This document shows, piece after piece, positions 1 through 64,000 of a stretch of 64,000 nucleotides of DNA. Source of the DNA: Deltaproteobacteria bacterium ADurb.Bin207 (GTDB lineage: Bacteria; Myxococcota_A; Polyangia; Polyangiales; Polyangiaceae); assembly GCA_002070115.1 (NCBI GenBank), contig MWCO01000018.1, forward strand, positions 1-64,000. Direction: 5' to 3'. Position 1 is the first letter of the stretch. Every line of letters starts with the position of its first letter. Below the pieces are notes generated by a model, which saw only the letters and a list, made by a program, of their open reading frames with translations, made no database searches and was not told where the DNA came from. The translations under genes were made by a program, and so were the position numbers.

Positions 1-44
1 GGGGCCGCATGTCCCGATGGGTTTTTGTGGGAAAGGGGAATCTT

Positions 45-127
45 GAACACGGGGGCACGGGGGCACAGAGACACAGAGGAAAACACGGTAAACCACCGTG
101 TCTCCGTGCCTCTGTGTCCCCGTGTTC
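45..127. repeat. Imperfect long inverted repeat built of 8-bp units
   Basis: The outer arms are a perfect 10-bp inverted pair (GAACACGGGG at 45-54, CCCCGTGTTC at 118-127). The inner arms are partly complementary and close on a 6-bp stem (84-89 with 95-100) around a 5-base loop. Both arms are made of a degenerate 8-base unit of the form GRCACRGR, repeated several times. The left arm is longer than the right, so the hairpin would have bulges. It lies 33 bases past the stop codon of the GltG-like gene, so it may act as a transcription end or mRNA-stabilising hairpin. Short dyads of this CACRGAG type recur between genes in many bacterial genomes, as far as I recall. No second copy was found in this window. 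Confidence 0.75.
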
Positions 128-160
128 GAGTCCGACTGCCTCCCCACCTTTCTACGTCCC

Positions 161-919
161 TTACGCCAAGCTGCGATATCGCTCCGTCGCCACTTCTGTC
201 GTTCCCGTCGTCGTAGCATCCGTCGTCGCATCCGGCGTCTCGATCGGTGGGGGCGGAGGGATGTTTCTTACACTATCGAGCAAACCCGCAATCGCGGCTT
301 CTTCATTGATCTCCGGATCCATCCAATCGGAGTAGAGCATTCCTACCGCGCCGAAGTGAAACAAGAAAGAAAACGCTGCGATGATCGTGAATCGCCAATC
401 GATTTGAGAGGACAAACCGGATTGAACGGACACCGGGAGTTGGGGTTTGGGCTGCACGGGGGGAGGGGCCACGAATTGAAACAAAAACGTGATGTCCCCG
501 ATCACAATTTTGCCCCGCGCCTCCTCTGTCAGCGCAACTTGATAGGTTCCCTGCGGTCCTCGATGCGCTTGGCTTTTCAAAGTCTGCAAATCCGTGATGC
601 CCGATTGCAAGGCAATTCGGCCGGTCATCCCATCCAAATAATTCAAATGATATTGGGCTCGCTTCTTGTCCGAACCCACCAACTCGAACAACCGAAACGT
701 GGCCGGTACCCCCGGTGCGTTGATCACGAACATGTTTTTTTCGCTCGCCCCCACCATCACATGGGTCCTTTGCTTGACCACACGCTCTTCGATCACGCGA
801 CCGCCCTGCACGAGACCAATACGCAATACCTTTGGTCCCGTCGCTTGCGGCAAAGCTCGCATCACCGCCGTCATCTGCCCAGGACGACTTTTCGGGGGTT
901 CCGCGTAAGGTTGCGTCAT
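161..919 (-). CDS. GltG/PglI-like inner-membrane protein lacking the TonB-like C-terminal domain
   Basis: The 252-residue protein starts at an ATG preceded by GGAGG with good spacing. Residues 30-150 form the N-terminal cytoplasmic domain seen in myxobacterial PglI/GltG proteins (an FHA-like beta-rich fold, with the phrases VGASEKN and GKIVIGDITFLFQFV). One transmembrane helix lies at about 176-195, followed by a short acidic stretch and a Pro then Thr/Ala-rich tail. In M. xanthus this family continues into a periplasmic AgmX/PglI (TonB-like) C-terminal domain; here the frame stops after the Thr-rich linker, 33 bases before the inverted repeat. It is the last gene of the TPR operon. By analogy it would couple inner-membrane proton flow to the periplasmic TPR proteins. 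Family membership is fairly sure. Whether this is a natural short form or a truncation is open. Confidence 0.7.
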   Translation of the reverse strand: MTQPYAEPPKSRPGQMTAVMRALPQATGPKVLRIGLVQGGRVIEERVVKQRTHVMVGASEKNMFVINAPGVPATFRLFELVGSDKKRAQYHLNYLDGMTGRIALQSGITDLQTLKSQAHRGPQGTYQVALTEEARGKIVIGDITFLFQFVAPPPVQPKPQLPVSVQSGLSSQIDWRFTIIAAFSFLFHFGAVGMLYSDWMDPEINEEAAIAGLLDSVRNIPPPPPIETPDATTDATTTGTTEVATERYRSLA

Positions 920-1024
920 TTCCAATCCTCCAAACAATGATTACAACTTTCGCATCGTCTCGAGCCAGATGCAAGCCCAACGCTTCTGGTTGCATCCCGA
1001 TCGATAGTCCGCGTCTTATCTTGC

Positions 1025-1579
1025 CTATTCGACATCGACTCCACTTTCACCTTGGGGTTCCCATTGCACAAGCCGAATCAATTCCTCCACCCAATCATCC
1101 AACGCTTGACGCTTACGGCGTACCAACCGCTGGGCTTCCTTTGCGGCGGCCAGCGTGGATAGAACCCCCGCGGCCCCAATGGCAAATACGTCGAGAACCG
1201 CCGTGGTGAGACCTTGGCCCGCGATGAAAAGCCAGGCCGCTGCAATGAGGCAGCCAAAAACAGAAATCCGCGCACAAGCGGCATAGGTTTTCGTGTTGGC
1301 AGAAAGAGATATGTCGATCTCCGATAACACGACATTGACTTCCCCGCGCGCCACCTCATATTCACGAGTTTGCGCCAATGACCGCACGAGCTGTGTTTCC
1401 CAAGCGTCCGCCTCGCCCTGCATCGCTCGCGCCAAAATGCCCAACCCATGCCGCCACGACCGACAGGCCCGACAAAGCAAGTCAGGTTGAAGATTCAATG
1501 CCGTCGCTGCGAGCCGCAACTCCCACAGCGCCCACAGGATCGCAAATACGCTGCAGCACGAGGCTATCCACAAAGCCAT
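1025..1579 (-). CDS. Three-helix inner-membrane protein, possibly ExbB/TolQ/MotA-like
   Basis: About 184 residues; GTG-ATG gives two possible starts, three bases after the preceding stop codon. Hydrophobic segments lie near residues 1-25, 105-125 and 127-147, separated by a roughly 80-residue polar region, with a charged C-terminal tail. This is the topology of ExbB/TolQ/MotA proton-channel subunits, and the place in the operon next to a GltG-like gene would suit such a role. The usual small-residue and proline motifs of that family are not clearly present, so the assignment is from topology and context only. It could equally be an accessory membrane protein of the complex. Confidence 0.55.
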   Translation of the reverse strand: MALWIASCCSVFAILWALWELRLAATALNLQPDLLCRACRSWRHGLGILARAMQGEADAWETQLVRSLAQTREYEVARGEVNVVLSEIDISLSANTKTYAACARISVFGCLIAAAWLFIAGQGLTTAVLDVFAIGAAGVLSTLAAAKEAQRLVRRKRQALDDWVEELIRLVQWEPQGESGVDVE

Positions 1580-1585
1580 CACGTG

Positions 1586-1825
1586 TCAGAAAGGCTCTTT
1601 GGTAATGGCTTCCTCAATTTTGTTCAAGAAAGGCTGCCGAAGCTCCGACAACGTGATTTTCGGACGGATGCGCGCGACGTCCACCGCGGCGATGGGACGT
1701 TGCACGCGCCCCACGATGGTAACCTCGTTGAGGGTTATCACGCGGCCTTGTTTTTGCGCATGCGCGAACGATGATACACTCGTCAACAACAGTCCGATGA
1801 CGGTGGCAAAGCAGAAGTGTTTCAT
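1586..1825 (-). CDS. Small exported protein of the Glt-like operon
   Basis: 79 residues, start supported by AGAGGAA eight bases upstream. An N-terminal signal peptide (about residues 1-23, ending AHA) is followed by a 55-residue mature part with the phrases VTIVGRVQRP and LSELRQPFLNKIE. It lies 13 bases downstream of the TPR lipoprotein gene and upstream of the three-helix protein. Short exported proteins occupy a similar position (GltF) in the M. xanthus motility cluster, but the similarity cannot be tested here. It is probably periplasmic. The name recalls a secretin/TonB plug phrase (VTIVG), which may be chance. Confidence 0.6.
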   Translation of the reverse strand: MKHFCFATVIGLLLTSVSSFAHAQKQGRVITLNEVTIVGRVQRPIAAVDVARIRPKITLSELRQPFLNKIEEAITKEPF

Positions 1826-1838
1826 GTTGCATTTCCTC

Positions 1839-3203
1839 TCATTGACTTGCTGCTGGGGCCGCTGAAGCAGCAGGAGTCGCCGAGGTCGGGGATGCCGGCC
1901 CGCTGGGCTGTTTGGATTCCGCTTCGACCATTGCTTTTTTGGCTTTGGCGCGAATGATCAATTGCTCCACGTCGCTGCCCCGGGGATCGACCGAACGCCC
2001 CCGTAATTCCTTATATTTCTCAAAAGACGCGATGGCCGCGTCGACCTGTTGTACGGGGGTTTTTCCTGGATAGTTGTCGGAAAAAAGGAAAAGCAGTCCG
2101 ATATTGTAATGCACATGAATCAAGCTTGCATCTTTGGCGAGAACCCAATCGAATTCTCGTTTCGCTTCCGCAGGCCTTCCCATCAATCGATGCACATCGC
2201 CAAGGTTCAGGTGAGCCACGAGATTGTCGCGATTGTAGGCAAGCGCTCGCTCGAGCAGCGGCTGCGCCTTGGCTGCATTGCCCGACTCGAGATAGTAGGT
2301 CGCAAGCTGCACTCCAGCGTCGACCATATCCGGTCGCTTCTGAAGCACACTCTCGAGTTCGCCGATCGCCAACGCGCGGGCTCCCTCCTCCTTGTAGATG
2401 AGGGCGCGCAGCAGCCGCGCTTCGACATTGTCTTTGTCTCGCGGCGGGTTGTTGGGACCGAAACCATCGAGGATGGCTTGCAAGGCGTATTTGGCGAGGT
2501 CGAGCCTTCGGTTCCGGAAGTGATCCCGGGCCAACGTAATCATCGCGGGAGCGTAATTGGGGTTGGCTTTCAGCGCTTCCTGAGCAAGCTTTCTGGCGCT
2601 TTCCGTCTCGCGCTGCATCGATTTGATTTCCGCCAGGGCAGCGGCAACCGCGGCTGATTTCGGCATTTTGGCGTGACGTTCGGTCAGGAAGTGGTCAGCC
2701 TCCGCTGCATTTCCCTTTCTCGCCAATAACAAGCCGTAGGCCGTGATCGCCGGCTCGTAGTCCGTAACAATGGTGAACGCTTGTCGGTATCGTGCGAGAG
2801 CGTCGGCATCCCCAAGACGTTCAAGGATGACTCCAAGCGAATAATGAGCTTGGTATGCCTTGGGATCCTTCGAAATAGCATCCAAAAACAGTTTTTTCGC
2901 CTCCGCCAATTCGCCCCGCCCAAAAGCGCTGAGCGCCTGAAGATAGGGCTCTTTGGCCGCGTCGTTCATTTTTGGACGCTCTGCCATTGGAGCATCGGAA
3001 GACGAAGGGGCGTCTGAGATGCCCACTTGAATCCCTTGATCGGTCGTCACGGGCGTTCCCGCCGGTCCGGAAGGCTCCGACGTGCTCAGCGATCCAGGGC
3101 TTTTCGCGTCGCCTTGCTTGCCGCCACAGGCAGGAATCCACGCGGCAACGAAAAGTGATACCGCCGCTATCGCAATCGTTTTTGCGGGTTGGGTCTTCAT
3201 CAT
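1839..3203 (-). CDS. TPR lipoprotein, GltE/AglT-like
   Basis: 454 residues. The signal peptide ends in a lipobox (IPAC, Cys at about residue 26), so the protein should be lipid-anchored in the outer or inner membrane facing the periplasm. A Pro/Ser-rich linker to about residue 75 leads into a solenoid of tetratricopeptide repeats up to about 400, including AYQAHYSLGVILERLGD and NLVAHLNLGDVHRLMGRPAEAK. The C-terminal 40 residues are Ala/Pro/Ser-rich. Its ATG overlaps the stop codon of the upstream giant TPR gene by four bases, so translation is probably coupled. M. xanthus AglT/GltE is a TPR lipoprotein of similar length in the same gene order. Role inferred: scaffold between outer membrane and periplasmic parts of the machine. 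Confidence 0.8.
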   Translation of the reverse strand: MMKTQPAKTIAIAAVSLFVAAWIPACGGKQGDAKSPGSLSTSEPSGPAGTPVTTDQGIQVGISDAPSSSDAPMAERPKMNDAAKEPYLQALSAFGRGELAEAKKLFLDAISKDPKAYQAHYSLGVILERLGDADALARYRQAFTIVTDYEPAITAYGLLLARKGNAAEADHFLTERHAKMPKSAAVAAALAEIKSMQRETESARKLAQEALKANPNYAPAMITLARDHFRNRRLDLAKYALQAILDGFGPNNPPRDKDNVEARLLRALIYKEEGARALAIGELESVLQKRPDMVDAGVQLATYYLESGNAAKAQPLLERALAYNRDNLVAHLNLGDVHRLMGRPAEAKREFDWVLAKDASLIHVHYNIGLLFLFSDNYPGKTPVQQVDAAIASFEKYKELRGRSVDPRGSDVEQLIIRAKAKKAMVEAESKQPSGPASPTSATPAASAAPAASQ

Positions 3204-6200
3204 GGCACCACGGGAAGCGGATGAGGGAGTGGGTCGATCTGCGGCTGCTCGATGATTCCAGGACGACTGAGCAAAAACATGCGGTCGGTATAGGTGAACC
3301 CTGCGACGCCCTGAGAGTATTCTCGCAACTTGGCATCTCCGAGTACGTCGGTGAAAAACGCCAAACGTTCCACGGCACGGTCTATCGCTGGGTTGGAGAT
3401 GTTATACTTGCGCCCCAACGAGAAGGCTTCCACGTACCGGGTGACCATGACCTTGTCCGCGTCGGTAAGCTCCTTGTCCCGGGTTTGCCGCCAAACGTTT
3501 TGTCGATTGGTTCGGAATACGTCGGCTTTGTCCTGGTGTTCGGGGTCGTCGCTGGCTTCGAGCTTTTTCAGAAGCGCTTCTTCTTTGTCGGAGAAGAGCT
3601 TCAATGCTGGCTCGCGGGCGTTGTACATACCCGTGCGAAGAGAGTCATACAGCGATCCCTGCCGAGAACGCGCCGCCACCGCCCACTCTGGAGATATATA
3701 CACGTCGATCACGCGTTGCAGACGGTCGTGATATCGTTTGGCATCGGCAGCATCCGCCCGATAATCCCGGATGACATCGACTGTCGTGCCCTTGTAGCGG
3801 TGATGGCCCGTGTCGTAGTCGAATTTTTCTCGGATTTCTTGATCGAGGAGAGAAAATTCGGCTTCTGCGGCCATCGCGGCTTCCGCGGTGGAAACGGCTG
3901 AGCTTTGCCCATCGCTTTTCTTTGGAGCTACCGCTTTCCATTGTTCAAAAGCCGCAATCGTTTTCTTGTACCAGTCTTGATACTGGTTTCCTCCACCTAC
4001 TTTTTGAAGCTTCGCGGCGTTGTAAGAGGCGCGAACCACATACTTGGCCGCATCCCGGTTATTCTTGTTGCGAGCGTGGAAGGCCGTCATCGCCGTCAAC
4101 GCACGCTGTCGCGCCGCGCGGTTCGCCCCTTCATCCCGTCCACGCTCGTCCCATTCGTTCATTTCCCCACGCGCTACGATATACTCGGCCTCAGCTTTCT
4201 CTTGGGGAGTCGGCCCAAGAGACAAAAAGCGCTTTTGAAGCGTGGCCGTTTTTCCCTTATCACCCATGTTGGCGTATAACTCGAGGGCGAGCTTGGCTGC
4301 TTCCCGACGATCTTTTTGGTCGAAACGTTCGATTTGGCTGATCGTATCGTATTGCTCCGCGGCCCGTCGGTAGTCGAAAAATAGAATATACGCTTCGGAA
4401 AGCGCATTATGGGCTTGCTTGAGGTAGGTGAGACGTTCCTTGTATTTTTCGGGGTTCGGAGCCACGGGCGGAGATGCTTTGGGGTTGCCCTTTTCAAGAA
4501 CCACGAGGGTCTTTTCATCGCCGTAACGCTTGATGAAAAGCTCATACATTTCAATGGCTTTGTCGTATTCGCCGAGTTGCTTGTAGGCGATGGCGCCGTT
4601 GATCGCCGCCTCCGGGGCTTCGTTTCGATCCGGCGCGTTTTCCAAGGCCTTGCGGTATAACGCCGCGGCCTTTCTCCATTTTTCGTTGCGCTCGGGACCG
4701 TCGGGCATATTCTGCGCTTCATCGAATGCTTTTCTGGCGTCGCGGTACGCAGCCTCCTGCAACGTCGGGTTGATGAGCAGCGTTTCGGCAGTTTTTTGCT
4801 CTTCACTGACAGCACAGCTATTCGCTTTTTGTGCCTCGGCAAGCTTGGTACTTTGCTCGACGTCGCCCTCGATGTTGCTCATGGTGAGCAGACGTTCCCA
4901 GGCCCTGTAGCCATAGTCGGTTTTTCCGCATTCTTTTTGATAAATGGGCTCGTAGCGCTTTTTGGCTTCTCCGAACTGCCCATAAAAGAAGAAGGATTCG
5001 GCGACCTGGAACGCGAACATCGGCGATCTTTTGTTGATGTCGTGCTGTTCCGGCACCGTGCGGATATATTCTTCCTGCGATAAATTACGGAACCGAATCG
5101 CTGGCGGTATGGGATCCGATACCACCTTTCTATTGTCCCCCTCGCCGACGAATACGAGGTTATTTCTTTCCTCTAGCCCTTTGGCGCCGCTGGTCTCCTG
5201 CCAGACCCGATTCCGATCGTTTTGCACGAGGAAGGCCAGGTTGACAGCATAAAAGGCGGCAACTTCCAGGCGACGATCATCCTCGTTGGAATCGCGGACT
5301 TCCACGGCGGACTGCCGCGCGCGCAGCACATCGCCGATGGTCGGACTCTGCCCCGCAAGGACCTTGGTATACACGATCCAATGCCTCGCGTCGGCGAGCC
5401 AAAAACGCGACTCATAAGCGTCGGAGGCGTTTTCGTCTTGATCCAAGTACGCACTCCAGGCTCGTTCGGCCAGCTTGAATTCCGCCAGGGTTTTTTCAAG
5501 CTGAACGTTGCGCTCTGCCGCATCCCCCATCTGCTCGGCTTCTTGCAGGAAGGCGCGAGCGCGGTTGGTATGCTCAGCGGCGGCGCTTTGCAGCCCGCCA
5601 TGCACCAGGCGTTCTGCCATTTGTAAGGCTTCCGGATCATCCCGATTGGCATTGACCCACGGTGAATTACCAACATAAACGGCGAGTTTGCTTCGCGCTT
5701 CCAAAGCCTTGGCCGCGTTTTCCTTGCGTTCGACCGTGCCTTCCCGGGAGGTGCGCGTCAGCTCGTCGTAGGTGTCGGCGATACCTGCTTGAATCTCCGG
5801 GGCCTCCCGATGCATCGGCCATTTTTCAAGCATTTTCTCCGACAACTCGATGCGATTATGAAGCTGGTTGAGTTCTTTGTATTCGAGGGCAAGCGCCTTG
5901 TAGACATGGAATGTCCACGGCTTGTCCTGCGGGATCAATCCCGGATCCTGGATTCGATCGATCGCGATCCGCATCTTGCGTTCGATGATGGTCGGATCCG
6001 ACTCGAGATCTAAAACATCCGACCGAGGAATGAATGGCTCGCTGGCTTGTGGACCTGCGAAATCCACATACGTCAACGAGCCTGCAATATACGTGTACGC
6101 CTCGGAACGAAAATCTGCTCCTGGATCACCGGTTTTTTTCTCGACCTCGTCGGTATAGTGCAACAACTCGACGAATTTTCGAGTGGCCGCCTCATATCTC

Positions 6201-7405
6201 TGTTGTTTGAAGTACGTCCATGCGAGCTTGTACATGGATACGCCGTACAAGACTCCCTTTTCATTCGATGCTGCCTGCATCGACTTCTGATAAGCCGTGG
6301 CCGCTCGATTGAACGTATACGGGCCCGCTTTCGGATCGGCCTCGTCAAAGTACCAATCACCGATTTTCCACCAAATTTCAGCTACATAACGAGGATCCTC
6401 CCCTGGCTTGACGGTCTGGGGCAGGTAGGTGCAAGTATCTGGGAAGGGGCTGGTGTATGATAGCTCCCATTGCGTGGTATCAGCGGCCGCACGCCTTGGG
6501 TTCGGCTTCGCCTGCTTCGTCAAGTTTTCCGGTGTGGGAAAAACATGGCGCCACCCGACCCAATAATCCGCATCGTGGTCTTGTGGCACATCACCGACGA
6601 TATCTTTGTCCGGATCCCGCGGGTCCGTGGCGACAGGATACGGATAGTTGTTGTGACATACCAGAGCCCGCCATACCTGCTGCGCTTCTTCGAGCCGCTC
6701 CGAGTCGAACAAGGCGTGTCCCAAATAGTAGTAGACCGCCGCAAGTTCGTCGTATTGAGGGAATTCCTTGATGATGCGTTTGTAAAGCGCAATGCTCGGT
6801 TTGAGGTCGTCTCTTCCAATATCCGTCATGTTTTTGGCACGAGCGCGCTCATCATATAACGCGGCCAAGCGGAACATCGCGTTGGGCGTGGCTTCCGGAT
6901 CCGCCGTCTGCCCCGAATATTTTTCGATGAATGCCTCGAGCTTTTGAATGGCCTCGGCTCGCGCCTTCTCGAGTTCCGTACGCTCCGCAAGGATTTGTGA
7001 GTCCAACGAGGATAGGGTGCGACGACGCTGCTGTTCGTAATGATGCCGTACGATGCCCGTGATGGCATCTCGGAAGTCTTTGGCATCGCGCTGGTAGGTA
7101 TCGGCTTCCCGTTGAAGCAATGCCAGCGCTCGCAGTTTTTCTCTCGACGGCGCGGGCAGCGGTGAAGCTGCGGGACGACCGGATGCCTTTGCACTGTGCT
7201 CGCCTCCCATCGAGAGCGAGCCATCCGATTGAAAAAACTCCGCCAAGGTATCGTCGAGCGGACGCTCGAGGGCTGGATTCACTCCTGAATTGGTCGATGA
7301 CGAAGGTTGAGAATAGACCGTCGTCGCAGGGGTCACCGTGAGCAGTCCCGCGAGCAAGAGCAACGCCGATGTTCGAGCCACGTGCGTTTTTCGAAAGCGC
7401 TTCAT
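3200..7405 (-). CDS. Giant periplasmic TPR protein, GltD/AgmU-like
   Basis: 1401 residues from the ATG that has GGAGAG five bases upstream and starts a clear signal peptide (MKRFRKTHVARTS then a hydrophobic core, ending VYSQ); an upstream in-frame TTG is less likely. The protein is almost all helical TPR-type repeats, for example AAVYYYLGHALFDSERLEEA, LAWTYFKQQRYEAATRKF and INGAIAYKQLGEYDKAIEMY. M. xanthus AgmU/GltD is a periplasmic TPR protein of about 1200 residues that travels with the gliding machinery, and its paralogue NfsD works in spore-coat assembly. Gene order here (large TPR, TPR lipoprotein, small exported protein, GltG-like) matches that system. Which of motility, coat export or a third role applies cannot be read from the sequence. 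Confidence 0.82.
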   Translation of the reverse strand: MKRFRKTHVARTSALLLLAGLLTVTPATTVYSQPSSSTNSGVNPALERPLDDTLAEFFQSDGSLSMGGEHSAKASGRPAASPLPAPSREKLRALALLQREADTYQRDAKDFRDAITGIVRHHYEQQRRRTLSSLDSQILAERTELEKARAEAIQKLEAFIEKYSGQTADPEATPNAMFRLAALYDERARAKNMTDIGRDDLKPSIALYKRIIKEFPQYDELAAVYYYLGHALFDSERLEEAQQVWRALVCHNNYPYPVATDPRDPDKDIVGDVPQDHDADYWVGWRHVFPTPENLTKQAKPNPRRAAADTTQWELSYTSPFPDTCTYLPQTVKPGEDPRYVAEIWWKIGDWYFDEADPKAGPYTFNRAATAYQKSMQAASNEKGVLYGVSMYKLAWTYFKQQRYEAATRKFVELLHYTDEVEKKTGDPGADFRSEAYTYIAGSLTYVDFAGPQASEPFIPRSDVLDLESDPTIIERKMRIAIDRIQDPGLIPQDKPWTFHVYKALALEYKELNQLHNRIELSEKMLEKWPMHREAPEIQAGIADTYDELTRTSREGTVERKENAAKALEARSKLAVYVGNSPWVNANRDDPEALQMAERLVHGGLQSAAAEHTNRARAFLQEAEQMGDAAERNVQLEKTLAEFKLAERAWSAYLDQDENASDAYESRFWLADARHWIVYTKVLAGQSPTIGDVLRARQSAVEVRDSNEDDRRLEVAAFYAVNLAFLVQNDRNRVWQETSGAKGLEERNNLVFVGEGDNRKVVSDPIPPAIRFRNLSQEEYIRTVPEQHDINKRSPMFAFQVAESFFFYGQFGEAKKRYEPIYQKECGKTDYGYRAWERLLTMSNIEGDVEQSTKLAEAQKANSCAVSEEQKTAETLLINPTLQEAAYRDARKAFDEAQNMPDGPERNEKWRKAAALYRKALENAPDRNEAPEAAINGAIAYKQLGEYDKAIEMYELFIKRYGDEKTLVVLEKGNPKASPPVAPNPEKYKERLTYLKQAHNALSEAYILFFDYRRAAEQYDTISQIERFDQKDRREAAKLALELYANMGDKGKTATLQKRFLSLGPTPQEKAEAEYIVARGEMNEWDERGRDEGANRAARQRALTAMTAFHARNKNNRDAAKYVVRASYNAAKLQKVGGGNQYQDWYKKTIAAFEQWKAVAPKKSDGQSSAVSTAEAAMAAEAEFSLLDQEIREKFDYDTGHHRYKGTTVDVIRDYRADAADAKRYHDRLQRVIDVYISPEWAVAARSRQGSLYDSLRTGMYNAREPALKLFSDKEEALLKKLEASDDPEHQDKADVFRTNRQNVWRQTRDKELTDADKVMVTRYVEAFSLGRKYNISNPAIDRAVERLAFFTDVLGDAKLREYSQGVAGFTYTDRMFLLSRPGIIEQPQIDPLPHPLPVVP

Positions 7406-7448
7406 GCTTTCTCTCCATACAAAGTCAGACCGTTCGGTTTGACCGATG

Positions 7449-9815
7449 TCATTCGTCCATCGCGTCATCTAGGACTTCTCGCAATTCCTCATCGAGTAAC
7501 CGCTCGGACCGTGCTCGCTCGGATTGGAGCCTTCGCACGCGAATGAGCTGCGATTCTCGGGTTTCCCATGCTTGTTCGGTAATTCCGACTTCCGCATGCA
7601 TGACAATGCTGCGCATCCTGTCGCGAACGAGACCAAAGTTGCGCATGGCCACATGGCCTACGACCAGCCGTGCTTCTTCATCCAACTGCTGCAGTTGAGC
7701 GTTGAACTCCCCAAGCTTGGACTCCTCGGCGGCAATCGATAGCAATAAGGCCTTGGATTTTTCATCGACCTTATGATTGATATCGCGCAACGCAGCCTGA
7801 TACCGGGCCTCGACTTCGTCGGCGGAACGCAAAAGGGGTGCAATTCTTTGCGCGTATTGGGCGGCGGAATTGCCTGCCGCTCCTCGAGACGCAAGTTCGA
7901 CCTCTTTCGCCAACAACTGCTTGTACTGCTCGCGAACAGCCTGATCGTCGAAAACAGAGGCATCATCGAAGCCTGAGGCAATTCGCCCCTGACCCGCCTG
8001 TTGTCGAAGCTCGGCCAGACGCGCCTGATACCCCGTAAGCTCTCGTTCATGAGCGCCCAATTCTTCCTGGAATTGACGGATCGAAGCTGGATCGCGAACG
8101 ACACCGCGTGAAGCACTTTCGCGAATCACTCGTTGCAAAGCGTTGACGACCGAGTTGAGCGTGTCGATTTGCAGTTGAAGCTGCTGCACTTTTTGGGATG
8201 CCGAATTCCACCGATTTTCCGCTCTATTGTCCCGTTGTTGGAAGTCCGAGGAAGAGACGGGAAGATCGAGCACTTGGGCCTGTAGCGCACGACGTTGCTG
8301 GCGAACCGAGCCGATCTCACCGGAAAGCGATGAGGGCTCTTGCGCGTCGAGAGCATTGGCGAGCACGACGCGGGCTTTGGTGATTCCATGGATGGCGCCG
8401 ATGGCGGTTTGTTGACCGGCGCGGTACTCTGGGAACGCTTTGGAACGCCCTGCCGAATTCATGACCGCATGGAGCTTTTTCAAGGCGTCTTCGGAAGTGC
8501 GAAGGAGCATTCGGGTTTGGACGACTTCGTTGACGACCGCAAAAGCTTCTGGGCCATCGTCGGCCTCGCGCGCCCATTGGATGGCGAGAGGCGGTAGATT
8601 GCCCCCCGTTTCCGCGCTGATGAGTTGGTCTTCCACGAGTTTGTCATAAAAGACGGCCGGATCATCGGAACCGGAGAGAAAGGAGGAAACACGAAGGAGT
8701 TGTGGCTCGAATTGAGAGCGGATGTCTTCGAAGGTCGTGAGCGATTTTCGGTATTGGCCGGAGCGAAGCTCGAGGTCTCCTCGCAAAAGTGAGGCTTCCG
8801 CGGTACGTTCTCCGTCCGGATCGACAAGCATGAGGATTTCGAGCGCTCGTTGGGCTCGAACAACGTCGTTCATCTGCATGTGGGTGGCTGCCACTTCGAA
8901 CAGCGCATTGCTGAACTCCGGTGACTGCCGATCGATGTGGTTATAGGCTTCGACGGCTTCGGGCCACTGATTCGTTTCGTAGTGTAGACGACCGATGGCG
9001 AGCCAACCGAGATCGACGACGTGTCGGTGCTCTTTGGTAGATGCCGGTAGCTGCGTCACCTGGCGAAAAGCTTCGATGGCGGAGGCGTAGGGTTTCGAGG
9101 ACTCTTGCGGGCTTTTCGCCGTTTCCGTAGAAGCAGCGAGAGCAGTTTTGGCTTCGCGTAGCGCAATGACCCCGAGCAAGTACCGGGCTTGGGGGTAGAA
9201 ATCACTTTGCGCCGGGACAGCCGATAAGGATGCTTTGGCGCCGGACAGATCCTGCTGGGCGAGCTGCACGCGGCCCTTGGCGTAGTACAAGAGAGGATTG
9301 GAAGGCGCCTCCCCCAATTGCTGTTTCAGATGTTCCAACGTCTCGATGTCACGAGTGCGGATGGCAATGTCCGTGAGTCGTGCGAGCGCTTTGGGGTGGA
9401 ACGCCTGCACACGCCGAGAGCGCTTGTCCTCCACAATGGTTCGGAACACACGCCGCGCCGAGGTAAGCTGCTCGGATTGGTAATAGGTTTCGCCAAGAAG
9501 AAAGAGCGCTTCGGCGTATACCGTATCGTTATTTCGGTATTTCTCGACAATTTGGCTAAAAACGACACTTGCCCGGTCGAAATCTCTTGTGAGAAGTAGT
9601 AGATTGCCGTCCGCCAGCCGCTGCTCCGCCGTTTGTTCGGGGCGTGACGCCCGCGCCATGGCATCCTGAATCGTATTGATACCGTTGCGGTACTGCGTGA
9701 TGGTACGCTGCGCGGACGCGTAAGCCTCGTCGGCGTTCTGCGCATTCGCCCCATTGACCGATGCGGTGAGGGCAAAGAAAGCGACCATCCCCACGAGGCG
9801 CGTTCGCGAGTGCAT
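7449..9815 (-). CDS. Periplasmic TPR and coiled-coil protein of the Glt-like operon
   Basis: 788 residues from the ATG with GGGGGAAAG upstream and a clean signal peptide (MHSRTRLVGMVAFFALTASV, cut near NAQ). Residues 60-400 hold TPR motifs such as AEALFLLGETYYQSEQLTSA and WLAIGRLHYETNQWPEA. From about 470 to the end the sequence is rich in Gln, Glu, Leu and Arg with heptad spacing and should form long coiled coils. The start lies one base after the stop of the upstream gene. A large TPR protein next to the AgmU-like gene is usual in deltaproteobacterial clusters of this kind. It probably stacks on the giant TPR protein in the periplasm. Confidence 0.75.
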   Translation of the reverse strand: MHSRTRLVGMVAFFALTASVNGANAQNADEAYASAQRTITQYRNGINTIQDAMARASRPEQTAEQRLADGNLLLLTRDFDRASVVFSQIVEKYRNNDTVYAEALFLLGETYYQSEQLTSARRVFRTIVEDKRSRRVQAFHPKALARLTDIAIRTRDIETLEHLKQQLGEAPSNPLLYYAKGRVQLAQQDLSGAKASLSAVPAQSDFYPQARYLLGVIALREAKTALAASTETAKSPQESSKPYASAIEAFRQVTQLPASTKEHRHVVDLGWLAIGRLHYETNQWPEAVEAYNHIDRQSPEFSNALFEVAATHMQMNDVVRAQRALEILMLVDPDGERTAEASLLRGDLELRSGQYRKSLTTFEDIRSQFEPQLLRVSSFLSGSDDPAVFYDKLVEDQLISAETGGNLPPLAIQWAREADDGPEAFAVVNEVVQTRMLLRTSEDALKKLHAVMNSAGRSKAFPEYRAGQQTAIGAIHGITKARVVLANALDAQEPSSLSGEIGSVRQQRRALQAQVLDLPVSSSDFQQRDNRAENRWNSASQKVQQLQLQIDTLNSVVNALQRVIRESASRGVVRDPASIRQFQEELGAHERELTGYQARLAELRQQAGQGRIASGFDDASVFDDQAVREQYKQLLAKEVELASRGAAGNSAAQYAQRIAPLLRSADEVEARYQAALRDINHKVDEKSKALLLSIAAEESKLGEFNAQLQQLDEEARLVVGHVAMRNFGLVRDRMRSIVMHAEVGITEQAWETRESQLIRVRRLQSERARSERLLDEELREVLDDAMDE

Positions 9816-9816
9816 G

Positions 9817-10605
9817 TCACTTTCCCCCAATCGACAGGGTTGCCTTGGCCGCGGGTTTCGGCGAAGAGGCTGGAGTACCACGGCTGTCCAGGGAACCGAC
9901 GTTTTCGATGAAGCGAACGGCGGGCCGTTGTTCCAGGGGAGTGGTTACGCCGCCTTTTTCGTACGCGATGGTTCGCAAGGTGAGGGCGTTGCCATCGGTA
10001 ATCGTAAACGAATGGCTAGAGCGCACCTCGAACTTGTACCCTCGAAGATAGGAAAAGACCCCGTAGCCGTGTCCTCGTAGTTCAAGGACGACTTGCAGCG
10101 TGTGGTCGCCCGGGGGAATGGACCCTTGGTAAATGGGGATCGTTTTTTGATCCGCTAGCGCCCCGGTATCGTCGCTGCGGTTGTACTGGACGGCTCCATC
10201 CAGGACGAAAACTGCGCGGGTCAATCGAAAAGCGCCCGACATCTCGTTGTCGAATGTGATATCCGCCCGCGCGCTTGCCGAACCACCACCAAGGATCGAA
10301 TCGGAAAGGAGCGAGAGCCGGGTATGGCTGCGCCGGATCTGTTCTTTGAGTTCATCGATACGTTGTTCCAGGTCTCGCAAGCGAATGGAATAGGTGGACC
10401 CATCCATGGTGTCGGGGGGGCCGGCAGTTGTTGCTTCTGGGGCCGATGCGGCAGGTACTGACGACGAAGCTGGGGCAGCCGAAGAGGATGCCGCGGCGCT
10501 TTCGGTTTCTTTGGGTGTTTGTGCCCCTACAGGTTTGGCCCCGAGCAAAAGCACAAGTGTCACGATAGCTATGGTTTGAGCAAGTCGCGTGATTGTCCGT
10601 GTCAT
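9817..10605 (-). CDS. Exported coiled-coil plus beta-domain protein, first gene of the Glt-like operon
   Basis: 262 residues from the ATG that begins a signal peptide (MTRTITRLAQTIAIVTLVLL, ending VGAQ); the longest frame adds 34 residues that do not look like a leader. After a Ser/Ala-rich linker (40-75) comes a short coiled coil (SIRLRDLEQRIDELKEQIRR), then a beta-rich domain of about 150 residues (ADITFDNEMSGAFRLTRAVF, PPGDHTLQVVLELRGHGYG). Similar proteins in myxobacteria are, as I recall, often misnamed dihydrolipoamide acetyltransferase because of the Ala/Pro-rich part; no lipoyl or catalytic domain is visible. It is transcribed first in the seven-gene operon. Function unknown, probably structural in the periplasm. 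Confidence 0.7.
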   Translation of the reverse strand: MTRTITRLAQTIAIVTLVLLLGAKPVGAQTPKETESAAASSSAAPASSSVPAASAPEATTAGPPDTMDGSTYSIRLRDLEQRIDELKEQIRRSHTRLSLLSDSILGGGSASARADITFDNEMSGAFRLTRAVFVLDGAVQYNRSDDTGALADQKTIPIYQGSIPPGDHTLQVVLELRGHGYGVFSYLRGYKFEVRSSHSFTITDGNALTLRTIAYEKGGVTTPLEQRPAVRFIENVGSLDSRGTPASSPKPAAKATLSIGGK

Positions 10606-10952
10606 TGTTGACCCCAATCTTCGACGGAGCAGCCCCTCGGACTGTTGTCGGCCGAGCGCATATTCGATAGACCCCCGTAATGTAAATGGGGAGGGCTCAC
10701 TTTTCAACCGTGTTCAGAGGTTGATGCAAAATCGTCCTATCCGTTGCTGTCGATCGTGACATGGTCGTTGCTTTTCCGGCCGATAGAACACTATTTTACT
10801 TGTTACCCAGACCATGAAGGCCGAACCCCGTCCTTTTCAACCCCCTGGCCGGCGGAGGGACCCACGGAAAATAATATGAGTTATCGCTTCGAATCGCACC
10901 ATCAACCACAACCTTCCGGTCGTGTTTTCTGACGACCGAATGAGGATTTGGC
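10606..10952. other. Divergent intergenic region between the Glt-like operon and the ECF sigma gene
   Basis: This 347-base stretch must hold promoters for both directions. It includes AT-rich pieces (AATAATATGAGTTATC near 10870 and ACTATTTTACTTGTTA near 10790) but no clear -35/-10 pair that I can defend. Near the sigma gene lies a 7-bp inverted repeat, listed separately. No convincing small gene was seen. Confidence 0.5.
10917..10938. promoter_or_regulatory. Perfect 7-bp inverted repeat just ahead of the ECF sigma start
   Basis: CGGTCGT at 10917-10923 pairs with ACGACCG at 10932-10938 around the 8-base loop GTTTTCTG. It ends four bases before the GAGG ribosome binding site (10942-10945) of the sigma gene, so it could be an operator for autoregulation or an mRNA hairpin that limits translation. 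There is no T-tract, so it is not a terminator. Confidence 0.5.
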
Positions 10953-11477
10953 GTGGTCGCTCGCGGAAGACAGGATGTGGCGGACGAAGTGTTGATGCTG
11001 CGTTTCCAACGCGGGGATGTGAGCGCCTTTTCTTTGTTGGTGCAGCGCCACCAAACCCCGCTTTTCAACTATATTTTGCGGATGGTCCATTCTAGGGAAG
11101 TAGCCGAACCCCTGGTCCAACAAGCCTTGATCGACATGGTTCGTGGGTCCCCCGGGTTCAAACACGATGGTGCCTTTGGCTCGTGGGCTTATGGTATCGC
11201 TCGACGAATATGCCTTCCTTACTCGACAAAAGCACAAGAAACCTCCGTAATTAGCGATAATCCTCAGCCCGGAACCGATCCCATCCTCGCGGCCCTCGAA
11301 GCCCTCCCTACGGAACAACGCGAGGTGTTTTTGCTCAAAAAAATCGCGCGTTTGTCCTTTAAAGATATCTCCGGGATGACCGATACCGATGAGCAAACCG
11401 TAAAAAGCCGAATGCGATTCGTCTTGGACCACCTCCAAGCCGTCTTGCATTCTGTCGAAGAAGATGCTTCATCGTAG
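10953..11477 (+). CDS. ECF-type RNA polymerase sigma factor
   Basis: 174 residues, GTG start with GAGG seven bases upstream. Region 2 spans about residues 15-85 (FSLLVQRHQTPLFNYILRMV, then FGSWAYGIARR) and region 4 about 110-160 (LPTEQREVFLLKKIARLSFK, then a helix-turn-helix ending EQTVKSRMRFVLDHL). There is no region 1 or 3, as expected for the extracytoplasmic-function class. The usual acidic DLVQE in region 2.2 reads PLVQQ, a modest divergence. The anti-sigma gene follows 23 bases downstream, so the pair is probably one operon and the factor is held inactive at the membrane. Divergence from the envelope-machine operon makes that operon a plausible target. Confidence 0.88.
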   Translation: MVARGRQDVADEVLMLRFQRGDVSAFSLLVQRHQTPLFNYILRMVHSREVAEPLVQQALIDMVRGSPGFKHDGAFGSWAYGIARRICLPYSTKAQETSVISDNPQPGTDPILAALEALPTEQREVFLLKKIARLSFKDISGMTDTDEQTVKSRMRFVLDHLQAVLHSVEEDASS

Positions 11478-11500
11478 TATTCTGCCGAGCGGATGAACGA

Positions 11501-12562
11501 ATGGACTGTGGACAGTTCGACCAAATCGTCATGGACTTGCTCTACGGAGAAACAAGCGAATCGTCCTCCGTGGAGGCAAAACGTCATGTCGATCAATGCG
11601 AACGATGCGCGGCCGTACTGGCGGATCTGCGAACTGCCAAGTCAACGCTGAATCTCCCCATGGAACAAGCTCCGGAAAGCATCGAGCCCAAGGTTCTCGA
11701 AGCGGCTCGACAGTATCAAAAGGAGATTCCCTGGCCGCGTCGCCTCGGTCGCTGGATTTCATGGGTTGGCGGATATGCCATGCGCCCACAACTCGCCATG
11801 GCCGCGTTGCTATTGCTCATGCTCGGCTCGAGTCTGCTCCTGATCCGTGCTCGTCCAGGCGCGGAACAAGTGGATGTAGTGCGGGTCGTGGAGCAAGGAG
11901 TACCCCAACCCGAAACCTTGGAAGGAAGCCATGCGATCGAGCCGCACCAATTGCCTCCTTCCGAAGATGAACCGTTGGATCGTCGAAAAGATAGTCGAAA
12001 TGGTACCGTGGAACCCCCGGACACGGCTCGTACCAAGACGTCGAAGGCTGAAGCTGACGCCCCTTCGACCGCCCCAACCTCATCCACCGCACCACCGGCA
12101 GCCGATGGATTCTCGGATGCCATGGCGATGTATCGAGCCAAAGACTACGCCAACGCGTACCGCGCTTTCGATCAGGTGGTTTTGAAAGGCGGCCCCAATG
12201 CACCCGCGGCCGCGTTATTGGCTGCCAAATCCGTTCGTGCCAGTTCCGGTTGCGCCCACGCGCTTCCGCGCTTCGAATCGGTTTCTTCACGCTATGCCGG
12301 ATCGTCCGAAGCGATCGAAGCCAGATGGGAGACGGCTTCCTGTGCGAGGATCATAGGGGACTTGACACGGGCTCGATTGATCTACAGGGACCTCGCCCAA
12401 ATCGAAGGGTTGCGGGAACGAGCGGAAAACGAATTGGCCCGTATCTCCACCGGAAGCACCCCACCACGGATTCCTCCACCCTCGACCCCCGATGTCGGCC
12501 GGACGGATGTTCCCGGCAACCCAACTCCTCCCCCATCGACCAGCTCCCCGCAGGACCAATGA
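11501..12562 (+). CDS. Zinc-finger anti-sigma factor with long periplasmic TPR-like domain
   Basis: 353 residues. The N-terminal 50 residues carry the anti-sigma zinc motif (H-x3-C-x2-C, HVDQCERC near residue 28). A single transmembrane helix lies near residues 97-117 (MAALLLLMLGSSLLLI). The rest is outside the cytoplasm: a Pro/Ser/Thr-rich linker (about 130-200), then a helical segment with TPR character (FSDAMAMYRAKDYANAYRAF, and ARLIYRDLAQIEGLRERAE), and a Pro/Thr tail. Typical anti-sigma factors of this class are about 200-250 residues, so the periplasmic sensor part is unusually long. It likely binds the neighbouring ECF sigma factor and releases it when the envelope state changes. Given the TPR machine next door, direct sensing of it is possible but only inferred. 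Confidence 0.8.
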   Translation: MDCGQFDQIVMDLLYGETSESSSVEAKRHVDQCERCAAVLADLRTAKSTLNLPMEQAPESIEPKVLEAARQYQKEIPWPRRLGRWISWVGGYAMRPQLAMAALLLLMLGSSLLLIRARPGAEQVDVVRVVEQGVPQPETLEGSHAIEPHQLPPSEDEPLDRRKDSRNGTVEPPDTARTKTSKAEADAPSTAPTSSTAPPAADGFSDAMAMYRAKDYANAYRAFDQVVLKGGPNAPAAALLAAKSVRASSGCAHALPRFESVSSRYAGSSEAIEARWETASCARIIGDLTRARLIYRDLAQIEGLRERAENELARISTGSTPPRIPPPSTPDVGRTDVPGNPTPPPSTSSPQDQ

Positions 12563-12608
12563 TGGCAAGGCTCTTTCACCCGATTCATCCACACGCTAGA
12601 CTTCCTGC

Positions 12609-14390
12609 ATGAATCGTCGGTTCGGTGTGGCTTGCGCCATGCTCGCCCTTTCCATGTCCTGTGCCCGCCATGATCCGCATCAGGTGTCCGGCATTGGCGT
12701 TCGACTCAATTCCCCCCGTACACTTTTGGATGGGGTCGATACGGTCACTCTGTCTATCGTTGATGCCCACGAGCTTGGCGTGGTTTGCTCGGAAAACTCG
12801 GGCCTCGTAACCGTCGGTGAACTGAAATCGGGGCTCCTTTCCATCGACCTCCAAGCGCAAGAAGAAGTTGTCAAAGTGCCGCTGTCGCGCACGATGCCCA
12901 ACGGTGCACCTTGCCCGAACCAAGGCGTATTTTGCTCCGATGAAATCACACTTCCCACCGATCCTTCCAAACTCCTTGTGTTTCAAGCGGAAGGACGAGC
13001 GGGGACAACTCCTGTTGCGGTTGGATGTACGACAGCGGCCGTCAATTCCGACCCGTTTTATGTGAATTTATCGATGTTTCGTTATGTGAAACCAGCGATT
13101 TGTGGAAACGGATCGCTGGAAGTGGGAGAGCAATGCGAAAGGGGTGAAATCAATTGCGACGATCTGTGCCGAACGGTCGAGTTCTTAATCTCCACCGACC
13201 ATGAGGGGCCATCGAACCAGCGCATCGAAAACGCTCCCCCAGGAAGTAAACAAGGCGTTCGCATGGCTTGGAGTCATGCGCCCCAAGCCGCCAATCCCAG
13301 TCCCCTTCATCTGGTTTTCGGCGATACGAATTACGGCAAAACAGGGACGGGACCGGAGATCAATTATCGACAGCTTGGGCAACACGCCGAACCCATCGAA
13401 TACCCGCCGCTTTTATCCTCGCAGATCCGCTTGCCGTTGCTGGGAGCGAAAACTCCAGGATTCGATCAGCGCCCCCGCACCCAGGCCGCCGCCGCGATCG
13501 GGCTCATGTCCGACGGCTCTTTTGTCGTGGCTTACGAAGATGACCGCCTAAGCACCGGTCCCAATATCTCGTTTACCCCGATCTCGATGGATGCGTCACT
13601 GCCGCGAAGCGATGAAGTATCCATCAATACCCTCGGCGTCGATGCTTCTGGCAGTCCCGCCGTGGCTGGAGGACCCACGGACCGGGCGCTGGTCGCTTGG
13701 GTCGACCAGGCAGGACGTCGAATTCGGGCTCGGATATGGGCCGTGACGGGTTGGATCTCTTCCTCGGAAACAACCTTGTCGGCGCAAGAAGGTGATTCCC
13801 CTCGTATCGCGGGTTGGAACGAGGGGTGGGTGGTGGTCTGGCATGGCCGCTCGAAACAGGACAACGACGACATCATGGCGGTGCGGATTTCTCAAACTGG
13901 AGAAGTGGGAGCACCGTTTTCCGTGAATACCGAGACGAAAGATGTGCAGCAACAACCCGATGTCGCTGCCCTTCCCACGGGAGAAGTTGCCGTGGTGTGG
14001 AACAGCGCCGGACGTATTTTCTTGCAACGTTTTGATGCATCAGGGCAACCGATCGCTGGCGATCAGTCCGCGCCCGTCAACGATGATTCCGCGATGGGCG
14101 AAAACCCGGCGATCGCGGCTTCACCGTTGGCTGCTGGTTTTTTCGCGATATCGTGGCAGACTGCCGCAGGGATTCGCGCCCGTCTCATCGATCGATCTGG
14201 CGATTACTTACCCAATGCAGTGGATGGTCAGACGGGATCCTTTTTGGTTAATCGCGACGATGTGAACGGAATGCGCTCCCATCCTTCGGTCGCGATCGGT
14301 GGTGCGGGCCATATCGTTTTCGCATGGGAGGATAGCGCAGCCGACCATAGCGGGATATACGCGCGACGGTTTCCCTTGCCCGTTCGCTGA
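12609..14390 (+). CDS. Large lipoprotein with Cys-rich insert and beta-propeller-like repeats
   Basis: 593 residues. The signal peptide ends in a lipobox (SMSC, Cys at about 18). Residues 165-190 hold a myxobacterial Cys-rich motif (CGNGSLEVGEQC then CDDLC). From about 240 onward there are repeated units of the form G-x-VVAYEDD, ALVAWVDQAGRRIRAR, WVVVWHGRSKQDNDDIMAVR, VAVVWNSAGRIFLQRFDASG and IVFAWEDSAADHSGIYARR, which suggest a six- or seven-bladed propeller like those seen in surface proteins of this phylum. It lies 46 bases downstream of the anti-sigma gene, in the same direction. No enzymatic motif is seen. Probably a surface lipoprotein of unknown partner. Confidence 0.75.
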   Translation: MNRRFGVACAMLALSMSCARHDPHQVSGIGVRLNSPRTLLDGVDTVTLSIVDAHELGVVCSENSGLVTVGELKSGLLSIDLQAQEEVVKVPLSRTMPNGAPCPNQGVFCSDEITLPTDPSKLLVFQAEGRAGTTPVAVGCTTAAVNSDPFYVNLSMFRYVKPAICGNGSLEVGEQCERGEINCDDLCRTVEFLISTDHEGPSNQRIENAPPGSKQGVRMAWSHAPQAANPSPLHLVFGDTNYGKTGTGPEINYRQLGQHAEPIEYPPLLSSQIRLPLLGAKTPGFDQRPRTQAAAAIGLMSDGSFVVAYEDDRLSTGPNISFTPISMDASLPRSDEVSINTLGVDASGSPAVAGGPTDRALVAWVDQAGRRIRARIWAVTGWISSSETTLSAQEGDSPRIAGWNEGWVVVWHGRSKQDNDDIMAVRISQTGEVGAPFSVNTETKDVQQQPDVAALPTGEVAVVWNSAGRIFLQRFDASGQPIAGDQSAPVNDDSAMGENPAIAASPLAAGFFAISWQTAAGIRARLIDRSGDYLPNAVDGQTGSFLVNRDDVNGMRSHPSVAIGGAGHIVFAWEDSAADHSGIYARRFPLPVR

Positions 14391-14476
14391 TGGCAAGAGC
14401 GCCGCGAAGGCGAACGTCCACCACAAGCGCCTGCCGCAAGAAGGCTGGACTTCCCAGCGCCAACCTACGCTTGACA

Positions 14477-17011
14477 TTACCGAACTTGAATGGTCCCACC
14501 TTCGATGCGATCGTCGTTATGCTTGCCTCGCGTGACCTTCAGCCTCGTGTTGCCCACGAAAAAACCATAGTACAGGCCATATCCCCCGGGAGTGAAGTTG
14601 GGCTCGAGCTGAATGGGGTAGTCGTCGACGAGCACATCGCCGACTTGCCATAACGTCATTGGGTATTTTTTGTCCATGGGCAGGTGATCGCCATTGAATC
14701 GACGACCATGTCCATCGATGTGGATGAAGCACTCCCAATCACGGCCAACCCGTCCAATCACTTCATAGTACAAGCGCAATCGATACTTGCGACCGGCGAT
14801 CACGGAGTCGACGACGCGACCTTCCGGATCGACCATATCCCAGCCGAGAGCTTTGAGCTGTCCTTGCAATTCCACATCGAGTGGGTGGGAGGGATTGGGC
14901 CGCTGTGCGAGGACGATGTCATCCAGCGGATTGTGGCTTGTTTCGGCGTTGTTCAACTTGTTGGAAGCAAGCAAAATTTGGCTCGAACGGGCGTCGAGGA
15001 TCGGCAAATTGCGACCCGCTCGCGTTCGAGCACGATAGGAAGAATTGAGCCGGGCCAAGTCCTCGTTGCGCAACACGAGCCACTTACGTTCTTGCCCGTC
15101 GAGAAGCCATTGCAGTGCCCCTTCGACGTCGGAAAACGAGTCGATGGCGCCTCCCGCGTAGTAGCTTGCCGTACGACTGCTGACGCCAAGCAAGGCGAGA
15201 GGCTCCTGTCCAGAACGCATTTTGGCGTAAGAGTCGAAAACTTCTTTCGGCGACAGTTGCGCGGCGAGAGCAGGAAAATATGAAAAACTAAGGATGGCAC
15301 CGCCAAGGGCTCCAGCCGCCAGGGTGGCGGATGCTCGGCTCACTCGAAAGCGTGGGAAAAACCATCGATTGATATCACGAAACGCGAGGGCCAGAGCCAG
15401 AGCGACTAGCAAGGCCACGGGTACGGCCCACCATGCGTTGAGCGCAATCATTCGCACCGTGGCGCTCATGGTGACCACGCTTTTCCATTGTGCCTTCATG
15501 CCTATGAAAACGTTCGCGGCCGTGACGACGAGAGCGAGTTCGACAACCCCCCCCACGATGACGAGATTGCCTTTGGCGGCGGTCCGAAGAGCTTTCAATA
15601 TGCCAAAATAGTCTGAAAAAACGAAGGGTTTACGGTCTTGCGCATCTCGCTCCAGCCAGGAGGCGAAAACCAGCACACCGCATACGATCGTACAAACGAG
15701 CATGAGCCGAGCGGCGTCTTGCTTGAAACTGTCGGGGAAACTCGTGGACTCGATGCCGTACGCGCTGAACGCCTTGTCTGGCCACTTTTTGAAGTCCGAA
15801 TAAAGGAGGGCCAAAAAGGTGACGGTTCCTATGGCCATGGCCCTGGAAGCGTGGCCGCCACGCTCGAGATCTCGGATGGCCACCGCCGCAATCGCCGCCA
15901 TCAGGCCAATTCCTGCAAAGGGAATATGGCCGACGTACACGTTCATCAAGCCGAGAATTCCAAACGACAAACTCGTGCCGACGATAAGCAAGACACGAAG
16001 GGCGCGCTCGCGAGCGTCTTGGCTGTCCTGCAATGCGAAAGCTGGTCGGAATAGCCTGCCCACTGCAAAAGGAATGAACGCGCTCCAAGGAAAAAGGGCA
16101 TGGCCGAGCATCAATAGAACGTGATCGAAGGAAGGAGGCTGAGAAGGCCTCGTGACGATGGCACCTAGCACTCGAACGGCCTGGCTCCCTTGCGCGGTGA
16201 CGAGCGTGTAAACGCCCCACGCGGCGGCACCGGAACCGAGCACGAGAATTGCGATCGCGACGGGGGTGGAGAGACGATTCGATTTCGTGGCACCATTCGA
16301 CAACCGGCATACGAGCCACGCGAGTCCGACGGTAAGCAGGGGCAAAGCCAATCCGATCAGAATTCCCCGAGACAGAAAGCCGGCGGTCCCACCAAGGATG
16401 GCGAGCAGGGTTGAGACAACTTGGCTTCGGCGCGTAGGTTGGTTGTCGAAAACGAGCAGACCGAATCCTGCCACGGCCATCGTGATAGAGGAGAAGGTGA
16501 CGATGTCTCCGAGCATGGTTCGCGCCTGCACGAAAAAAAGAGGCATGGTGGATAGTGCAATGCTGGCGAACACGCCTGCCCGTTCATCCATCAATCGGCT
16601 GACGAGCCAATAAATCGCTCCCGCCCCCGCGAGAGCCCATAGCGCGAGGGGGAGTCTTCCTGCCCATTCATGCAGTCCAAAAGCGGCAAATCCCGCTGCA
16701 ATGGACGTAAACGGCAACTCTCCTTTACCAAGCTGCTCCAACGTCGGCATCGTATTGTCCGCGTCGGCGAGACTGAGCGCTTGCGCACCGAAAAGATTGA
16801 TCCCGATGCGTCGTGCGAAGTCAGCGACGTTGAGTTCATGCGGATCCCAGATTCCACCCGACCCCAAAGAGGGCATGAGAATGAGAAGAGGGATGAGCAA
16901 GCCGGCGGCGCGGAGTAGCCATGAACTAGGCGCGTTTCGCGTGCTTTCACCAGCACAAGAGGCTTGGGTGGTGTTGGGTGTGGAGGGCTGGTCTTCGGTA
17001 AGCTTGGTCAT
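14477..17011 (-). CDS. GT39/ArnT-like membrane glycosyltransferase
   Basis: 844 residues with about a dozen hydrophobic helices and a C-terminal soluble region of some 260 residues. The N-terminal loop carries the acidic GIWDPHELNVADFARR segment, matching the catalytic D/E-containing first periplasmic loop of the PMT/ArnT (GT39/GT83) fold, and RTMLGDIVTF resembles the second conserved loop. Such enzymes move sugars from polyprenyl-phosphate carriers to lipids or proteins on the periplasmic side. The C-terminal part contains a beta-rich stretch (YRLRLYYEVIGRVGRDWECF) of the kind found appended to these enzymes. The acceptor cannot be deduced. Tail-to-tail with the lipoprotein gene upstream in coordinates; 81 bases separate it from the next minus-strand gene. 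Confidence 0.8.
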   Translation of the reverse strand: MTKLTEDQPSTPNTTQASCAGESTRNAPSSWLLRAAGLLIPLLILMPSLGSGGIWDPHELNVADFARRIGINLFGAQALSLADADNTMPTLEQLGKGELPFTSIAAGFAAFGLHEWAGRLPLALWALAGAGAIYWLVSRLMDERAGVFASIALSTMPLFFVQARTMLGDIVTFSSITMAVAGFGLLVFDNQPTRRSQVVSTLLAILGGTAGFLSRGILIGLALPLLTVGLAWLVCRLSNGATKSNRLSTPVAIAILVLGSGAAAWGVYTLVTAQGSQAVRVLGAIVTRPSQPPSFDHVLLMLGHALFPWSAFIPFAVGRLFRPAFALQDSQDARERALRVLLIVGTSLSFGILGLMNVYVGHIPFAGIGLMAAIAAVAIRDLERGGHASRAMAIGTVTFLALLYSDFKKWPDKAFSAYGIESTSFPDSFKQDAARLMLVCTIVCGVLVFASWLERDAQDRKPFVFSDYFGILKALRTAAKGNLVIVGGVVELALVVTAANVFIGMKAQWKSVVTMSATVRMIALNAWWAVPVALLVALALALAFRDINRWFFPRFRVSRASATLAAGALGGAILSFSYFPALAAQLSPKEVFDSYAKMRSGQEPLALLGVSSRTASYYAGGAIDSFSDVEGALQWLLDGQERKWLVLRNEDLARLNSSYRARTRAGRNLPILDARSSQILLASNKLNNAETSHNPLDDIVLAQRPNPSHPLDVELQGQLKALGWDMVDPEGRVVDSVIAGRKYRLRLYYEVIGRVGRDWECFIHIDGHGRRFNGDHLPMDKKYPMTLWQVGDVLVDDYPIQLEPNFTPGGYGLYYGFFVGNTRLKVTRGKHNDDRIEGGTIQVR

Positions 17012-17092
17012 GGTCTTTTTACGGGGGACGACGCCCGACAGGGCTGCACTGTAGTCAAAGAGGCGTGCCTTGCAACGAATGGTGGTGGAAGA

Positions 17093-17605
17093 TTACATTC
17101 CCGAAGGCAGCGGGACGGTTTGTTCTCGTCGTCGAATTCGAGCCGCGAGTTGTTCAGCGGCTTGTTGCATGGCCTGAGGATTGAATTCGCCTTCTCCGCG
17201 CAGCATGCCGTGTCGAACCTCGTACTTTTCCGTTGTGATGGGCATAGGCTTGTCCCCACCGGTGCCGGTCGCACCAACTCCTATCCCGAACACCCGACTT
17301 CCCAGTTGTACATCCACCCACACAATGCGCTCGACCGGTGCATCGATGGCGAGCACCGTGCCATCGCCTAGCTTGTCTCCTGGCCGTAGGTCGTCAAGAA
17401 GCCGAAGAACGTCCGGAGCGGCTGGTGTTTCAGGACCTTGAAGGCCAAAAATGACGGGTTTCGGCGCAGGGGGGGGAATGTGGGTTATTCGGTGATAGAC
17501 GAGTACAGCCATGCCCAAAAAAACAAAGACGAGCGCGACACGAAACCGCAAACGGGAAATGGTCGGGACCGATGAGTTTTGCGCCTTCGTATCAGGATGA
17601 ATCAT
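17093..17605 (-). CDS. Single-pass membrane protein of unknown function
   Basis: 170 residues with one transmembrane helix near 23-41 (RVALVFVFLGMAVLVYH), a Pro-rich spacer (IPPPAPKP), and a periplasmic part of about 125 residues with a beta-rich stretch (KLGDGTVLAIDAPVERIVWV) and a helical, Arg/Gln-rich end. It lies upstream of the GT39-like gene in the same direction and may be cotranscribed. I do not recognise the family. The gene is credible because of codon use, the helix-then-domain layout, and lack of a better competing frame. Confidence 0.6.
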   Translation of the reverse strand: MIHPDTKAQNSSVPTISRLRFRVALVFVFLGMAVLVYHRITHIPPPAPKPVIFGLQGPETPAAPDVLRLLDDLRPGDKLGDGTVLAIDAPVERIVWVDVQLGSRVFGIGVGATGTGGDKPMPITTEKYEVRHGMLRGEGEFNPQAMQQAAEQLAARIRRREQTVPLPSGM

Positions 17606-17748
17606 GGCGTTGACAGGGCTCCGCTGCTATTGTTTTGGACATCCGTTGAAGCAATGGAGGGAATGTTCGTCTATCTTCGACGTAAGATTTCAGCAAGCCC
17701 TGGGATATCACCCCCCTGCTACTTGGGTTAATCATTAAGGAGAAGGCA

Positions 17749-18624
17749 ATGCGTAAACTTATTGGAACCAGTCTCATCGCCGCCTGTTGTCTTGCCGTTC
17801 CGCTTCTGACCGCATCACCTGCGCAAGCAGGGCTGGAAGCATGCGGAAACATCAATGTTGAAGCCAGTGCCCAGTGCAAGGTGGAGGTAGAGGGCGGATG
17901 CGTGGCCAAGTGCACTCCGGTTAGCTTCTATGCCTCTTGTTCCGCGAAGGGGTATGCATCCTGTGAAGGCAAATGCGACTTGCCCGCGGTGGACTGTAGT
18001 GCCTCGTGTGAAGGGTCTTGCCAGGGCTCATGCGAGCCGAATCCCAATTTTTCCTGCGAAGCGAATTGCACTGGGTCCTGCGATGCGGATTGCTCCGGGC
18101 AGTGCGCGGCGGCTGGAAACAAGGGGGAATGCGAGGCGCAGTGCAAGGCGACCTGCAAGGGGGAATGCGATGCCAGTTGCAAAGGCTCGCCTGCTACTTG
18201 CGAAGGAAAGTGCCAGGGAAGCTGCGAAGGGCAGTGCAAAGCCAAGGCGAATATGTCCTGCCAAGCTGAATGTCAGGGCAAGCTATCTGCAAACTGCCAG
18301 TCCGAGCTAAAAGGTGGATGCGAAGCAGCGTGCAAAAAACCCGAAGGCGCTCTGTTCTGCGATGGTCAGTACGTGGACCATGGCGGCAACATGAAAGACT
18401 GTATCGCCGCGCTCAACGCCATGCTGACTGTGAAGGTCGACGCTTCCGCGAGCGCTTCGTTGGAGTGCGCCAACGGCAAGTGCGAAGCCGAAGCCGAAGC
18501 CGAGGCAGGATGTAGCCTGTCTGTAGCCAATCAACCGAGCGACGGTAGTGCGCCGTACGCTTTGGGATTGCTTGGAGCCCTCGGTGCCCTGGTGTTCGGA
18601 CGCTACCGCCGTCGACAGAAGTAA
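17749..18624 (+). CDS. Cys-rich repetitive exported protein with C-terminal membrane-sorting tail
   Basis: 291 residues; a strong AAGGAG site lies seven bases before the ATG. A signal peptide (1-27, ending AQA) is followed by a mature part with 35 Cys residues by my count, mostly in short units of type C-x2/3-C-x-G-x-C (for example SCEGSCQGSC, CTGSCDADCSGQC). Around 225-255 the protein becomes Ala/Glu-rich. The C-terminus is a hydrophobic helix followed by RYRRRQK, the layout of GlyGly-/MYXO-CTERM sorting signals, but the Cys-Gly-Cys motif that usually precedes the helix is replaced by a single Cys about 20 residues earlier. It is probably anchored and perhaps processed at the cell surface. 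The Cys spacing could build a rigid disulfide rod or bind metal; neither is shown. Confidence 0.8.
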   Translation: MRKLIGTSLIAACCLAVPLLTASPAQAGLEACGNINVEASAQCKVEVEGGCVAKCTPVSFYASCSAKGYASCEGKCDLPAVDCSASCEGSCQGSCEPNPNFSCEANCTGSCDADCSGQCAAAGNKGECEAQCKATCKGECDASCKGSPATCEGKCQGSCEGQCKAKANMSCQAECQGKLSANCQSELKGGCEAACKKPEGALFCDGQYVDHGGNMKDCIAALNAMLTVKVDASASASLECANGKCEAEAEAEAGCSLSVANQPSDGSAPYALGLLGALGALVFGRYRRRQK

Positions 18625-19240
18625 GACTCTGAACCCCCCTTTTCTCCTCCAGGCTCGGCGCTTCGTTTCACCACACGGGTGGGGCGGAGCGCTCGCCCTC
18701 GTTGTCGATCAGCTTTCCAAGCTGTATGCGGAAAAGTCCCACCTCCTTCATCCACCCGTGCCAACCATGGCGCATCATCGTGCGAGTTCCGAGACAGCCT
18801 GGCTATGGGTTTCTGATTCGGGAAATTCGTATTTCGCCTTTCATGTGACCCATGTTGCCAATGCGGGGATCATGATGGGGGCTTTGGAAAACGCCGCCCC
18901 ACCCATCCCTTGGCTGATGTTCATGGCAACGACGGTTATTGGGCTTGCGATGGGAATAGGACTGCTGGCTATAGCCAAACAGAGCGAAAAGGGGTTGCTC
19001 TGGGGTGCGGTGCTGTTGACCGCAGGTGTCGCGAGCAATCTGATGGATCGTCTTCGGGTGGATTATGTCGTGGATTGGGCGCACCTGCAGTGGCGGCTGG
19101 GAGGATGGCTCGTGGATGCACCGGCTTTCAACTTGGCGGATTTGTTCATTATTGCCGGAAGCGCCTTGGCCTCGATCGCTTTGATACGGCGAAAACTACC
19201 TTTGGCGCACGTACACCAAAGCCAGATAAAGCAGGGTTAG
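18548..19240 (+). CDS. lspA: Signal peptidase II (lipoprotein signal peptidase)
   Basis: Inner-membrane aspartic protease that cuts prolipoproteins before the lipidated Cys; its targets here would include the many lipoproteins in this window. Family motifs are present: VVDQLSK, HVANAGIMMG, GVASNLMDRL (first catalytic Asp) and FNLADLFIIAG (second catalytic Asp). The longest frame (GTG at 18548, 230 residues) overlaps the Cys-rich gene by 77 bases; since LspA proteins are about 160-200 residues, a later start (GTG 18584 or a rare CTG 18629 just after the upstream stop) is likely, and no ATG is available. The first transmembrane helix is short and weak. Its 3' end overlaps the convergent UbiA gene by 45 bases. 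Confidence 0.85.
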   Translation: MRRTLWDCLEPSVPWCSDATAVDRSKTLNPPFLLQARRFVSPHGWGGALALVVDQLSKLYAEKSHLLHPPVPTMAHHRASSETAWLWVSDSGNSYFAFHVTHVANAGIMMGALENAAPPIPWLMFMATTVIGLAMGIGLLAIAKQSEKGLLWGAVLLTAGVASNLMDRLRVDYVVDWAHLQWRLGGWLVDAPAFNLADLFIIAGSALASIALIRRKLPLAHVHQSQIKQG

Positions 19241-20080
19241 CAGGCCCGCCAAACCTACCAAAGAGATGGCGCGGTGTCCCGTGAACCGTCGGCCGAAAAG
19301 CATCCAGACGACAAAGACGATGGGTTGCAGGATGAGGTAGGCGGTGATGGGAGGAGAGTAATCAAGCCAGGGGATGGTGGATGTGGAGACAAGGCTGAGG
19401 GCAAGAGCCACGATGCCGGCGAATCGGGGAGAAGTACGGACCGCCAAGGTGCGGTGTCCCGCCGTTTTGTCGGCGTCCACATCGACGACGCTTGCGAATA
19501 TATGAAGGCCGACGAGGGTGGGGGCGACGGTGAAGGTTTCGGTGGCCAGGGGCAAGGACGACGGCCCGGATAGATGGCCCAGGCAGAGCAAGCCAATCAT
19601 GATGGATGCGGTGACGAGACCGTCGACGATGGGAATTTCTTTGAGCCGAATGGGGGGCGATGAGTAGGCCCAAGAAAGAAATAGGATCCCACTTAATAGA
19701 AGAGCAGCAGCCAGGGGAAGCCAAGGAATGATACTGGCGACCATGGCGCCGCCGATCCAAGGAGCCCATCGAGACAATGTGTGGGGGATGGGGCTGCTTG
19801 CACCGTGGATCCAATTGCCTTTTCGTGGATTGTCGGCATCCGAGTCTTGGTCGGCGAGGTCGTTGAGACCAAAGAGGTAAAGGCAGAACGGGAATGTGAT
19901 GACGATGGACAGGAGCAGGGTGACGGTGGAATCTTGGACGGCACCGTAGGCCATACCAATGCGGTACAGCGCGAGGGCCGCGATCCATCCCAGAGGGCGG
20001 CTGGTCCGTGCCAGACCCATGATGACGTGAGAAATGGCGAAGCGGCGAGGTTTGGGGCAAGCGCGGGAATCGAGTGTCAT
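19196..20080 (-). CDS. UbiA-family membrane prenyltransferase
   Basis: 294 residues from an ATG seven codons inside the longest frame. Eight or nine hydrophobic helices. Both Asp-rich motifs of the UbiA superfamily are present: LNDLADQDSDADN (first, binds Mg-prenyl diphosphate) and DVDADKTAGHRTLAVR (second). It should attach a prenyl chain to an aromatic or related acceptor in the membrane, as in quinone, heme or (bacterio)chlorophyll pathways. No pathway genes are adjacent, so the acceptor is unknown; the spacing DVDADKTAGHRT is of the general UbiA type and does not single out MenA, UbiA or ChlG. The stop codon lies inside the 3' end of lspA on the other strand. Confidence 0.85.
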   Translation of the reverse strand: MTLDSRACPKPRRFAISHVIMGLARTSRPLGWIAALALYRIGMAYGAVQDSTVTLLLSIVITFPFCLYLFGLNDLADQDSDADNPRKGNWIHGASSPIPHTLSRWAPWIGGAMVASIIPWLPLAAALLLSGILFLSWAYSSPPIRLKEIPIVDGLVTASIMIGLLCLGHLSGPSSLPLATETFTVAPTLVGLHIFASVVDVDADKTAGHRTLAVRTSPRFAGIVALALSLVSTSTIPWLDYSPPITAYLILQPIVFVVWMLFGRRFTGHRAISLVGLAGLLTLLYLALVYVRQR

Positions 20081-20107
20081 GGTGGACGAACCGCGCTTCA
20101 CGATAGC

Positions 20108-20857
20108 TTACGGGGTCAAAGTGGCGGTTTTGATGTAGTCGAGCTTGGGAAAACTGCTCTTCAAGTAGGAGTTTCCCTGAAATTGCAGGCGTCCTTGCTC
20201 TGGACCGTCGCCGACAGGGGCCCCTTCTCCGTAGCCTTTGTACAATTTATCGACGACATCCATGCCTGTGATGACTTTGCCGAAGGGAGAAAATCCTTGG
20301 GAGTCCAGGCGGCTGTTGTCGCCGAAGTTGATGAACATCTGGACGGTTCTGGAGTTGGCTCCTGAGGTGGCGAAAGTTAGGTAGCCGCGCTTGTTCGATT
20401 CCTTGACGGGATCATCATCGATTCGAGCGTTTCGCCAGGCGGAGTTGACCTTGGGTTCACCGTGGATTCCGAATTGGGCCATGAAGCCATCGATCACGCG
20501 AAAGACAGCGATGTCCTCGAAGTATCCGATTTTGACGAGATTATAGAACCGGTCCGCGCCTTTGGGAGCCCAGGCGCGGGTGACTTCGACGACGAACTGT
20601 CCTTGGGTGGTATCGAATTTGACTTTGAAAGAAGCTGGTGCTGTTTCGGTGGCCTTTTCGGGGGCAAGCAAAGCGGGAGCAATGGGCTTCGCCGGTTGCG
20701 CGGCGGGCGCGGTTGGCGTGGAAGACGGTGGGGGTTTTGGGGTTTCGGAGGGTGAGGCTGTCTTGCTGGAAGGCTCGGGGGGAGGCGCTTCACAACCCAT
20801 CAATGTCGTCGTGACGAAAAGGGCGACCGCGGTGATGCTGAGCTTTCGCACAAGCAT
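20108..20857 (-). CDS. Cyclophilin-type peptidyl-prolyl isomerase lipoprotein
   Basis: 249 residues from the ATG seven bases after AGGAG; the longer open frame upstream lacks coding character. The signal peptide ends in a lipobox (LMGC, Cys at about 19), then an Ala/Pro/Ser-rich linker to about 70, then a cyclophilin domain (about 78-240): VKFDTTQGQFVVEVTRAWAP, ADRFYNLVKIGYFEDIAVFR (with the F/R of the active site), GYLTFATSGANSRTVQMFIN and FSPFGKVITGMDVVDKLY. These match the bacterial PpiA/B family. It should catalyse proline isomerisation on envelope proteins from a membrane-anchored position. Lies 27 bases upstream of the UbiA gene in the same direction. Confidence 0.88.
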   Translation of the reverse strand: MLVRKLSITAVALFVTTTLMGCEAPPPEPSSKTASPSETPKPPPSSTPTAPAAQPAKPIAPALLAPEKATETAPASFKVKFDTTQGQFVVEVTRAWAPKGADRFYNLVKIGYFEDIAVFRVIDGFMAQFGIHGEPKVNSAWRNARIDDDPVKESNKRGYLTFATSGANSRTVQMFINFGDNSRLDSQGFSPFGKVITGMDVVDKLYKGYGEGAPVGDGPEQGRLQFQGNSYLKSSFPKLDYIKTATLTP

Positions 20858-21018
20858 GAATACACTCCTCATATAGGGATAATTCGCTGTGATCACGGCA
20901 TGCGTGAGCAGCGCTGCGCATCCTAGCCAATGGCTCGCGGCTGTCAATGCGGCGCCATCGATCGCGTCGAGGTGAACGGTGGCCGGCTTCAACCACCTGA
21001 AGGTATTGGCTGGAAGCT

Positions 21019-21894
21019 TTGGCCCCAAGGACGACAACCTACAAGGGCACGAATTGGGGTACACTGCCGTGTGTGGCGGAATCCACCGATCCTTCTGAGC
21101 CTCATGGTTTCTCGGGCCATGCATCGCTCGCACGGCGTTTGTGTCGTGTGGTGCCGTCGCTTTCCACGCAGGCGCTGCGTATGGCGTACGTGCGCAGCGT
21201 ATGGATCGAATCCGACTCCTCCGAGTTTGCTTGGGCGATCGATGCGGTATGTGAGTGGAGCAAAGCGCGTGACAAGCGGGCTCAGGAGGTGATGCTCGCG
21301 TTTGCGGCATTGTTGCATGAACCAAGCTTGCGTTGTCGGATCGAATCGCTTCGCCATGACGCTGAGCAGGGCAAATTGGGTTCGTTGGGGTCGCTTCTGC
21401 CCTCGGGGGAAGACTCGAAAAAAGAGCAGAGTCGTGGCGAAGTGGATGAGCGACACGTTCCAGACTACGGTTATGGACGACCATTGACGCTTGGAGAGCG
21501 CAAATCGATGGCAAGGCGCCCATCACGTCGGCAGTTGGATCGATTGCTTGCCGACCCTCATCCGAGCGTCATTCTGAATTTGCTGAACAACAGCATTACG
21601 ACGGAAGATGATGTCGTGCGATTGGCGGCGAAGCGCCCGCTGCGGCATGAGATCATGAAGGAGATTGCCCGCCATCCGAAGTGGAACGTTCGTCGTCGTG
21701 TGCGGCTCGCGCTTGTGCTCAACCCTGGTTGTCCGCCGGAGCTTGGGATTCCTCTTGTGGAATTAGCGTTACGTTCGGAGCTTCGGACGGTGATGGAGCG
21801 CACGGAGATTCACCCGGATATTCGGCGTGCGGCGCTTGCGCGTCTTGGGGAGGGCCGTTCGGACGCCCACGGGGATGGGAGTAAAAAATCGTGA
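21019..21894 (+). CDS. HEAT-like repeat protein, myxobacterial unknown
   Basis: Up to 291 residues; the frame opens with TTG and no ribosome site decides the start (GTG at 21073 and ATG at 21178 are alternatives). Residues 165-275 are a helical repeat region: DPHPSVILNLLNNSITTEDD, RHEIMKEIARHPKWNVRRRV, LVLNPGCPPELGIPLVELAL. This resembles leucine-rich variant or HEAT-like solenoids found in hypothetical proteins of Polyangia. The N-terminal half is charged (KARDKRAQEVMLAF) and lacks a known domain. No signal peptide. It is probably cytoplasmic and used for protein contacts. Confidence 0.65.
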   Translation: MAPRTTTYKGTNWGTLPCVAESTDPSEPHGFSGHASLARRLCRVVPSLSTQALRMAYVRSVWIESDSSEFAWAIDAVCEWSKARDKRAQEVMLAFAALLHEPSLRCRIESLRHDAEQGKLGSLGSLLPSGEDSKKEQSRGEVDERHVPDYGYGRPLTLGERKSMARRPSRRQLDRLLADPHPSVILNLLNNSITTEDDVVRLAAKRPLRHEIMKEIARHPKWNVRRRVRLALVLNPGCPPELGIPLVELALRSELRTVMERTEIHPDIRRAALARLGEGRSDAHGDGSKKS

Positions 21895-22012
21895 GGGCAG
21901 CCGAAGCACAAGCATGGTGGATGGCCTATGTTGGGCGGTCCAGGCAAGGACTTGGGAAGGCAGGAAGGACGCTGATTGCGCCCAGGTACTACGCCTGCTA
22001 TGGGAGGCCTTT

Positions 22013-22489
22013 ATGGGAGAGTCCCGTTTCATGGTCTGGTCGAACAGTGGATGGACGGCTTTGGCGCTGGGCTATTTTGTCTTGGCATTGGGGTGTGCGA
22101 GCGGCGATGGGGTTCCGACGGCAACCATCGAAAACGGGCTCGACACCTGCATCGTGGAGGCCAGCTATTTGGAGTATGGGTTCAGCAACCCCATCGGTCC
22201 TTCTGGGCGAATGGCGCCCCGTGAGGTCAGGGAAGGAAGTGCTGTTGCGTATGCTGTCGTGATGGCACCCGAGCCCGGAGAGAATTGTGTTGATTTGGCG
22301 GGCAAACGAGGTGGTTCGCTTTGGATTACCCATGGAGCATTTGAAGCGAAAGCGGGGGAGCTTACGAGCATTCGCTTTTCGAAGGACACGGCGTCGGAGA
22401 TCCCTACGGAATGCTCTCCCCAGTATGTTGAAGGGTTGAAACGGTTTTCCAGATTGAAGGATGCGTGTGATCCAAACGCTGGGAAGTAG
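22013..22489 (+). CDS. Small lipoprotein of unknown function
   Basis: 158 residues from an ATG with GGGAGG six bases upstream (the open frame extends further 5' but without support). The N-terminus has a hydrophobic leader ending LALGC, a good lipobox with Cys at about 28. The mature part of about 130 residues has a beta-rich look (TIENGLDTCIVEASYLEYGF, GSAVAYAVVMAPE) and four further Cys residues. No family is recognised. It follows the HEAT-like gene by 118 bases on the same strand. Confidence 0.65.
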   Translation: MGESRFMVWSNSGWTALALGYFVLALGCASGDGVPTATIENGLDTCIVEASYLEYGFSNPIGPSGRMAPREVREGSAVAYAVVMAPEPGENCVDLAGKRGGSLWITHGAFEAKAGELTSIRFSKDTASEIPTECSPQYVEGLKRFSRLKDACDPNAGK

Positions 22490-22521
22490 CCGATGCGAGA
22501 AAATCCAAGGGTCGTTGGCGG

Positions 22522-22767
22522 ATGAGCGTGGGAGGGGGGCCGTTGGCGACCATGCGACAGCTTGTCGTTGACATGGTCGACATGGTGACGGACCCGGATT
22601 ACCGGTTGAGTTGGGCTCTCAAAGTCGGTGGGGTGGTTGCGTTGGTATGTCTTGCATTGCCGTCGGACCTGCGGGTGCCTGGATATATCGACCTGGTTTT
22701 TGTGCTTGGCCTTCTTTGGCGAGAACGGTCTAAGTATCTGGATTTTGTTCACAAAATGGGACAATGA
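22522..22767 (+). CDS. Small membrane protein
   Basis: 81 residues from the first ATG, or 71 from a second ATG at 22552 that has a G-rich site (GGAGGGGGG) 12 bases ahead. It contains one or two hydrophobic helices (LKVGGVVALVCLALPS and PGYIDLVFVLGLLW) and a charged, basic end (RERSKYLDFVHKM). It starts 32 bases after the lipoprotein gene in the same direction. Length and codon use are compatible with a real gene, but nothing beyond the helices supports it. Alternative: chance frame. Confidence 0.4.
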   Translation: MSVGGGPLATMRQLVVDMVDMVTDPDYRLSWALKVGGVVALVCLALPSDLRVPGYIDLVFVLGLLWRERSKYLDFVHKMGQ

Positions 22768-22819
22768 CGGTCGACTTTGTGATTGGATGGTTGCCTGATG
22801 GGCCGACGGTCGTACGAGT

Positions 22820-23074
22820 TCATTCTTCTTCTTCGATCCACTTCATCCCGCCAGCGGCGGCGATGGCGGGGGCGCAGGTTTCGCAAAGAACGGGCAATTC
22901 TTCTCGGACTTCGTCGCCTCGTGTCCAGAGCAGCAGGCCCTTTCCCGCGGGTTCGCCTTCGATTATTTTTCCGCAGACGTCGCAATACAACGGTTCTTTG
23001 GGCAGGGAATCGCCTTTGACCGCGGCGATGATCAGGTGTGGGCTTGGGGGAACGGCATTCCTTTGCGACGACAT
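22820..23074 (-). CDS. Small zinc-ribbon-like protein
   Basis: 84 residues with two C-x2-C pairs 29 residues apart (CDVC at about 31-34 and CETC at about 64-67), the pattern of a structural zinc site. The flanks are acidic, ending KWIEEEE. Proteins of this type occur as lone small genes in Polyangia. It lies in the gap between a small membrane protein and the FHA activator, opposite in direction to both. Function unknown; it could be a regulator or a metal-binding adaptor. Confidence 0.6.
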   Translation of the reverse strand: MSSQRNAVPPSPHLIIAAVKGDSLPKEPLYCDVCGKIIEGEPAGKGLLLWTRGDEVREELPVLCETCAPAIAAAGGMKWIEEEE

Positions 23075-23196
23075 CGAAAAGGAACTCTAGCGCAGATTGC
23101 CTGAGCGGGGGTACGCTGCTGAACGTACCGAAAGCCGTTTCTCGTAGGGTCGGTCCGCTGCGCGGATGGGCCGTTCGATACACAAGGTCACGTTTC

Positions 23197-25038
23197 ATGC
23201 CTACGCTGCGAACTTATCTGCCCAAAGGACAACCTCGACTTCATAGTGTCAACAAACCCATCACGACGATCGGAAGCTCTCCGAGCAACGATATTGTCGT
23301 GCAAGCCGATGGGGTTGCGGAAGCGCACGCACAGATCATCTTTGATGGGCGATTTTTCAACCTCGAAGAGGTCGATCGTGCTGCCGACATTCAAATCAAC
23401 GGAAAAAAGAAGCGTCGTGCCAGGCTAAGCCACAACGACCGAATCCACCTTGGTTCCGCGGAGATCGCGTTTAGCTTGCTGGGAGATCCTTCGTTTGTTC
23501 TCGCCACAGAGCAGGAAACCTCCTCTAATACAACGGACATAGCTGGTCTAGAGCAACTCAATGCGTTTAGCGAGCGTTTGATGCAACGGGGGAGCGTCGA
23601 CGAATTGCTGACGGATCTTCTCGATGCGGTAGTGGAAATCAGTGGGGCCCATCGTGGTGCGGTTTTGTTGGTGGAGCCGGGAGAACCTTCGGATACGGAG
23701 CGTCGGGTTTCGGTTCGTGCCGTACGCAATGTACGTCGCGACATCATTGCGGATGCCTCGGGAGGTATTTCTGATTCGATTGTGCGCAAGGTCATCACCA
23801 CGGGGATGCCGGTGATTGTGAGCGATGCCCTGGCGGACCAGCAGTTTGGGAAAAGCGAGAGCGTCCTTGCTCTCAAGCTATCGAGTGTGATGTGTGTGCC
23901 GATGCTTGCTCAAGGCGAATCTTTGGGAGCGTTGTACGTGGGCAATGATCACGTCAAACAGTTGTTTGATCGAAGTCAACTTGACCTTCTCACGGTATTT
24001 GCGGCGCAAGCGTCGCTCATTTTGCAGAACGCCATGTTGTTGTCGAGCTTGCGGGCAGACAAAGAAAAGCTTCAGGAAGAGCTTTCGGACATGCGCTTCG
24101 GCGAGATCATTGGCGCTTGCGATTCCATGCTCGAGGTGTTTCGCAAACTTCAAAAAGTAGCGTCCACGGACATCAGTGTCCTCATCACGGGAGAAACGGG
24201 AACGGGCAAGGAACTCATCGCTCGGGAGATTCATCGTCGTAGTCCGCGGGTACGAGGTCCTTTCGTGACCATCAACTGCGGAGCCATCCCTGAAAATCTG
24301 ATCGAAAGCGAATTGTTTGGTCATGTCCGCGGGGCTTTCACCGGTGCGGTGGCTAGTCGTCCGGGAAAGTTCCAAGTCGCGGACAAGGGAACGCTATTTC
24401 TCGATGAAATTGGCGAGCTTCCTCTCAATCTGCAAGTCAAGTTATTGCGCGCGTTGCAAGAGCACGTCGTGTATCGGGTTGGTGATAGCCGCCCCGAGAA
24501 AGTCGACATTCGTATCGTAGCTGCCACCAATCGTAACTTGGATGAAGAAATCCGCGAAAATCGGTTCCGTGAGGACTTGTACTATCGCTTGAACGTGGTC
24601 AATCTTTGGCTTCCGCCGCTGCGGGCTCGGGGTGAGGACGTGGTGTTGATAGCGCGTGCTCTTCTTTCGAAGTACGCGGATGAACTCAATAGCTCTGTTC
24701 GTGGTTTTGCTCCCGATGCGCTGACGGCCATCAAACGATATGCGTGGCCGGGCAATGTGCGCCAACTCGAAAACCGAATCAAAAAGGCGTTGGTGCTATG
24801 CGATCACAATTTGCTCACGGCTGATGATTTGGATCTCGTTCGTGAGGAGCAATCCCCAATTCTTCCGCTAGAGCGAGCGAAAGAGGAGTTTCAACATCGT
24901 TACGTACGAGAAGTCCTCGAGCGAAACAATGGCAACAGGACCCAGACCGCCCGTGACCTGGGAGTCGATCCGAGAACCATTTTTCGATACCTGGAGCGTG
25001 AGCAAAATCCGATTCCCAGTGGTGGAGGCAAGGGCTGA
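23197..25038 (+). CDS. FHA-GAF sigma54-dependent transcription activator
   Basis: 613 residues from an ATG with AAGG upstream. Domains in order: FHA (about 18-95, IGSSPSNDIVV and AEAHAQI, binds phosphothreonine), GAF (about 122-282), AAA+ ATPase (about 305-535) and Fis-type helix-turn-helix (about 578-600). In the AAA+ part the Walker A is GETGTGKE (332-339), the sigma54-contact loop GAFTGA is intact (379-384) and Walker B is TLFLDE (399-404); arginine finger FREDLYYRL follows. It should drive sigma54 promoters in response to Ser/Thr phosphorylation and a small ligand. Such FHA activators are common in myxobacteria, where they read Ser/Thr kinases. No -24/-12 promoter was found with confidence near it. 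Confidence 0.93.
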   Translation: MPTLRTYLPKGQPRLHSVNKPITTIGSSPSNDIVVQADGVAEAHAQIIFDGRFFNLEEVDRAADIQINGKKKRRARLSHNDRIHLGSAEIAFSLLGDPSFVLATEQETSSNTTDIAGLEQLNAFSERLMQRGSVDELLTDLLDAVVEISGAHRGAVLLVEPGEPSDTERRVSVRAVRNVRRDIIADASGGISDSIVRKVITTGMPVIVSDALADQQFGKSESVLALKLSSVMCVPMLAQGESLGALYVGNDHVKQLFDRSQLDLLTVFAAQASLILQNAMLLSSLRADKEKLQEELSDMRFGEIIGACDSMLEVFRKLQKVASTDISVLITGETGTGKELIAREIHRRSPRVRGPFVTINCGAIPENLIESELFGHVRGAFTGAVASRPGKFQVADKGTLFLDEIGELPLNLQVKLLRALQEHVVYRVGDSRPEKVDIRIVAATNRNLDEEIRENRFREDLYYRLNVVNLWLPPLRARGEDVVLIARALLSKYADELNSSVRGFAPDALTAIKRYAWPGNVRQLENRIKKALVLCDHNLLTADDLDLVREEQSPILPLERAKEEFQHRYVREVLERNNGNRTQTARDLGVDPRTIFRYLEREQNPIPSGGGKG

Positions 25039-25361
25039 GGTGAACCGGTGTTGGGGGACGACTGGTGTGGGTGGTGCTGCTCGAGATGGGAGTGCCGCCC
25101 CGTCGTGCTTCATTCCCATATTGATAGGAATTGACAGAGGAGCGTCGCAGGGGGAGGGGATTTTTTTAGTATGATATGCGTGATTATTTTCGATCACGTA
25201 TATCATGAAATTTATGAACACAGGCTTATTCGAGGCTGGATGTTGGTTTTGGGTGGAGAGAATCGAAGACGTCGAGGATGGGGTTGCATCGACGGGCGGT
25301 CCCATCCGTCGAACGCTCCAGGTGAAAGGAAAGCGATTGTCAACCGTTGCTTACGAGAGCC
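25039..25361. other. Intergenic region between the sigma54 activator and lolA
   Basis: This 323-base stretch has no convincing gene. It holds a run of seven T (25161-25167) and, just after it, a long AT-rich inverted repeat (listed separately). The 150 bases nearest lolA are G-rich and look like the rest of the plus strand here. A promoter for lolA is expected but no clear -35/-10 pair can be named. Confidence 0.45.
25171..25206. promoter_or_regulatory. 14-bp inverted repeat, candidate operator
   Basis: ATGATATGCGTGAT (25171-25184) and ATCACGTATATCAT (25193-25206) are inverted copies with one mismatch and an 8-base spacer. The centre-to-centre distance of the arms is two helical turns, as expected for a dimeric regulator. 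There is no T-run after either arm, so a terminator is unlikely. It lies about 155 bases upstream of the lolA start. Confidence 0.6.
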
Positions 25362-26054
25362 ATGAGAATCTGGACAAGAGCCCCCATCCTGTTTTCTTTG
25401 ACGATATCGTTGTTGTGTGCGGTTCCTTTGGCGCATGAGGCGCGAGCGGAGGTAGCTGCCCATTCGGCTATGGACGCGAATGCGATAGCCACTCGCGTTC
25501 AAGCTTTTTACGACGGAACTCGAACGTATCAGGCGCGTTTCGAGCAGGTGTATCATATCGAGGCGTACAATCGAAAGAAGCGTTCGGCGGGGCAGGTCAT
25601 CTTTCAACGACCCGGTCGGATGAGTTGGAAGTACGACGAGCCGAATGGCAATCGCGTGGTATCCGATGGGCAGAATCTGACGATTTACGAGAGGGATAAG
25701 TCGCAGGTGGTCGAGCAGCCTCTTGGAACGTCGCAGTATCCGGCGGTGCTTTCGTTCTTGGTGGGAAAAGGCAACCTTCGCGAAATGTTTCATCTGCGAA
25801 AGCTCGATGAGAAGCGGATGAATTTCGAAGGGGGATGGGTTCTGGAAGGAACGCCTAAACAAGCCACGTCCGCGTATTCGAAAGTCATCATGTACATCGA
25901 CGCCGAGACGGCGCAGGTACGTCGGATGCTCGTCATCGATGCCCAGCGCAACAGAAATTTGTTTACCTTTTCGAATCCGACGGTGAATACGGCCGTTCCG
26001 ACGGGTGCCTTCGTGTTCAAGCCGCCGCCTGGAACCCAAGTGGTTCGGCCATAG
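25362..26054 (+). CDS. lolA: LolA-like periplasmic lipoprotein carrier
   Basis: 230 residues from the ATG that starts a signal peptide (MRIWTRAPILFSLTISLLCA, cut near ARA). The mature protein is the half-barrel of LolA: TRVQAFYDGTRTYQARFEQV, VIFQRPGRMSWKYDEPNGNR, VSDGQNLTIYERDKSQVVEQ, and a C-terminal FSNPTVNTAVPTGAFVFKPP. LolA receives lipoproteins from the LolCDE transporter and hands them to the outer membrane, which suits a window full of lipoproteins. The Arg that binds the lipid in E. coli LolA may correspond to the R in RPGRMSWKY. No other lol genes are adjacent. Confidence 0.85.
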   Translation: MRIWTRAPILFSLTISLLCAVPLAHEARAEVAAHSAMDANAIATRVQAFYDGTRTYQARFEQVYHIEAYNRKKRSAGQVIFQRPGRMSWKYDEPNGNRVVSDGQNLTIYERDKSQVVEQPLGTSQYPAVLSFLVGKGNLREMFHLRKLDEKRMNFEGGWVLEGTPKQATSAYSKVIMYIDAETAQVRRMLVIDAQRNRNLFTFSNPTVNTAVPTGAFVFKPPPGTQVVRP

Positions 26055-26438
26055 GTTTGTCCAGCATAGTCGCGAACCGTTCCTTCAGTAGACGTTGTCA
26101 CGAAGGAGAGCATGAGCGCCCGCTCGGAGTTTCACGACCATGGGTGGGGTTGCGCACGATGGTGGTTGTCGAAGGCTTGGTTCCGTCGAGCCGATGGCTC
26201 GTTGCTTCGATGCAAGACAGCCCGGCGCCTTGTGCTGGGAAATGGAGAAGCGGATAGGAGGACAGTAGAAGGTGGGGCGGAGGGGATTGAGGGGCCCGGG
26301 GATATTGCGGGAGGCTGGTTCGCTGGTAGGTGTGTTGGCTGGGATAACCTTGGATCTTACTATCGGCGGTGGTGTTGGGGCGGACCAACGAGTAGCGTGG
26401 TAGGTGCCGATGATCGTTGGATTTGGATGATCTGATTG
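26055..26438. other. G-rich stretch without a supported gene
   Basis: 384 bases between lolA and the first FadL-like gene. Open frames exist on both strands but have odd composition (many Trp, Arg and Cys) and no ribosome sites. Strongly G-rich on the plus strand, like the following operon. The promoter of that operon is presumably here, but no motif is clear. Confidence 0.4.
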
Positions 26439-27776
26439 ATGTTCCGTGGGTTCATTGGAGTAGTGCTGACCGTATTGGTGCTGGGCGTTTCGTTCGCGGC
26501 GAGCGCCAGTGGATTTGATTTATTCGGCGTTCAAGCGCAGGGCATCGCGGAGGTATCGGCACGAACGGCAGCGGCGAGGGATGGTTCCGCGAGTTATTAC
26601 AATCCAGGGGGGCTTGCGTTGGGGCAAGGCTACGAGGTTGATTTGTCCGCGCTGGGGGTGATGAGTCAACTCGAGGTTCAGGATCGAAGTTATGCCATCG
26701 ACGAACCCTGGGGAGCGACGGTTACGGTGGCCGCTGCCGTTCCGTTACAAGGCCCTTTGGCAAATCGAATTCGGCTTGGTCTTGCGCTTCAAGGATTTGG
26801 CAACACCCTGATGAAGTTGAAGCTTCGGGAGGCATCGAGGCCGTTTTTCCCTTACTACGACAATCGAACGCAAAGGCTCGTGGTGATTCCCGCGCTTTCG
26901 GTTCGTCTGGCGGAAGGCGTTGGGCTGGGGCTGGGGATCAACACGCTAGCGGGAATGCAGGGACCGATCGACGTACGGGAAGGTCAAAGCCGGATGATGG
27001 AAGCACGTGTCGTGCAGGAGGCGGGCACGGTGGCGCGATGGATTGTTGGCGTTCAGGTCGAGGCGATGGAAGCTTTGCATCTTGGCATGACGTTTCGCCA
27101 GAGTTTTGGTGTTCCGCTTTCGATAACGACGACCGCGGATGTGGCGGGGATTCCTCTTGTCGTCGATATATCTTCTGCCGAAGCGCTGTTCGATCCGATG
27201 ATGGTCGTGCTAGGGGCGAAGGTTGAGCCTTCTGCCGACGCATCGATGGAGTTGGACATTGCGTATCATGGGTGGTCTCGGTGGAAGGGGCCTTGGTTGG
27301 GGTTGGATACGACTGTATCTGCGCTGTCGATCTCGGGCAAACTGCCGGAAGGCCTTTTCCGGGATACGATGAGTGTAAGGGGCGCGGTGGCGTGGACGGT
27401 AGAAAGGGCTTCCGAGCGAATCACTTCGCTGCATGGTGGGCTTGGGTATGAGACATCGATGCTTGATCGCGGTGAGCAGCAAGGTCGGACCAATCTCGTG
27501 GACGGTGCGAAGGTGATGGTTGGGGCTGGAGTGACGGTGTTGTTTCCGCGTGTGCTGGGGCAGGGATTTCGTGCGGAAATAGGGATGCAGATGCATCAGG
27601 TCGGGTTGTATCGGCAGGAAAAAATCGCTTGCACGAGGCTGCCTTGTCCGGCGGGGACCGTGTTCGGAAGCGATGCCACGGCACCGGATACGGACATAAC
27701 GAATCCCGGATATCCGGTTCTCACGGGTGGAGGAAGGGTGTTTGTGGGAACGGTGGGGATGGGAGTCGACCTATGA
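26439..27776 (+). CDS. FadL/OmpP1-like outer-membrane beta-barrel protein (first of two)
   Basis: 445 residues from ATG (a TTG lies just before). Signal peptide to about residue 22 (ASA), then the FadL family opening: DLFGVQAQGIAEVSARTAAA, DGSASYYNPGGLALGQGYEV. The remainder alternates polar and hydrophobic residues as in a 14-strand barrel, with repeated VGVQVEAMEALHLGMTFRQS-type strands. FadL barrels move long-chain fatty acids or other hydrophobic molecules across the outer membrane. A short extracellular Cys pair (ACTRLPC) is unusual. The stop codon overlaps the start of the next FadL-like gene by four bases, so the two are translated together. Confidence 0.85.
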   Translation: MFRGFIGVVLTVLVLGVSFAASASGFDLFGVQAQGIAEVSARTAAARDGSASYYNPGGLALGQGYEVDLSALGVMSQLEVQDRSYAIDEPWGATVTVAAAVPLQGPLANRIRLGLALQGFGNTLMKLKLREASRPFFPYYDNRTQRLVVIPALSVRLAEGVGLGLGINTLAGMQGPIDVREGQSRMMEARVVQEAGTVARWIVGVQVEAMEALHLGMTFRQSFGVPLSITTTADVAGIPLVVDISSAEALFDPMMVVLGAKVEPSADASMELDIAYHGWSRWKGPWLGLDTTVSALSISGKLPEGLFRDTMSVRGAVAWTVERASERITSLHGGLGYETSMLDRGEQQGRTNLVDGAKVMVGAGVTVLFPRVLGQGFRAEIGMQMHQVGLYRQEKIACTRLPCPAGTVFGSDATAPDTDITNPGYPVLTGGGRVFVGTVGMGVDL

Positions 27777-29050
27777 GACTGGGTGGGCTCATAGTCGTTG
27801 GTTTGTCGATGATGACGATGGCTCGTCCCGCGGCGGCGACGGCTGGGTATTTGTTCGGATGGGGGCCGAGGGATATCTCATTGGCGCAATCCGATGTTGC
27901 GGATGCGGCGTCGGTGGCGGCGGCTTGGGTCAATCCTTCGTTGGCGTGGGAGCCGGGGGCACGTATGGCGGTGGGCTATGTTTACGGATGGACGGCGTTG
28001 GAGTGGAATGGGGAACGCGTGAAGTTGCGTGATATCGCGGGAACGCAGGTTGGGTTTCAACTTGGGGGCGAGCTGGGTTCGGACATTGCTTTGGGTGGTG
28101 CGGTAGTGATGCACATACCCGATCGATCGTTGGCGCGGGTATCCTTTTTGCCCGGAACGGAGCCCGTCTTTTTCCGATTCGATCCTGCTTCACAGCGCAC
28201 GACTATGGATGCGGTATTGGCATTGCGTTTGGGTTGGTTGTCGATCGGTGTGGGAGGGGAAGTGTTTGTATCAGCGCAAGGCGATGTGGATTTCGTGTTG
28301 GGACAAGATGCCAACGGCACGTATGCGGATGGTGAGGCGCAGGTAACGTTGGCGTACGATGTGACGTGGCTGGCGGGACTGACGATGGACTTGGGGGCGG
28401 CGAAGCTCGGTTTGCGCTATCGAGGCGCGCAAGCGTTGGATGTGGATTTGTCGACGCTTGCCACGGTGGATGTGCAGGGCAATCCTCTCAACGGTACGAC
28501 GAAAGTGCGGATAGTTGGGCGAAGTGGTTATGTACCTGCGACGGTGGATTTGGGAGCGAGTTGGACGGTGGGGGCGGTGGGGCATGTGATGACATCGTTG
28601 CAGTACGCGCGGTGGAGTGATGCTCCCAGTCCAGTGGCGGCCTTGTCGATGGATGTTGATTTGGGGTTATCTCCGGGGTTGCGGCAAGGCTCGTTCGTGA
28701 TGCCTGGCTTTCGGGATACGGTATCTCCACGGGTAGGGATGGAGATGGAACCTTGGGGAGAAGAGGCGGTAGCTTTGCGTGCGGGTTATCAGTACTCGCC
28801 CTCTCCGGTTCGCGTTTCTCGCGGCTTTGCATCTCCGATGGACGCGTCGACGCATGGGTTTGCGTTAGGGGCAGGGGTGGATTGCGGAAGGGTGTGGGGG
28901 GTCGATATTCGTTCGGATGCGGCATGGCAATGGTTGATGCTCGAGCGACGGACTCTCGACAAACCTGGAGATGCGCTTCCGTTTTCGCATTCCGAGGTGA
29001 GCGGGTCGGTGAAGCTGATGAGTGTATCGGTACAAGGGGGGTGGCTATGA
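27773..29050 (+). CDS. FadL/OmpP1-like outer-membrane beta-barrel protein (second of two)
   Basis: 425 residues; the ATG overlaps the preceding stop codon (ATGA). A signal peptide (MRLGGLIVVGLSMMTMARPA, cut near AAA) precedes GYLFGWGPRDISLAQSDVAD and AAAWVNPSLAWEPGARMAVG, the divergent FadL-type N-terminal plug, and then barrel strands. It is clearly different in sequence from its neighbour, so the pair is an old duplication or a hetero-oligomer rather than a recent copy. The N-terminal PG-L motif is replaced by VNPSLA. Its own stop overlaps the next lipoprotein start by four bases. Function: outer-membrane channel, substrate unknown. Confidence 0.8.
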   Translation: MRLGGLIVVGLSMMTMARPAAATAGYLFGWGPRDISLAQSDVADAASVAAAWVNPSLAWEPGARMAVGYVYGWTALEWNGERVKLRDIAGTQVGFQLGGELGSDIALGGAVVMHIPDRSLARVSFLPGTEPVFFRFDPASQRTTMDAVLALRLGWLSIGVGGEVFVSAQGDVDFVLGQDANGTYADGEAQVTLAYDVTWLAGLTMDLGAAKLGLRYRGAQALDVDLSTLATVDVQGNPLNGTTKVRIVGRSGYVPATVDLGASWTVGAVGHVMTSLQYARWSDAPSPVAALSMDVDLGLSPGLRQGSFVMPGFRDTVSPRVGMEMEPWGEEAVALRAGYQYSPSPVRVSRGFASPMDASTHGFALGAGVDCGRVWGVDIRSDAAWQWLMLERRTLDKPGDALPFSHSEVSGSVKLMSVSVQGGWL

Positions 29051-30474
29051 AGCGTTGGGTAGGTATGCTCTTCGTAGGCTTATCGCTTGCTTGTGGACTA
29101 CTCGTACCTGAGGATCTGACCGAAAGCGCGCGTCGTGATGAATACAGCGGGTTTGTGGAGGGTGGGGCCATTCAGGTGTGTTTCGATGGGGTGCCGCTGA
29201 TATCACCCGCGTTGGCGAAAGAGGGACCGTTATCGATTTGCATGGACAGGCAAGGGGATGAGCGTCGTTGTGGACCTGGTGCGGGGTGCGGCAGCGGGGA
29301 GCGCTGTATTTGTGGTTTGTGTTCGACGAGGCCTTGTCGGAGCGCGACGGAGTGTGAAGGGGGCGAGGTGTGCCAAAGCAATCGTTGTACGAAGTCGTGT
29401 GGAGACAATCGCAAGTGTGGTGAAGGGGAGAGATGTGAAGCGGGAGCTTGTGTTCGCCCGTGCATGTCGCATGGTCAATGTGCTCATGGGGAACGGTGCA
29501 GCACGTTCGATGGTACGTGTGTGGTGAAGTTATGTGGTGAGCAAGTGGGCTGTGGGGGGAGTGAGGTTTGCGTGGCGCGGCAAGTGGTGGCTGACGTGCG
29601 GGAGCCGACTGTGGTGTCTTTCGACGAAGGGAAGGTAGCGTATGTCGAAGTGCGTGGAGGACCAGCGTATCCGAATGCTTGCGCGGTCTATCGTGTACGT
29701 GTGCAAGAGATGAACCGTTGGGTCATCGAGCCATCGACGCCGGTATTGGTGCCGCGGGAAGGTGATGGGGGATGCCTTGGGGGACCTTCGGTGCTGCGAG
29801 GGGGAGGCGGCGTCGTGATGGTGGCGTCGCGGGGAGATGGCAGTGGCATTGTGAAGGCGACATCGCGGGATGGGGTAAATTTCGATAGTGACGCAGGGGT
29901 GATGTTGGAGCCGGCGTTGCAGTGGGAGCGGGGGTGGGTGGGGGCACCGGCCTTGGTGGCGTGGCGGGGCAAGTGGTTGATGTTGTACGAGGCAGGACGA
30001 GGAGCAGGAATTGGGATTGCCAACGTTAGTGAGTCCGGAGTGGTACGCCATTCGAACGAACCTTGGTTGGTGCCTTCGCATTTCGAGGATCCGTCGGTAT
30101 GGCGGGATGTGCAACGTATTGGTTCGCCGTATGGGATCGAGCGAGAGGGCAAGCTTTGGGTATACTTGACGGTGCGGGGAGTCGAGGGATTGGATGCGGT
30201 GTCACGGCAGGGGCAGCGATACGCTGCAGATAGCAATGATTCCATTGGGTTGGCGGTGAGTCGAGACGGAAAGCATACCGAGGTATTTCTCGCAGGGCCG
30301 GTGTTTGCTCGGCGCACGAACTTGCGAGCCTACTTAGGGGAAGCAGAGCCGTCGGTAGTGTTTTCGAAAAGCGGGTCATGGTTGGTGTTTGCGTCATCGG
30401 ATGCGAGCGGGGAGGCAAGGGTAGGATTGGGGTATGCGTCGACGTTTCCTCGAAATGGAGAGAAAGGGAAATGA
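29047..30474 (+). CDS. Lipoprotein with Cys-rich repeats and beta-propeller (GH43-like) domain
   Basis: 475 residues. The leader ends in SLACG, a lipobox with Cys at about 16. Residues 65-180 hold five or six Cys-rich units of the type C-x-S-A-T-E-C-E-G-G-E-V-C (dickkopf/EGF-like repeats seen in myxobacterial lipoproteins). From about 185 to the end there are repeated blades: VSFDEGKVAYVEVRGGPAYP, VVMVASRGDGSGIVKATSRD, ALVAWRGKWLMLYEAGRGAG, IGLAVSRDGKHTEVFLAGP. The layout matches five-bladed glycosidase-like (GH32/43/sialidase) propellers, but the catalytic acids cannot be named. Coupled by ATGA overlap to the two FadL-like genes, so probably the surface lipoprotein partner of those channels. 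Confidence 0.75.
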   Translation: MKRWVGMLFVGLSLACGLLVPEDLTESARRDEYSGFVEGGAIQVCFDGVPLISPALAKEGPLSICMDRQGDERRCGPGAGCGSGERCICGLCSTRPCRSATECEGGEVCQSNRCTKSCGDNRKCGEGERCEAGACVRPCMSHGQCAHGERCSTFDGTCVVKLCGEQVGCGGSEVCVARQVVADVREPTVVSFDEGKVAYVEVRGGPAYPNACAVYRVRVQEMNRWVIEPSTPVLVPREGDGGCLGGPSVLRGGGGVVMVASRGDGSGIVKATSRDGVNFDSDAGVMLEPALQWERGWVGAPALVAWRGKWLMLYEAGRGAGIGIANVSESGVVRHSNEPWLVPSHFEDPSVWRDVQRIGSPYGIEREGKLWVYLTVRGVEGLDAVSRQGQRYAADSNDSIGLAVSRDGKHTEVFLAGPVFARRTNLRAYLGEAEPSVVFSKSGSWLVFASSDASGEARVGLGYASTFPRNGEKGK

Positions 30475-30597
30475 ATCGTCGGTCTTCGAACCGTGGATGA
30501 GTTCCGAAGGCGGGCGTGGAGACTGAAAAGATGTGCTACAGCTAACGCGTGCGGTTGTGAAACCATTCGAAGTGAATAACGTATTGAACGAACAATC

Positions 30598-31050
30598 ATG
30601 TGGCGTGGATATTGGTATGTAGGATTGATGTTTGGCTTGGGGATGGGTGGGGGGAGTGCGTGTTCTTCACCGGATCCGGATAGTGTATCGTGTGGGCCGG
30701 CGCGTCCGACGTTTCGGTTGTTGGTGGATACGGAGCAGGGAATGGTCCCGGAGGACATTCGGCTTCGGGTACGATTTGGAAGTGGGGAGGAGCAGTTCGA
30801 GCTGGGGGGGACAGAGGATCACAAGGCGATTTTTTGTGAGGTGGACAGGGGATCGCCAACGGCGGCTGGGCCAATCGTACAGTTGATTTGCGATATGTGG
30901 ACCGATGGTGCCGCGACGATTTGGATATCGGCAAGTGGATTTGTGGATGTCCATCGGGATCTCGAAGCTGTTCGCGATCCGCATTGTGGGCTACGTATGT
31001 CGGAGGTGCGGGTTACGTTGGTTCACGACTCTGAGCAAGACGGAAGATAG
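30598..31050 (+). CDS. Small lipoprotein downstream of the FadL pair
   Basis: 150 residues. The leader (MWRGYWYVGLMFGLGMGGGS) ends in a lipobox GSAC (Cys at about 22), followed by an Ig-like beta-rich part of about 110 residues (FRLLVDTEQGMVPEDIRLRV, ATIWISASGFVDVHRDLEAV) with four Cys residues that may form disulfides. It begins 123 bases after the operon, with no clear ribosome site. Its stop lies only 14 bases from the end of the convergent HAD gene. Unknown family; surface or periplasmic location is inferred from the lipobox. Confidence 0.65.
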   Translation: MWRGYWYVGLMFGLGMGGGSACSSPDPDSVSCGPARPTFRLLVDTEQGMVPEDIRLRVRFGSGEEQFELGGTEDHKAIFCEVDRGSPTAAGPIVQLICDMWTDGAATIWISASGFVDVHRDLEAVRDPHCGLRMSEVRVTLVHDSEQDGR

Positions 31051-31064
31051 CTATCCGTATTCGG

Positions 31065-31643
31065 TTAGTGTGGATCTTGGCGGGACGATGGTGAATCGAG
31101 CAGTTGAGCGGTGAGGGCGACGATTTCGTTCCAGTCTCGAGCGGGCAGACCTGGAGCGTCATGGTTCCAAGGTCGAACGACGCGGATGGCGGGGCGCTGT
31201 GTGGCTGTCCATGCTTGCAACTGCGCTGGGGAGTCATCGATGAGTAGGTGACCGCAAAACAGGGTCTTGTCGGTGATGTGGGCGATATCGTGGTGGGGAG
31301 CGCCGGTATGATGCTCGAGCCATTGCGAGCGTTCGTGAGACCAGGTTGGGTTGGGAGCAAACGGGGTGGTGACGAACACGACGCGTCCGAGTTGGCGCAA
31401 GCGATGGACTCCTTCGATGGCGTAGGGGTAAGGGGGCAGCGAGCGGACGAAGTCTGGTTGTGTGAGGACATCATGGGCGACGGTCCATAGTTCACCCAGG
31501 GTACTTTTCAGGTCGAAGCGTTGGACGTCTTCGGGAAAGAACCGTTTGCCGGTTCTTTGGTGAACGGCGTCGAGAACGGCTTGAACGAGGTCAGCGAGGA
31601 CGCCGTCGACATCGAGGCCGATAACGGGTTGTGGATGAATCAT
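31065..31643 (-). CDS. HAD-superfamily 5'(3')-deoxyribonucleotidase-like phosphatase
   Basis: 192 residues from the second in-frame ATG. HAD motif I is GLDVDGVLADL (nucleophile Asp), motif II lies at FVTTPF (Thr), and motif III/IV are at ITDKTLFCGHLLIDDSP (Lys, then the acidic pair). The length and the DVDGVLADL form match the 5'-nucleotidase (NT5C, cytosolic and mitochondrial 5'(3')-deoxyribonucleotidase) branch. It would dephosphorylate nucleotides or a similar small phosphate ester. It has no partner in its direction and faces both the lipoprotein gene and the redox operon. Confidence 0.8.
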   Translation of the reverse strand: MIHPQPVIGLDVDGVLADLVQAVLDAVHQRTGKRFFPEDVQRFDLKSTLGELWTVAHDVLTQPDFVRSLPPYPYAIEGVHRLRQLGRVVFVTTPFAPNPTWSHERSQWLEHHTGAPHHDIAHITDKTLFCGHLLIDDSPAQLQAWTATQRPAIRVVRPWNHDAPGLPARDWNEIVALTAQLLDSPSSRQDPH

Positions 31644-31676
31644 GCTGAGGGACACGGTGAGCGAGGAAGCAGCATC

Positions 31677-31708
31677 TAGTCGATGGGAATATTGTTAGTC
31701 GAGGCTAA
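31677..31708. promoter_or_regulatory. Direct and inverted repeats upstream of the redox operon
   Basis: TAGTCGA occurs at 31677 and again at 31696, 19 bases apart, and the second copy is part of an imperfect palindrome (TTAGTCGAGGCTAA, 31695-31708). It lies in the 290-base gap between the divergent HAD and HdrC-like genes, so a regulator could act on either. The rest of this gap shows no gene. Confidence 0.4.
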
Positions 31709-31934
31709 TCATCGATAGGCAGACCAAAGGAAAAGGAAGGCAAAAGCAATGATCAGTGGCTTGCCGACGTCTTGTGATTGAAGTAACGAAAAAGAGTCCT
31801 TGGCGCATGTGGATCGTCAGCTTGAATCTCAATGAGGATTGGGCGACAGGATGACGGATTCGTGGCGCGAAGAGGAGAGACTCATGAGGCATGGGTTCGC
31901 TCCGGGACGGATTTGTAGTCATTGGGAGGATCAG

Positions 31935-32342
31935 ATGCGTATTCTCATCAACGGTCGCACGGTGGACGAGGACTTCATCGAGCGCGTCGAGGAGATCAGC
32001 GAGCAGAACATCAAGCGTTGCATGCAATGCGGCACGTGTTCGGCGTCATGTCCGATGGAAGCGGACATGGATTTATCGCCGCGCGTGGTGATGCATTTTA
32101 CGCAGATGGGTTTGCGCGACGTGGTGCAGGGTGCGAATACGGTTTGGATTTGCGCTTCTTGCCATACGTGCGAGGCGCGCTGTCCTCGAGGGGTCGATCT
32201 GCCGAAGATCATGGAGGCCATTCGGCTACTGACGCTTCGTAAGAACAAGGATGCGGTCGATCCGAGGCAGCTCGAGGCGACGGTCATTGATGAAGCTCCG
32301 CAAGCGGCGATGGTTGGCTGTTTTCGCAAACTCACGGCATGA
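31935..32342 (+). CDS. HdrC-like iron-sulfur protein
   Basis: 135 residues from the ATG six bases after GGAGG; a longer frame upstream is not supported. Two ferredoxin-type motifs (C-x2-C-x2-C-x3-CP) are at residues 28-39 (CMQCGTCSASCP) and 72-83 (CASCHTCEARCP), giving two [4Fe-4S] clusters. The layout is that of heterodisulfide reductase subunit C and related electron-transfer subunits. It is the first gene of the redox module and would wire electrons between the HdrB-like and FrdB-like subunits. The next gene starts at or just after its stop codon. Confidence 0.88.
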   Translation: MRILINGRTVDEDFIERVEEISEQNIKRCMQCGTCSASCPMEADMDLSPRVVMHFTQMGLRDVVQGANTVWICASCHTCEARCPRGVDLPKIMEAIRLLTLRKNKDAVDPRQLEATVIDEAPQAAMVGCFRKLTA

Positions 32343-32350
32343 GGCATTCG

Positions 32351-33241
32351 ATGAAAGTAAGCTACTATCCTGGCTGTACGCTCAAGACCAAGGCGCGCAA
32401 TCTCGAGGACACGGCGATCGGAGCGTTGGCGGTATTGGGGGTCGAGCTTGTCGAATTGCCGCGATGGAACTGTTGTGGGGCGGTGACATCGCTAGCACAA
32501 GACGATCTTCTGCATATGTTGGCGCCGGTTCGTGACTTGATTCGTGCAAAAGAACAAGGAAGCGACAAGCTCGTGACCATCTGTTCGATGTGTTACAACA
32601 CGTTGGCTCGGGCGAATTTGCTGATGCGCAACGATGCGGAGAAGCGCGATGCGCTCAATCGGTTCATGGACGAGGAGCCGGATTATGCAGGCGAGGTGGA
32701 GGTTATCCATTTGCTCAACTTCATTCGGGATGAAGTCGGATGGGATAAACTTCGCGCGGCGGTCAGGCGTCCGTTGACTGGCTTGCGGGTGGCGCCTTAC
32801 TACGGATGCACGTTGGTACGGCCCGCGGAAGTGGCGATCGAGCCAGCGGTGGACGCTACGGTGTTCGAAAAATTCATCGAAGCCTTGGGCGCACAGCTCG
32901 TCCACAATCCCGGCGCGTTCGACTGTTGCGGTTCCTACCAAATCCTGAGCCATCCTAAACAAGCGCTCGCGGCTTCCGCCGAGTTGCTCGGAAAAGCCAA
33001 AAACAAGGGAGCCGATGTGCTCGCCTTGAGTTGTCCGTTGTGTGATTACAATCTCGGAAAACGGCAAAACGAACTCGTGGCCGATCACGGTCTCGAATCC
33101 AAACTACCGACGATCTACTTCACACAATTGCTTGCCGTGGCATTGGGGCTCGATTCGTCCCTTTGCCACTTCGAACTCAATCATGAGGGAACGCGTTCCC
33201 TGCTCGAAGAGCGAAACCTGATTTCGACGGTTGCTGTTTGA
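32351..33241 (+). CDS. HdrB-like protein with two CCG iron-sulfur motifs
   Basis: 296 residues, start chosen because GAGG lies six bases before it; the ATG at 32339 overlapping the previous stop is an alternative. Two complete CCG motifs are visible: C9, C41, C42, C78, C81 and C153, C192, C193, C228, C231. In HdrB each motif holds a noncubane [4Fe-4S] cluster that splits heterodisulfides. Similar subunits (SdhE, TfrB C-terminal part, MfrE) replace the heme membrane anchor in type-E succinate:quinone oxidoreductases and in thiol:fumarate reductase. So it could take electrons from a thiol pair, a quinol or a soluble carrier. Well conserved; partner uncertain. Confidence 0.9.
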   Translation: MKVSYYPGCTLKTKARNLEDTAIGALAVLGVELVELPRWNCCGAVTSLAQDDLLHMLAPVRDLIRAKEQGSDKLVTICSMCYNTLARANLLMRNDAEKRDALNRFMDEEPDYAGEVEVIHLLNFIRDEVGWDKLRAAVRRPLTGLRVAPYYGCTLVRPAEVAIEPAVDATVFEKFIEALGAQLVHNPGAFDCCGSYQILSHPKQALAASAELLGKAKNKGADVLALSCPLCDYNLGKRQNELVADHGLESKLPTIYFTQLLAVALGLDSSLCHFELNHEGTRSLLEERNLISTVAV

Positions 33242-33328
33242 TGGTTTTGCTGGCGCTTCGATGGAGTGTCAGCGAGCTTGGGTACCACCATCCCCGGGGT
33301 GGGGTGAGAGCTTGAACGAGAGGTCTAG

Positions 33329-34105
33329 ATGAGCACCACTGCACCGATTGGCGAGGACAAAATTGTTGCCAAGGTTACCTCGAAGCACGTGCCAATCTAC
33401 GTGATGGGCAAGCGCTATGACGTGCCCGACTCCCTCACCATCATGAAGGCGATGGAGTATGCGGGATACAAGTTCATCCGAGGCTGTGGATGCCGTGGCG
33501 GCATCTGTGGCGCCTGCGGAACCGTGTACAAAAAACCAGATGACTACAAGATCCATGTCGGGCTTGCGTGTCAGACGGTGGTGCAAGAGGGAATGCATCT
33601 CACGCAAATCCCGTTCTATCCCGCGACTCGAACCGTCTTCGATTACGAACAGACTCCTGCCGTAGCCGAGGCCGTTTTCAAGGCCTATCCGGAACTGTTT
33701 CGCTGTGTGGCCTGCAATGCTTGCACGAAAATCTGCCCGATGGACGTGCCCGTCATGGACTACGTGGCCGCCATCAAAAGAGGCGACTTCGAAAAGGCCA
33801 CAGAGCTTTCTTTCGACTGCATTCAATGTGGCCTTTGTGCGTCACGCTGCATGGCCGAAATGGCGCAGTATCACATCGCCCAGATGGTTCGTCGGATTTA
33901 CGGGGGCAAGATCAAGCCCAAGGCAACCCATCTTGCCGTGATGGTCGATAACGTCAAAGCCGGGAAGTTCAAAGACGGTCTCGAACAACTCAAAAAAGCC
34001 GATGTAGCCACACTAAAACAACTTTATATGTCTAAGGACGCTCGCGAAATCGAACCGAATATGTCCGAGGACGAGTGGGTTCCCACCAACAACGCATACC
34101 TCTGA
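33329..34105 (+). CDS. FrdB/SdhB-like iron-sulfur subunit
   Basis: 258 residues; AGAGG lies five bases before the ATG. The N-terminal plant-type ferredoxin fold holds four Cys (RGCGCRGGICGACG, then LAC), one [2Fe-2S] cluster. The C-terminal part has CVACNACTKICP and CIQCGLCASRC, two full C-x2-C-x2-C-x3-C motifs, so two [4Fe-4S] clusters rather than the [4Fe-4S] plus [3Fe-4S] pair of common SdhB. A basic helical C-terminus follows. It should pass electrons between the flavoprotein and the Hdr-like subunits. Starts 87 bases after the HdrB-like gene and 13 bases before the flavoprotein. Confidence 0.9.
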   Translation: MSTTAPIGEDKIVAKVTSKHVPIYVMGKRYDVPDSLTIMKAMEYAGYKFIRGCGCRGGICGACGTVYKKPDDYKIHVGLACQTVVQEGMHLTQIPFYPATRTVFDYEQTPAVAEAVFKAYPELFRCVACNACTKICPMDVPVMDYVAAIKRGDFEKATELSFDCIQCGLCASRCMAEMAQYHIAQMVRRIYGGKIKPKATHLAVMVDNVKAGKFKDGLEQLKKADVATLKQLYMSKDAREIEPNMSEDEWVPTNNAYL

Positions 34106-34118
34106 GGAGTGATTGGTC

Positions 34119-35792
34119 ATGCCTTACCCGCAAGCTTTGAAAGAACTCATCAAGAAGGTGGAGGCAACTCGTCCCGAGCGCGTGGCGCGAAAAAAGAAGG
34201 GTGAAGAAGTTCCCTTCATGTCGCTCGACGAACGAGCGGCCACGTTGCAATTTCACCCGGATGTGAAAGAGGAAGGGCGTCGCGCATTGCTCGTCGGACC
34301 GAGCAAAGGATATCGCCTCGCCCATGAATACGCGGATCTGCTCGAAGCAATGCCCCGCGTAGACCCGGACAAAGTCGACCTTTCCACCCCACATATCGAA
34401 ACAGATGTCCTCGTGATTGGAGGTGGAGGCGCTGGCACCGCGGCTGCTCTTCTCGCTCAAGAGCAGGGAGCCAAAGTCCTTGTCGCCACCAAACTCCGTC
34501 ACGGTGATGCCAACACCATGATGGCCGAAGGGGGCATTCAAGGATGCTCCAAGGGACACAAAGACTCGCCTTACTATCATTACCTCGACGTCATGGGGGG
34601 CGGCCACTTCGTCAACGTCCCGGAACTCGTGGAAACCCTCGTTACGGAAGCTCCTGATGTTCTCCAATGGCTCGAGCACCTCGGCATGAACTTCTCCAAG
34701 TTCCCCGATGGACGTCTCAAGACCATGCACGGTGGTGGCACCTCGCGAAAACGGATGCATTACGCCGCCGATATCACCGGCGCCGAAATCATGCGCACGA
34801 TTCGCGACGAGGCTCGTAATCGCGCCGCAGATATCACGGTCCTCGAGTTCTCGCCCGCGGTCGAACTCATCCTCGACGATCAGGGCAAGTGTGCTGGTGC
34901 TTTGCTATACAATATGGAGACCGAAGAGTACTTGGTCGTGCGCGCCAAAGCGGTTGTGATGGCGACGGGCGGCAGCGGGCGTTTGCATGTCCAGTCCTTC
35001 ATGACGACCAACCATTACGGCGCCACCTTCGATGGTGTGGTGATGGCGTATCGTGCCGGGGTGCCCGTTTGCTTCTTGCACACGATTCAATATCACCCGA
35101 CCGGGGTCGTATTCCCTGAGCAGGCCGAAGGTATCCTCATCACTGAAAAATTCCGCGGTATTGGAGCCAACCTCGTCAATGTGGAAGGCAATCAATTCGT
35201 CAATGAGCGCGAACCGCGCGATGTCGAAGCCGCGGCCATCATCAAGGAGTGTACGAAAAAGGGACTTGGCGTGCCTACGCCCACTGGCCGCTTCGGCGTG
35301 TGGCTCGACTCTCCGATGATCGAAGACCTTCATGGTCCGGGAACCGTGGAAAAGGAGTTCCCTGGCAAGCATATCCTTTACGAACGTTTCGGTATCGATA
35401 TCTCCAAAGAGCCCATGCTCATTTACCCCACGCTCCATTATCAAAACGGTGGACTCGAATACCAATCCGACGGCTCGACCCGTATCGCTGGGTTGTACGT
35501 GGCGGGAGAAGTCGGCGGTGGCGTGCATGGGGAAAACCGGCTCATGGGCAATTCCTTGCTCGACATTCTCGTGTTCGGCCGACTCGCTGGTGCGGCCGCG
35601 GGGGTGTACGCAAAAGCAAAAGGGGCTTCCCTAGGAAAACTATCCCTGGACCACGTTCGTGTCTTCACCAAAGAACTTCAAGAAAGCAAGGTAGGAGCCG
35701 ACCGAGTCTCTCCCTTGTTGCTCCCGGACTATACGCTTCTGGATACCAAATCCCGCCAGCTCACCAGCCACTACGTTGGCAGTCTGAGATAG
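34119..35792 (+). CDS. FrdA/SdhA-like flavoprotein, FAD probably non-covalent
   Basis: 557 residues; GAGGAG nine bases upstream decides the ATG over a nearby TTG. A 93-residue N-terminal extension precedes the FAD-binding GGGGAG (101-106). Substrate residues of fumarate reductases are present: QYHPTG, the proton-shuttle Arg in EPRD, the HY in LHYQNGG, and the R of GENRLMGNSLLDILVFG. The His that covalently binds FAD in common SdhA/FrdA is replaced by Asn132 (DANTMMAEGGIQ), and the RGEGG loop reads RGIGA. So it most likely interconverts fumarate and succinate with loosely held FAD, as in thiol:fumarate reductase. The short C-terminal tail also lacks the usual long capping domain extension. Confidence 0.92.
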   Translation: MPYPQALKELIKKVEATRPERVARKKKGEEVPFMSLDERAATLQFHPDVKEEGRRALLVGPSKGYRLAHEYADLLEAMPRVDPDKVDLSTPHIETDVLVIGGGGAGTAAALLAQEQGAKVLVATKLRHGDANTMMAEGGIQGCSKGHKDSPYYHYLDVMGGGHFVNVPELVETLVTEAPDVLQWLEHLGMNFSKFPDGRLKTMHGGGTSRKRMHYAADITGAEIMRTIRDEARNRAADITVLEFSPAVELILDDQGKCAGALLYNMETEEYLVVRAKAVVMATGGSGRLHVQSFMTTNHYGATFDGVVMAYRAGVPVCFLHTIQYHPTGVVFPEQAEGILITEKFRGIGANLVNVEGNQFVNEREPRDVEAAAIIKECTKKGLGVPTPTGRFGVWLDSPMIEDLHGPGTVEKEFPGKHILYERFGIDISKEPMLIYPTLHYQNGGLEYQSDGSTRIAGLYVAGEVGGGVHGENRLMGNSLLDILVFGRLAGAAAGVYAKAKGASLGKLSLDHVRVFTKELQESKVGADRVSPLLLPDYTLLDTKSRQLTSHYVGSLR

Positions 35793-35794
35793 CT

Positions 35795-36946
35795 TCAATC
35801 CTCAACACAGAATCTCCGTATTATCCGACTAAGGATATCGACCATAGGATCGAGGCGCGAGGCTTGCACATACTCATCCGGTTGATGGGCCTGGGCGATG
35901 TCGCCAGGGCCCAACACGACGACGTCCATGCCAAGCCGTGCGTAATGGGGAGCTTCTGTTCCGTAGCCTGCTGAAGTCGCACGCTTTTCCGTGACTAGTT
36001 CCGCGAACTGCACGAGGGGAGACTCCGACCGGGTACACAAGGGTTCCGTTCCCGGATACAGAGCATCGATCTCGAGTTGCAGGTCATGAAAAGCAATGGC
36101 TTTTTCGATTCGTTCTCGCATCGTGGTTCGAAGACGCGTGATATCCATTCCGGGAAGCGGTCGAAGATCCATCTGCAACTCGCATTGTCCGCAAATCCGA
36201 TTCGGATGATCGCCACCATGCAACGTCCCGAGATTGAGCGTGGGAATGGCCACACGAAAGTTGTCATCGCGGTGGGAAGCAAGCTCTTCGCGCCACGCGA
36301 CCATGGCATTGCATACGGCGAGCATGCCATCCAGCGCGCTTGCTCCCCCCTTGGGATCGCTTGAATGGCCTGATTTACCCGTCAGGCGCACCCGTGTCAT
36401 CATCATGCCTTTGTGCATGCGGACCGGTTCGAGCGATGTTGGCTCCCCCAAAACAGCCCAACGCGCGCGTGGTTTCCCTGCTTCCACGAGCTTGTGGGCG
36501 CCGAGCATCGCGCATTCTTCATCCGCAGTAGCCACAAGGTACAGAGGTTCGCGAAGGCTATGGCGTGAGAATCGTTGAGCGGCTTCTATGGCAACGGCGA
36601 AGAAAACCTTCATGTCGGCAATGCCAAGCCCGTAGTAGCGACCGTGATCCAAGGTAAGGCGGTAGGGATCGAAGGACCATCTTCCGTGTTCGCAGGCTAC
36701 CGTATCGGCATGGCCCGCAAGCACGAGGCCGCCAGGGCCATCGCCAAGCCGCGCGATGAGATTGCTGCGGCTCGCAGCAGTACCAGATAGTGTTTGGAGT
36801 TCGATGGAGAATCCAAGATCGGATAACCAAGAAGCGAGAAGGTCAATGACACCCTGATTGCCTTCGTCTTTGGCCGGATCGAAACTGCTCGCGGAGGCGG
36901 TGGCCACGAGCGCTCGCATCATTTCGGTTCTATCGGGAGCGACCAT
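35795..36946 (-). CDS. argE: Acetylornithine deacetylase (M20 peptidase family)
   Basis: 383 residues from an internal ATG, the usual length of ArgE; the longer frame is not supported. The binuclear-zinc motifs are GHADTV (first His and Asp), GIADMK, the catalytic acidic pair ADEECAML, and a C-terminal APHYARLGMDVVVLGPGDIAQAHQ His. Dimerisation domain: GKSGHSSDPKGGASALD, typical. It cleaves N-acetylornithine to ornithine in arginine synthesis; related DapE or carboxypeptidase roles cannot be wholly excluded but the HSSDP and LGPGDIAQAHQPDE phrases favour ArgE. Its stop lies two bases from the convergent flavoprotein stop. Confidence 0.85.
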   Translation of the reverse strand: MVAPDRTEMMRALVATASASSFDPAKDEGNQGVIDLLASWLSDLGFSIELQTLSGTAASRSNLIARLGDGPGGLVLAGHADTVACEHGRWSFDPYRLTLDHGRYYGLGIADMKVFFAVAIEAAQRFSRHSLREPLYLVATADEECAMLGAHKLVEAGKPRARWAVLGEPTSLEPVRMHKGMMMTRVRLTGKSGHSSDPKGGASALDGMLAVCNAMVAWREELASHRDDNFRVAIPTLNLGTLHGGDHPNRICGQCELQMDLRPLPGMDITRLRTTMRERIEKAIAFHDLQLEIDALYPGTEPLCTRSESPLVQFAELVTEKRATSAGYGTEAPHYARLGMDVVVLGPGDIAQAHQPDEYVQASRLDPMVDILSRIIRRFCVED

Positions 36947-37086
36947 GGCGCCATGTTGGCATATTTCCCAACTTCGAGCTTTTGTTCTCCGCAACAAGAG
37001 CGGGGAAATGACTTTCCTGGTTTTGGGGTAGACTGTGGTTTGTCTATGGAATGGATGGCTGTCAGGGTACGCTCGAGGGTGATGAC

Positions 37087-38115
37087 ATGAGAGGCTATGG
37101 GCGAAGTTCGATCCGGTTGCTTCATCCTTGCATCTTGATGATGCTTTGGTTGACCTGGGCGGGACTGTCTTGTTCGCTCGACCGATCCGGGAAAAGCGCG
37201 GGCGGCATTTCCCCTCATGATGCCGCGGCACCAGAAACTGAGATACCAGACTCGGACTTCCCGATTGTGGATGTTATGGACGATGCGCCACAGAAGGTGG
37301 ATGGCCAGGCCGGCTCCAGTGGACAGGGCGACAGTGGCGTGGGTGGTAATGGACAAGCCGGTTCAAGCGTCCAGGCTGGTGCGGCTGGCAGTGCGATCGA
37401 TGCGGGTATCAACGTCGTATGTCCCGACAAAGGGGGGAAGATGGTGGCTCTGCCGGGAGGCGTATGCATCGATAAAACGGAAGTGACCCGCGCGGCCTAT
37501 AGCGCCTGGCAGCCCATGGCGGTCAAGGATATGCAACCGAAGGAGTGCCAATGGAATGAGTCCGTTGAACCAGATCCACAGTGCATGAATCACCCCAAAG
37601 ACGTGTGCAAAAAAGACTGCGACGAACACCCTCAGGTCTGTATCGATTGGTGTGACGCATGGTTGTTTTGCCGTTCCCATGGCAAACGGTTGTGTGGGTC
37701 ATGGTCTACCGCTTCGTCGACGGACATTTTCGATGACTATGACGATGAAGAGAAGGATGTATGGTATTACGCCTGTTCATCGGGAGGCGCGAACGACTGG
37801 ACCTTCGGCGATCAGGTCCCCGAACCGAGACCCTGCAATTTCGGCCACAATTCGGACTCCGGTTCCACCGTAGCCGCCGGATCGATGATGGATTGTCAAT
37901 CGCCAAACCCACTATTTGCCGGCGTTTTCGATCTGACGGGCAATGCGGCGGAATGGCAAGACTCCTGTGCCGCAAGCAAGGGAAAAAAAGATGATTGCCG
38001 TTTGCGCGGCGGCTCTTATGACCGTGGAGCCCCGAGCAATCGCTGCGATTCGGAGCGGGTCGAAAAACGGGATACCGCTTCTTTCGCTACCGGATTCCGA
38101 TGTTGCTGGCCCTGA
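37087..38115 (+). CDS. Lipoprotein with formylglycine-generating-enzyme (SUMF1-like) domain
   Basis: 342 residues from an ATG with GAGGGTGA upstream. The leader ends in a lipobox (GLSC, Cys at about 28), followed by an acidic/Ser/Gly/Ala-rich linker to about 120. The C-terminal domain is FGE-sulfatase-like: VCIDKTEVTRAAYSAWQ, WCDAWLFCRSHGKRLC, TGNAAEWQDSC, RLRGGSYDRGA, GFRCCWP. It has many Cys, as do myxobacterial members. Most such domains outside true sulfatase maturases have lost the copper-binding Cys pair and probably bind ligands rather than oxidise Cys; here only CC near the end is suggestive. No sulfatase gene is adjacent. Confidence 0.78.
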   Translation: MRGYGRSSIRLLHPCILMMLWLTWAGLSCSLDRSGKSAGGISPHDAAAPETEIPDSDFPIVDVMDDAPQKVDGQAGSSGQGDSGVGGNGQAGSSVQAGAAGSAIDAGINVVCPDKGGKMVALPGGVCIDKTEVTRAAYSAWQPMAVKDMQPKECQWNESVEPDPQCMNHPKDVCKKDCDEHPQVCIDWCDAWLFCRSHGKRLCGSWSTASSTDIFDDYDDEEKDVWYYACSSGGANDWTFGDQVPEPRPCNFGHNSDSGSTVAAGSMMDCQSPNPLFAGVFDLTGNAAEWQDSCAASKGKKDDCRLRGGSYDRGAPSNRCDSERVEKRDTASFATGFRCCWP

Positions 38116-38173
38116 CCACCTTGCTCTTGCGATACGATGGCTGGATGTATCAAAAACGATGAGGGTGGACGTC

Positions 38174-38506
38174 ATGACGATCCAGATTTTCGGCTCTCCC
38201 AAATGTAAACGGACGCGAGCGGCCGAACGCTTCTTCAAGGAACGAAAAATCCGCGTTCAGATGATCGATCTGGCCGAACAAAACTTGAGTCCTGGAGAGT
38301 TCGATGCCGTCAAGAATCACGTTGGACTCGAAGCGATGATCGACGCATCGAGCAAAGAATACAAAAGGCTGGGTCTGCAACATTTGAGTTTCGACTTGGA
38401 GCAGAAACTGCGGGAGCATCCGCTGCTGCTTATGACTCCCGTGGTGCGTCATGGATCGGAAGTGACGGTGGGAGCCAAACCCGATGTGTGGAAGACGTGG
38501 ATCTGA
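38174..38506 (+). CDS. ArsC/Spx-family thioredoxin-fold protein
   Basis: 110 residues from an ATG with a GAGG-type site 9 bases upstream. The thioredoxin fold starts IQIFGSPKCKRTRAAERFFK (one active-site Cys), and TPVV follows in the middle as in ArsC. The C-terminal Lys-rich ending is ordinary. Members reduce arsenate with glutathione/thioredoxin or, as Spx-like forms, act as regulators; a single Cys and the absence of an ars operon make the arsenate role uncertain. It follows the FGE lipoprotein by 58 bases and is followed by a strong terminator. Confidence 0.75.
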   Translation: MTIQIFGSPKCKRTRAAERFFKERKIRVQMIDLAEQNLSPGEFDAVKNHVGLEAMIDASSKEYKRLGLQHLSFDLEQKLREHPLLLMTPVVRHGSEVTVGAKPDVWKTWI

Positions 38507-38526
38507 TCACCGAATCCGCTATCGAC

Positions 38527-38557
38527 CCCACGGATGGAGCAATCCTTCCGTGGGTTT
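38527..38557 (+). terminator. Rho-independent-type terminator after the ArsC-family gene
   Basis: The hairpin has an 8-bp outer stem (CCCACGGA 38527-38534 with TCCGTGGG 38547-38554), one mismatch, then a 3-bp inner stem (GGA/TCC) closed by a GCAA tetraloop, followed by TTT. It lies 20 bases after the stop codon. The T-run is short, so it may be weaker than a full terminator. It also sits upstream of the convergent macroglobulin stop. Confidence 0.65.
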
Positions 38558-38637
38558 CGAGATGTCTCCTTTGCGATGTAACTATTTGATATTGTTGATA
38601 ATTTAAGGAAAGCGGACGGCTGGGGAACGGTGAGGCG

Positions 38638-41600
38638 TCATGGCTTCACGTCGATCATCGTGGCTCCGGTTCGACCAAATATTTCGGGCTGGTACATCGA
38701 TTCAACACGCGTCGAAGGCATGACGAATCGCCCGATGGTCGTGGCTCGAGCGAGGTATCGATAGTGGTACATGCCCGCGGCCATGTGGTCGACGAAAAAC
38801 AGCGCGCGGTCATCGCGCAGTTCCTGCCGGAACCAACTAGGCAACAACACGCCACCTCTCGCAAGAGCGTCCTGTTGTTCGCGGGGAGAGGGGATATCGT
38901 CCAGCGCATCGTCTTCTCCCCCGAAACCGGCTATGGCGAGCGACCCGGCGGTAGTCGCTAACGATGCATCGATCGCCTCCAAACCAGCGGGAATGGGATC
39001 TTCGATGATCACATAGTCGTGTGGTTGCGGGGCGACGACGAGCAGGTCCACGAGAACCAGTTCGCCACCGCGAGGGGAAGGAAATCGGTCCATGCCGCTG
39101 GGCACACTTCGGATGGAGGAAGCCAGGGATTCGGGAGTCACGACGCGCATTGCTTTTTGAACGAAAAATCCGCGGTCGATCGGTTCTTTGGGAAGCTGTT
39201 TGCGTGCGTAACGGAGCCGGGCTTCGTAGTGCAGGGTGCCTTTGCCGTTGCCTCCACGCTGAAACGCCAAGGTGTTGCCTCCAGCCTTCACCATTCGACT
39301 TGCAGGCAGAATCGTTTCCGTGGACTTGACGCTTCGCCCGGTCATGGCTTGTTGCAAGATCTGCTCATCGCCCAACCATACGGTTGCGGTAAAGTCCGGT
39401 TCTTCAAATTCCTGCGCCTTTCGATACTCGTCGAGAGCGAGCAGGGCGTATGCGGCTTCTTGTGTGTTTCGCCAAGTGCCTTGTTGCCTCGCCCCGAGCA
39501 GACCGCGGGTCATGGGCTCTGCCAGCGCATGATTCTTCTTGACGGAAAGAAGTGCGCGAAGCACCAGCGCATTGGTTCGCGTCGTCGAGTCCATCAATTC
39601 TGCGTAAGCATCACCAAGGTTTTCGGTGACCAAGGCCTGGTTGCCTTGAACGCGAATATGGCCTTCGATATCCCTTATGAGTTCGTCGCGTCCCTTTTCA
39701 TCTCCGCCACCCATGGCCATGGCGTGAGCCAAATACGCTTTGGCAAAGAGGGGAAGATCGGCGCGTTGATCAAATAGCCGGTTCATATAACCAGGGTCGG
39801 ATACCCCCATCTCCGCGAGGATATCCATGACGAACGCGGCGGTCGTCAGCCCATGGGAAGCCGTTTCATAATCATCGAGATATCGTCGAAGATAGGTTCT
39901 ACCGTTTTCGATTGTCTTTTTGGGAACGGAAGCCCCCGCTTTTTTCGCATGATACAGGCTCCACAAGGCATACGCGCTCACCCATGGATGGCTGGTTCTC
40001 GATTCGTCCCACAGCCCAAATCCCCCATCGTAGCGCTGACGTCGCACGAGCTTCGTAACGGTATTCGTGATGAATGCATCCGTGTTTTTGGGAAGGGGAA
40101 GGGAGTAGAGCCGGGCCAGTTCTCGCAAGGGAATCAGTGGCACCAAACGGCTGGCGAGTTGTTCCGTGCATTCATACGGGTATTCCGTGAGATACTCCAC
40201 ACTGCCCGCGAGACCTACGAGCGCTGTCGATGCCACTGACACATTGATGCTCCCCACATCAGTGCGAATGGCGGAAAGATCTCCCAGCATTTCTCCGGTG
40301 GCTGAACGCGTGGAACCGTATAACGCAACGCTTTCGAGCGAAGTCGGAGCGCGCACCGCCTTGGTGATTTCAACGCTGTCTTGTTCTCCTCCGCCCTGCA
40401 CGTGAAAGCGGACTTTGGCATTACCCACCGAGTTCGCGCGAAACCGGAAGCGCACCTCGCGAGATTGCCCCTTATCCAATTCGACTTGGCGCACCGACTC
40501 TCCCACGAGTTCCAACCCTTGCACGGTTGCTTTCACGTCAATGGCCGACTTGGGCAGTGTTTTCGACGTAAGTACGACTCCGGCGTCGATCTCGTCGCCG
40601 GCTCGGAGAACACGTGGAAACGCTGGCCGCGCGAGCAACGGAAGACTGGTGGTGACGGTCGATTGTCCAAAGCCGAATTGGTCGGTAGCACCCACGACGA
40701 CCGCCATGATGCGATAGCTGGTTAGGCTGTCGGGTAGTTTGAAGGTTGCCTTGGCCTTTCCCGATTCATCCGTGATGAGGGATGGGTTGAAATAAACACT
40801 CTGCCGGAAGTCGCTGCGTGCAGCGCCTCCACCTCCCCCATCGAGTCCCTTGTCTTCTCCGACCGTGCTTGCGAAGGGGCTCAAGGTGAGACGAGCCAGA
40901 TCGGTGCGTGCTTCGGTGAATCCGACGCGCAGAGGATGGGGCTCGGTAAATATGGGGATCGGATCGGGCGTTTTGTAGTCAGTCAGCATGAGAACGCCTT
41001 CATCGACGGCATACAAAGTGACCTCTGCGCGTTGGCCTTTTCCTGCGCGATCACGGATCTGAAGGTCCACGGCTACCTGTTCGCCCGGTCGATAATCCTT
41101 TTTGTTTGCGTTCACCTCGACGTTCAAGCGCTTGGATTCAGGGTTGATTTGAAGATTTGCGTAACCGATGCGGAACGCTGGAGCGCCGACGTCTGGAGCG
41201 TTCCATTGGGCAGGAGCGGCTTTCGAACGCCCCCGCAGCAGCACGACCGATACGTACGCGTTGGGATGGAAGTCGGCGGTGATGGGGATCGACAGCGTTG
41301 GCATCGATCCGTGCAACTGCATTCGTCGATGAGAATAAATCCCCGCACGCTCCACGGTGACGAGCGCTTCGGCGTTTTGGAAAGGAGATTTGACCAGGAT
41401 GCGTGCCGTTTGTCCCACCTCATAAGACGTTTTGTCAGGAACCAGTTCCACCCGCATATCATCGTGTTCTGCCCAACCGGACTCACCGCTTCCCGTAGCG
41501 TATAGATACGTGGAAGCTGCCACGGGATTGCCTCGAGCGTCTTTGGCTTTGGCCCGGAGAATGAAATACCCAGCGGTGGGGACCTTCAGGTTGCAGCTCG

Positions 41601-44376
41601 CAGGCGTGGCGACCGTCCGCGTAGAGCACTGGCTCACTACGGTATCCACGGCGCGGCTGACGCTATGGTAGCCGTTTGTCCCCGCGCTCTCTCTCGCGGT
41701 CACCCACGTGCGTCGAATGAGTTCGATGTCCACAGCGACGCCCGACTGTCGACGACCCTCGGGATCGACAGCGAGGATTTGCGGACCGATCTCCGTGCCA
41801 CTTTGCGCGAAGCCCTCGTTGCCCGTCTGCAAAGCCAGGTAAAAGGCAGCGGGATGAACGGTCGCGTGCGAGAAAGAAGCGACAGTTTGACGTGATAAAT
41901 CCGTTACTTCCACTTCGCAGTTCACATACTCGGTGCCTCGCATTCCGGGCAATTCGAGCTTCGTGCCAGCTTCGCTTTTCCCTTGGGCGTCGAGCTTGCC
42001 TTGGGTTGCCAATAGCTGTGATGAATCGATGTAACCTTCTTCGCGATCTTGTTCGAAAGCGTGATCGGTCGTGATAAAATCATCCGTTTTTGGAACAGCG
42101 AACCAGGAAGGGCCGCGGGTAATCGTGGTGCGAAGCTCGGAACCGCTCATTGGCGCCCCGAATAAATAATCCCCTTGTGCCGAGCAGCGCACCTCGTCGC
42201 CGCGGATATACGATCGACGATTCAGATCGGTGGTGACTTTGAATTCTGACGCGCGGTACTCCGCGACGTTGAACGAACCCCAGGCGTGGACGGCGTCTGT
42301 ACCTCCGACGTTGGCTCCGATGCTGTAGTAGCCCAGTTCTGCCGTCGCGGGGATTTTGAACTCAAGGGCAAGCGTACCGAATTCCGAAAGAGTGGCATCG
42401 CGAGACAAAAGGTCATCGCCGTCGGGAGTGGAAACCGTGATTTTGGTGCTTTTCCCCACGGGCGTGGAGGTCCCCCTGGCCTCGGGCTGCCGGAAAATAC
42501 CCTTGATTTTGACGGTATCTCCCGGTCGATACACCCCTCGTTCCGTAAATACCATCCCGTAAGGCGACATCTCCCCGTACAAGTTGCTCGGAACATCGTA
42601 TCGCCAGGTGGAGATGATATCGCTTGCATTACGGTAGGCCCAATCATCCCCATGCTTGACCAGAATCAGCGAAGACCCTTCTTGACCTTTTGCCGGGAAC
42701 AACTTCGAACCATCCACGAGAGCCATACCGTGAGCGTCCGTGCGCACCACGAAATCGCTCGATGCCGCGGTTCCCGGGGTGCGAATGCGGACTTCCGCAC
42801 CTTCCACGGGTTTGCCGTCGGAAAGACGGTTGATCCAGACCAAGGAGCCAAATCGAGATACTTTGGCGCTGATGCCCAGATCCGTGACCTGCACCACCTG
42901 ATAGGCTTCTTGATTGCGGGCGTTAGGCGTGCCTGGCCGTGACATATAGCGTATTCCCACGACCATGGGACCGCGTTTCGCGCTGCCACCGAGAACGTCT
43001 GCGGGCCGTACGATTTGTTTGGCCGTGAGATTGGGAGCGGCTGCCGGATGCACACGCGTAAGCTTGGAGCCCGCTAGCTTCGAAAGCTGCTCAAAGCTCG
43101 GACGAGTCGCGGAAGACAGTAGGCGAAGCCCATCATCGTCGACCTTCACCGTAAGCAAATCCATGCTCGGGACGTTGACCGACGCCACCGCGATGTCACG
43201 CGTCGAAGTGGGCTCGAAATATGTCCCTCGAACACCAATCTCCGCTTGAGGCCAAAGATCGTCGAACTCCAATTGAATGACTTGGTCTCGGCCTAATCGC
43301 TGCCCGTACTTGTCTCGCAAGTTGCCGTTGATGCGAATGGTGTACGTTCCCGCGGGACGAAAGGCCCCATCGATCTGAATCCGCTCGGTTTCGTAATCGT
43401 CTCCCGCGCCCTCCCACCACTTCAAAGGGAGCGCTGGGGTCACCGATATCGCTTTTTTGGCCTCTGCATACGCCACTGGGTTGGTAAACCCAATCGATAC
43501 GGAATTTCGCGGGGCACACTTGCCCTTCGGTGTATCTTTGGGACAGTAAGTTTCGGCAACTTGAAGGGGACCGTAGGTTTCATATTCGAAAAAGGCCGGG
43601 GCATTTGCCGTCAATGGTCCCTCGATACCTTTTATTGAAGCGTCGACAGTGAGCTGAATCTTCGCCGCTAAAGGCAAAGGACGTGTCGGAACGAGTTCAG
43701 CAAGCTTGGGATTGTCCGTGTCCGGGCGACGAACCTCGAAAGGAATGGGGGTGCCCTTGGCAAGTGCGGTAATCTTGATGGCGCGACGGAGTTCGTTGTC
43801 GGCAATGGGCTGGTTGAATTGAAGCGCGAAATGCGCTGCGGGTGTCAACCCCGTCGAACCATTCCACGGGGTTGTGCTCACCAATTGTGGACGTTGGGTG
43901 CTGAACCGTAGCTCATAAGCGGAAGGCAACGTGGAACCATCGAGGCAACGCGTTCCTTGCGGCACGGTGACGATGAAATCGGTGGCTTTCGGCAGGTGTC
44001 CCTCGGGGGCAAAATACAAGCCATGGGTGCCGATCCAACGCCAAGCTCCCGGGATTTCAGGCGAAATCTTGGCGGGGGAAGGAGCTTCCTCACCTGCCAA
44101 CCCGAGTGGGCGCATCGGACGATTGAAGACCAAGGAGACTTCGGCGGCATCTGTTGTTTCCCCTTGGGGAGCACCAAAAACAACACCAAAAGGCTGGTCG
44201 GAAATATGCGCGTTTTCCAGTTGAGCCAGGGATAAGGTGTGGTTCGGTGTGACCGTCGGTGCCTTTTCGCCATGAAAACAGCTCACCGCAGCCACCATGA
44301 CGATTAAGGTAAAAGGCGCCGGACGAAGCTTGCTCACGAATGGTCGAATCATACCGCGAAAAGAATGTGTACTCAT
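38638..44376 (-). CDS. Alpha-2-macroglobulin-like lipoprotein with thioester
   Basis: 1912 residues from the ATG after GGGG (an upstream ATG gives seven more). The leader ends in a lipobox (AVSC, Cys near 34), so it is anchored in the envelope. Macroglobulin MG repeats run through the first two thirds, with the bait-like region and A2M domain near 1100-1300 (LPDSLTSYRIMAVVVGATDQ). The thioester is intact: Cys1403 in YPYECTEQLASR. The helical thioester domain follows (HPWVSAYALWSLYHAKK, GGEKGRDELI) and a C-terminal domain to the end. Bacterial A2Ms trap and cross-link attacking proteases in the periplasm or outside, often beside a pbpC gene; none is seen here. Long for the family (about 1650 in E. 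coli). Confidence 0.92.
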   Translation of the reverse strand: MSTHSFRGMIRPFVSKLRPAPFTLIVMVAAVSCFHGEKAPTVTPNHTLSLAQLENAHISDQPFGVVFGAPQGETTDAAEVSLVFNRPMRPLGLAGEEAPSPAKISPEIPGAWRWIGTHGLYFAPEGHLPKATDFIVTVPQGTRCLDGSTLPSAYELRFSTQRPQLVSTTPWNGSTGLTPAAHFALQFNQPIADNELRRAIKITALAKGTPIPFEVRRPDTDNPKLAELVPTRPLPLAAKIQLTVDASIKGIEGPLTANAPAFFEYETYGPLQVAETYCPKDTPKGKCAPRNSVSIGFTNPVAYAEAKKAISVTPALPLKWWEGAGDDYETERIQIDGAFRPAGTYTIRINGNLRDKYGQRLGRDQVIQLEFDDLWPQAEIGVRGTYFEPTSTRDIAVASVNVPSMDLLTVKVDDDGLRLLSSATRPSFEQLSKLAGSKLTRVHPAAAPNLTAKQIVRPADVLGGSAKRGPMVVGIRYMSRPGTPNARNQEAYQVVQVTDLGISAKVSRFGSLVWINRLSDGKPVEGAEVRIRTPGTAASSDFVVRTDAHGMALVDGSKLFPAKGQEGSSLILVKHGDDWAYRNASDIISTWRYDVPSNLYGEMSPYGMVFTERGVYRPGDTVKIKGIFRQPEARGTSTPVGKSTKITVSTPDGDDLLSRDATLSEFGTLALEFKIPATAELGYYSIGANVGGTDAVHAWGSFNVAEYRASEFKVTTDLNRRSYIRGDEVRCSAQGDYLFGAPMSGSELRTTITRGPSWFAVPKTDDFITTDHAFEQDREEGYIDSSQLLATQGKLDAQGKSEAGTKLELPGMRGTEYVNCEVEVTDLSRQTVASFSHATVHPAAFYLALQTGNEGFAQSGTEIGPQILAVDPEGRRQSGVAVDIELIRRTWVTARESAGTNGYHSVSRAVDTVVSQCSTRTVATPASCNLKVPTAGYFILRAKAKDARGNPVAASTYLYATGSGESGWAEHDDMRVELVPDKTSYEVGQTARILVKSPFQNAEALVTVERAGIYSHRRMQLHGSMPTLSIPITADFHPNAYVSVVLLRGRSKAAPAQWNAPDVGAPAFRIGYANLQINPESKRLNVEVNANKKDYRPGEQVAVDLQIRDRAGKGQRAEVTLYAVDEGVLMLTDYKTPDPIPIFTEPHPLRVGFTEARTDLARLTLSPFASTVGEDKGLDGGGGGAARSDFRQSVYFNPSLITDESGKAKATFKLPDSLTSYRIMAVVVGATDQFGFGQSTVTTSLPLLARPAFPRVLRAGDEIDAGVVLTSKTLPKSAIDVKATVQGLELVGESVRQVELDKGQSREVRFRFRANSVGNAKVRFHVQGGGEQDSVEITKAVRAPTSLESVALYGSTRSATGEMLGDLSAIRTDVGSINVSVASTALVGLAGSVEYLTEYPYECTEQLASRLVPLIPLRELARLYSLPLPKNTDAFITNTVTKLVRRQRYDGGFGLWDESRTSHPWVSAYALWSLYHAKKAGASVPKKTIENGRTYLRRYLDDYETASHGLTTAAFVMDILAEMGVSDPGYMNRLFDQRADLPLFAKAYLAHAMAMGGGDEKGRDELIRDIEGHIRVQGNQALVTENLGDAYAELMDSTTRTNALVLRALLSVKKNHALAEPMTRGLLGARQQGTWRNTQEAAYALLALDEYRKAQEFEEPDFTATVWLGDEQILQQAMTGRSVKSTETILPASRMVKAGGNTLAFQRGGNGKGTLHYEARLRYARKQLPKEPIDRGFFVQKAMRVVTPESLASSIRSVPSGMDRFPSPRGGELVLVDLLVVAPQPHDYVIIEDPIPAGLEAIDASLATTAGSLAIAGFGGEDDALDDIPSPREQQDALARGGVLLPSWFRQELRDDRALFFVDHMAAGMYHYRYLARATTIGRFVMPSTRVESMYQPEIFGRTGATMIDVKP

Positions 44377-44691
44377 GGGTGTCCCCGGGTTGAGCAATGA
44401 TCGTGCCTGGAAAAATCAACCGCAAATTCGCATAAGCACTGCGTCTTGCCATACACAGGCTCGTGGACCTGTAGACACGCTTCGAAGCCTATCGGTGGAT
44501 GAGACGCCAACGAAAACACACGCGATCCACCGATGGTCGATAACGTAGCGAACATGGGTTGGCTCGTCGACCAGGAATCAATCCAACGGTTCACTCCTTG
44601 CCGAACTCGTGCCATCGGCAACGACTCGTTACGTTTACCTGTTCGAAGGGATATGCGTTGGCTTGAAAGGCTTCGCGCCCAAGGGATTCAA
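44377..44691. other. Gap between the macroglobulin and PrsW-like genes
   Basis: 315 bases with no supported gene on either strand. It holds the 10-bp inverted repeat at 44491-44534 and must contain the promoter of the macroglobulin gene. No clear -35/-10 pair is visible. Confidence 0.4.
44491..44534. promoter_or_regulatory. Perfect 10-bp inverted repeat
   Basis: ATCGGTGGAT (44491-44500) and ATCCACCGAT (44525-44534) are exact inverted copies with 24 bases between them. It lies downstream of the PrsW-like gene and about 115 bases upstream of the macroglobulin start, both on the minus strand. No T-run follows, so an operator or a looped mRNA structure is more likely than a terminator. Confidence 0.5.
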
Positions 44692-46059
44692 TTACCTAAC
44701 GTTTCCGCCTGGACCCCATCCTCCCTGCCCTCCAGGCGGATAGCCTTGCTGCGGCGGATAACCTTGCTGCGGCGGATAGCCTTGCTGCGGCGGATAACCT
44801 TGCTGCGGCGGATAGCCTTGCTGTGGCGGATAGCCTTGCTGTGGCGGATAAGCACCGATGGGGCCAGCCGCGGCAGGTTGAGGGGATGCGGCGCCGGACT
44901 GTTGTCTGAGCCGTGCGATTTCTTGGCGTAACGGGACGATGAAGTCCACGCTGATGGTTCGTTTTTTCCCTTTGGTGGCTCGTGCGACATGCCACTTTTT
45001 GAGGGCGAGGGTCGCGCAGGAATGGACGAAGGCACGGCCTTTCATCCCGCGGCTGAACATCGCTTTCGTTCTTCCAATGGGAGAGCAGACCCATTGGAGT
45101 TCTTGCTGCGATATGGTTCCGATGGCGACCTCATCGGTCAGGAATTTTCGTATGATGATGCCTTCTCGAACGACGAGGCCGATCATCAAAATCGTGAATA
45201 AAAACACGAAGAAAATATATGTCAGGATAGTCAAGGCAATGACGGGTAGGTTGAGGATGGCCGACAACAATGCCGAGCCATTCCACACGGCGTGCAAGGT
45301 CACAGCGAGGATGAATCCCACCAAGGGAGCCAGGATTTTCAACCACAATCGCGTTGTTTCACGCGCTATCCCCAGACCGAGCCCGGTCATCGACGTATAG
45401 AGCGGGTGGCCCCACGGGCTCAAGACGCCGCGTACGAAGAAGGTACCCGTGATGGCCTCCCAGGCTTTGTCATCATTGCAAGCCGATTGGTTGAAGGCCG
45501 CGAATCCCGAGTTTCCGTAGTAGATGACGTTTTCCACGCACGCGAAACCAAGGGCCGCGAACGTGGCGTAGATGACACCGTCGACGATCCCATCGAATTC
45601 GGTTCGAAGGAAAATGAATACGCCGAAAACGAAAAGCCCTTTCCAGAATTCCTCAAAGATGGGAGCGCTGATGACGCTGCCGATAAAAGCGGAGCCGACA
45701 TCGCCGCCAACGAGTCCCCCTGCAATTCCCAAGAAGGTATTGATGGCCCCGGACAAACCGGTGGCGGCGAAGCCTCCCCAGATGAAAGCGAGCAACAACG
45801 CCCACCATGGCTCCGGATCGAATCGGTCGATGACCACGGGAACGAAAAGGTAGGCAATGACGGCTGGGAACGCGAGGCATGCTCCTATGAACATGTAGTA
45901 AAAGTAATTACCGACGCCGCAGCGGGACTGTTCGAACAACGGAGCGAGCGCGAAAAGGAATAGAAGAAGGCCGACTCCGGTGAGCAACAGGAGCAAGTAC
46001 AGAAGAGCGCCAACAATCTTGCGCCCCCGGTCCGTGGGCATGCTTGTCGCAGATTGCAT
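44692..46059 (-). CDS. PrsW-like intramembrane protease with C-terminal repeat tail
   Basis: About 455 residues (start uncertain; ATG at 46059, 46041 or 46098). Eight or so hydrophobic helices with PrsW motifs: DPEPWW, APIFEEFWK (catalytic Glu pair), DGVIYATFAALGFACVEN, HPLYTSMTGLGLG, and HAVWN. In B. subtilis PrsW cuts anti-sigma factor RsiW; here it may act on anti-sigma proteins or other membrane substrates. The C-terminal 120 residues are soluble; a Gln/Pro part holds six or more GYPPQQ hexapeptides encoded by an 18-bp tandem repeat. The tail resembles those of prion-like or low-complexity phase-separating linkers, but this is only a guess. Confidence 0.85.
   Translation of the reverse strand: MQSATSMPTDRGRKIVGALLYLLLLLTGVGLLLFLFALAPLFEQSRCGVGNYFYYMFIGACLAFPAVIAYLFVPVVIDRFDPEPWWALLLAFIWGGFAATGLSGAINTFLGIAGGLVGGDVGSAFIGSVISAPIFEEFWKGLFVFGVFIFLRTEFDGIVDGVIYATFAALGFACVENVIYYGNSGFAAFNQSACNDDKAWEAITGTFFVRGVLSPWGHPLYTSMTGLGLGIARETTRLWLKILAPLVGFILAVTLHAVWNGSALLSAILNLPVIALTILTYIFFVFLFTILMIGLVVREGIIIRKFLTDEVAIGTISQQELQWVCSPIGRTKAMFSRGMKGRAFVHSCATLALKKWHVARATKGKKRTISVDFIVPLRQEIARLRQQSGAASPQPAAAGPIGAYPPQQGYPPQQGYPPQQGYPPQQGYPPQQGYPPQQGYPPGGQGGWGPGGNVR
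44735..44850. repeat. 18-bp tandem repeat coding GYPPQQ hexapeptides
   Basis: Six full copies and a partial seventh of an 18-base unit GGCGGATARCCTTGCTGY (plus strand) lie in the 3' end of the PrsW-like gene. Copies differ only at the R and Y positions. The low divergence suggests recent slippage or gene conversion, so copy number may vary between strains. Confidence 0.85.
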
Positions 46060-46314
46060 AGGTAGACGTATCACACCTGAATCCGTCCGTCCGGTCAACG
46101 TAGAAGTCTGTCCAAGGACGAAACGGTTTGGCGTGCGCGAGGTTTCCAGCCCAGACCGCGAACGATAGAGCGGGTCGCGATGAGAAGCCGATGAATGAGG
46201 AGTGGCTGCCGTTAGGTCGACTCCACCCCCGCTCTTCGCCGCTCCTACCCGAAATTTCTCCTTTGCTTTCTGCTCCCGCTACGATGGGAGCGCCCCCGAC
46301 CGACAGGAGAAACC

Positions 46315-47439
46315 ATGGACCTGCTTGATCAAAACCGTCGCTATGACTTCGACCGGGTCTTTCGCCTCATCGTTGCCGTGGCGTCAATCGTGGGCGGATA
46401 TTGGTTGCTCGCTTACCTATCGGAAATCCTCGTTCCGTTCGGGATCGCCTTCGTGTTGGCCTATTTGCTCAATCCCATTGCGACGAAAATCCAAAAAAAG
46501 ACGGGAAATCGAATACTTGCGGTGGCCTTGACCCTTCTGATCTTCCTCGGGGCGCTCGTGCTCGTTTTGGGCCTTCTGGTTCCCCGTGTCATTTCCGAAC
46601 TGTCGGGTATCTCGCAATTCTTGGCGGAGTACGCGCATAAGGGACCGGAAGTATGGCAGCAAATGAGAGAGCGGCTGCCACCTCAGGCCATTACCGTTTT
46701 GCAGGACCTGCTGCGCTCGGAAAAAATGCAGGACTTGGCAGCTTTGGCGGCGCAGAAGGCCGCTCCAGGTCTGTGGGGAGTCGTCACTGGTGCCATGAGC
46801 ACCATCGTCGCTTTGATGACCGTCATCATCGTATTGATGTATCTCGCTTTTTTGCTCATCGACTTTCAACGAGTGCAGTCTTCATGGAAAGAGTATCTTC
46901 CCCCCAATCATCGCGATGCGATCGTCGAATTCCTCGAGGACTTCAACACCGCTCTTTCCAAGTATTTCCGCGGCCAAACGATCGTTGCGCTAGCGGTAGG
47001 AATCCTATTTGCCATCGGCTTCAGCATCGTTGGCATTCGACTCGCCATCGTATTGGGTCTGTTCATCGGACTGCTGAACATGGTCCCGTACTTGCAAAAC
47101 GTCGCTTTGGTTCCAGCGTTTCTTCTTGCCTTGTTGCGTTACCTGGAACGGGGGGAAGGATTCTGGTGGTATATCATCGGCGTCGCTCTCGTGTTCATCG
47201 TCGTTCAGATCATTCAAGATGCGATACTCGTTCCCAAGATCATGGGTGATGTGACGGGACTGCGTCCGGCTGTGATCATGCTGAGCATTTTTATTTGGGG
47301 CAAGCTACTCGGTTTCATGGGGTTGTTGCTTGCCATTCCTTTGACTGTGCTTGCGGTGACTTATTACGAAAGGTTGATTGAACGCCAACGCCAGCAAGCG
47401 CGAAGATTGGAGAGCGAACGAGCCAATGGTTCGACGTGA
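46315..47439 (+). CDS. AI-2E family (PerM/YdiK-like) transporter
   Basis: 374 residues; AGGAGA lies five to six bases upstream. About eight transmembrane helices with a typical family layout: LLAYLSEILVPFGIAFVLAY, LLNPIATKIQKKTGNR, then a periplasmic/soluble segment, and VVQIIQDAILVPKIMGDVTG, LRPAVIMLSIFIWGKLLGFM, GLLLAIPLTVLAVTYYERLI. Members move small hydrophilic molecules or Na+/H+ and have been linked to autoinducer-2 export, but the substrate is not known from sequence. A charged C-terminal tail (RQQARRLESERANGST). Monocistronic, as nothing follows closely. Confidence 0.88.
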   Translation: MDLLDQNRRYDFDRVFRLIVAVASIVGGYWLLAYLSEILVPFGIAFVLAYLLNPIATKIQKKTGNRILAVALTLLIFLGALVLVLGLLVPRVISELSGISQFLAEYAHKGPEVWQQMRERLPPQAITVLQDLLRSEKMQDLAALAAQKAAPGLWGVVTGAMSTIVALMTVIIVLMYLAFLLIDFQRVQSSWKEYLPPNHRDAIVEFLEDFNTALSKYFRGQTIVALAVGILFAIGFSIVGIRLAIVLGLFIGLLNMVPYLQNVALVPAFLLALLRYLERGEGFWWYIIGVALVFIVVQIIQDAILVPKIMGDVTGLRPAVIMLSIFIWGKLLGFMGLLLAIPLTVLAVTYYERLIERQRQQARRLESERANGST

Positions 47440-47553
47440 TTGCGGAACGTTGAGGTTCGGCTTTTCCCATTATCGTTTCGATTTCGTTCCGTGGCGTGGG
47501 CAGCGAACGGGGACGATGCAATTTGAAACGGTGCTGCTACAGTCCATCCTCCC

Positions 47554-48354
47554 ATGAGCGGCGAACGACTCGTTGCGGTTTCCACGACGGCCCCACCGTC
47601 TTCGGTAATGGGGAGCCGCTCCGCCAATGGGCCGGATACGGGCGAGCCGCGCGAGTGTAGCGTTGTGGAAAGCTACTTGCATGATCCTTCGCTTCGCTAC
47701 ACCTCCGTGGCCTTCGCGGGGCCTTCAGTCCTTCAGGCGGTCTTGATGATGGGCGGCTTCGTCGCTGGCCTCGCCCTATTCGTGACTCCGATCGTTCGAC
47801 AACTTTCTCTGTCGGAATTTTCGTTTTGGTCGTTGGCCTCGATCCTGGGAATCCCCATTTGTCTCGAACTATTGGTTCCCTTGCGAGATATGTGGCGGGA
47901 GTTGCATCATCGGCTCCGCTTCCGCGTGCTTTTTCGACCGGTCGAGCTGGGGTTGGAGCGGGCGGTCCCGCAACCGGCGACCACTCTCCGCTACGAAATC
48001 CACCTTTCCCCCCGTCGAAAAGTCAAACTCGATGCCGTCCAAATGAGACTCGTCTTTTGGGAAAGCTGGCAAGCACAATCCCGTCTTCGATTCTTTCGTT
48101 TGCCGCGACGCTCGATAGAAAAGCAAGGGCACGACTTGGTGCGCCAGCAGATGGGACCAATTCAACTCGACAAAAAACAGCACGCGGTGATCCGCGGTTC
48201 GATCCGTATTCCCGTGGCTCGCCCTTCGGAACACCATCGGGGAAAAAGGAAACATATTTCTTACGTCAACCTGACCATCACCCTCGAATCGCAGCGCCCC
48301 GGTCAGACGATACGCGGTAATTGCCCCCATCTTGTCACGTTTCCGTGGATGTGA
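47554..48354 (+). CDS. Two-helix membrane protein of unknown function
   Basis: 266 residues. An N-terminal polar part (1-55), two hydrophobic segments near 58-80 and 90-110, then a basic beta-rich domain (115-266) with phrases VRFRPVELGLERAV-like, EIHLSPRRKVKLDAVQMRLV and ISYVNLTITLESQRPGQTIR. The C-terminal part is reminiscent of arrestin-like or Ig folds but I do not recognise a family. It lies between the AI-2E gene and the phosphoribosyltransferase gene, same direction. The codon pattern supports a real gene. Confidence 0.6.
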   Translation: MSGERLVAVSTTAPPSSVMGSRSANGPDTGEPRECSVVESYLHDPSLRYTSVAFAGPSVLQAVLMMGGFVAGLALFVTPIVRQLSLSEFSFWSLASILGIPICLELLVPLRDMWRELHHRLRFRVLFRPVELGLERAVPQPATTLRYEIHLSPRRKVKLDAVQMRLVFWESWQAQSRLRFFRLPRRSIEKQGHDLVRQQMGPIQLDKKQHAVIRGSIRIPVARPSEHHRGKRKHISYVNLTITLESQRPGQTIRGNCPHLVTFPWM

Positions 48355-48432
48355 TCGCGCAACCAGCTAGCCCCCGCTTCGGCCCGGTTGATCCTCTGCC
48401 CCTGTTCGTTCCCCTTTTGCTAGCATGCCACC

Positions 48433-49632
48433 ATGGTGCAGCTCCTGCACATCCATCCCGATTCGTTTCTCGTCGATTCTTTCCGCCTCGGAAAAAAAGT
48501 GTATCTAAGCGGTTTTCGTCCCAAACACGCCATCTCCCTGTGGCGTGGAGGGACTCCCGTCGGCCTCGGTGTCGATGCCTTCTTTCGTAGCCGCGGTTTG
48601 CGCATCAACCACACCACTATCGCCACTGACTCTTACGTCGGTATCTCCCAACAAGCCCAGGTAACCGTAAAAAATCTCGAACACCTCGTCCAGGTCGTTT
48701 GCCCCGAGGATGGCTTGCTCATCATCGATGACGTTTACGAATCCGGAAACACAATCCGTCGTGTGGTTGAGCTGTTACGACAAAAAGCTCGCGAAAATGC
48801 CCCAAAAGACATTGTCGTCGCGGCCGTGCATTCCAAACCCGGGCGCAGCAGTTACCACGAACTCCCAGTCATTGCCCTCGAAGAAATCGCCGACGATGTA
48901 TGGATCGATTACCCACACGAATTGGCCGATCTCGTGGACCCTTCCGATCCGGAAGATCGTCGCATTCGCGAAAAGGACGAGGAAATCTGGCGTATTTTGC
49001 GCTCGGGCCCTTCCTCCCGTTCCGAGGTGGAGCGGACGGGAGCCTATACGTATTTCTCACCTCGAGAGATGCTTCTCGACAGCGTTCGCCTCGGCGTGAA
49101 CATCGCGCATGATCGGAGCTTTCGACCCGACTTCATCATCGCATTGTGGCCCGGCGGTGTTCACGCGGGCCTGCCCATCCACGAAGTCTACAAGTATTTT
49201 CAAGCGAAAGCCGGTGGCGTCGGCAAAACCCCCGATCATATCAGCGTCAATACCTACCCCACCCGTTTGAGTTATCGCACGCAGATCTTGGGCCTGCACT
49301 ATCTCGAAGATCATATCAACAAAGATGACAACATTCTCATCGTGGATACGACGTTTCGCGCTGGCCGTCTCGTCAATGCCGTCGTGGCAAGCTTGAAAGA
49401 AGCACTGCGCCGCAATCTGGATCTCGAACGCGTGCGCGTGGCGTCGATTTACTTCAACCCCGATGACCGAAGCACCTGGACCGTACGCCCTGATATTCGA
49501 CGTCCCGACTATTTCTTACGGACCGTTCGTAATGAAGTAGTGTACCCCCACAGCATCCATAATTTTCCGAACCCGCGAAAAGACCTGGCGCAACTCAACC
49601 CATCGCTCTGGAACGTGCTGTACGAAGACTGA
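48433..49632 (+). CDS. Fused double phosphoribosyltransferase (second half degenerate)
   Basis: 399 residues made of two homologous halves. Each carries DSxRLG, RPxxxIxLWxGG and a C-terminal (V/I)(L/I)I(V/I)D segment. In the first half this PRPP-binding motif is LLIIDDVYESGNT (95-107), near the usual DDxxxTG. In the second it is ILIVDTTFRAGRL (301-313), where the second Asp is Thr. Related single-domain proteins are small hypoxanthine/xanthine phosphoribosyltransferases that move a phosphoribosyl group to a purine. The fusion gives a built-in pseudo-dimer with one possibly dead site. No purine genes are nearby. No clear ribosome site before the ATG; its 3' end is four bases from the convergent PilZ gene. 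Confidence 0.85.
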   Translation: MVQLLHIHPDSFLVDSFRLGKKVYLSGFRPKHAISLWRGGTPVGLGVDAFFRSRGLRINHTTIATDSYVGISQQAQVTVKNLEHLVQVVCPEDGLLIIDDVYESGNTIRRVVELLRQKARENAPKDIVVAAVHSKPGRSSYHELPVIALEEIADDVWIDYPHELADLVDPSDPEDRRIREKDEEIWRILRSGPSSRSEVERTGAYTYFSPREMLLDSVRLGVNIAHDRSFRPDFIIALWPGGVHAGLPIHEVYKYFQAKAGGVGKTPDHISVNTYPTRLSYRTQILGLHYLEDHINKDDNILIVDTTFRAGRLVNAVVASLKEALRRNLDLERVRVASIYFNPDDRSTWTVRPDIRRPDYFLRTVRNEVVYPHSIHNFPNPRKDLAQLNPSLWNVLYED

Positions 49633-49635
49633 CGT

Positions 49636-50037
49636 TCAACGTCGTTCCGGATCGGCCGTCTTGAACAAACCTAGCTTGGCTTGCCGTTCGGCAAGCGCTT
49701 TGATCGCTTCCTCGTGCTCCGTGGCCGGCTCGTCAAATTCGACCGCAACGCTGAAAGACCACAGCGTGCTTCCATCTCCCCATGGTTCGACACGAACGAC
49801 ATTGCCCGTGGCCGTACCCGGTTGCTCCGAGTTCGCAGTAATATAAAGACTCAAACGCACGCGATCGCCAACCTCGGGACGCGCCCGCGTCAACAGCCGC
49901 GCTCCCGTAATGCTAAGATCGCGGATGATCGCCGACCGCGTGACGCCCGCATCTTCAATATAGGCGGGAAAGCAAGCGAGATGTCGAGGTTCACGCCGTC
50001 GATCCTGATTCGCATTGTCCGAATTATTGTCTGCCAT
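49636..50037 (-). CDS. PilZ-domain protein (cyclic-di-GMP binding type)
   Basis: 133 residues from the ATG with AGGA upstream; the longer frame adds a poor N-terminus. The PilZ signature is present: RRREPRHLACFPAYI (RxxxR type) and IRDLSITGARLLT (D/NxSxxG type), followed by a beta-barrel (GDRVRLSLYITANSEQPGTA). Both c-di-GMP motifs are recognisable. Such single-domain PilZ proteins in myxobacteria act in motility and envelope regulation. It faces the phosphoribosyltransferase gene with a three-base gap, and its promoter is in the 226-base region upstream, which has no other gene that I can support. Confidence 0.85.
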   Translation of the reverse strand: MADNNSDNANQDRRREPRHLACFPAYIEDAGVTRSAIIRDLSITGARLLTRARPEVGDRVRLSLYITANSEQPGTATGNVVRVEPWGDGSTLWSFSVAVEFDEPATEHEEAIKALAERQAKLGLFKTADPERR

Positions 50038-50263
50038 CTCGAATTCCTGTCGGGCGAGTTGCTGGCGACGCCCTGTGGGAATTCTTTTAACATGCATTAC
50101 CAAAGGTACGCCACCGTTGTGCCTGGCAGGCTCGAGTTTCCATGGCTCGGCGGATGCGGTTTCGCGGTAGTACTTCCCATGATGAGCGAAAATTGGGGAC
50201 GTCAAGACGTTAGGCTGGCCGTGGGGGAGCCTTGTCGCAAAAAGGCGGCGAAGAGGTGATGGC

Positions 50264-50710
50264 TTGCGTATTCCTCGGAAAATATCCTGTGTCGGACAGG
50301 TAGTAACTCCAAATAGCGTTACGAATCCCTTCACGGGAGCCCGCGCGGCTGCCTTTGCCTTTTTGATTCGGTCGCCCTCGGGAAACGTGTGTACCAAGGT
50401 TTTGGGTAGCGATATCGTCGTGCATTGCCCCATGGGAAATATCCTCGTGGGGTTACGAAATTCGCACGTCAGAACGATGCGGGCGACTGCTGAACACCCC
50501 ATCCCTCGACCATGGCAAGAGCCATTGGCGGTCGAACCAGGGTCGAGTTATAGGCAAACGGCGATCGAGCATGGAGCGCGTGTGCTCCTTGCCGCCCATG
50601 TGCGAATGGTGTCTCGGAGTCGGCATACGGAGGTGGTGTATTGGTGGACGACTTGTCCGGGCTTCGGAGATACGAAGTTGACCCTGCTCGACCCATCGGT
50701 CGAACGATGA
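50264..50710 (+). CDS. Unknown protein, possibly GIDE-like domain
   Basis: 148 residues from a TTG codon preceded by AGAGGTGAT, a good ribosome site with seven bases of spacing. The protein has phrases TNPFTGARAAAFAFLIRSP and LGSDIVVHCPMGNILVGLRN, reminiscent of the domain near myxobacterial proteins assigned to the GIDE (E3-ligase-like, membrane-associated) family, from memory. Its stop codon directly abuts the stop codon of the convergent gene at 50711, as for other genuine gene pairs in this window. No transmembrane helix is seen. Assignment of family is weak; reality of the gene is moderately supported. Confidence 0.5.
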   Translation: MRIPRKISCVGQVVTPNSVTNPFTGARAAAFAFLIRSPSGNVCTKVLGSDIVVHCPMGNILVGLRNSHVRTMRATAEHPIPRPWQEPLAVEPGSSYRQTAIEHGARVLLAAHVRMVSRSRHTEVVYWWTTCPGFGDTKLTLLDPSVER

Positions 50711-51391
50711 CTAGTCCCGCTTTTGAACGGGATACTTCGCGAGCACGCCGATGACATAACGAGAATGTTCGTGGGGGATTTGTTCCCAATCCGCAGAGGC
50801 GAGAGATTGTTGAATGCATTCGAGGACGGGCTTGACTTTGGTCCTCGTGAGCGAGCCGCTCTTTCCCGCGAACAGCCGTGTGGTGCGTGTCTTATGGTTG
50901 ATCTCCAACGCGAAGCTAATGCTTTCTTCTCGCCGCTGTTCGGGTACGCAGTTCACGCCTTGCAAGACGGCCTTGACCAGGGAGCGCTCGAAAAAGGGTT
51001 GACGGTCACAGCGCGCGGCTGGAGTGCGTCCCAGCCCCGGACGCTGGCATGAATCGACCCAGACCTTTTCAATGATGACTTGATCCGTACGGATGGTCAG
51101 CGTTTCGGAACTCGCGATGACCAATCCCAAAGGATCTATCGACGCCGCTCCTTGCACCAAGCCACTCATGACCAGTTGAGGAGAACCTACGACTCGTTCG
51201 GAACGTCGACGAGCAAACCATATACCGACAGCCATCGCGGCGACGATGGTCAACGACAAGATCGCCACGATGACAGGATTGGACGGCTTTTTTCCCCCGG
51301 GCGGTTTCAGAGGTATCCTCAAGTAAGAGGGAGATGGTTGCGAAGGAGGAATCCCTCGCCCCAACCACCGCGGAGGTTGTTCAGTTCGCAT
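50711..51391 (-). CDS. Single-pass membrane protein of unknown function
   Basis: 226 residues from an internal ATG; a Pro-rich N-terminus (1-40) precedes one transmembrane helix (about 43-62) and a periplasmic part of about 165 residues. In it, VWVDSCQRPGLGRTPAARC and GVNCVPEQRREESISFALEI contain several Cys that could pair. The C-terminus is basic (ALAKYPVQKRD type). Ends head-on against the neighbouring gene. The divergent promoter region to the lipoprotein gene upstream holds a palindrome. No family recognised. Confidence 0.6.
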   Translation of the reverse strand: MRTEQPPRWLGRGIPPSQPSPSYLRIPLKPPGGKKPSNPVIVAILSLTIVAAMAVGIWFARRRSERVVGSPQLVMSGLVQGAASIDPLGLVIASSETLTIRTDQVIIEKVWVDSCQRPGLGRTPAARCDRQPFFERSLVKAVLQGVNCVPEQRREESISFALEINHKTRTTRLFAGKSGSLTRTKVKPVLECIQQSLASADWEQIPHEHSRYVIGVLAKYPVQKRD

Positions 51392-51454
51392 GATGGTTCT
51401 TGAATTCAAGCATGGACTGTCGGGCATGCGTGAAACAATCGGGTGAATGACGAT

Positions 51455-51493
51455 GGTTACCGGCAAACCTTCCGGAAAACCTTCCGGTAAACC
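51455..51493. promoter_or_regulatory. Small palindrome with repeated AACCTTCCGG between divergent genes
   Basis: TTACCGG (51457-51463) and CCGGTAA (51484-51490) are inverted copies; the interval holds two copies of AACCTTCCGG 12 bases apart. It lies 64 bases before the membrane protein start and 84 bases before the lipoprotein start, so one regulator could control both. Confidence 0.4.
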
Positions 51494-51577
51494 GCAGCAG
51501 ACGAGCTTTGGAAATGGCCTGCTCGATCATTCGCTTCCTGGTATAGTTGTTTGTTGATGTCGCAAACGGAGGAATGA

Positions 51578-53656
51578 ATGCAACGCTCCACGCTGAAAAC
51601 GCCGATGTGCCGATTCCCGTTGGTTTGCCTTGGTCTCGCCGCTCTTTTTTTGGCTTGCGGTGAATCTTCCGAAGAATCTTCGCAAGGGAAAGCCGGGGCG
51701 TCAGGCAATACCGACGGTGGCGTAGGGGGATCCAGTGGAAAAGGTGGATCTGGTGGAACGGGAGGCGGCAGCGCAACTGGGGGCACCAGCGGTACTGGGG
51801 CGAGCAGCGGCTCGGGAGGAGGAGCCAACGTAGGAGGAAGCGGAGGAGCGGAAACGGGTGGTTCGGGAGGCGTTGCCGAATGCTCGAAGGATGAAGACTG
51901 CGCGGGAAAAACGCAAACGCCTTTCTGCTCGGCGCAAGGAGCCTGCGTGGCCTGTGAGCCCGGTGTGCAGGCTCATACTTGCGAAGGGGGTTTGGTGTGT
52001 TGCGACTTCCAATGCGTCGACACCTTGTTCGATATCCACAATTGTGGAGAGTGCGGCAAGAGCTGTTCACTGCCCAACGCCTCGGCAAAATGCGCCATGG
52101 GGCAATGCCGCATCGATAGTTGCGATAGCGGTTTCGCCGATTGCGATGGTTTGCCGCTCAATGGTTGCGAATCCAACGAGGGAAGCTGCTCATGCACGCC
52201 CGGTGATGTCGTGGAATGCTATTCGGGACCACCGGGCACCCAAGGCGTGGGACCCTGCAAAGCAGGGCAGCGTACCTGCAATGCCACCGGCACGGGATGG
52301 GGACCGTGTGAAGGAGAAAAGTTGCCTTCTCCGGACTCATGCCTCAATAACATCGACGATGATTGCGATGGCATCGTCAACAATGGTTTTCCCAACGCGC
52401 CTGGATGCGTATGTATCCCGAACGAGGAAAAGCCCTGCTACTCAGGTCCTCCGAGCACGCTGAACGTGGGAACTTGCCATGGTGGCATGGCTGCGTGCGA
52501 GCCTTCGGGCATTGGCTTCGGTTTGTGTGTCGGGGAAGTCGTACCCAAAAATGAGGAGGTTTGTTTCAACGGCCTCGATGATGATTGCAATGGTGTCGTC
52601 GATGACTCGCCCGACGCCGATGGCGACGGTTGGACTGTCTGTGATGGTGATTGTTGTGATTCTGTCGGCACGACCTGCGGCACACCCGCGCTGGTCAACC
52701 CGGGCGCGATCGAAGTGGTTGGCGATGGGGTGGACAACAATTGTAACGGACAGGTCGATGAAGATCCTTTGTCTGCCTGCAGTTCGGGGTCGAAGTTTTC
52801 TGGAACGACCGCCATGGATTTGCTCAATGCCATGGAAATCTGCAAAGTCTCGACCGGGGGCAGTTGGGGCATCGTCGGTACCCCCGTCATCTCTCGTGCC
52901 AATGGTTCGGGTGCGGGAACCGTCAGCAATTTGCAAGTGGCCGTGACGACTCAGTTCGGAACGGATTCATCGAATCTTCCGCGCTTCGGTCCGAACTTCG
53001 CCATGCTCTCGAGCGGCCACGCGCGAGATGCCAACGACCCTGATGCGACGGCCGGCCTCTCGTACACCTATACGACTGGCGCACCCCCTGCTGACTTCGT
53101 GGCGCCCCATGGCGGCAGTCTGCCTTCGACCGGCGCCGGATGCCCAATTGGCAGCGGCGCCAACGATTCCGTCATGCTCGATGTGCGGCTCAAGGTCCCG
53201 ACCAATGCCAACTCCTTTTCGTTTCAATTCCGCTTCTTTTCCCAGGAGTATTGGACCTACACATGCACGCAGTACAATGACTTTTTCATAGCCATGCTGG
53301 ATTCGTCATGGCTGCCAGGTCCCGGACAGACCGCCATCCCGGCGGACAAAAATATCTCCTTCGACAACAACAAAAACTATATCAGCGTCAACAGCCACCA
53401 ATTCTTCACCGTTTGCCCTCCGAAATCCGGCTACCCCTGTCCGAATGGACAAGCGGGTCTGACCGGTACGGGCTACACCTACGGGCCCGGAGGAGGTACC
53501 GTGTGGTTGACGACCACCGCGCCCGTCGTGCCTGGTGAGACGATTCGCCTTCGATTCGCCACGTGGGACACGAGTGATATGTTGCTCGATTCGATCGTTT
53601 TACTCGATAATTTCCGCTGGAGCGCGGCTCCTTCGAGCGGACCTGTCACCGAGTGA
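51578..53656 (+). CDS. Lipoprotein with Gly/Ser linker, MopE-like metal-binding motifs and choice-of-anchor L domain
   Basis: 692 residues; GGAGGAATGA supports the ATG. The leader ends in a lipobox (LACG, Cys near 27), then an 80-residue Gly/Ser/Thr linker. Residues 110-190 hold Cys-rich repeats. Repeats of the type C-x-D/N-G-x-D-D-D-C-D/N-G-x-V-D (SCLNNIDDDCDGIVNNGFPN, CFNGLDDDCNGVVDDSPDAD, VVGDGVDNNCNGQVDEDP) match the MopE-like putative metal-binding motifs. The C-terminal 300 residues are a choice-of-anchor L type (ISRANGSGAGTVSNLQVAVT, TFDNNKNYISVNSHQFFTV-like, LRFATWDTSDMLLDSIVLLD). Typical myxobacterial surface lipoprotein; function unknown, perhaps binds copper or calcium. Confidence 0.82.
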   Translation: MQRSTLKTPMCRFPLVCLGLAALFLACGESSEESSQGKAGASGNTDGGVGGSSGKGGSGGTGGGSATGGTSGTGASSGSGGGANVGGSGGAETGGSGGVAECSKDEDCAGKTQTPFCSAQGACVACEPGVQAHTCEGGLVCCDFQCVDTLFDIHNCGECGKSCSLPNASAKCAMGQCRIDSCDSGFADCDGLPLNGCESNEGSCSCTPGDVVECYSGPPGTQGVGPCKAGQRTCNATGTGWGPCEGEKLPSPDSCLNNIDDDCDGIVNNGFPNAPGCVCIPNEEKPCYSGPPSTLNVGTCHGGMAACEPSGIGFGLCVGEVVPKNEEVCFNGLDDDCNGVVDDSPDADGDGWTVCDGDCCDSVGTTCGTPALVNPGAIEVVGDGVDNNCNGQVDEDPLSACSSGSKFSGTTAMDLLNAMEICKVSTGGSWGIVGTPVISRANGSGAGTVSNLQVAVTTQFGTDSSNLPRFGPNFAMLSSGHARDANDPDATAGLSYTYTTGAPPADFVAPHGGSLPSTGAGCPIGSGANDSVMLDVRLKVPTNANSFSFQFRFFSQEYWTYTCTQYNDFFIAMLDSSWLPGPGQTAIPADKNISFDNNKNYISVNSHQFFTVCPPKSGYPCPNGQAGLTGTGYTYGPGGGTVWLTTTAPVVPGETIRLRFATWDTSDMLLDSIVLLDNFRWSAAPSSGPVTE

Positions 53657-53701
53657 TTCCGTCGATTCTTTCCGCTTCCCCGACGCACCGCCGAAGCTGC
53701 C

Positions 53702-55132
53702 TCAGGCGCCGGAATCGTGAGGAAGGCTCCCCCGCGGCGCTCGCAGATAAAAAAACGGTGTGACTTGCAGTAGATTCGATACGCGCGACATATAGATGTC
53801 GGCGTAGCGTTCGACTTGACGCGCAAGATGACTCTTGTCGTTGCCCGCGCGCATCAGCAATCCCCATCGCGAGTTGACGAGTTCTACCGCTTGGCGGGCA
53901 AGAGGGGCGATGGTTTCGTCTAATTCATTGATTTCTTTACGTAATTCCTGAAGCCGGGCCTTGAGGGCAGACGCGGTCATCTCCACGGCGGGCCCATATC
54001 CCGCCTCCATTCGTTGCAGCAGCAGGCGCAGCGATGCGTGTTCCTGCTCTCTTTTTTCCTTATCCACCATCTTGCGCGTCAGCTCCCGTTGTTTTTCTTT
54101 GAACGATTCCAAAGCGAGCACTTCATCTTCCAATTCGCGGATCACGAGTGCCGTTCGCCATCGAAAATGGCTTTTCGATGCATGCACATCCGCGAAGATA
54201 TGGTCCCCCACAAACAAAAACTCTTCCCCGGATAGACCTAGGTCCATCTCCACCTGTCGTGCATTTCCTCCCAGATAGACCCCGCCTGCCGCCATGGGGT
54301 GATTCAGCGGCCGGAGCAGCCCTTGTTCATCGACAACCTCGAAAGCCGGCGCTCGACTCGTAAAAAAATCAGGTTTGCGAGAAGCCACGATCACGATGTC
54401 GAATAGCTCGCGCCACGTCATCCCCTCCGGCAACTGCCCATCCAAGGCATATTGCATCATCGCTTTGGTGTAATCCCACTCCGAATTGGTGATGAGCAGC
54501 AACAGCTTGCCCGCTCGCTTCAGATCGAGAAGCGTCAACACCAGATCCGCATCGCGATCCACGAAGCGATCGGGGGCCGTGACGATCTCGCGCTTCAACT
54601 CACCTTCCATATGCGTGGCATCCAGATGCGATCGGATCCGACGACTCAGATCCGCGTACCCCAGCACCCCCGGCAGCGCCCCCGAATCAAGAAGCTCCAC
54701 GAGCTGCCCGTACAAACAAGCTTCAGAGAGCGAAAAAAACGTGTTCATGAATGTCCATCGCGGTGCGCCCAGGTCCACCTGAACATCCCCGTACACATCG
54801 CGTTGCTCCTCGAAGGAAAGCATTCGGGTTCCATGACTCGCGCGCCGAATGAACCCGAACCGATCGGCTTTGACCACGTTGCCGAGTTCTTCGTCCACCA
54901 CCAATCCCCGTGAAAACAAGGACGGATCGAAGGTGAGGTCAGCGACCGGCCACCCGTCGGCTTCCAAGCGTTGCCGAACGTAGGCATACGCGCGCCCCTC
55001 CCACGCCGTTACATGATAGTGAATCAGCGTGTAGTCCATGTCGAACCCCACGGCTCGAATGCTTTTCATGTTCAACGTTCGATTGCAGAAGATGCGACGG
55101 GCCGGCGAGGTGCGGTCGAGAAATCGATTCAT
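53702..55132 (-). CDS. HAD-IG family 5'-nucleotidase
   Basis: 476 residues from the ATG at the start of MNRFLDRTSPARRIFCNRTL; the longer frame is weaker. HAD motif I is IRAVGFDMDYTLIHY, the motif III Lys lies in VIVASRKPDFF, and motif IV is FLFVGDHIFADVHASK. The long insert and C-terminal helices match the HAD-IG cytosolic 5'-nucleotidase group (human NT5C2-like), which dephosphorylates IMP/GMP. Ends with a coiled-coil helix pair. No other purine genes nearby, apart from the double phosphoribosyltransferase 4 kb upstream. Confidence 0.85.
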   Translation of the reverse strand: MNRFLDRTSPARRIFCNRTLNMKSIRAVGFDMDYTLIHYHVTAWEGRAYAYVRQRLEADGWPVADLTFDPSLFSRGLVVDEELGNVVKADRFGFIRRASHGTRMLSFEEQRDVYGDVQVDLGAPRWTFMNTFFSLSEACLYGQLVELLDSGALPGVLGYADLSRRIRSHLDATHMEGELKREIVTAPDRFVDRDADLVLTLLDLKRAGKLLLLITNSEWDYTKAMMQYALDGQLPEGMTWRELFDIVIVASRKPDFFTSRAPAFEVVDEQGLLRPLNHPMAAGGVYLGGNARQVEMDLGLSGEEFLFVGDHIFADVHASKSHFRWRTALVIRELEDEVLALESFKEKQRELTRKMVDKEKREQEHASLRLLLQRMEAGYGPAVEMTASALKARLQELRKEINELDETIAPLARQAVELVNSRWGLLMRAGNDKSHLARQVERYADIYMSRVSNLLQVTPFFYLRAPRGSLPHDSGA

Positions 55133-55158
55133 GCTCTTGCTGTAAAGGAAGCCAGCAG

Positions 55159-56862
55159 CTACCGCAACGATCGGTTGTGGCTCCCACCAACGGCTCGCCA
55201 CTGGTTTTGCGTCCACAACCTGTTTCCGCGTCGCATGAGCATGAGTCCCGCCAACAAAATCAGTACTATGCCCGCGCGCGAGGGGGGATGAGAACGCATG
55301 CGACAAGCGCATCCTTGGGAGTCTTCATCGCTTTCGACAGGGCGAGTGGATACCGTATCGATGATTTGCGCATCGGAGGAGGCGTCGGAGGAGGCATCGG
55401 CGGAAGAAGCATCGGGAGCGGGCGTAACGCTATCTTGCGTGACGACATCCGAGGCGCTTTCTTCCACGGACGAGTCGAGGATGGCGTCGGTTTCGTTCGA
55501 TGAATCGGAAACGAGCACATCCGAAACGGCATCGGGGTCGTGGGTATCTGAGGGCGGACCATCGGTAGCGCCCGCATCGCCAGGTGTTCCACCGCAAAGT
55601 GGTGCGGTAACACAATAGGACTCACCGCTGGAGATGGTCTTGCAGCATCCTCCCGGAAACTCCGGGCAATCCGTGGCCGTGGCGCAGGGATGAGAACAAA
55701 ACGAGGTTTTCGGAGTGCCATTGGTCACCAAACAGACCTCTGCGCCAAGGTTTGCGTTGCAAAACGGCAAATGCTCTTGTCCGGGGTAGCCGCAAGCATC
55801 ACCGGGCCGGCCGGAAGGATGGTAACTCGGAGGCCCGTTGCCGCAAGAAGCGCCCGTGGCCGAAAACGATACGTTGAGCGTATAAGGGCCCGCGTTGGCG
55901 TCTCCTGTCCCGTAGGTATCAGCCACGATGAGGTAGGTTCCACAATCGACGGGGGCCGTGAACGTGCTGTCGTCTCGGTGCGTACAATCATTGGTGTTGG
56001 TGGACGTGTACAAATGGACGTCGATATCCACGCCGACATCGTCGGATACCGATACGGTGAGAAGTCCGGGCTGGGTGATCGTCACCTCGTAGACGAATTC
56101 CGGGCCTGACTCGGGTTTGTTGGGATCCGCCCCACAGCCGTCGAATACGTTGCTCGATGATTGTCGTGTATCGCGCGAATCGGTGAACGGTAGGGATGGG
56201 ATGGGGATGGGATGATGGGGTGTGCCGATGGGGTCTTGGGCGCTCGGACCGGTGATGCCTTCGAAACGCCGCGGTTGGTAGCCGGAGGCATAGGCCCATC
56301 CGCCCCATGGGTTGATATGAACGTTATAGCCGATGGCTTCGTAGAGGATGGGGTCACCATTGGCGAGGGAGTGGCTGTACAAGATGACATGATAACCGGC
56401 TTGATTCAGGGCATCGCCGGAGAGAATTTCGGCCTGGGAAATGGCTGATGATTGGGTGTGCAACGTGCTTGTCGTAAGATGAGTGGTGTTCCAGCATTGG
56501 CTGACGTATCCGGAGCAATCGAGTCCCACGGTGCAGGATAAAATGCCGTCGGCAGGATAGGAGCCCGCTCCCAAGCCCGCTTGGATGCCCTGGTCGAAGG
56601 TGAAAAGGGACATATAGCCGCCCCAATCGTAAGGCAGACCCACATAATCCCCTGGAGTGTATACGCTCTGGTAAGTAGATGAGCAGCTTGCCGTGAGGTT
56701 GTTTTGTGTCGCGCGCCAGGGATGAAAAGCGAAGGCTTTGGCCCGCACCATGACCTCGTCGCGGGTGATGGCGGCGCTTGGTGATGCGGAAATTAGCGCG
56801 ATGGATCCCGCCAAAAGCCCGAAGGACCAACGATTTCGCATCAGACATCGAAACGATTTCAT
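55159..56862 (-). CDS. NlpC/P60-like surface protein with PPC domain and MYXO-CTERM tail
   Basis: 567 residues; the ATG overlaps the stop of the upstream gene by four bases. A signal peptide (about 1-30) is followed by an NlpC/P60-like domain: LPYDWGGYM, LDCSGYVSQCW (Cys), and a later His in GYHVILYSH. A PPC-like beta domain lies about 265-350 (FVYEVTITQPGLLTVSVSDD). Then a Cys-rich piece, an Asp/Ser-rich linker of about 95 residues, and a MYXO-CTERM-like end: GCACR, a hydrophobic helix and MRRGNRL. Beyond it a further 20-residue polar tail is unusual. It probably sits on the outside of the outer membrane and may act on peptidoglycan or peptides. Catalytic His and third residue are not certain. 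Confidence 0.75.
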   Translation of the reverse strand: MKSFRCLMRNRWSFGLLAGSIALISASPSAAITRDEVMVRAKAFAFHPWRATQNNLTASCSSTYQSVYTPGDYVGLPYDWGGYMSLFTFDQGIQAGLGAGSYPADGILSCTVGLDCSGYVSQCWNTTHLTTSTLHTQSSAISQAEILSGDALNQAGYHVILYSHSLANGDPILYEAIGYNVHINPWGGWAYASGYQPRRFEGITGPSAQDPIGTPHHPIPIPSLPFTDSRDTRQSSSNVFDGCGADPNKPESGPEFVYEVTITQPGLLTVSVSDDVGVDIDVHLYTSTNTNDCTHRDDSTFTAPVDCGTYLIVADTYGTGDANAGPYTLNVSFSATGASCGNGPPSYHPSGRPGDACGYPGQEHLPFCNANLGAEVCLVTNGTPKTSFCSHPCATATDCPEFPGGCCKTISSGESYCVTAPLCGGTPGDAGATDGPPSDTHDPDAVSDVLVSDSSNETDAILDSSVEESASDVVTQDSVTPAPDASSADASSDASSDAQIIDTVSTRPVESDEDSQGCACRMRSHPPSRAGIVLILLAGLMLMRRGNRLWTQNQWRAVGGSHNRSLR

Positions 56863-57878
56863 CGTGTACCCCCGTGGTTCGGGCGGGGCAGATCCCAGCT
56901 CGTTACGCGCAATCCTTCCGACCGCGGCTGGATGAAAACCAGGCGGCCCGAAGCTCCCCCCATCGCGAAGGATCGTCGAGGCACATAGAGGTCGTCGACA
57001 GGACCGAGGTCCGTTTCAAACAAAACAGCTCCTGATTGCGCATCCAAACACGATACGGAACGCCGAACGAGAATGGGGCTTTCGGATATCTTGTGCTCGA
57101 GTCGAGCGCAAACGAGGGTATCATGAACGCCGATCAGCCGCGCGGAGAGCACGGATTGCGCGATGATGGGCAAAGAACGAAGGACTTTGGCGCGTGGTTT
57201 TCCGCTTTCGATGACCAGCAGGTGAGGATGCTGGTGTTCGTCAAGCGTTGTGGCAACCCCAAGGCCGTCGGGGAGTGCGAAGCAGCCTTCTTGTTTGCTG
57301 TGGAACACCGCCGCAAGGGGTTGTGGGGCGGACGGGCTACCTAGTCGATACCTTTCTTGATGGGCTGAACGAGCGATGATAAGGCGTGATGGGCCGAAGT
57401 CGATAGCGGTAAGTTCCCGTAATTCCCTGGGAATTCGTAGTTCCGCCACCTTTTTCTCGCCTTCTTGAACCCAAAATAGAGCGCGAAATGGACTGTAAAG
57501 CCCCAGGGCTCCATCCGATGACGAACTTATGTCTTCGGCGTCGGGGGGGGTTGGGGAGATGGTCCACACATCGGTGATGGAGCCGGAAGGGGACAGTTGA
57601 ACGACTCGTTGGTTGACGCGATCGAGCAACAACGTGGAACCATCGGTGGCGATGGTCAGGGATGACACGCCTTCGCTTGGTTGTTGGGGTGAGCGGCGGA
57701 GCCCTACCTGTCCATGGCCGGACCCCCAGGCCACCAGTGATGTGCGGACAGGCTTCGCTAAGCGGTGATTTCGCGTTGCCGAGGGAGTCTGTGGTTGGGA
57801 TGCCCCGAGGGTAACCGACAGAAAGCCGAGGATGCCTGCAATGACAATACTGGCGAACCAACGACGATTGGCCATCAT
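56859..57878 (-). CDS. Secreted beta-propeller-like protein
   Basis: 339 residues from the ATG with GGAGGGC upstream. The signal peptide (MMANRRWFASIVIAGILGFL, cut near GAS) precedes a series of blades: LTIATDGSTLLLDRVNQRVV, ISPTPPDAEDISSSSDGALG, VQEGEKKVAELRIPRELREL, and similar strands to the end. The layout suggests a 6-7-bladed propeller with no catalytic motif visible. It is translated before, and coupled to, the NlpC/P60-like gene, so the two products likely act together outside the cytoplasm. No lipobox, so periplasmic or secreted. Confidence 0.7.
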   Translation of the reverse strand: MMANRRWFASIVIAGILGFLSVTLGASQPQTPSATRNHRLAKPVRTSLVAWGSGHGQVGLRRSPQQPSEGVSSLTIATDGSTLLLDRVNQRVVQLSPSGSITDVWTISPTPPDAEDISSSSDGALGLYSPFRALFWVQEGEKKVAELRIPRELRELTAIDFGPSRLIIARSAHQERYRLGSPSAPQPLAAVFHSKQEGCFALPDGLGVATTLDEHQHPHLLVIESGKPRAKVLRSLPIIAQSVLSARLIGVHDTLVCARLEHKISESPILVRRSVSCLDAQSGAVLFETDLGPVDDLYVPRRSFAMGGASGRLVFIQPRSEGLRVTSWDLPRPNHGGTR

Positions 57879-58073
57879 GCCCTCCAAAATGGAAGCGAAT
57901 CGGTACGGGTAGCATGGGTGAGGAAGGGAGAGAAGGGGTCCGGTAACGCAGTGGGCAAGCGCCAAGATCGCCAACGGCCAAGATGCGTTGGTTTGAGCGG
58001 TTTTTCTGCCAAGGATCGAGCGTGCGGCGCTCATGGTCTCTCGTTCTCCCTTGCTCTCTTTGCGACTCTGGGC

Positions 58074-58090
58074 GACAGTAAAAAACTGTC
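58074..58090. promoter_or_regulatory. Short hairpin just before the kinase start
   Basis: GACAGT (58074-58079) and ACTGTC (58085-58090) are perfect inverted copies around five A. The GTG start begins at 58092, so the stem would cover the usual ribosome-site position. No ordinary Shine-Dalgarno site is otherwise visible. It could limit translation, or the true start could be elsewhere. Confidence 0.35.
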
Positions 58091-58091
58091 C

Positions 58092-59792
58092 GTGAAGTCT
58101 CTCGACGAAATCAAGCCGGGCCTCACCCTCGGCCGGTATGAATGTCTTTTGCCCATCGCACGAGGCGGAATGGCCGCTGTGTGGGCGGCGCGCATGACCG
58201 GAGCCAGAGGGTTCGAGAAGTTCTTCGCGATCAAGACCATGCTCCCAACCTTGAACGACGATCCCAACTTCGAGCGTATGTTCTTGGATGAAGCGCGTAT
58301 CACATCTCGTATTCAGCACCCCAATGTTGCTGAAATCCTTGACCTGGGCGAGCAGGACAACCTGCTATATATCGTCATGGAGTGGATCGACGGCGCTCCG
58401 CTCAGTCTCATCATGCGAGAAGCGTTTCGTCGTGGGGGAATGCCGATTCCTATCGCTGTCAAGATCGTGCAAGACACGTGTGCCGCGCTCCATGCCGCTC
58501 ATGAACTCAAAGGGGAGGACGGAAAAAACCTCGAACTCGTCCACCGTGATGTCTCACCGCAGAACATCATGCTCACCGAAAGCGGTGTGGTGAAACTCGT
58601 CGACTTTGGTGTTGCCAAAGCGTTGGGTCGTTCCGCCGGCGAAACCGATACCGGTCTCATCCGAGGAAAACTCGCCTATCTGTCTCCCGAACAGGTTGTC
58701 GCACAACCCCTGGACCGTCGCTCCGACTTGTTTGCCGTCGGTGTCATCCTCTATCAGATGACCACGGGAAAACACCCATTTCGAGGGGATAACCCGGGCG
58801 CGACGATGAACAATATCTTGCGTCGAAAGGTCCCCAAACCCAGCCAAATCGTCGGTCCTACCTATCCGGCTTTGCTCGATGAAATCGTCATGCGCGCCAT
58901 CGATCGCGAGCAAGAGTTTCGTTATCAGACGGGAGCTGAGTTGTACAAAGCGCTCGACGATGTATTTGTTGGGCAGCAACGCGCCACGACGGAAGATATC
59001 AAACTTTATATCGGTCCCATCATTGGTCCTTCGGGCGCGGAGTTTCGGCGCGCGTTACAGCAGGCTTGTCGTTCTCCGTCTCACGATGGAGAGAGTGTTG
59101 CCGCGTTGCTCGCCTCGGGTGCCCATCCGGTCGAAGGGACTCCGTCTTCTGGGCAATGGAGGCTCCCGGACGGTGCCTTGGACCAGAACGCGGCTGGTCA
59201 GCAGGAGACGCGATCTGCTCCCGAATCGGCAAATTTCGACCCTCCTGCGGCCGTTTCTGTCTCGCGAAGATCCGCTTCCAAACCCAACTCCGACGACATT
59301 CTGTTTTCCGAATCGACGATGTCAGGTTCGGAGCGAGATGCTCGGCCTTCCGCATCCCGACGCGGAAAAACCGTCGGACTCATTGTCACGGGTGTGGTCT
59401 TGACGCTAGCCGTTGGAATTTTGCTTGCCACGAGATTCGTTTCTCCCCACACGAATACGACTGCCGATACGGTACAAACCATCGATTCCGTCGCACCGGA
59501 TGCGGCAGCGCTCGAAAACGCTACGCCGGTGCTGGACGTGGATGTGCCGCTGGGAGATGCCAGCGTTGTGGACGATGTCGACGAAAAACAGCCGACGAAT
59601 AGCGATGATGGCGTCGTTGCGCCGGTGGCTGCTTCCGCATCGGCGCATCCGGTGGAGACGCGTGCGTCTTCGGAATCGAAGTCTTCTCATGGCAAGCCTC
59701 CAACGACCAAGGGTTCGACGACCAAGCCTTCGACGACGAAGCCGGCGAGCACCAAGCAATGGACGCCTCCGGTCAGTAACCCCGGGTTTTAA
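58092..59792 (+). CDS. Membrane-anchored Ser/Thr protein kinase (PknB-like)
   Basis: 566 residues from a GTG, chosen because the kinase domain begins ten residues later (LTLGRYECLLPIARGG). The Gly-rich loop, K48, E67, HRD at 151-153 (VHRDVSPQNIML) and DFG at 171-173 are all present, so it should be active; the region LAYLSPEQ stands in for APE. After about residue 290 a low-complexity Ser/Pro/Gln region leads to one transmembrane helix (about 430-450), then a 116-residue periplasmic Ser/Thr/Lys-rich tail (KPPTTKGSTTKPSTTKP). No PASTA domains. It may sense envelope status. Divergent from the propeller gene and 214 bases away. Confidence 0.9.
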   Translation: MKSLDEIKPGLTLGRYECLLPIARGGMAAVWAARMTGARGFEKFFAIKTMLPTLNDDPNFERMFLDEARITSRIQHPNVAEILDLGEQDNLLYIVMEWIDGAPLSLIMREAFRRGGMPIPIAVKIVQDTCAALHAAHELKGEDGKNLELVHRDVSPQNIMLTESGVVKLVDFGVAKALGRSAGETDTGLIRGKLAYLSPEQVVAQPLDRRSDLFAVGVILYQMTTGKHPFRGDNPGATMNNILRRKVPKPSQIVGPTYPALLDEIVMRAIDREQEFRYQTGAELYKALDDVFVGQQRATTEDIKLYIGPIIGPSGAEFRRALQQACRSPSHDGESVAALLASGAHPVEGTPSSGQWRLPDGALDQNAAGQQETRSAPESANFDPPAAVSVSRRSASKPNSDDILFSESTMSGSERDARPSASRRGKTVGLIVTGVVLTLAVGILLATRFVSPHTNTTADTVQTIDSVAPDAAALENATPVLDVDVPLGDASVVDDVDEKQPTNSDDGVVAPVAASASAHPVETRASSESKSSHGKPPTTKGSTTKPSTTKPASTKQWTPPVSNPGF

Positions 59793-60166
59793 CTAGATTT
59801 TTCACGATGTGGGGCAGCGCCTTTCTCGTGAAACGAGGCTTTGGCTTCTTACGCGAACCCGATGAATCCGAAGCAGGCTTCCTCGCAATTAGGTCAGTCG
59901 AGCCAGAATACGAACGCTGCGAGATGCCATCGCTGCGCTAGCTTTCACGAGCGAAGTGACGAGTCGGTTCATGGAGGGGAGGCACTTGTGTGGGCGCTTT
60001 TTCTGTCGTTCGGAACGCGATTTCGAAGTTCGACCGTCCGAAGGAAAGGCGGCAACGCGGCTGCACGCTTGCGTGAGCCACGCTTGAAAATGCTGTTTTC
60101 ATGAGGTTTCGCGTTGAGCCCGCGTGGGGTATCTCAGGCGTGTGCAGTCGGTTGGGGTATGTCGAT
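59793..60166. other. Intergenic region between kinase and Gly-rich lipoprotein genes
   Basis: 374 bases between convergent ends. A 7-bp inverted repeat (TTCACGA 59801-59807, TCGTGAA 59826-59832) with an 18-base loop lies just after the kinase stop; it has T before the left arm but not after the right arm, so it is a weak terminator at best. No gene supported. Confidence 0.4.
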
Positions 60167-60712
60167 TCAGCCATCTCCCGCGGCGCCACTCGATCCACTG
60201 GCGCCGGCTTCGCCGCCAACACCTCCTGTGGCTCCGGCGGCTCCGCTAGCTGCTCCGGTTCCGCCCGTGGCACCTCCTGTCCCTCCAGTTCCTCCCGTGG
60301 CACCGCCGGTTCCACCAGTTCCCCCGGTTCCACCTGTGGCGCCGCCCGCTCCTCCGGTGGCTCCACCAGTTCCCCCGGTTCCACCCGTGGCGCCGCCCGT
60401 GCCTCCGGTGGCTCCGCCGACCCCCCCCGTGGATCCCGCTTCTCCGCTTGCGCCCGACGATCCGCCTGTTTGTCCTGCGGCGCCGCTTTGACCGCCGATG
60501 CCTGCTTCTGCGCCGGTGGCGCCTTGTCCGCTTTGCCCGGAGTGTCCACCGGTGGTGCCCCCCGTTCCCCCATGGTTTGCGCCGCCGGCTGGGTGTAATT
60601 TCTCGTAATCAAAAGAAAAATCAGGGTATCCGCAGGCCGGTATCAGCGAATACACCGCGAGAAAGATGCCCGCGCTTACAAGGATGAAGCCTTTTCGTTC
60701 AGGACGAGCCAT
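60167..60712 (-). CDS. Lipoprotein with long Gly/Thr/Ala repeat tail
   Basis: 181 residues; its ATG overlaps the stop codon of the PEGA gene by one base (TAATG) and GGGGGAAC lies upstream. The leader ends in a lipobox (IPAC, Cys near 27), then a short segment (DFSFDYEKL) and a tail of about 135 residues made of GGTGGATGG-type units. The tail matches linkers of myxobacterial surface lipoproteins that usually carry a globular domain afterwards, yet here the frame ends. It could be a complete brush-like lipoprotein or a remnant. Encoded by tandem DNA repeats (listed). Confidence 0.7.
   Translation of the reverse strand: MARPERKGFILVSAGIFLAVYSLIPACGYPDFSFDYEKLHPAGGANHGGTGGTTGGHSGQSGQGATGAEAGIGGQSGAAGQTGGSSGASGEAGSTGGVGGATGGTGGATGGTGGTGGATGGAGGATGGTGGTGGTGGATGGTGGTGGATGGTGAASGAAGATGGVGGEAGASGSSGAAGDG
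60312..60413. repeat. Two near-identical 51-bp direct repeats in the Gly-rich gene
   Basis: The copies at 60312-60362 and 60363-60413 differ at three positions. Each encodes a 17-residue GGTGG-type unit on the minus strand. Shorter, more diverged units flank them. Such sequence is prone to slippage. Confidence 0.8.
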
Positions 60713-61764
60713 TAGAAGTTCCCCCATACGGTGGCCCCCGGAGCGCCGAGAGGACCCCCTGCAGACAGTCCTACTTGGGTATGCGCCGATTGGGGAGCTG
60801 GTTCTGTTTCATGGCGTTGCAACAATATTACGGTCCCGATTCCAGCACTCAGCAGGCCAGCGCCAACAAAGCCGTTGGCGGCCATCATATAGATCTTTCC
60901 GCGATCGGATGTGCTCTCGAGCGAGGCAGGGCAATGGTTTCCCGCGCATTGGGTTTCCAGCCGATCGATGGTGTCGTTACGAAGTTTGACGAACATGCCT
61001 CCGATCACGAGACTGGTGATGCCGCCTCCGAGAAAGTAGTATCCGATGCGTTGCGACGGCGCGATGGGGTTGGGTTCGGGGGATGGTTTGGGCGCGGGGG
61101 CGAGAGGTGGTGGGGCTTTTGGTGTTTGTTTCGTAATCGTAACCGTTTCGACGCGTCCTTCTTCAAGGGAGACAACCTGGGTGAATACTTCTTTGCCGTC
61201 GACGGTGACGACGACGCGGTGTTCGCCTGGGTCCGAGGGCATTTCCACGCCAAAGGAAGCGGCGCCGATGAGAACGCCGTCGAGGTGGACGACTGCGCCT
61301 GCCATGCTTTCGCTACGAAGAATCTTGAGTCGCGGCATTCGTTGTTCGAGTTTTTGTCGCGCTTGATCGGCGTTTTCCACGACGTCCTCGGCGGCTTCTT
61401 CCCGTGCGCGATCGATGGTGATTCGGTATGTGCCCAGCGCTTCGGTCCAGCGTCCGAGATGCTCCAGGCATAGGGCAACATGGAACATGACTTGGGGCGT
61501 GGGGCGGACCGCGGCGACTTCATGGAACTTGGTTAGAGCGTTTTTGTAATCGCCCGCGGCTTCCAAGGCCAACCCGGCTTGGAACAAAGCTCGTGCTTCT
61601 TTGATTTCGGCGGCGGTTGGAGCGGCGAAGATCGGCTCTTGCGCGAAGATCGCTGTGCTTGCGACCGCTACCGACACGAGCAAACGAGCGAGTGCTTGTC
61701 GCTGGCGATGGCTTGCGGAACGTGTTGGAAAACGGGTCCGCGGGGGTTGAAGTCGTTGACGCAT
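60712..61764 (-). CDS. TPR-PEGA membrane protein
   Basis: 350 residues. A basic N-terminus and signal-like helix (about 27-48) precede a TPR segment (EARALFQAGLALEAAGDYKN, MFHVALCLEHLGRWTEALG) and then a PEGA domain (about 160-215: VVHLDGVLIGAASFGVEMPS, GEHRVVVTVDGKEVFTQVV). A Pro-rich linker (220-250) leads to one or two transmembrane helices (GYYFLGGGITSLVIGGMFV; ANGFVGAGLLSAGIGTVIL) and a short end. This TPR-PEGA layout is common in myxobacterial surface and Ser/Thr-kinase-associated genes. The downstream lipoprotein is coupled to its stop. Function unknown; likely outer part of an envelope complex. Confidence 0.82.
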   Translation of the reverse strand: MRQRLQPPRTRFPTRSASHRQRQALARLLVSVAVASTAIFAQEPIFAAPTAAEIKEARALFQAGLALEAAGDYKNALTKFHEVAAVRPTPQVMFHVALCLEHLGRWTEALGTYRITIDRAREEAAEDVVENADQARQKLEQRMPRLKILRSESMAGAVVHLDGVLIGAASFGVEMPSDPGEHRVVVTVDGKEVFTQVVSLEEGRVETVTITKQTPKAPPPLAPAPKPSPEPNPIAPSQRIGYYFLGGGITSLVIGGMFVKLRNDTIDRLETQCAGNHCPASLESTSDRGKIYMMAANGFVGAGLLSAGIGTVILLQRHETEPAPQSAHTQVGLSAGGPLGAPGATVWGNF

Positions 61765-61929
61765 GGACGAGGCTATCCTTCCCTACCAGAGCGTACTTTC
61801 CTCATCGCTGGCGGACAAGCGTTGGAAGGGATGGTTGCGCATTCGTCCTAGGGCCGAACAACGCGGAGCCGCTTGGCGGGGAAAGGTTAAGCTTGCGTAT
61901 TTTATGATAAATATTGCGAACCTCTGGGT

Positions 61930-62409
61930 TCAGGAGTGTTTTGCATCCCGGTCATAAGCTTCGATGACGGTCGGTGGGGCTTGGATGAGTTCGATGAGTA
62001 CGCCTTCACCTCCGAGCGGGAAGGCATCATTGCCTTTCGGATGGATGAAGCAGACATCATGTCCTGCTGCTCCTTTTCGGATTCCTCCTGGGGTGAACCG
62101 CACGCCTTGTTCCGTGAGCCAAGCCACTGCGCGAGCCAGGTCATCGACCCACAATCCCACGTGATTGAGGGCGGGCTCATGCACGCGAGGTGCTTTGTCG
62201 GGATCGATGGGCTCCATCAGGTCGACTTCCACGCGCCACGGGCCGGTTCCGAGCACGGCAATATCCTCATCGACATTTTCTTTTTCGCTTCGGTAGCTGC
62301 CTTGCAAGGACAAGCCGAGCGTGTCCACCCACAAGCGACGAAGGTTTTCTTTGCTTCTGCTTCCTACGGCAATCTGTTGCACGCCGAGCACCCGGAACGG
62401 TCGATTCAT
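61930..62409 (-). CDS. VOC-family (glyoxalase-fold) protein, methylmalonyl-CoA epimerase-like
   Basis: 159 residues; GGAG precedes the ATG. Two beta-alpha-beta-beta-beta modules: [20 protein letters not shown] and [20 protein letters not shown]; a later Glu in GVLIELIQA and the two His/Gln positions suit a metal site. Length and the HVGLWVDD phrase fit methylmalonyl-CoA epimerase, but the first metal ligand is Gln rather than His at QQIAVG, so another VOC activity is possible. Starts divergently from the branching-enzyme gene. Confidence 0.75.
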
Positions 62410-62739
62410 ATTCTTGTCTCCTCACGTGTTGCACGCACGCCGTGGCTTATGGGAACCCTTGTTTTGCGGGACGAATGCGGCACGAGTCCGCACAAGGTGT
62501 TCGTCGTAGCCTAGGTCGGGCCGGTCGAGCAAACAAGCCAAGAAGACGGTTCACGTAAGGAGAGCCAGATCGTGAATTCTGGTGCTTGCGGCATCAAAAT
62601 GATTCGTGGGAACCGTCCTGGTTCCGGCACTTGTTGCGGTTGCGGGAAGCGTTGGGAAGTTGGCATGCTTGGTTGACTTCGTGCGGGTTTCCCCTCATAT
62701 AGTCGCGCGATTGCGCAGCCCCTGAAGGAGAATTCGAGC
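62410..62739. other. Divergent intergenic region before the branching-enzyme gene
   Basis: 330 bases without a supported gene. The last 20 hold the AAGGAG site (62725-62730) of the next gene. Possible sigma54-like pieces (TGGCATG near 62662) have the wrong spacing and are not proposed. Confidence 0.4.
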
Positions 62740-64000
62740 ATGTCCATCCATCGAAACGAAATCGTTGCCATCGCCGACGCCCAGCATGGACAGCCTTTTC
62801 AAGTGTTGGGACCGCATCAAGACGAACATGGGGCATGTATTCGCGCCTATCATCCCATGGCCGTGGCTTGTTGGATCGTGGGAATCGATGACGGCAAGCT
62901 GCTGGCGGAGGCGAAACTCATCGAGCCAAGAGGTGTTTTTGAAGCTGCGTTGACCAGCATTCCTTCGGCCTACCGGCTCCGGTACCGAAACGAAAAAGGG
63001 GACGAATGGGAGGAAGAGGATCCGTATCGCTTTGCCTCTCAACTCAGTGAGTTTGATTTGCACCTGCTGCGTGAAGGAACGCATTATCGGACATGGGAAA
63101 AACTCGGGGCTCATCTCGTGACCATCGATGGCGTCCATGGCGTTCGGTTCGTCGTGTGGGCGCCCAATGCGAAACGAGTGAGTGTGGTCGGTGATTTCAA
63201 CCAATGGGATGGTCGTCGCCACGCGATGAGGAAACACGAGGGCAATGGCTTATGGGAGATTTTCGTGCCTGGGGTAGGGCATGGGGACGTCTATAAATTC
63301 GAGGTATTTCCCAATCATGGTGAGCTGGCGATGCTCAAGGCGGATCCTTTCGCCTTTTATACGGAAGTGCCTCCCAAGTCCGCTTCCCGCGTGTATGATC
63401 TATCGGGGTATTCATGGAAAGACGATGCATGGATGGCGGCGCGTGCGAAGGCCGAGCCCCTGGCGGAGCCCGTCTCGGTATACGAAGTGCATCTCGGCTC
63501 TTGGATGCATAAAGAAGACGGTTTTTCGTTGTCCTATCGGGAGGCGGCGCACAAACTTGCCGCCTATGTCAAAGAGATGGGGTTCACGCATGTCGAGTTA
63601 TTGCCCATTACCGAGCATCCTTTTTATGGCTCGTGGGGATACCAGACCATGCATTTTTTTGCGCCGACGAGCCGCTTTGGGACTCCGTCGGAACTGATGG
63701 AATTTATTGATGTTCTTCATGAAAATGGAATCGGAGTGATTCTGGACTGGGTTCCTGCCCACTTCCCTACGGATGGCCATGGCTTGGCGGAATTCGATGG
63801 CACGCATCTCTATGAGCATGCGGACCCCCGGGAAGGGATCCATCGGGATTGGAACACGATGGTATTCAATTATGGGCGGACGGAAGTCTGGAACTTCTTG
63901 TTGGCGAGCGCGCTATTTTGGATGGAAGTGTATCACTTCGATGGCATTCGGGTCGATGCGGTGGCATCGATGCTGTACCGGGATTATTCTCGAAAAGAAG
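62740..64000 (+). CDS. glgB: 1,4-alpha-glucan branching enzyme, 5' part
   Basis: The frame runs from ATG (AAGGAG nine bases before) to the window edge, 420 codons so far, with no stop. The N-terminal CBM48 domain ([40 protein letters not shown]) is followed by the GH13 catalytic domain: [47 protein letters not shown] and [20 protein letters not shown], in which the catalytic nucleophile Asp lies in the last. This is the bacterial GlgB order. The enzyme introduces alpha-1,6 branches into glycogen. The remaining C-terminal half is outside the window. Confidence 0.95.

Follow-up and report, generated by a model that had tools for sequence, protein, structure and literature searches.

The seven-gene operon at the start of the window (the whole 64,000-nucleotide stretch of DNA that was analysed, positions 1-64000 of contig C18) is a Polyangiales variant of a known, unexplained gene set, the G4 cluster. 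At the sequence level, it is shown to be the ortholog of the mglA-linked Myxococcus G4 cluster (MXAN_1922 type), and it is not a new paralogue. The operon probably encodes a proton-driven envelope scaffold that serves polysaccharide export of the BPS type through an OPX/barrel translocon. Neither the G4 cluster nor the M2 motor of Myxococcus has been given a function since 2011; M2 has been tested against both Glt and Nfs and fits neither. Comparative gene order pairs G4 with M2 and both with the WzaB/WzpB exporter, and thereby gives two gene sets without an assigned function a testable job. If the predicted role is correct, a motor can power the export of polysaccharide across the outer membrane, and an exporter would count among the relatives of the gliding and spore-coat machines.

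The operon and its relatives

Position 1 of the window is a contig end in a 6.55-Mb assembly of 220 contigs. All seven minus-strand genes reported in the first-pass annotation are present, as is the divergent sigma/anti-sigma pair, with refined coordinates, and most neighbouring genes overlap or almost touch:

11501..12562, plus strand: anti-sigma, with a zf-HC2-like N-terminus, a TM helix (residues 97-115) and a periplasmic TPR-like C-terminus
10953..11477, plus strand: sigma factor of the ECF type, possibly starting at 10977; exceeds the Pfam cut-offs for Sigma70_r4_2 and r2
9817..10605, minus strand: CC, a periplasmic protein with signal peptide, coiled coil and beta-sandwich; signature of the G4-type machine
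7449..9815, minus strand: C, exported TPR/coiled-coil protein, GltC-like; kept in every relative read
3200..7405, minus strand: D, giant exported TPR protein; GltD homologue of the G4 clade
1839..3203, minus strand: E, TPR lipoprotein, GltE-like; lipoprotein-type signal ending in ACGG
1586..1825, minus strand: F, small exported protein of 79 aa in the GltF position
1025..1582, minus strand: TM3, three-helix membrane protein of predicted ExbB/TolQ/MotA fold, without the conserved motor motifs
161..919, minus strand: G, GltG-like, N-terminal half only; interrupted
1..160: contig end, repeat-like sequence interrupting gltG (inspected)

The likeness to the Glt/Nfs gene order, proposed from the sequence alone, is borne out by profile matches and by recurrence of the order in about 20 related genomes. 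C matches NCBIfam GltC (62.7 bits, 2.8e-17) and E matches NCBIfam GltE (74 bits, 8.7e-21), both far below the equivalog cut-offs of 450 and 225, respectively. Contig ends aside, the order CC-C-D-E-F-x-G was found in 19 fetched relative loci, in Minicystis rosea and in Sorangium cellulosum So ce26. The sequence homology of these genes to the Glt/Nfs core C-D-E-F-G is not a matter of chance. NCBIfam GltE was discarded as a label for paralogues in this phylum, where 139 of 188 genomes match it and 0 rise above the cut-off. A PDB sequence search with C returned just TPR and coiled-coil proteins, either generic ones or designs.

Conservation extends to the smaller members of the operon. F shares 34-68% identity with the equivalent gene of Polyangiales relatives, and the counterpart in the F slot of Myxococcus has the same EPF end; G is 55-68% identical to its relatives within the family. 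A search with D found matches in 70 of the 76 genomes of the order. CC opens the operon in every relative read and occurs in 261 of 377 Myxococcota genomes, mostly as one copy each. Its AF2 model (pLDDT 79) consists of a single long helix and a beta-sandwich, which we dropped as a functional clue, the sandwich being of a common Ig/transthyretin-like kind with no match at E <= 0.001 and middling Z. Neither the viral contigs searched for CC relatives nor a PDB sequence search with CC gave a match.

M. xanthus carries four GltD homologues, assigned to G1 (Glt), G3 (Nfs), G4 (MXAN_1922) and G5 (MXAN_1327), and its G4 and M2 mutants glide normally and were assigned no function (PMC3169522). In a D tree built with a quick method and containing some long branches, 39 CC-linked D proteins, including that of the window, make up one side of a branch with an SH-aLRT of 100, while GltD, NfsD, G5 and the genome's own copy on contig C8 lie on the other side. 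The window's D groups with those of Minicystis and Sorangium, which suggests a genome from Polyangiaceae or near that family. The first-pass proposal of a third paralogous machine, neither gliding nor spore-coat, was to fall if the giant TPR protein grouped firmly inside the GltD or NfsD clade with the remaining parts of that machine elsewhere in the genome; the tree places it outside both.

Direct membership of Glt or Nfs was rejected on the position of D in this tree and on the missing FHA domain of G. The genome has a canonical Glt-like cluster of its own elsewhere, on contig C8 (GltC 277 bits, GltG 289 bits), adjoined by a GltI-like giant TPR gene; its G copy matches FHA at 1e-12, whereas the window's G has no Pfam match. 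GltA, GltB, GltH, GltI, GltJ and GltK are all missing from within the operon. The operon shares GltC-D-E-F-G homologues and a TPR-rich envelope bridge with Glt (G1/G2) and its AglRQS motor, but differs from it in the clade of D, in a G without FHA, in that no gltH/I/J is seen in the window operon, and in having a barrel and OPX of the polysaccharide-export type. With the Nfs spore-coat machinery (G3), which is known to move polysaccharide, it shares the paralogous C-D-E-F-G core; here, however, D belongs to another clade and NfsA/NfsB and NfsH-type barrels are outside the order. The operon is not an nfsA-nfsH cluster: CC instead of NfsA/NfsB stands upstream of C.

For comparison with Myxococcus we read a Myxococcus-type genome (G401) instead of M. 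xanthus itself; its MglA is 99% identical to that of M. xanthus. It carries all four GltD homologue clusters, at loci L223 (G1), L224 (nfsA-H), L225 (G5) and L143/L222 (G4). The order of its G4 cluster is mglB-mglA-CC-C-D-E-F-G-cNMP-S-WzpB(421 aa)-WzaB(204 aa). WzaB has a length of 204 aa (PMC9601211), and the published MXAN_1916 query ends at aa 421 (PMC9603273). The gene count from MXAN_1926 (MglB) to MXAN_1915 (WzaB) fits the published anchors, which are 1925 for MglA, 1922 for the gltD homologue, 1916 for WzpB and 1915 for WzaB; MXAN numbers between the anchors (MXAN_1924 to MXAN_1915 range) are inferred numbering. The Polyangiales operon and M. xanthus G4 share the order CC-C-D-E-F-G-S-barrel-OPX, with D in one fully supported clade. 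They differ in what lies upstream, which is mglBA in Myxococcus and the ECF/anti-sigma pair here, and in that TM3 stands between F and G here and no cNMP gene was called on contig C5. Across the phylum, the gene content reads CC-C-D-E-F-[ExbB-ExbD-ExbD or TM3 or nothing]-G-S-barrel-OPX.

The upstream neighbours also follow lineage. Outside Polyangiales, 19 of 20 loci have mglA <1 kb upstream of CC, and we treat mglBA as a neighbour of the G4 machine, not a component. Within Polyangiales, an ECF sigma gene lies divergently beside CC in 17 of the 20 loci with enough upstream sequence (exceptions L049, L050 and L053). The window's pair matches the ECF type in having sigma regions 2 and 4 only and a membrane anti-sigma, and it may control the operon, the first-pass annotation having suggested envelope-stress control. 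A search of the divergent regions for a shared ECF promoter was negative, with top dyads in 8 of 18 regions versus 7 in shuffles, which is a weak test in GC-rich DNA.

The interrupted gltG gene and the export genes

The window's G contains a conserved domain, one TM helix and a proline-rich linker, lacks FHA, and stops after about 258 aa inside the repeat-like contig end, while the G proteins of relatives have about 460-480 aa. The relatives have S, a barrel of about 450 aa and a short OPX lipoprotein, in this order, downstream of G. The same series stands at the start of contig C5, beginning with the C-terminus of G:

C5:459-1124: C-terminal half of G, with an AgmX/PglI tail (62 bits, over cut-off)

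S, the barrel and the short OPX lipoprotein come next. The barrel (433 bits, BBP2_2 over cut-off) is of the 18-strand type, and the OPX (243 bits, about 195 aa) has Poly_export and SLBB over their cut-offs. The operon would thus continue from contig C18 onto contig C5. Gene calling on contig C5 gave no cNMP-binding gene between G and S. The earlier statement that beta-barrel genes are lacking is thus overturned: barrel and OPX genes exist in the genome, on a different contig from the window, and the apparent lack of both barrel and motor is an artefact of the contig end at window position 1. The break in gltG reflects either an insertion or misassembled contig ends. The first roughly 510 bases of contig C5 are foreign and, judged by eye, resemble an FGE-sulfatase gene in the opposite orientation.

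The S-barrel-OPX series comes after G in Polyangiales, Myxococcaceae, Archangium and Myxococcota MAGs, sometimes behind inserted genes for a cNMP-binding protein and a giant protein. The exception is one genome (G012), which we take to be of the Sandaracinus type, with the OPX gene about 0.66 Mb from the D cluster. The Sandaracinus WzaB orthologue has been placed within a polymer cluster (PMC7310880, PMC7484181). By its length and domains (at most about 280 aa, Poly_export and SLBB) and its coupled barrel gene, the contig C5 protein is a D1D2-OPX. It resembles the D1D2-OPX/18-strand barrel translocons WzaB/WzpB, EpsY/EpsX and ExoA/ExoB in being a short Poly_export and SLBB lipoprotein beside a BBP2-type barrel, but here the two genes end a Glt-like operon and are not part of a polymer biosynthesis cluster.

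In M. xanthus, WzaB is needed for BPS and wzaB mutants act as BPS-pathway mutants (PMC7310880); its gene, MXAN_1915, has been called an orphan OPX gene (PMC7484181). A full-text search of the openly searchable literature turned up no paper treating WzaB and the G4 genes side by side. The operon holds no BPS biosynthesis genes, and none were identified elsewhere in the genome by a targeted search for Wzz-type proteins. Wzz-type proteins are encoded on contigs C26 and C91. Contig C91 was rejected as the source of G4 polymer genes, as it has its own OPX and barrel, and contig C26 was rejected as a polymer cluster, its Wzz-domain protein of about 760 aa having no obvious polymer cluster around it.

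TM3 and the proton motor

The first-pass annotation also saw no motor. The genome holds three MotA_ExbB genes, and contig C40 carries two divergent ExbB-ExbD-ExbD triads in the AglRQS layout; TM3 itself has a predicted ExbB/TolQ fold. The G4 operon of one other genome (G201) and of several MAGs has an ExbB-ExbD-ExbD triad after F and before G, and TM3 occupies this very slot in the window, whereas the G4 operon of Myxococcaceae has no motor genes there.

ExbB trees put M2, the genome's own contig C40 plus-strand triad and the in-operon G4 motors together at 99/97. The AglRQS-type motors, among them the contig C40 minus-strand triad, form a separate clade (100/100). Loci L281 and L282 were assigned to M1 and M2 from protein lengths and the existence of just two complete sets; the AglRQS-type motor of G401 has proteins of 245/162/193 aa, and in M. 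xanthus AglR, AglQ and AglS have 245, 162 and 194 aa. We infer that M2 (MXAN_3003-5 type) is the G4 motor in a new place, which agrees with the reported failure of MXAN_3003 to contact GltG or NfsG and with the dispensability of MXAN_3004 for sporulation (PMC3858216).

The AF2 model of TM3 (pLDDT 82.9) predicts the TolQ helix order. Its best 33 Foldseek matches are all ExbB/TolQ/MotA proteins, with a best E of 0.046 and all above 0.001, and a VIA-align comparison with ExbB gave a Z of 12.5 over 183 residues, a score that helical proteins inflate. In hhalign comparisons with ExbB profiles, the TM3 of sister families reached 98.6% probability (E 6e-15), the joint alignment of all families 88%, and the window's own TM3 family 1.8%. 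A Pfam search of TM3 found no match, and the GLLGT and NTAFGL motifs of AglR-type motors are absent from it. TM3 is like the ExbB/TolQ/MotA proton channels in predicted fold and helix order, but unlike them in having no Pfam match, no motor motifs and no in-operon ExbD partner. We read TM3 as a relic or a non-conducting ExbB-like subunit.

Proposed mechanism and alternatives

In the probable G4 machine of Polyangiales, C, D and E together with CC would form a periplasmic bridge between an inner-membrane platform and the outer-membrane D1D2-OPX/18-strand-barrel translocon. The platform would consist of G, TM3 and the M2-type proton motor encoded on contig C40, and TM3 may be what was left where an in-operon motor once sat. 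Motor energy, passed to G and on through the TPR bridge, could then drive, gate or move the secreted polysaccharide at the barrel. AglRQS-Nfs, which moves spore-coat glycan, offers a model for such motor-driven movement of a polysaccharide. The polymer would most likely be of the BPS type, since BPS in M. xanthus depends on the orthologous OPX (WzaB). The ECF sigma factor and its anti-sigma probably monitor, from the periplasm, the state of the machine or the envelope and adjust expression. Points against this mechanism are the distant OPX gene of the Sandaracinus-type genome, the break in gltG, the lack of BPS biosynthesis genes in the operon, the divergence of the window's own TM3 family from ExbB at the sequence level and the negative promoter search.

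More tentatively, and with somewhat less than even confidence, we suggest that G4 and M2 together form a dedicated proton-driven exopolysaccharide secretion machine, a motorised Glt-type bridge feeding an OPX/barrel translocon, that is ancestral to Myxococcota. On this account, the original in-operon motor would have given way to a non-conducting ExbB-like subunit in Polyangiales, the working motor would have moved to a site beside the AglRQS-type motor, and control, once tied to the mglBA neighbourhood, would now lie with an ECF sigma factor and its TPR-bearing anti-sigma.

The same genes could instead serve a cargo other than polysaccharide, in protein or lipid transport or envelope maintenance, with the OPX and barrel co-transcribed only. 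G4 has no assigned function, the Sandaracinus-type genome keeps its OPX gene apart from the D cluster, and protein or lipid cargo has been proposed for other Glt-like machines (PMC3858216), yet almost all other lineages read, from different classes, have S-barrel-OPX after G, and WzaB is needed for BPS (PMC7310880), so that we consider such a cargo unlikely. We give a similarly low probability to a static, motorless scaffold that clamps the OPX/barrel translocon, with the motor slot filled by TM3 in Polyangiales or empty in Myxococcaceae. The absence of GLLGT/NTAFGL and of an in-operon ExbD partner for TM3, together with the Myxococcaceae operon without motor genes, speaks for this scaffold, but the genomes concerned retain an M2-type triad at another site, and that triad clusters with the G4 motors found inside operons.

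It is still less probable that the machine is decaying in this organism, with gltG split by an insertion and the operon non-functional. gltG does end in repeat-like sequence, and the contig C5 side opens with the foreign FGE-sulfatase-like stretch seen by eye; every other gene, however, has an intact frame, and misassembly is likely because each breakpoint falls at the end of a contig in an assembly of 220. That the operon encodes a gliding or spore-coat machine proper (Glt or Nfs) is hardly credible. Such a machine would account for the same core order C-D-E-F-G, but D belongs to neither the GltD nor the NfsD clade, G lacks an FHA domain, disruption of MXAN_1922 leaves motility intact (PMC3169522), and the genome carries its canonical Glt-like cluster separately, on contig C8.

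Gene neighbourhoods of the G4 operon

In most of the non-Polyangiales Myxococcota loci that we read (including regions L142, L143, L147-L151, L181 and L209), the G4 operon is immediately preceded by mglB-mglA, which makes the polarity GTPase and the G4 machine neighbours. The MglA of L143 (BNCN01000011.1) shares 99% identity with that of M. xanthus; this record, labelled Comamonas sp. KCTC 72670, belongs to a Myxococcus-type genome. In some G4 operons, G and S are separated by genes for a cNMP-binding protein and a very large exported protein, the latter 1.3 to 1.8 thousand residues long in two fetched regions:

L293, 6921-10802
L296, 5412-10829

Many relatives also keep two genes close to the sigma/anti-sigma pair, found in the window at:

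12609-14390, secreted protein, 593 aa
14477-17011, PMT_2-type glycosyltransferase, 844 aa

Elsewhere in the window, 38641-44397 encodes a bacterial alpha-2-macroglobulin of 1919 aa.

Interruption of gltG at contig ends

The gltG gene is interrupted by either an insertion or a misassembly, and the two contig ends concerned read:

Window 1-160 (end of C18), repeat-like sequence 'HGDTEARRHGG', interrupting gltG
L247 (G000:C5) 1-510 (end of C5), foreign stretch, resembling an FGE-sulfatase gene when read by eye

Further machine and motor loci of the genome

The genome's second Glt-type machine is a cluster on contig C8, and two motor triads lie on C40:

L226 (G000:C8:48000-67900), canonical Glt-like cluster C-D-E-G(FHA), then a giant TPR gene
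L093 (G000:C40:22000-41000) 7550-11903, two divergent, adjoining ExbB-ExbD-ExbD triads

The same divergent pair of triads occurs in Sorangium, Minicystis, the Sandaracinus-type genome G012 and genome G057. A further, separate set of polysaccharide genes is found on contig C91 (L248, G000:C91:1-12000): this cluster has a short OPX and a barrel of its own, together with Wzz-type proteins and a sugar transferase.
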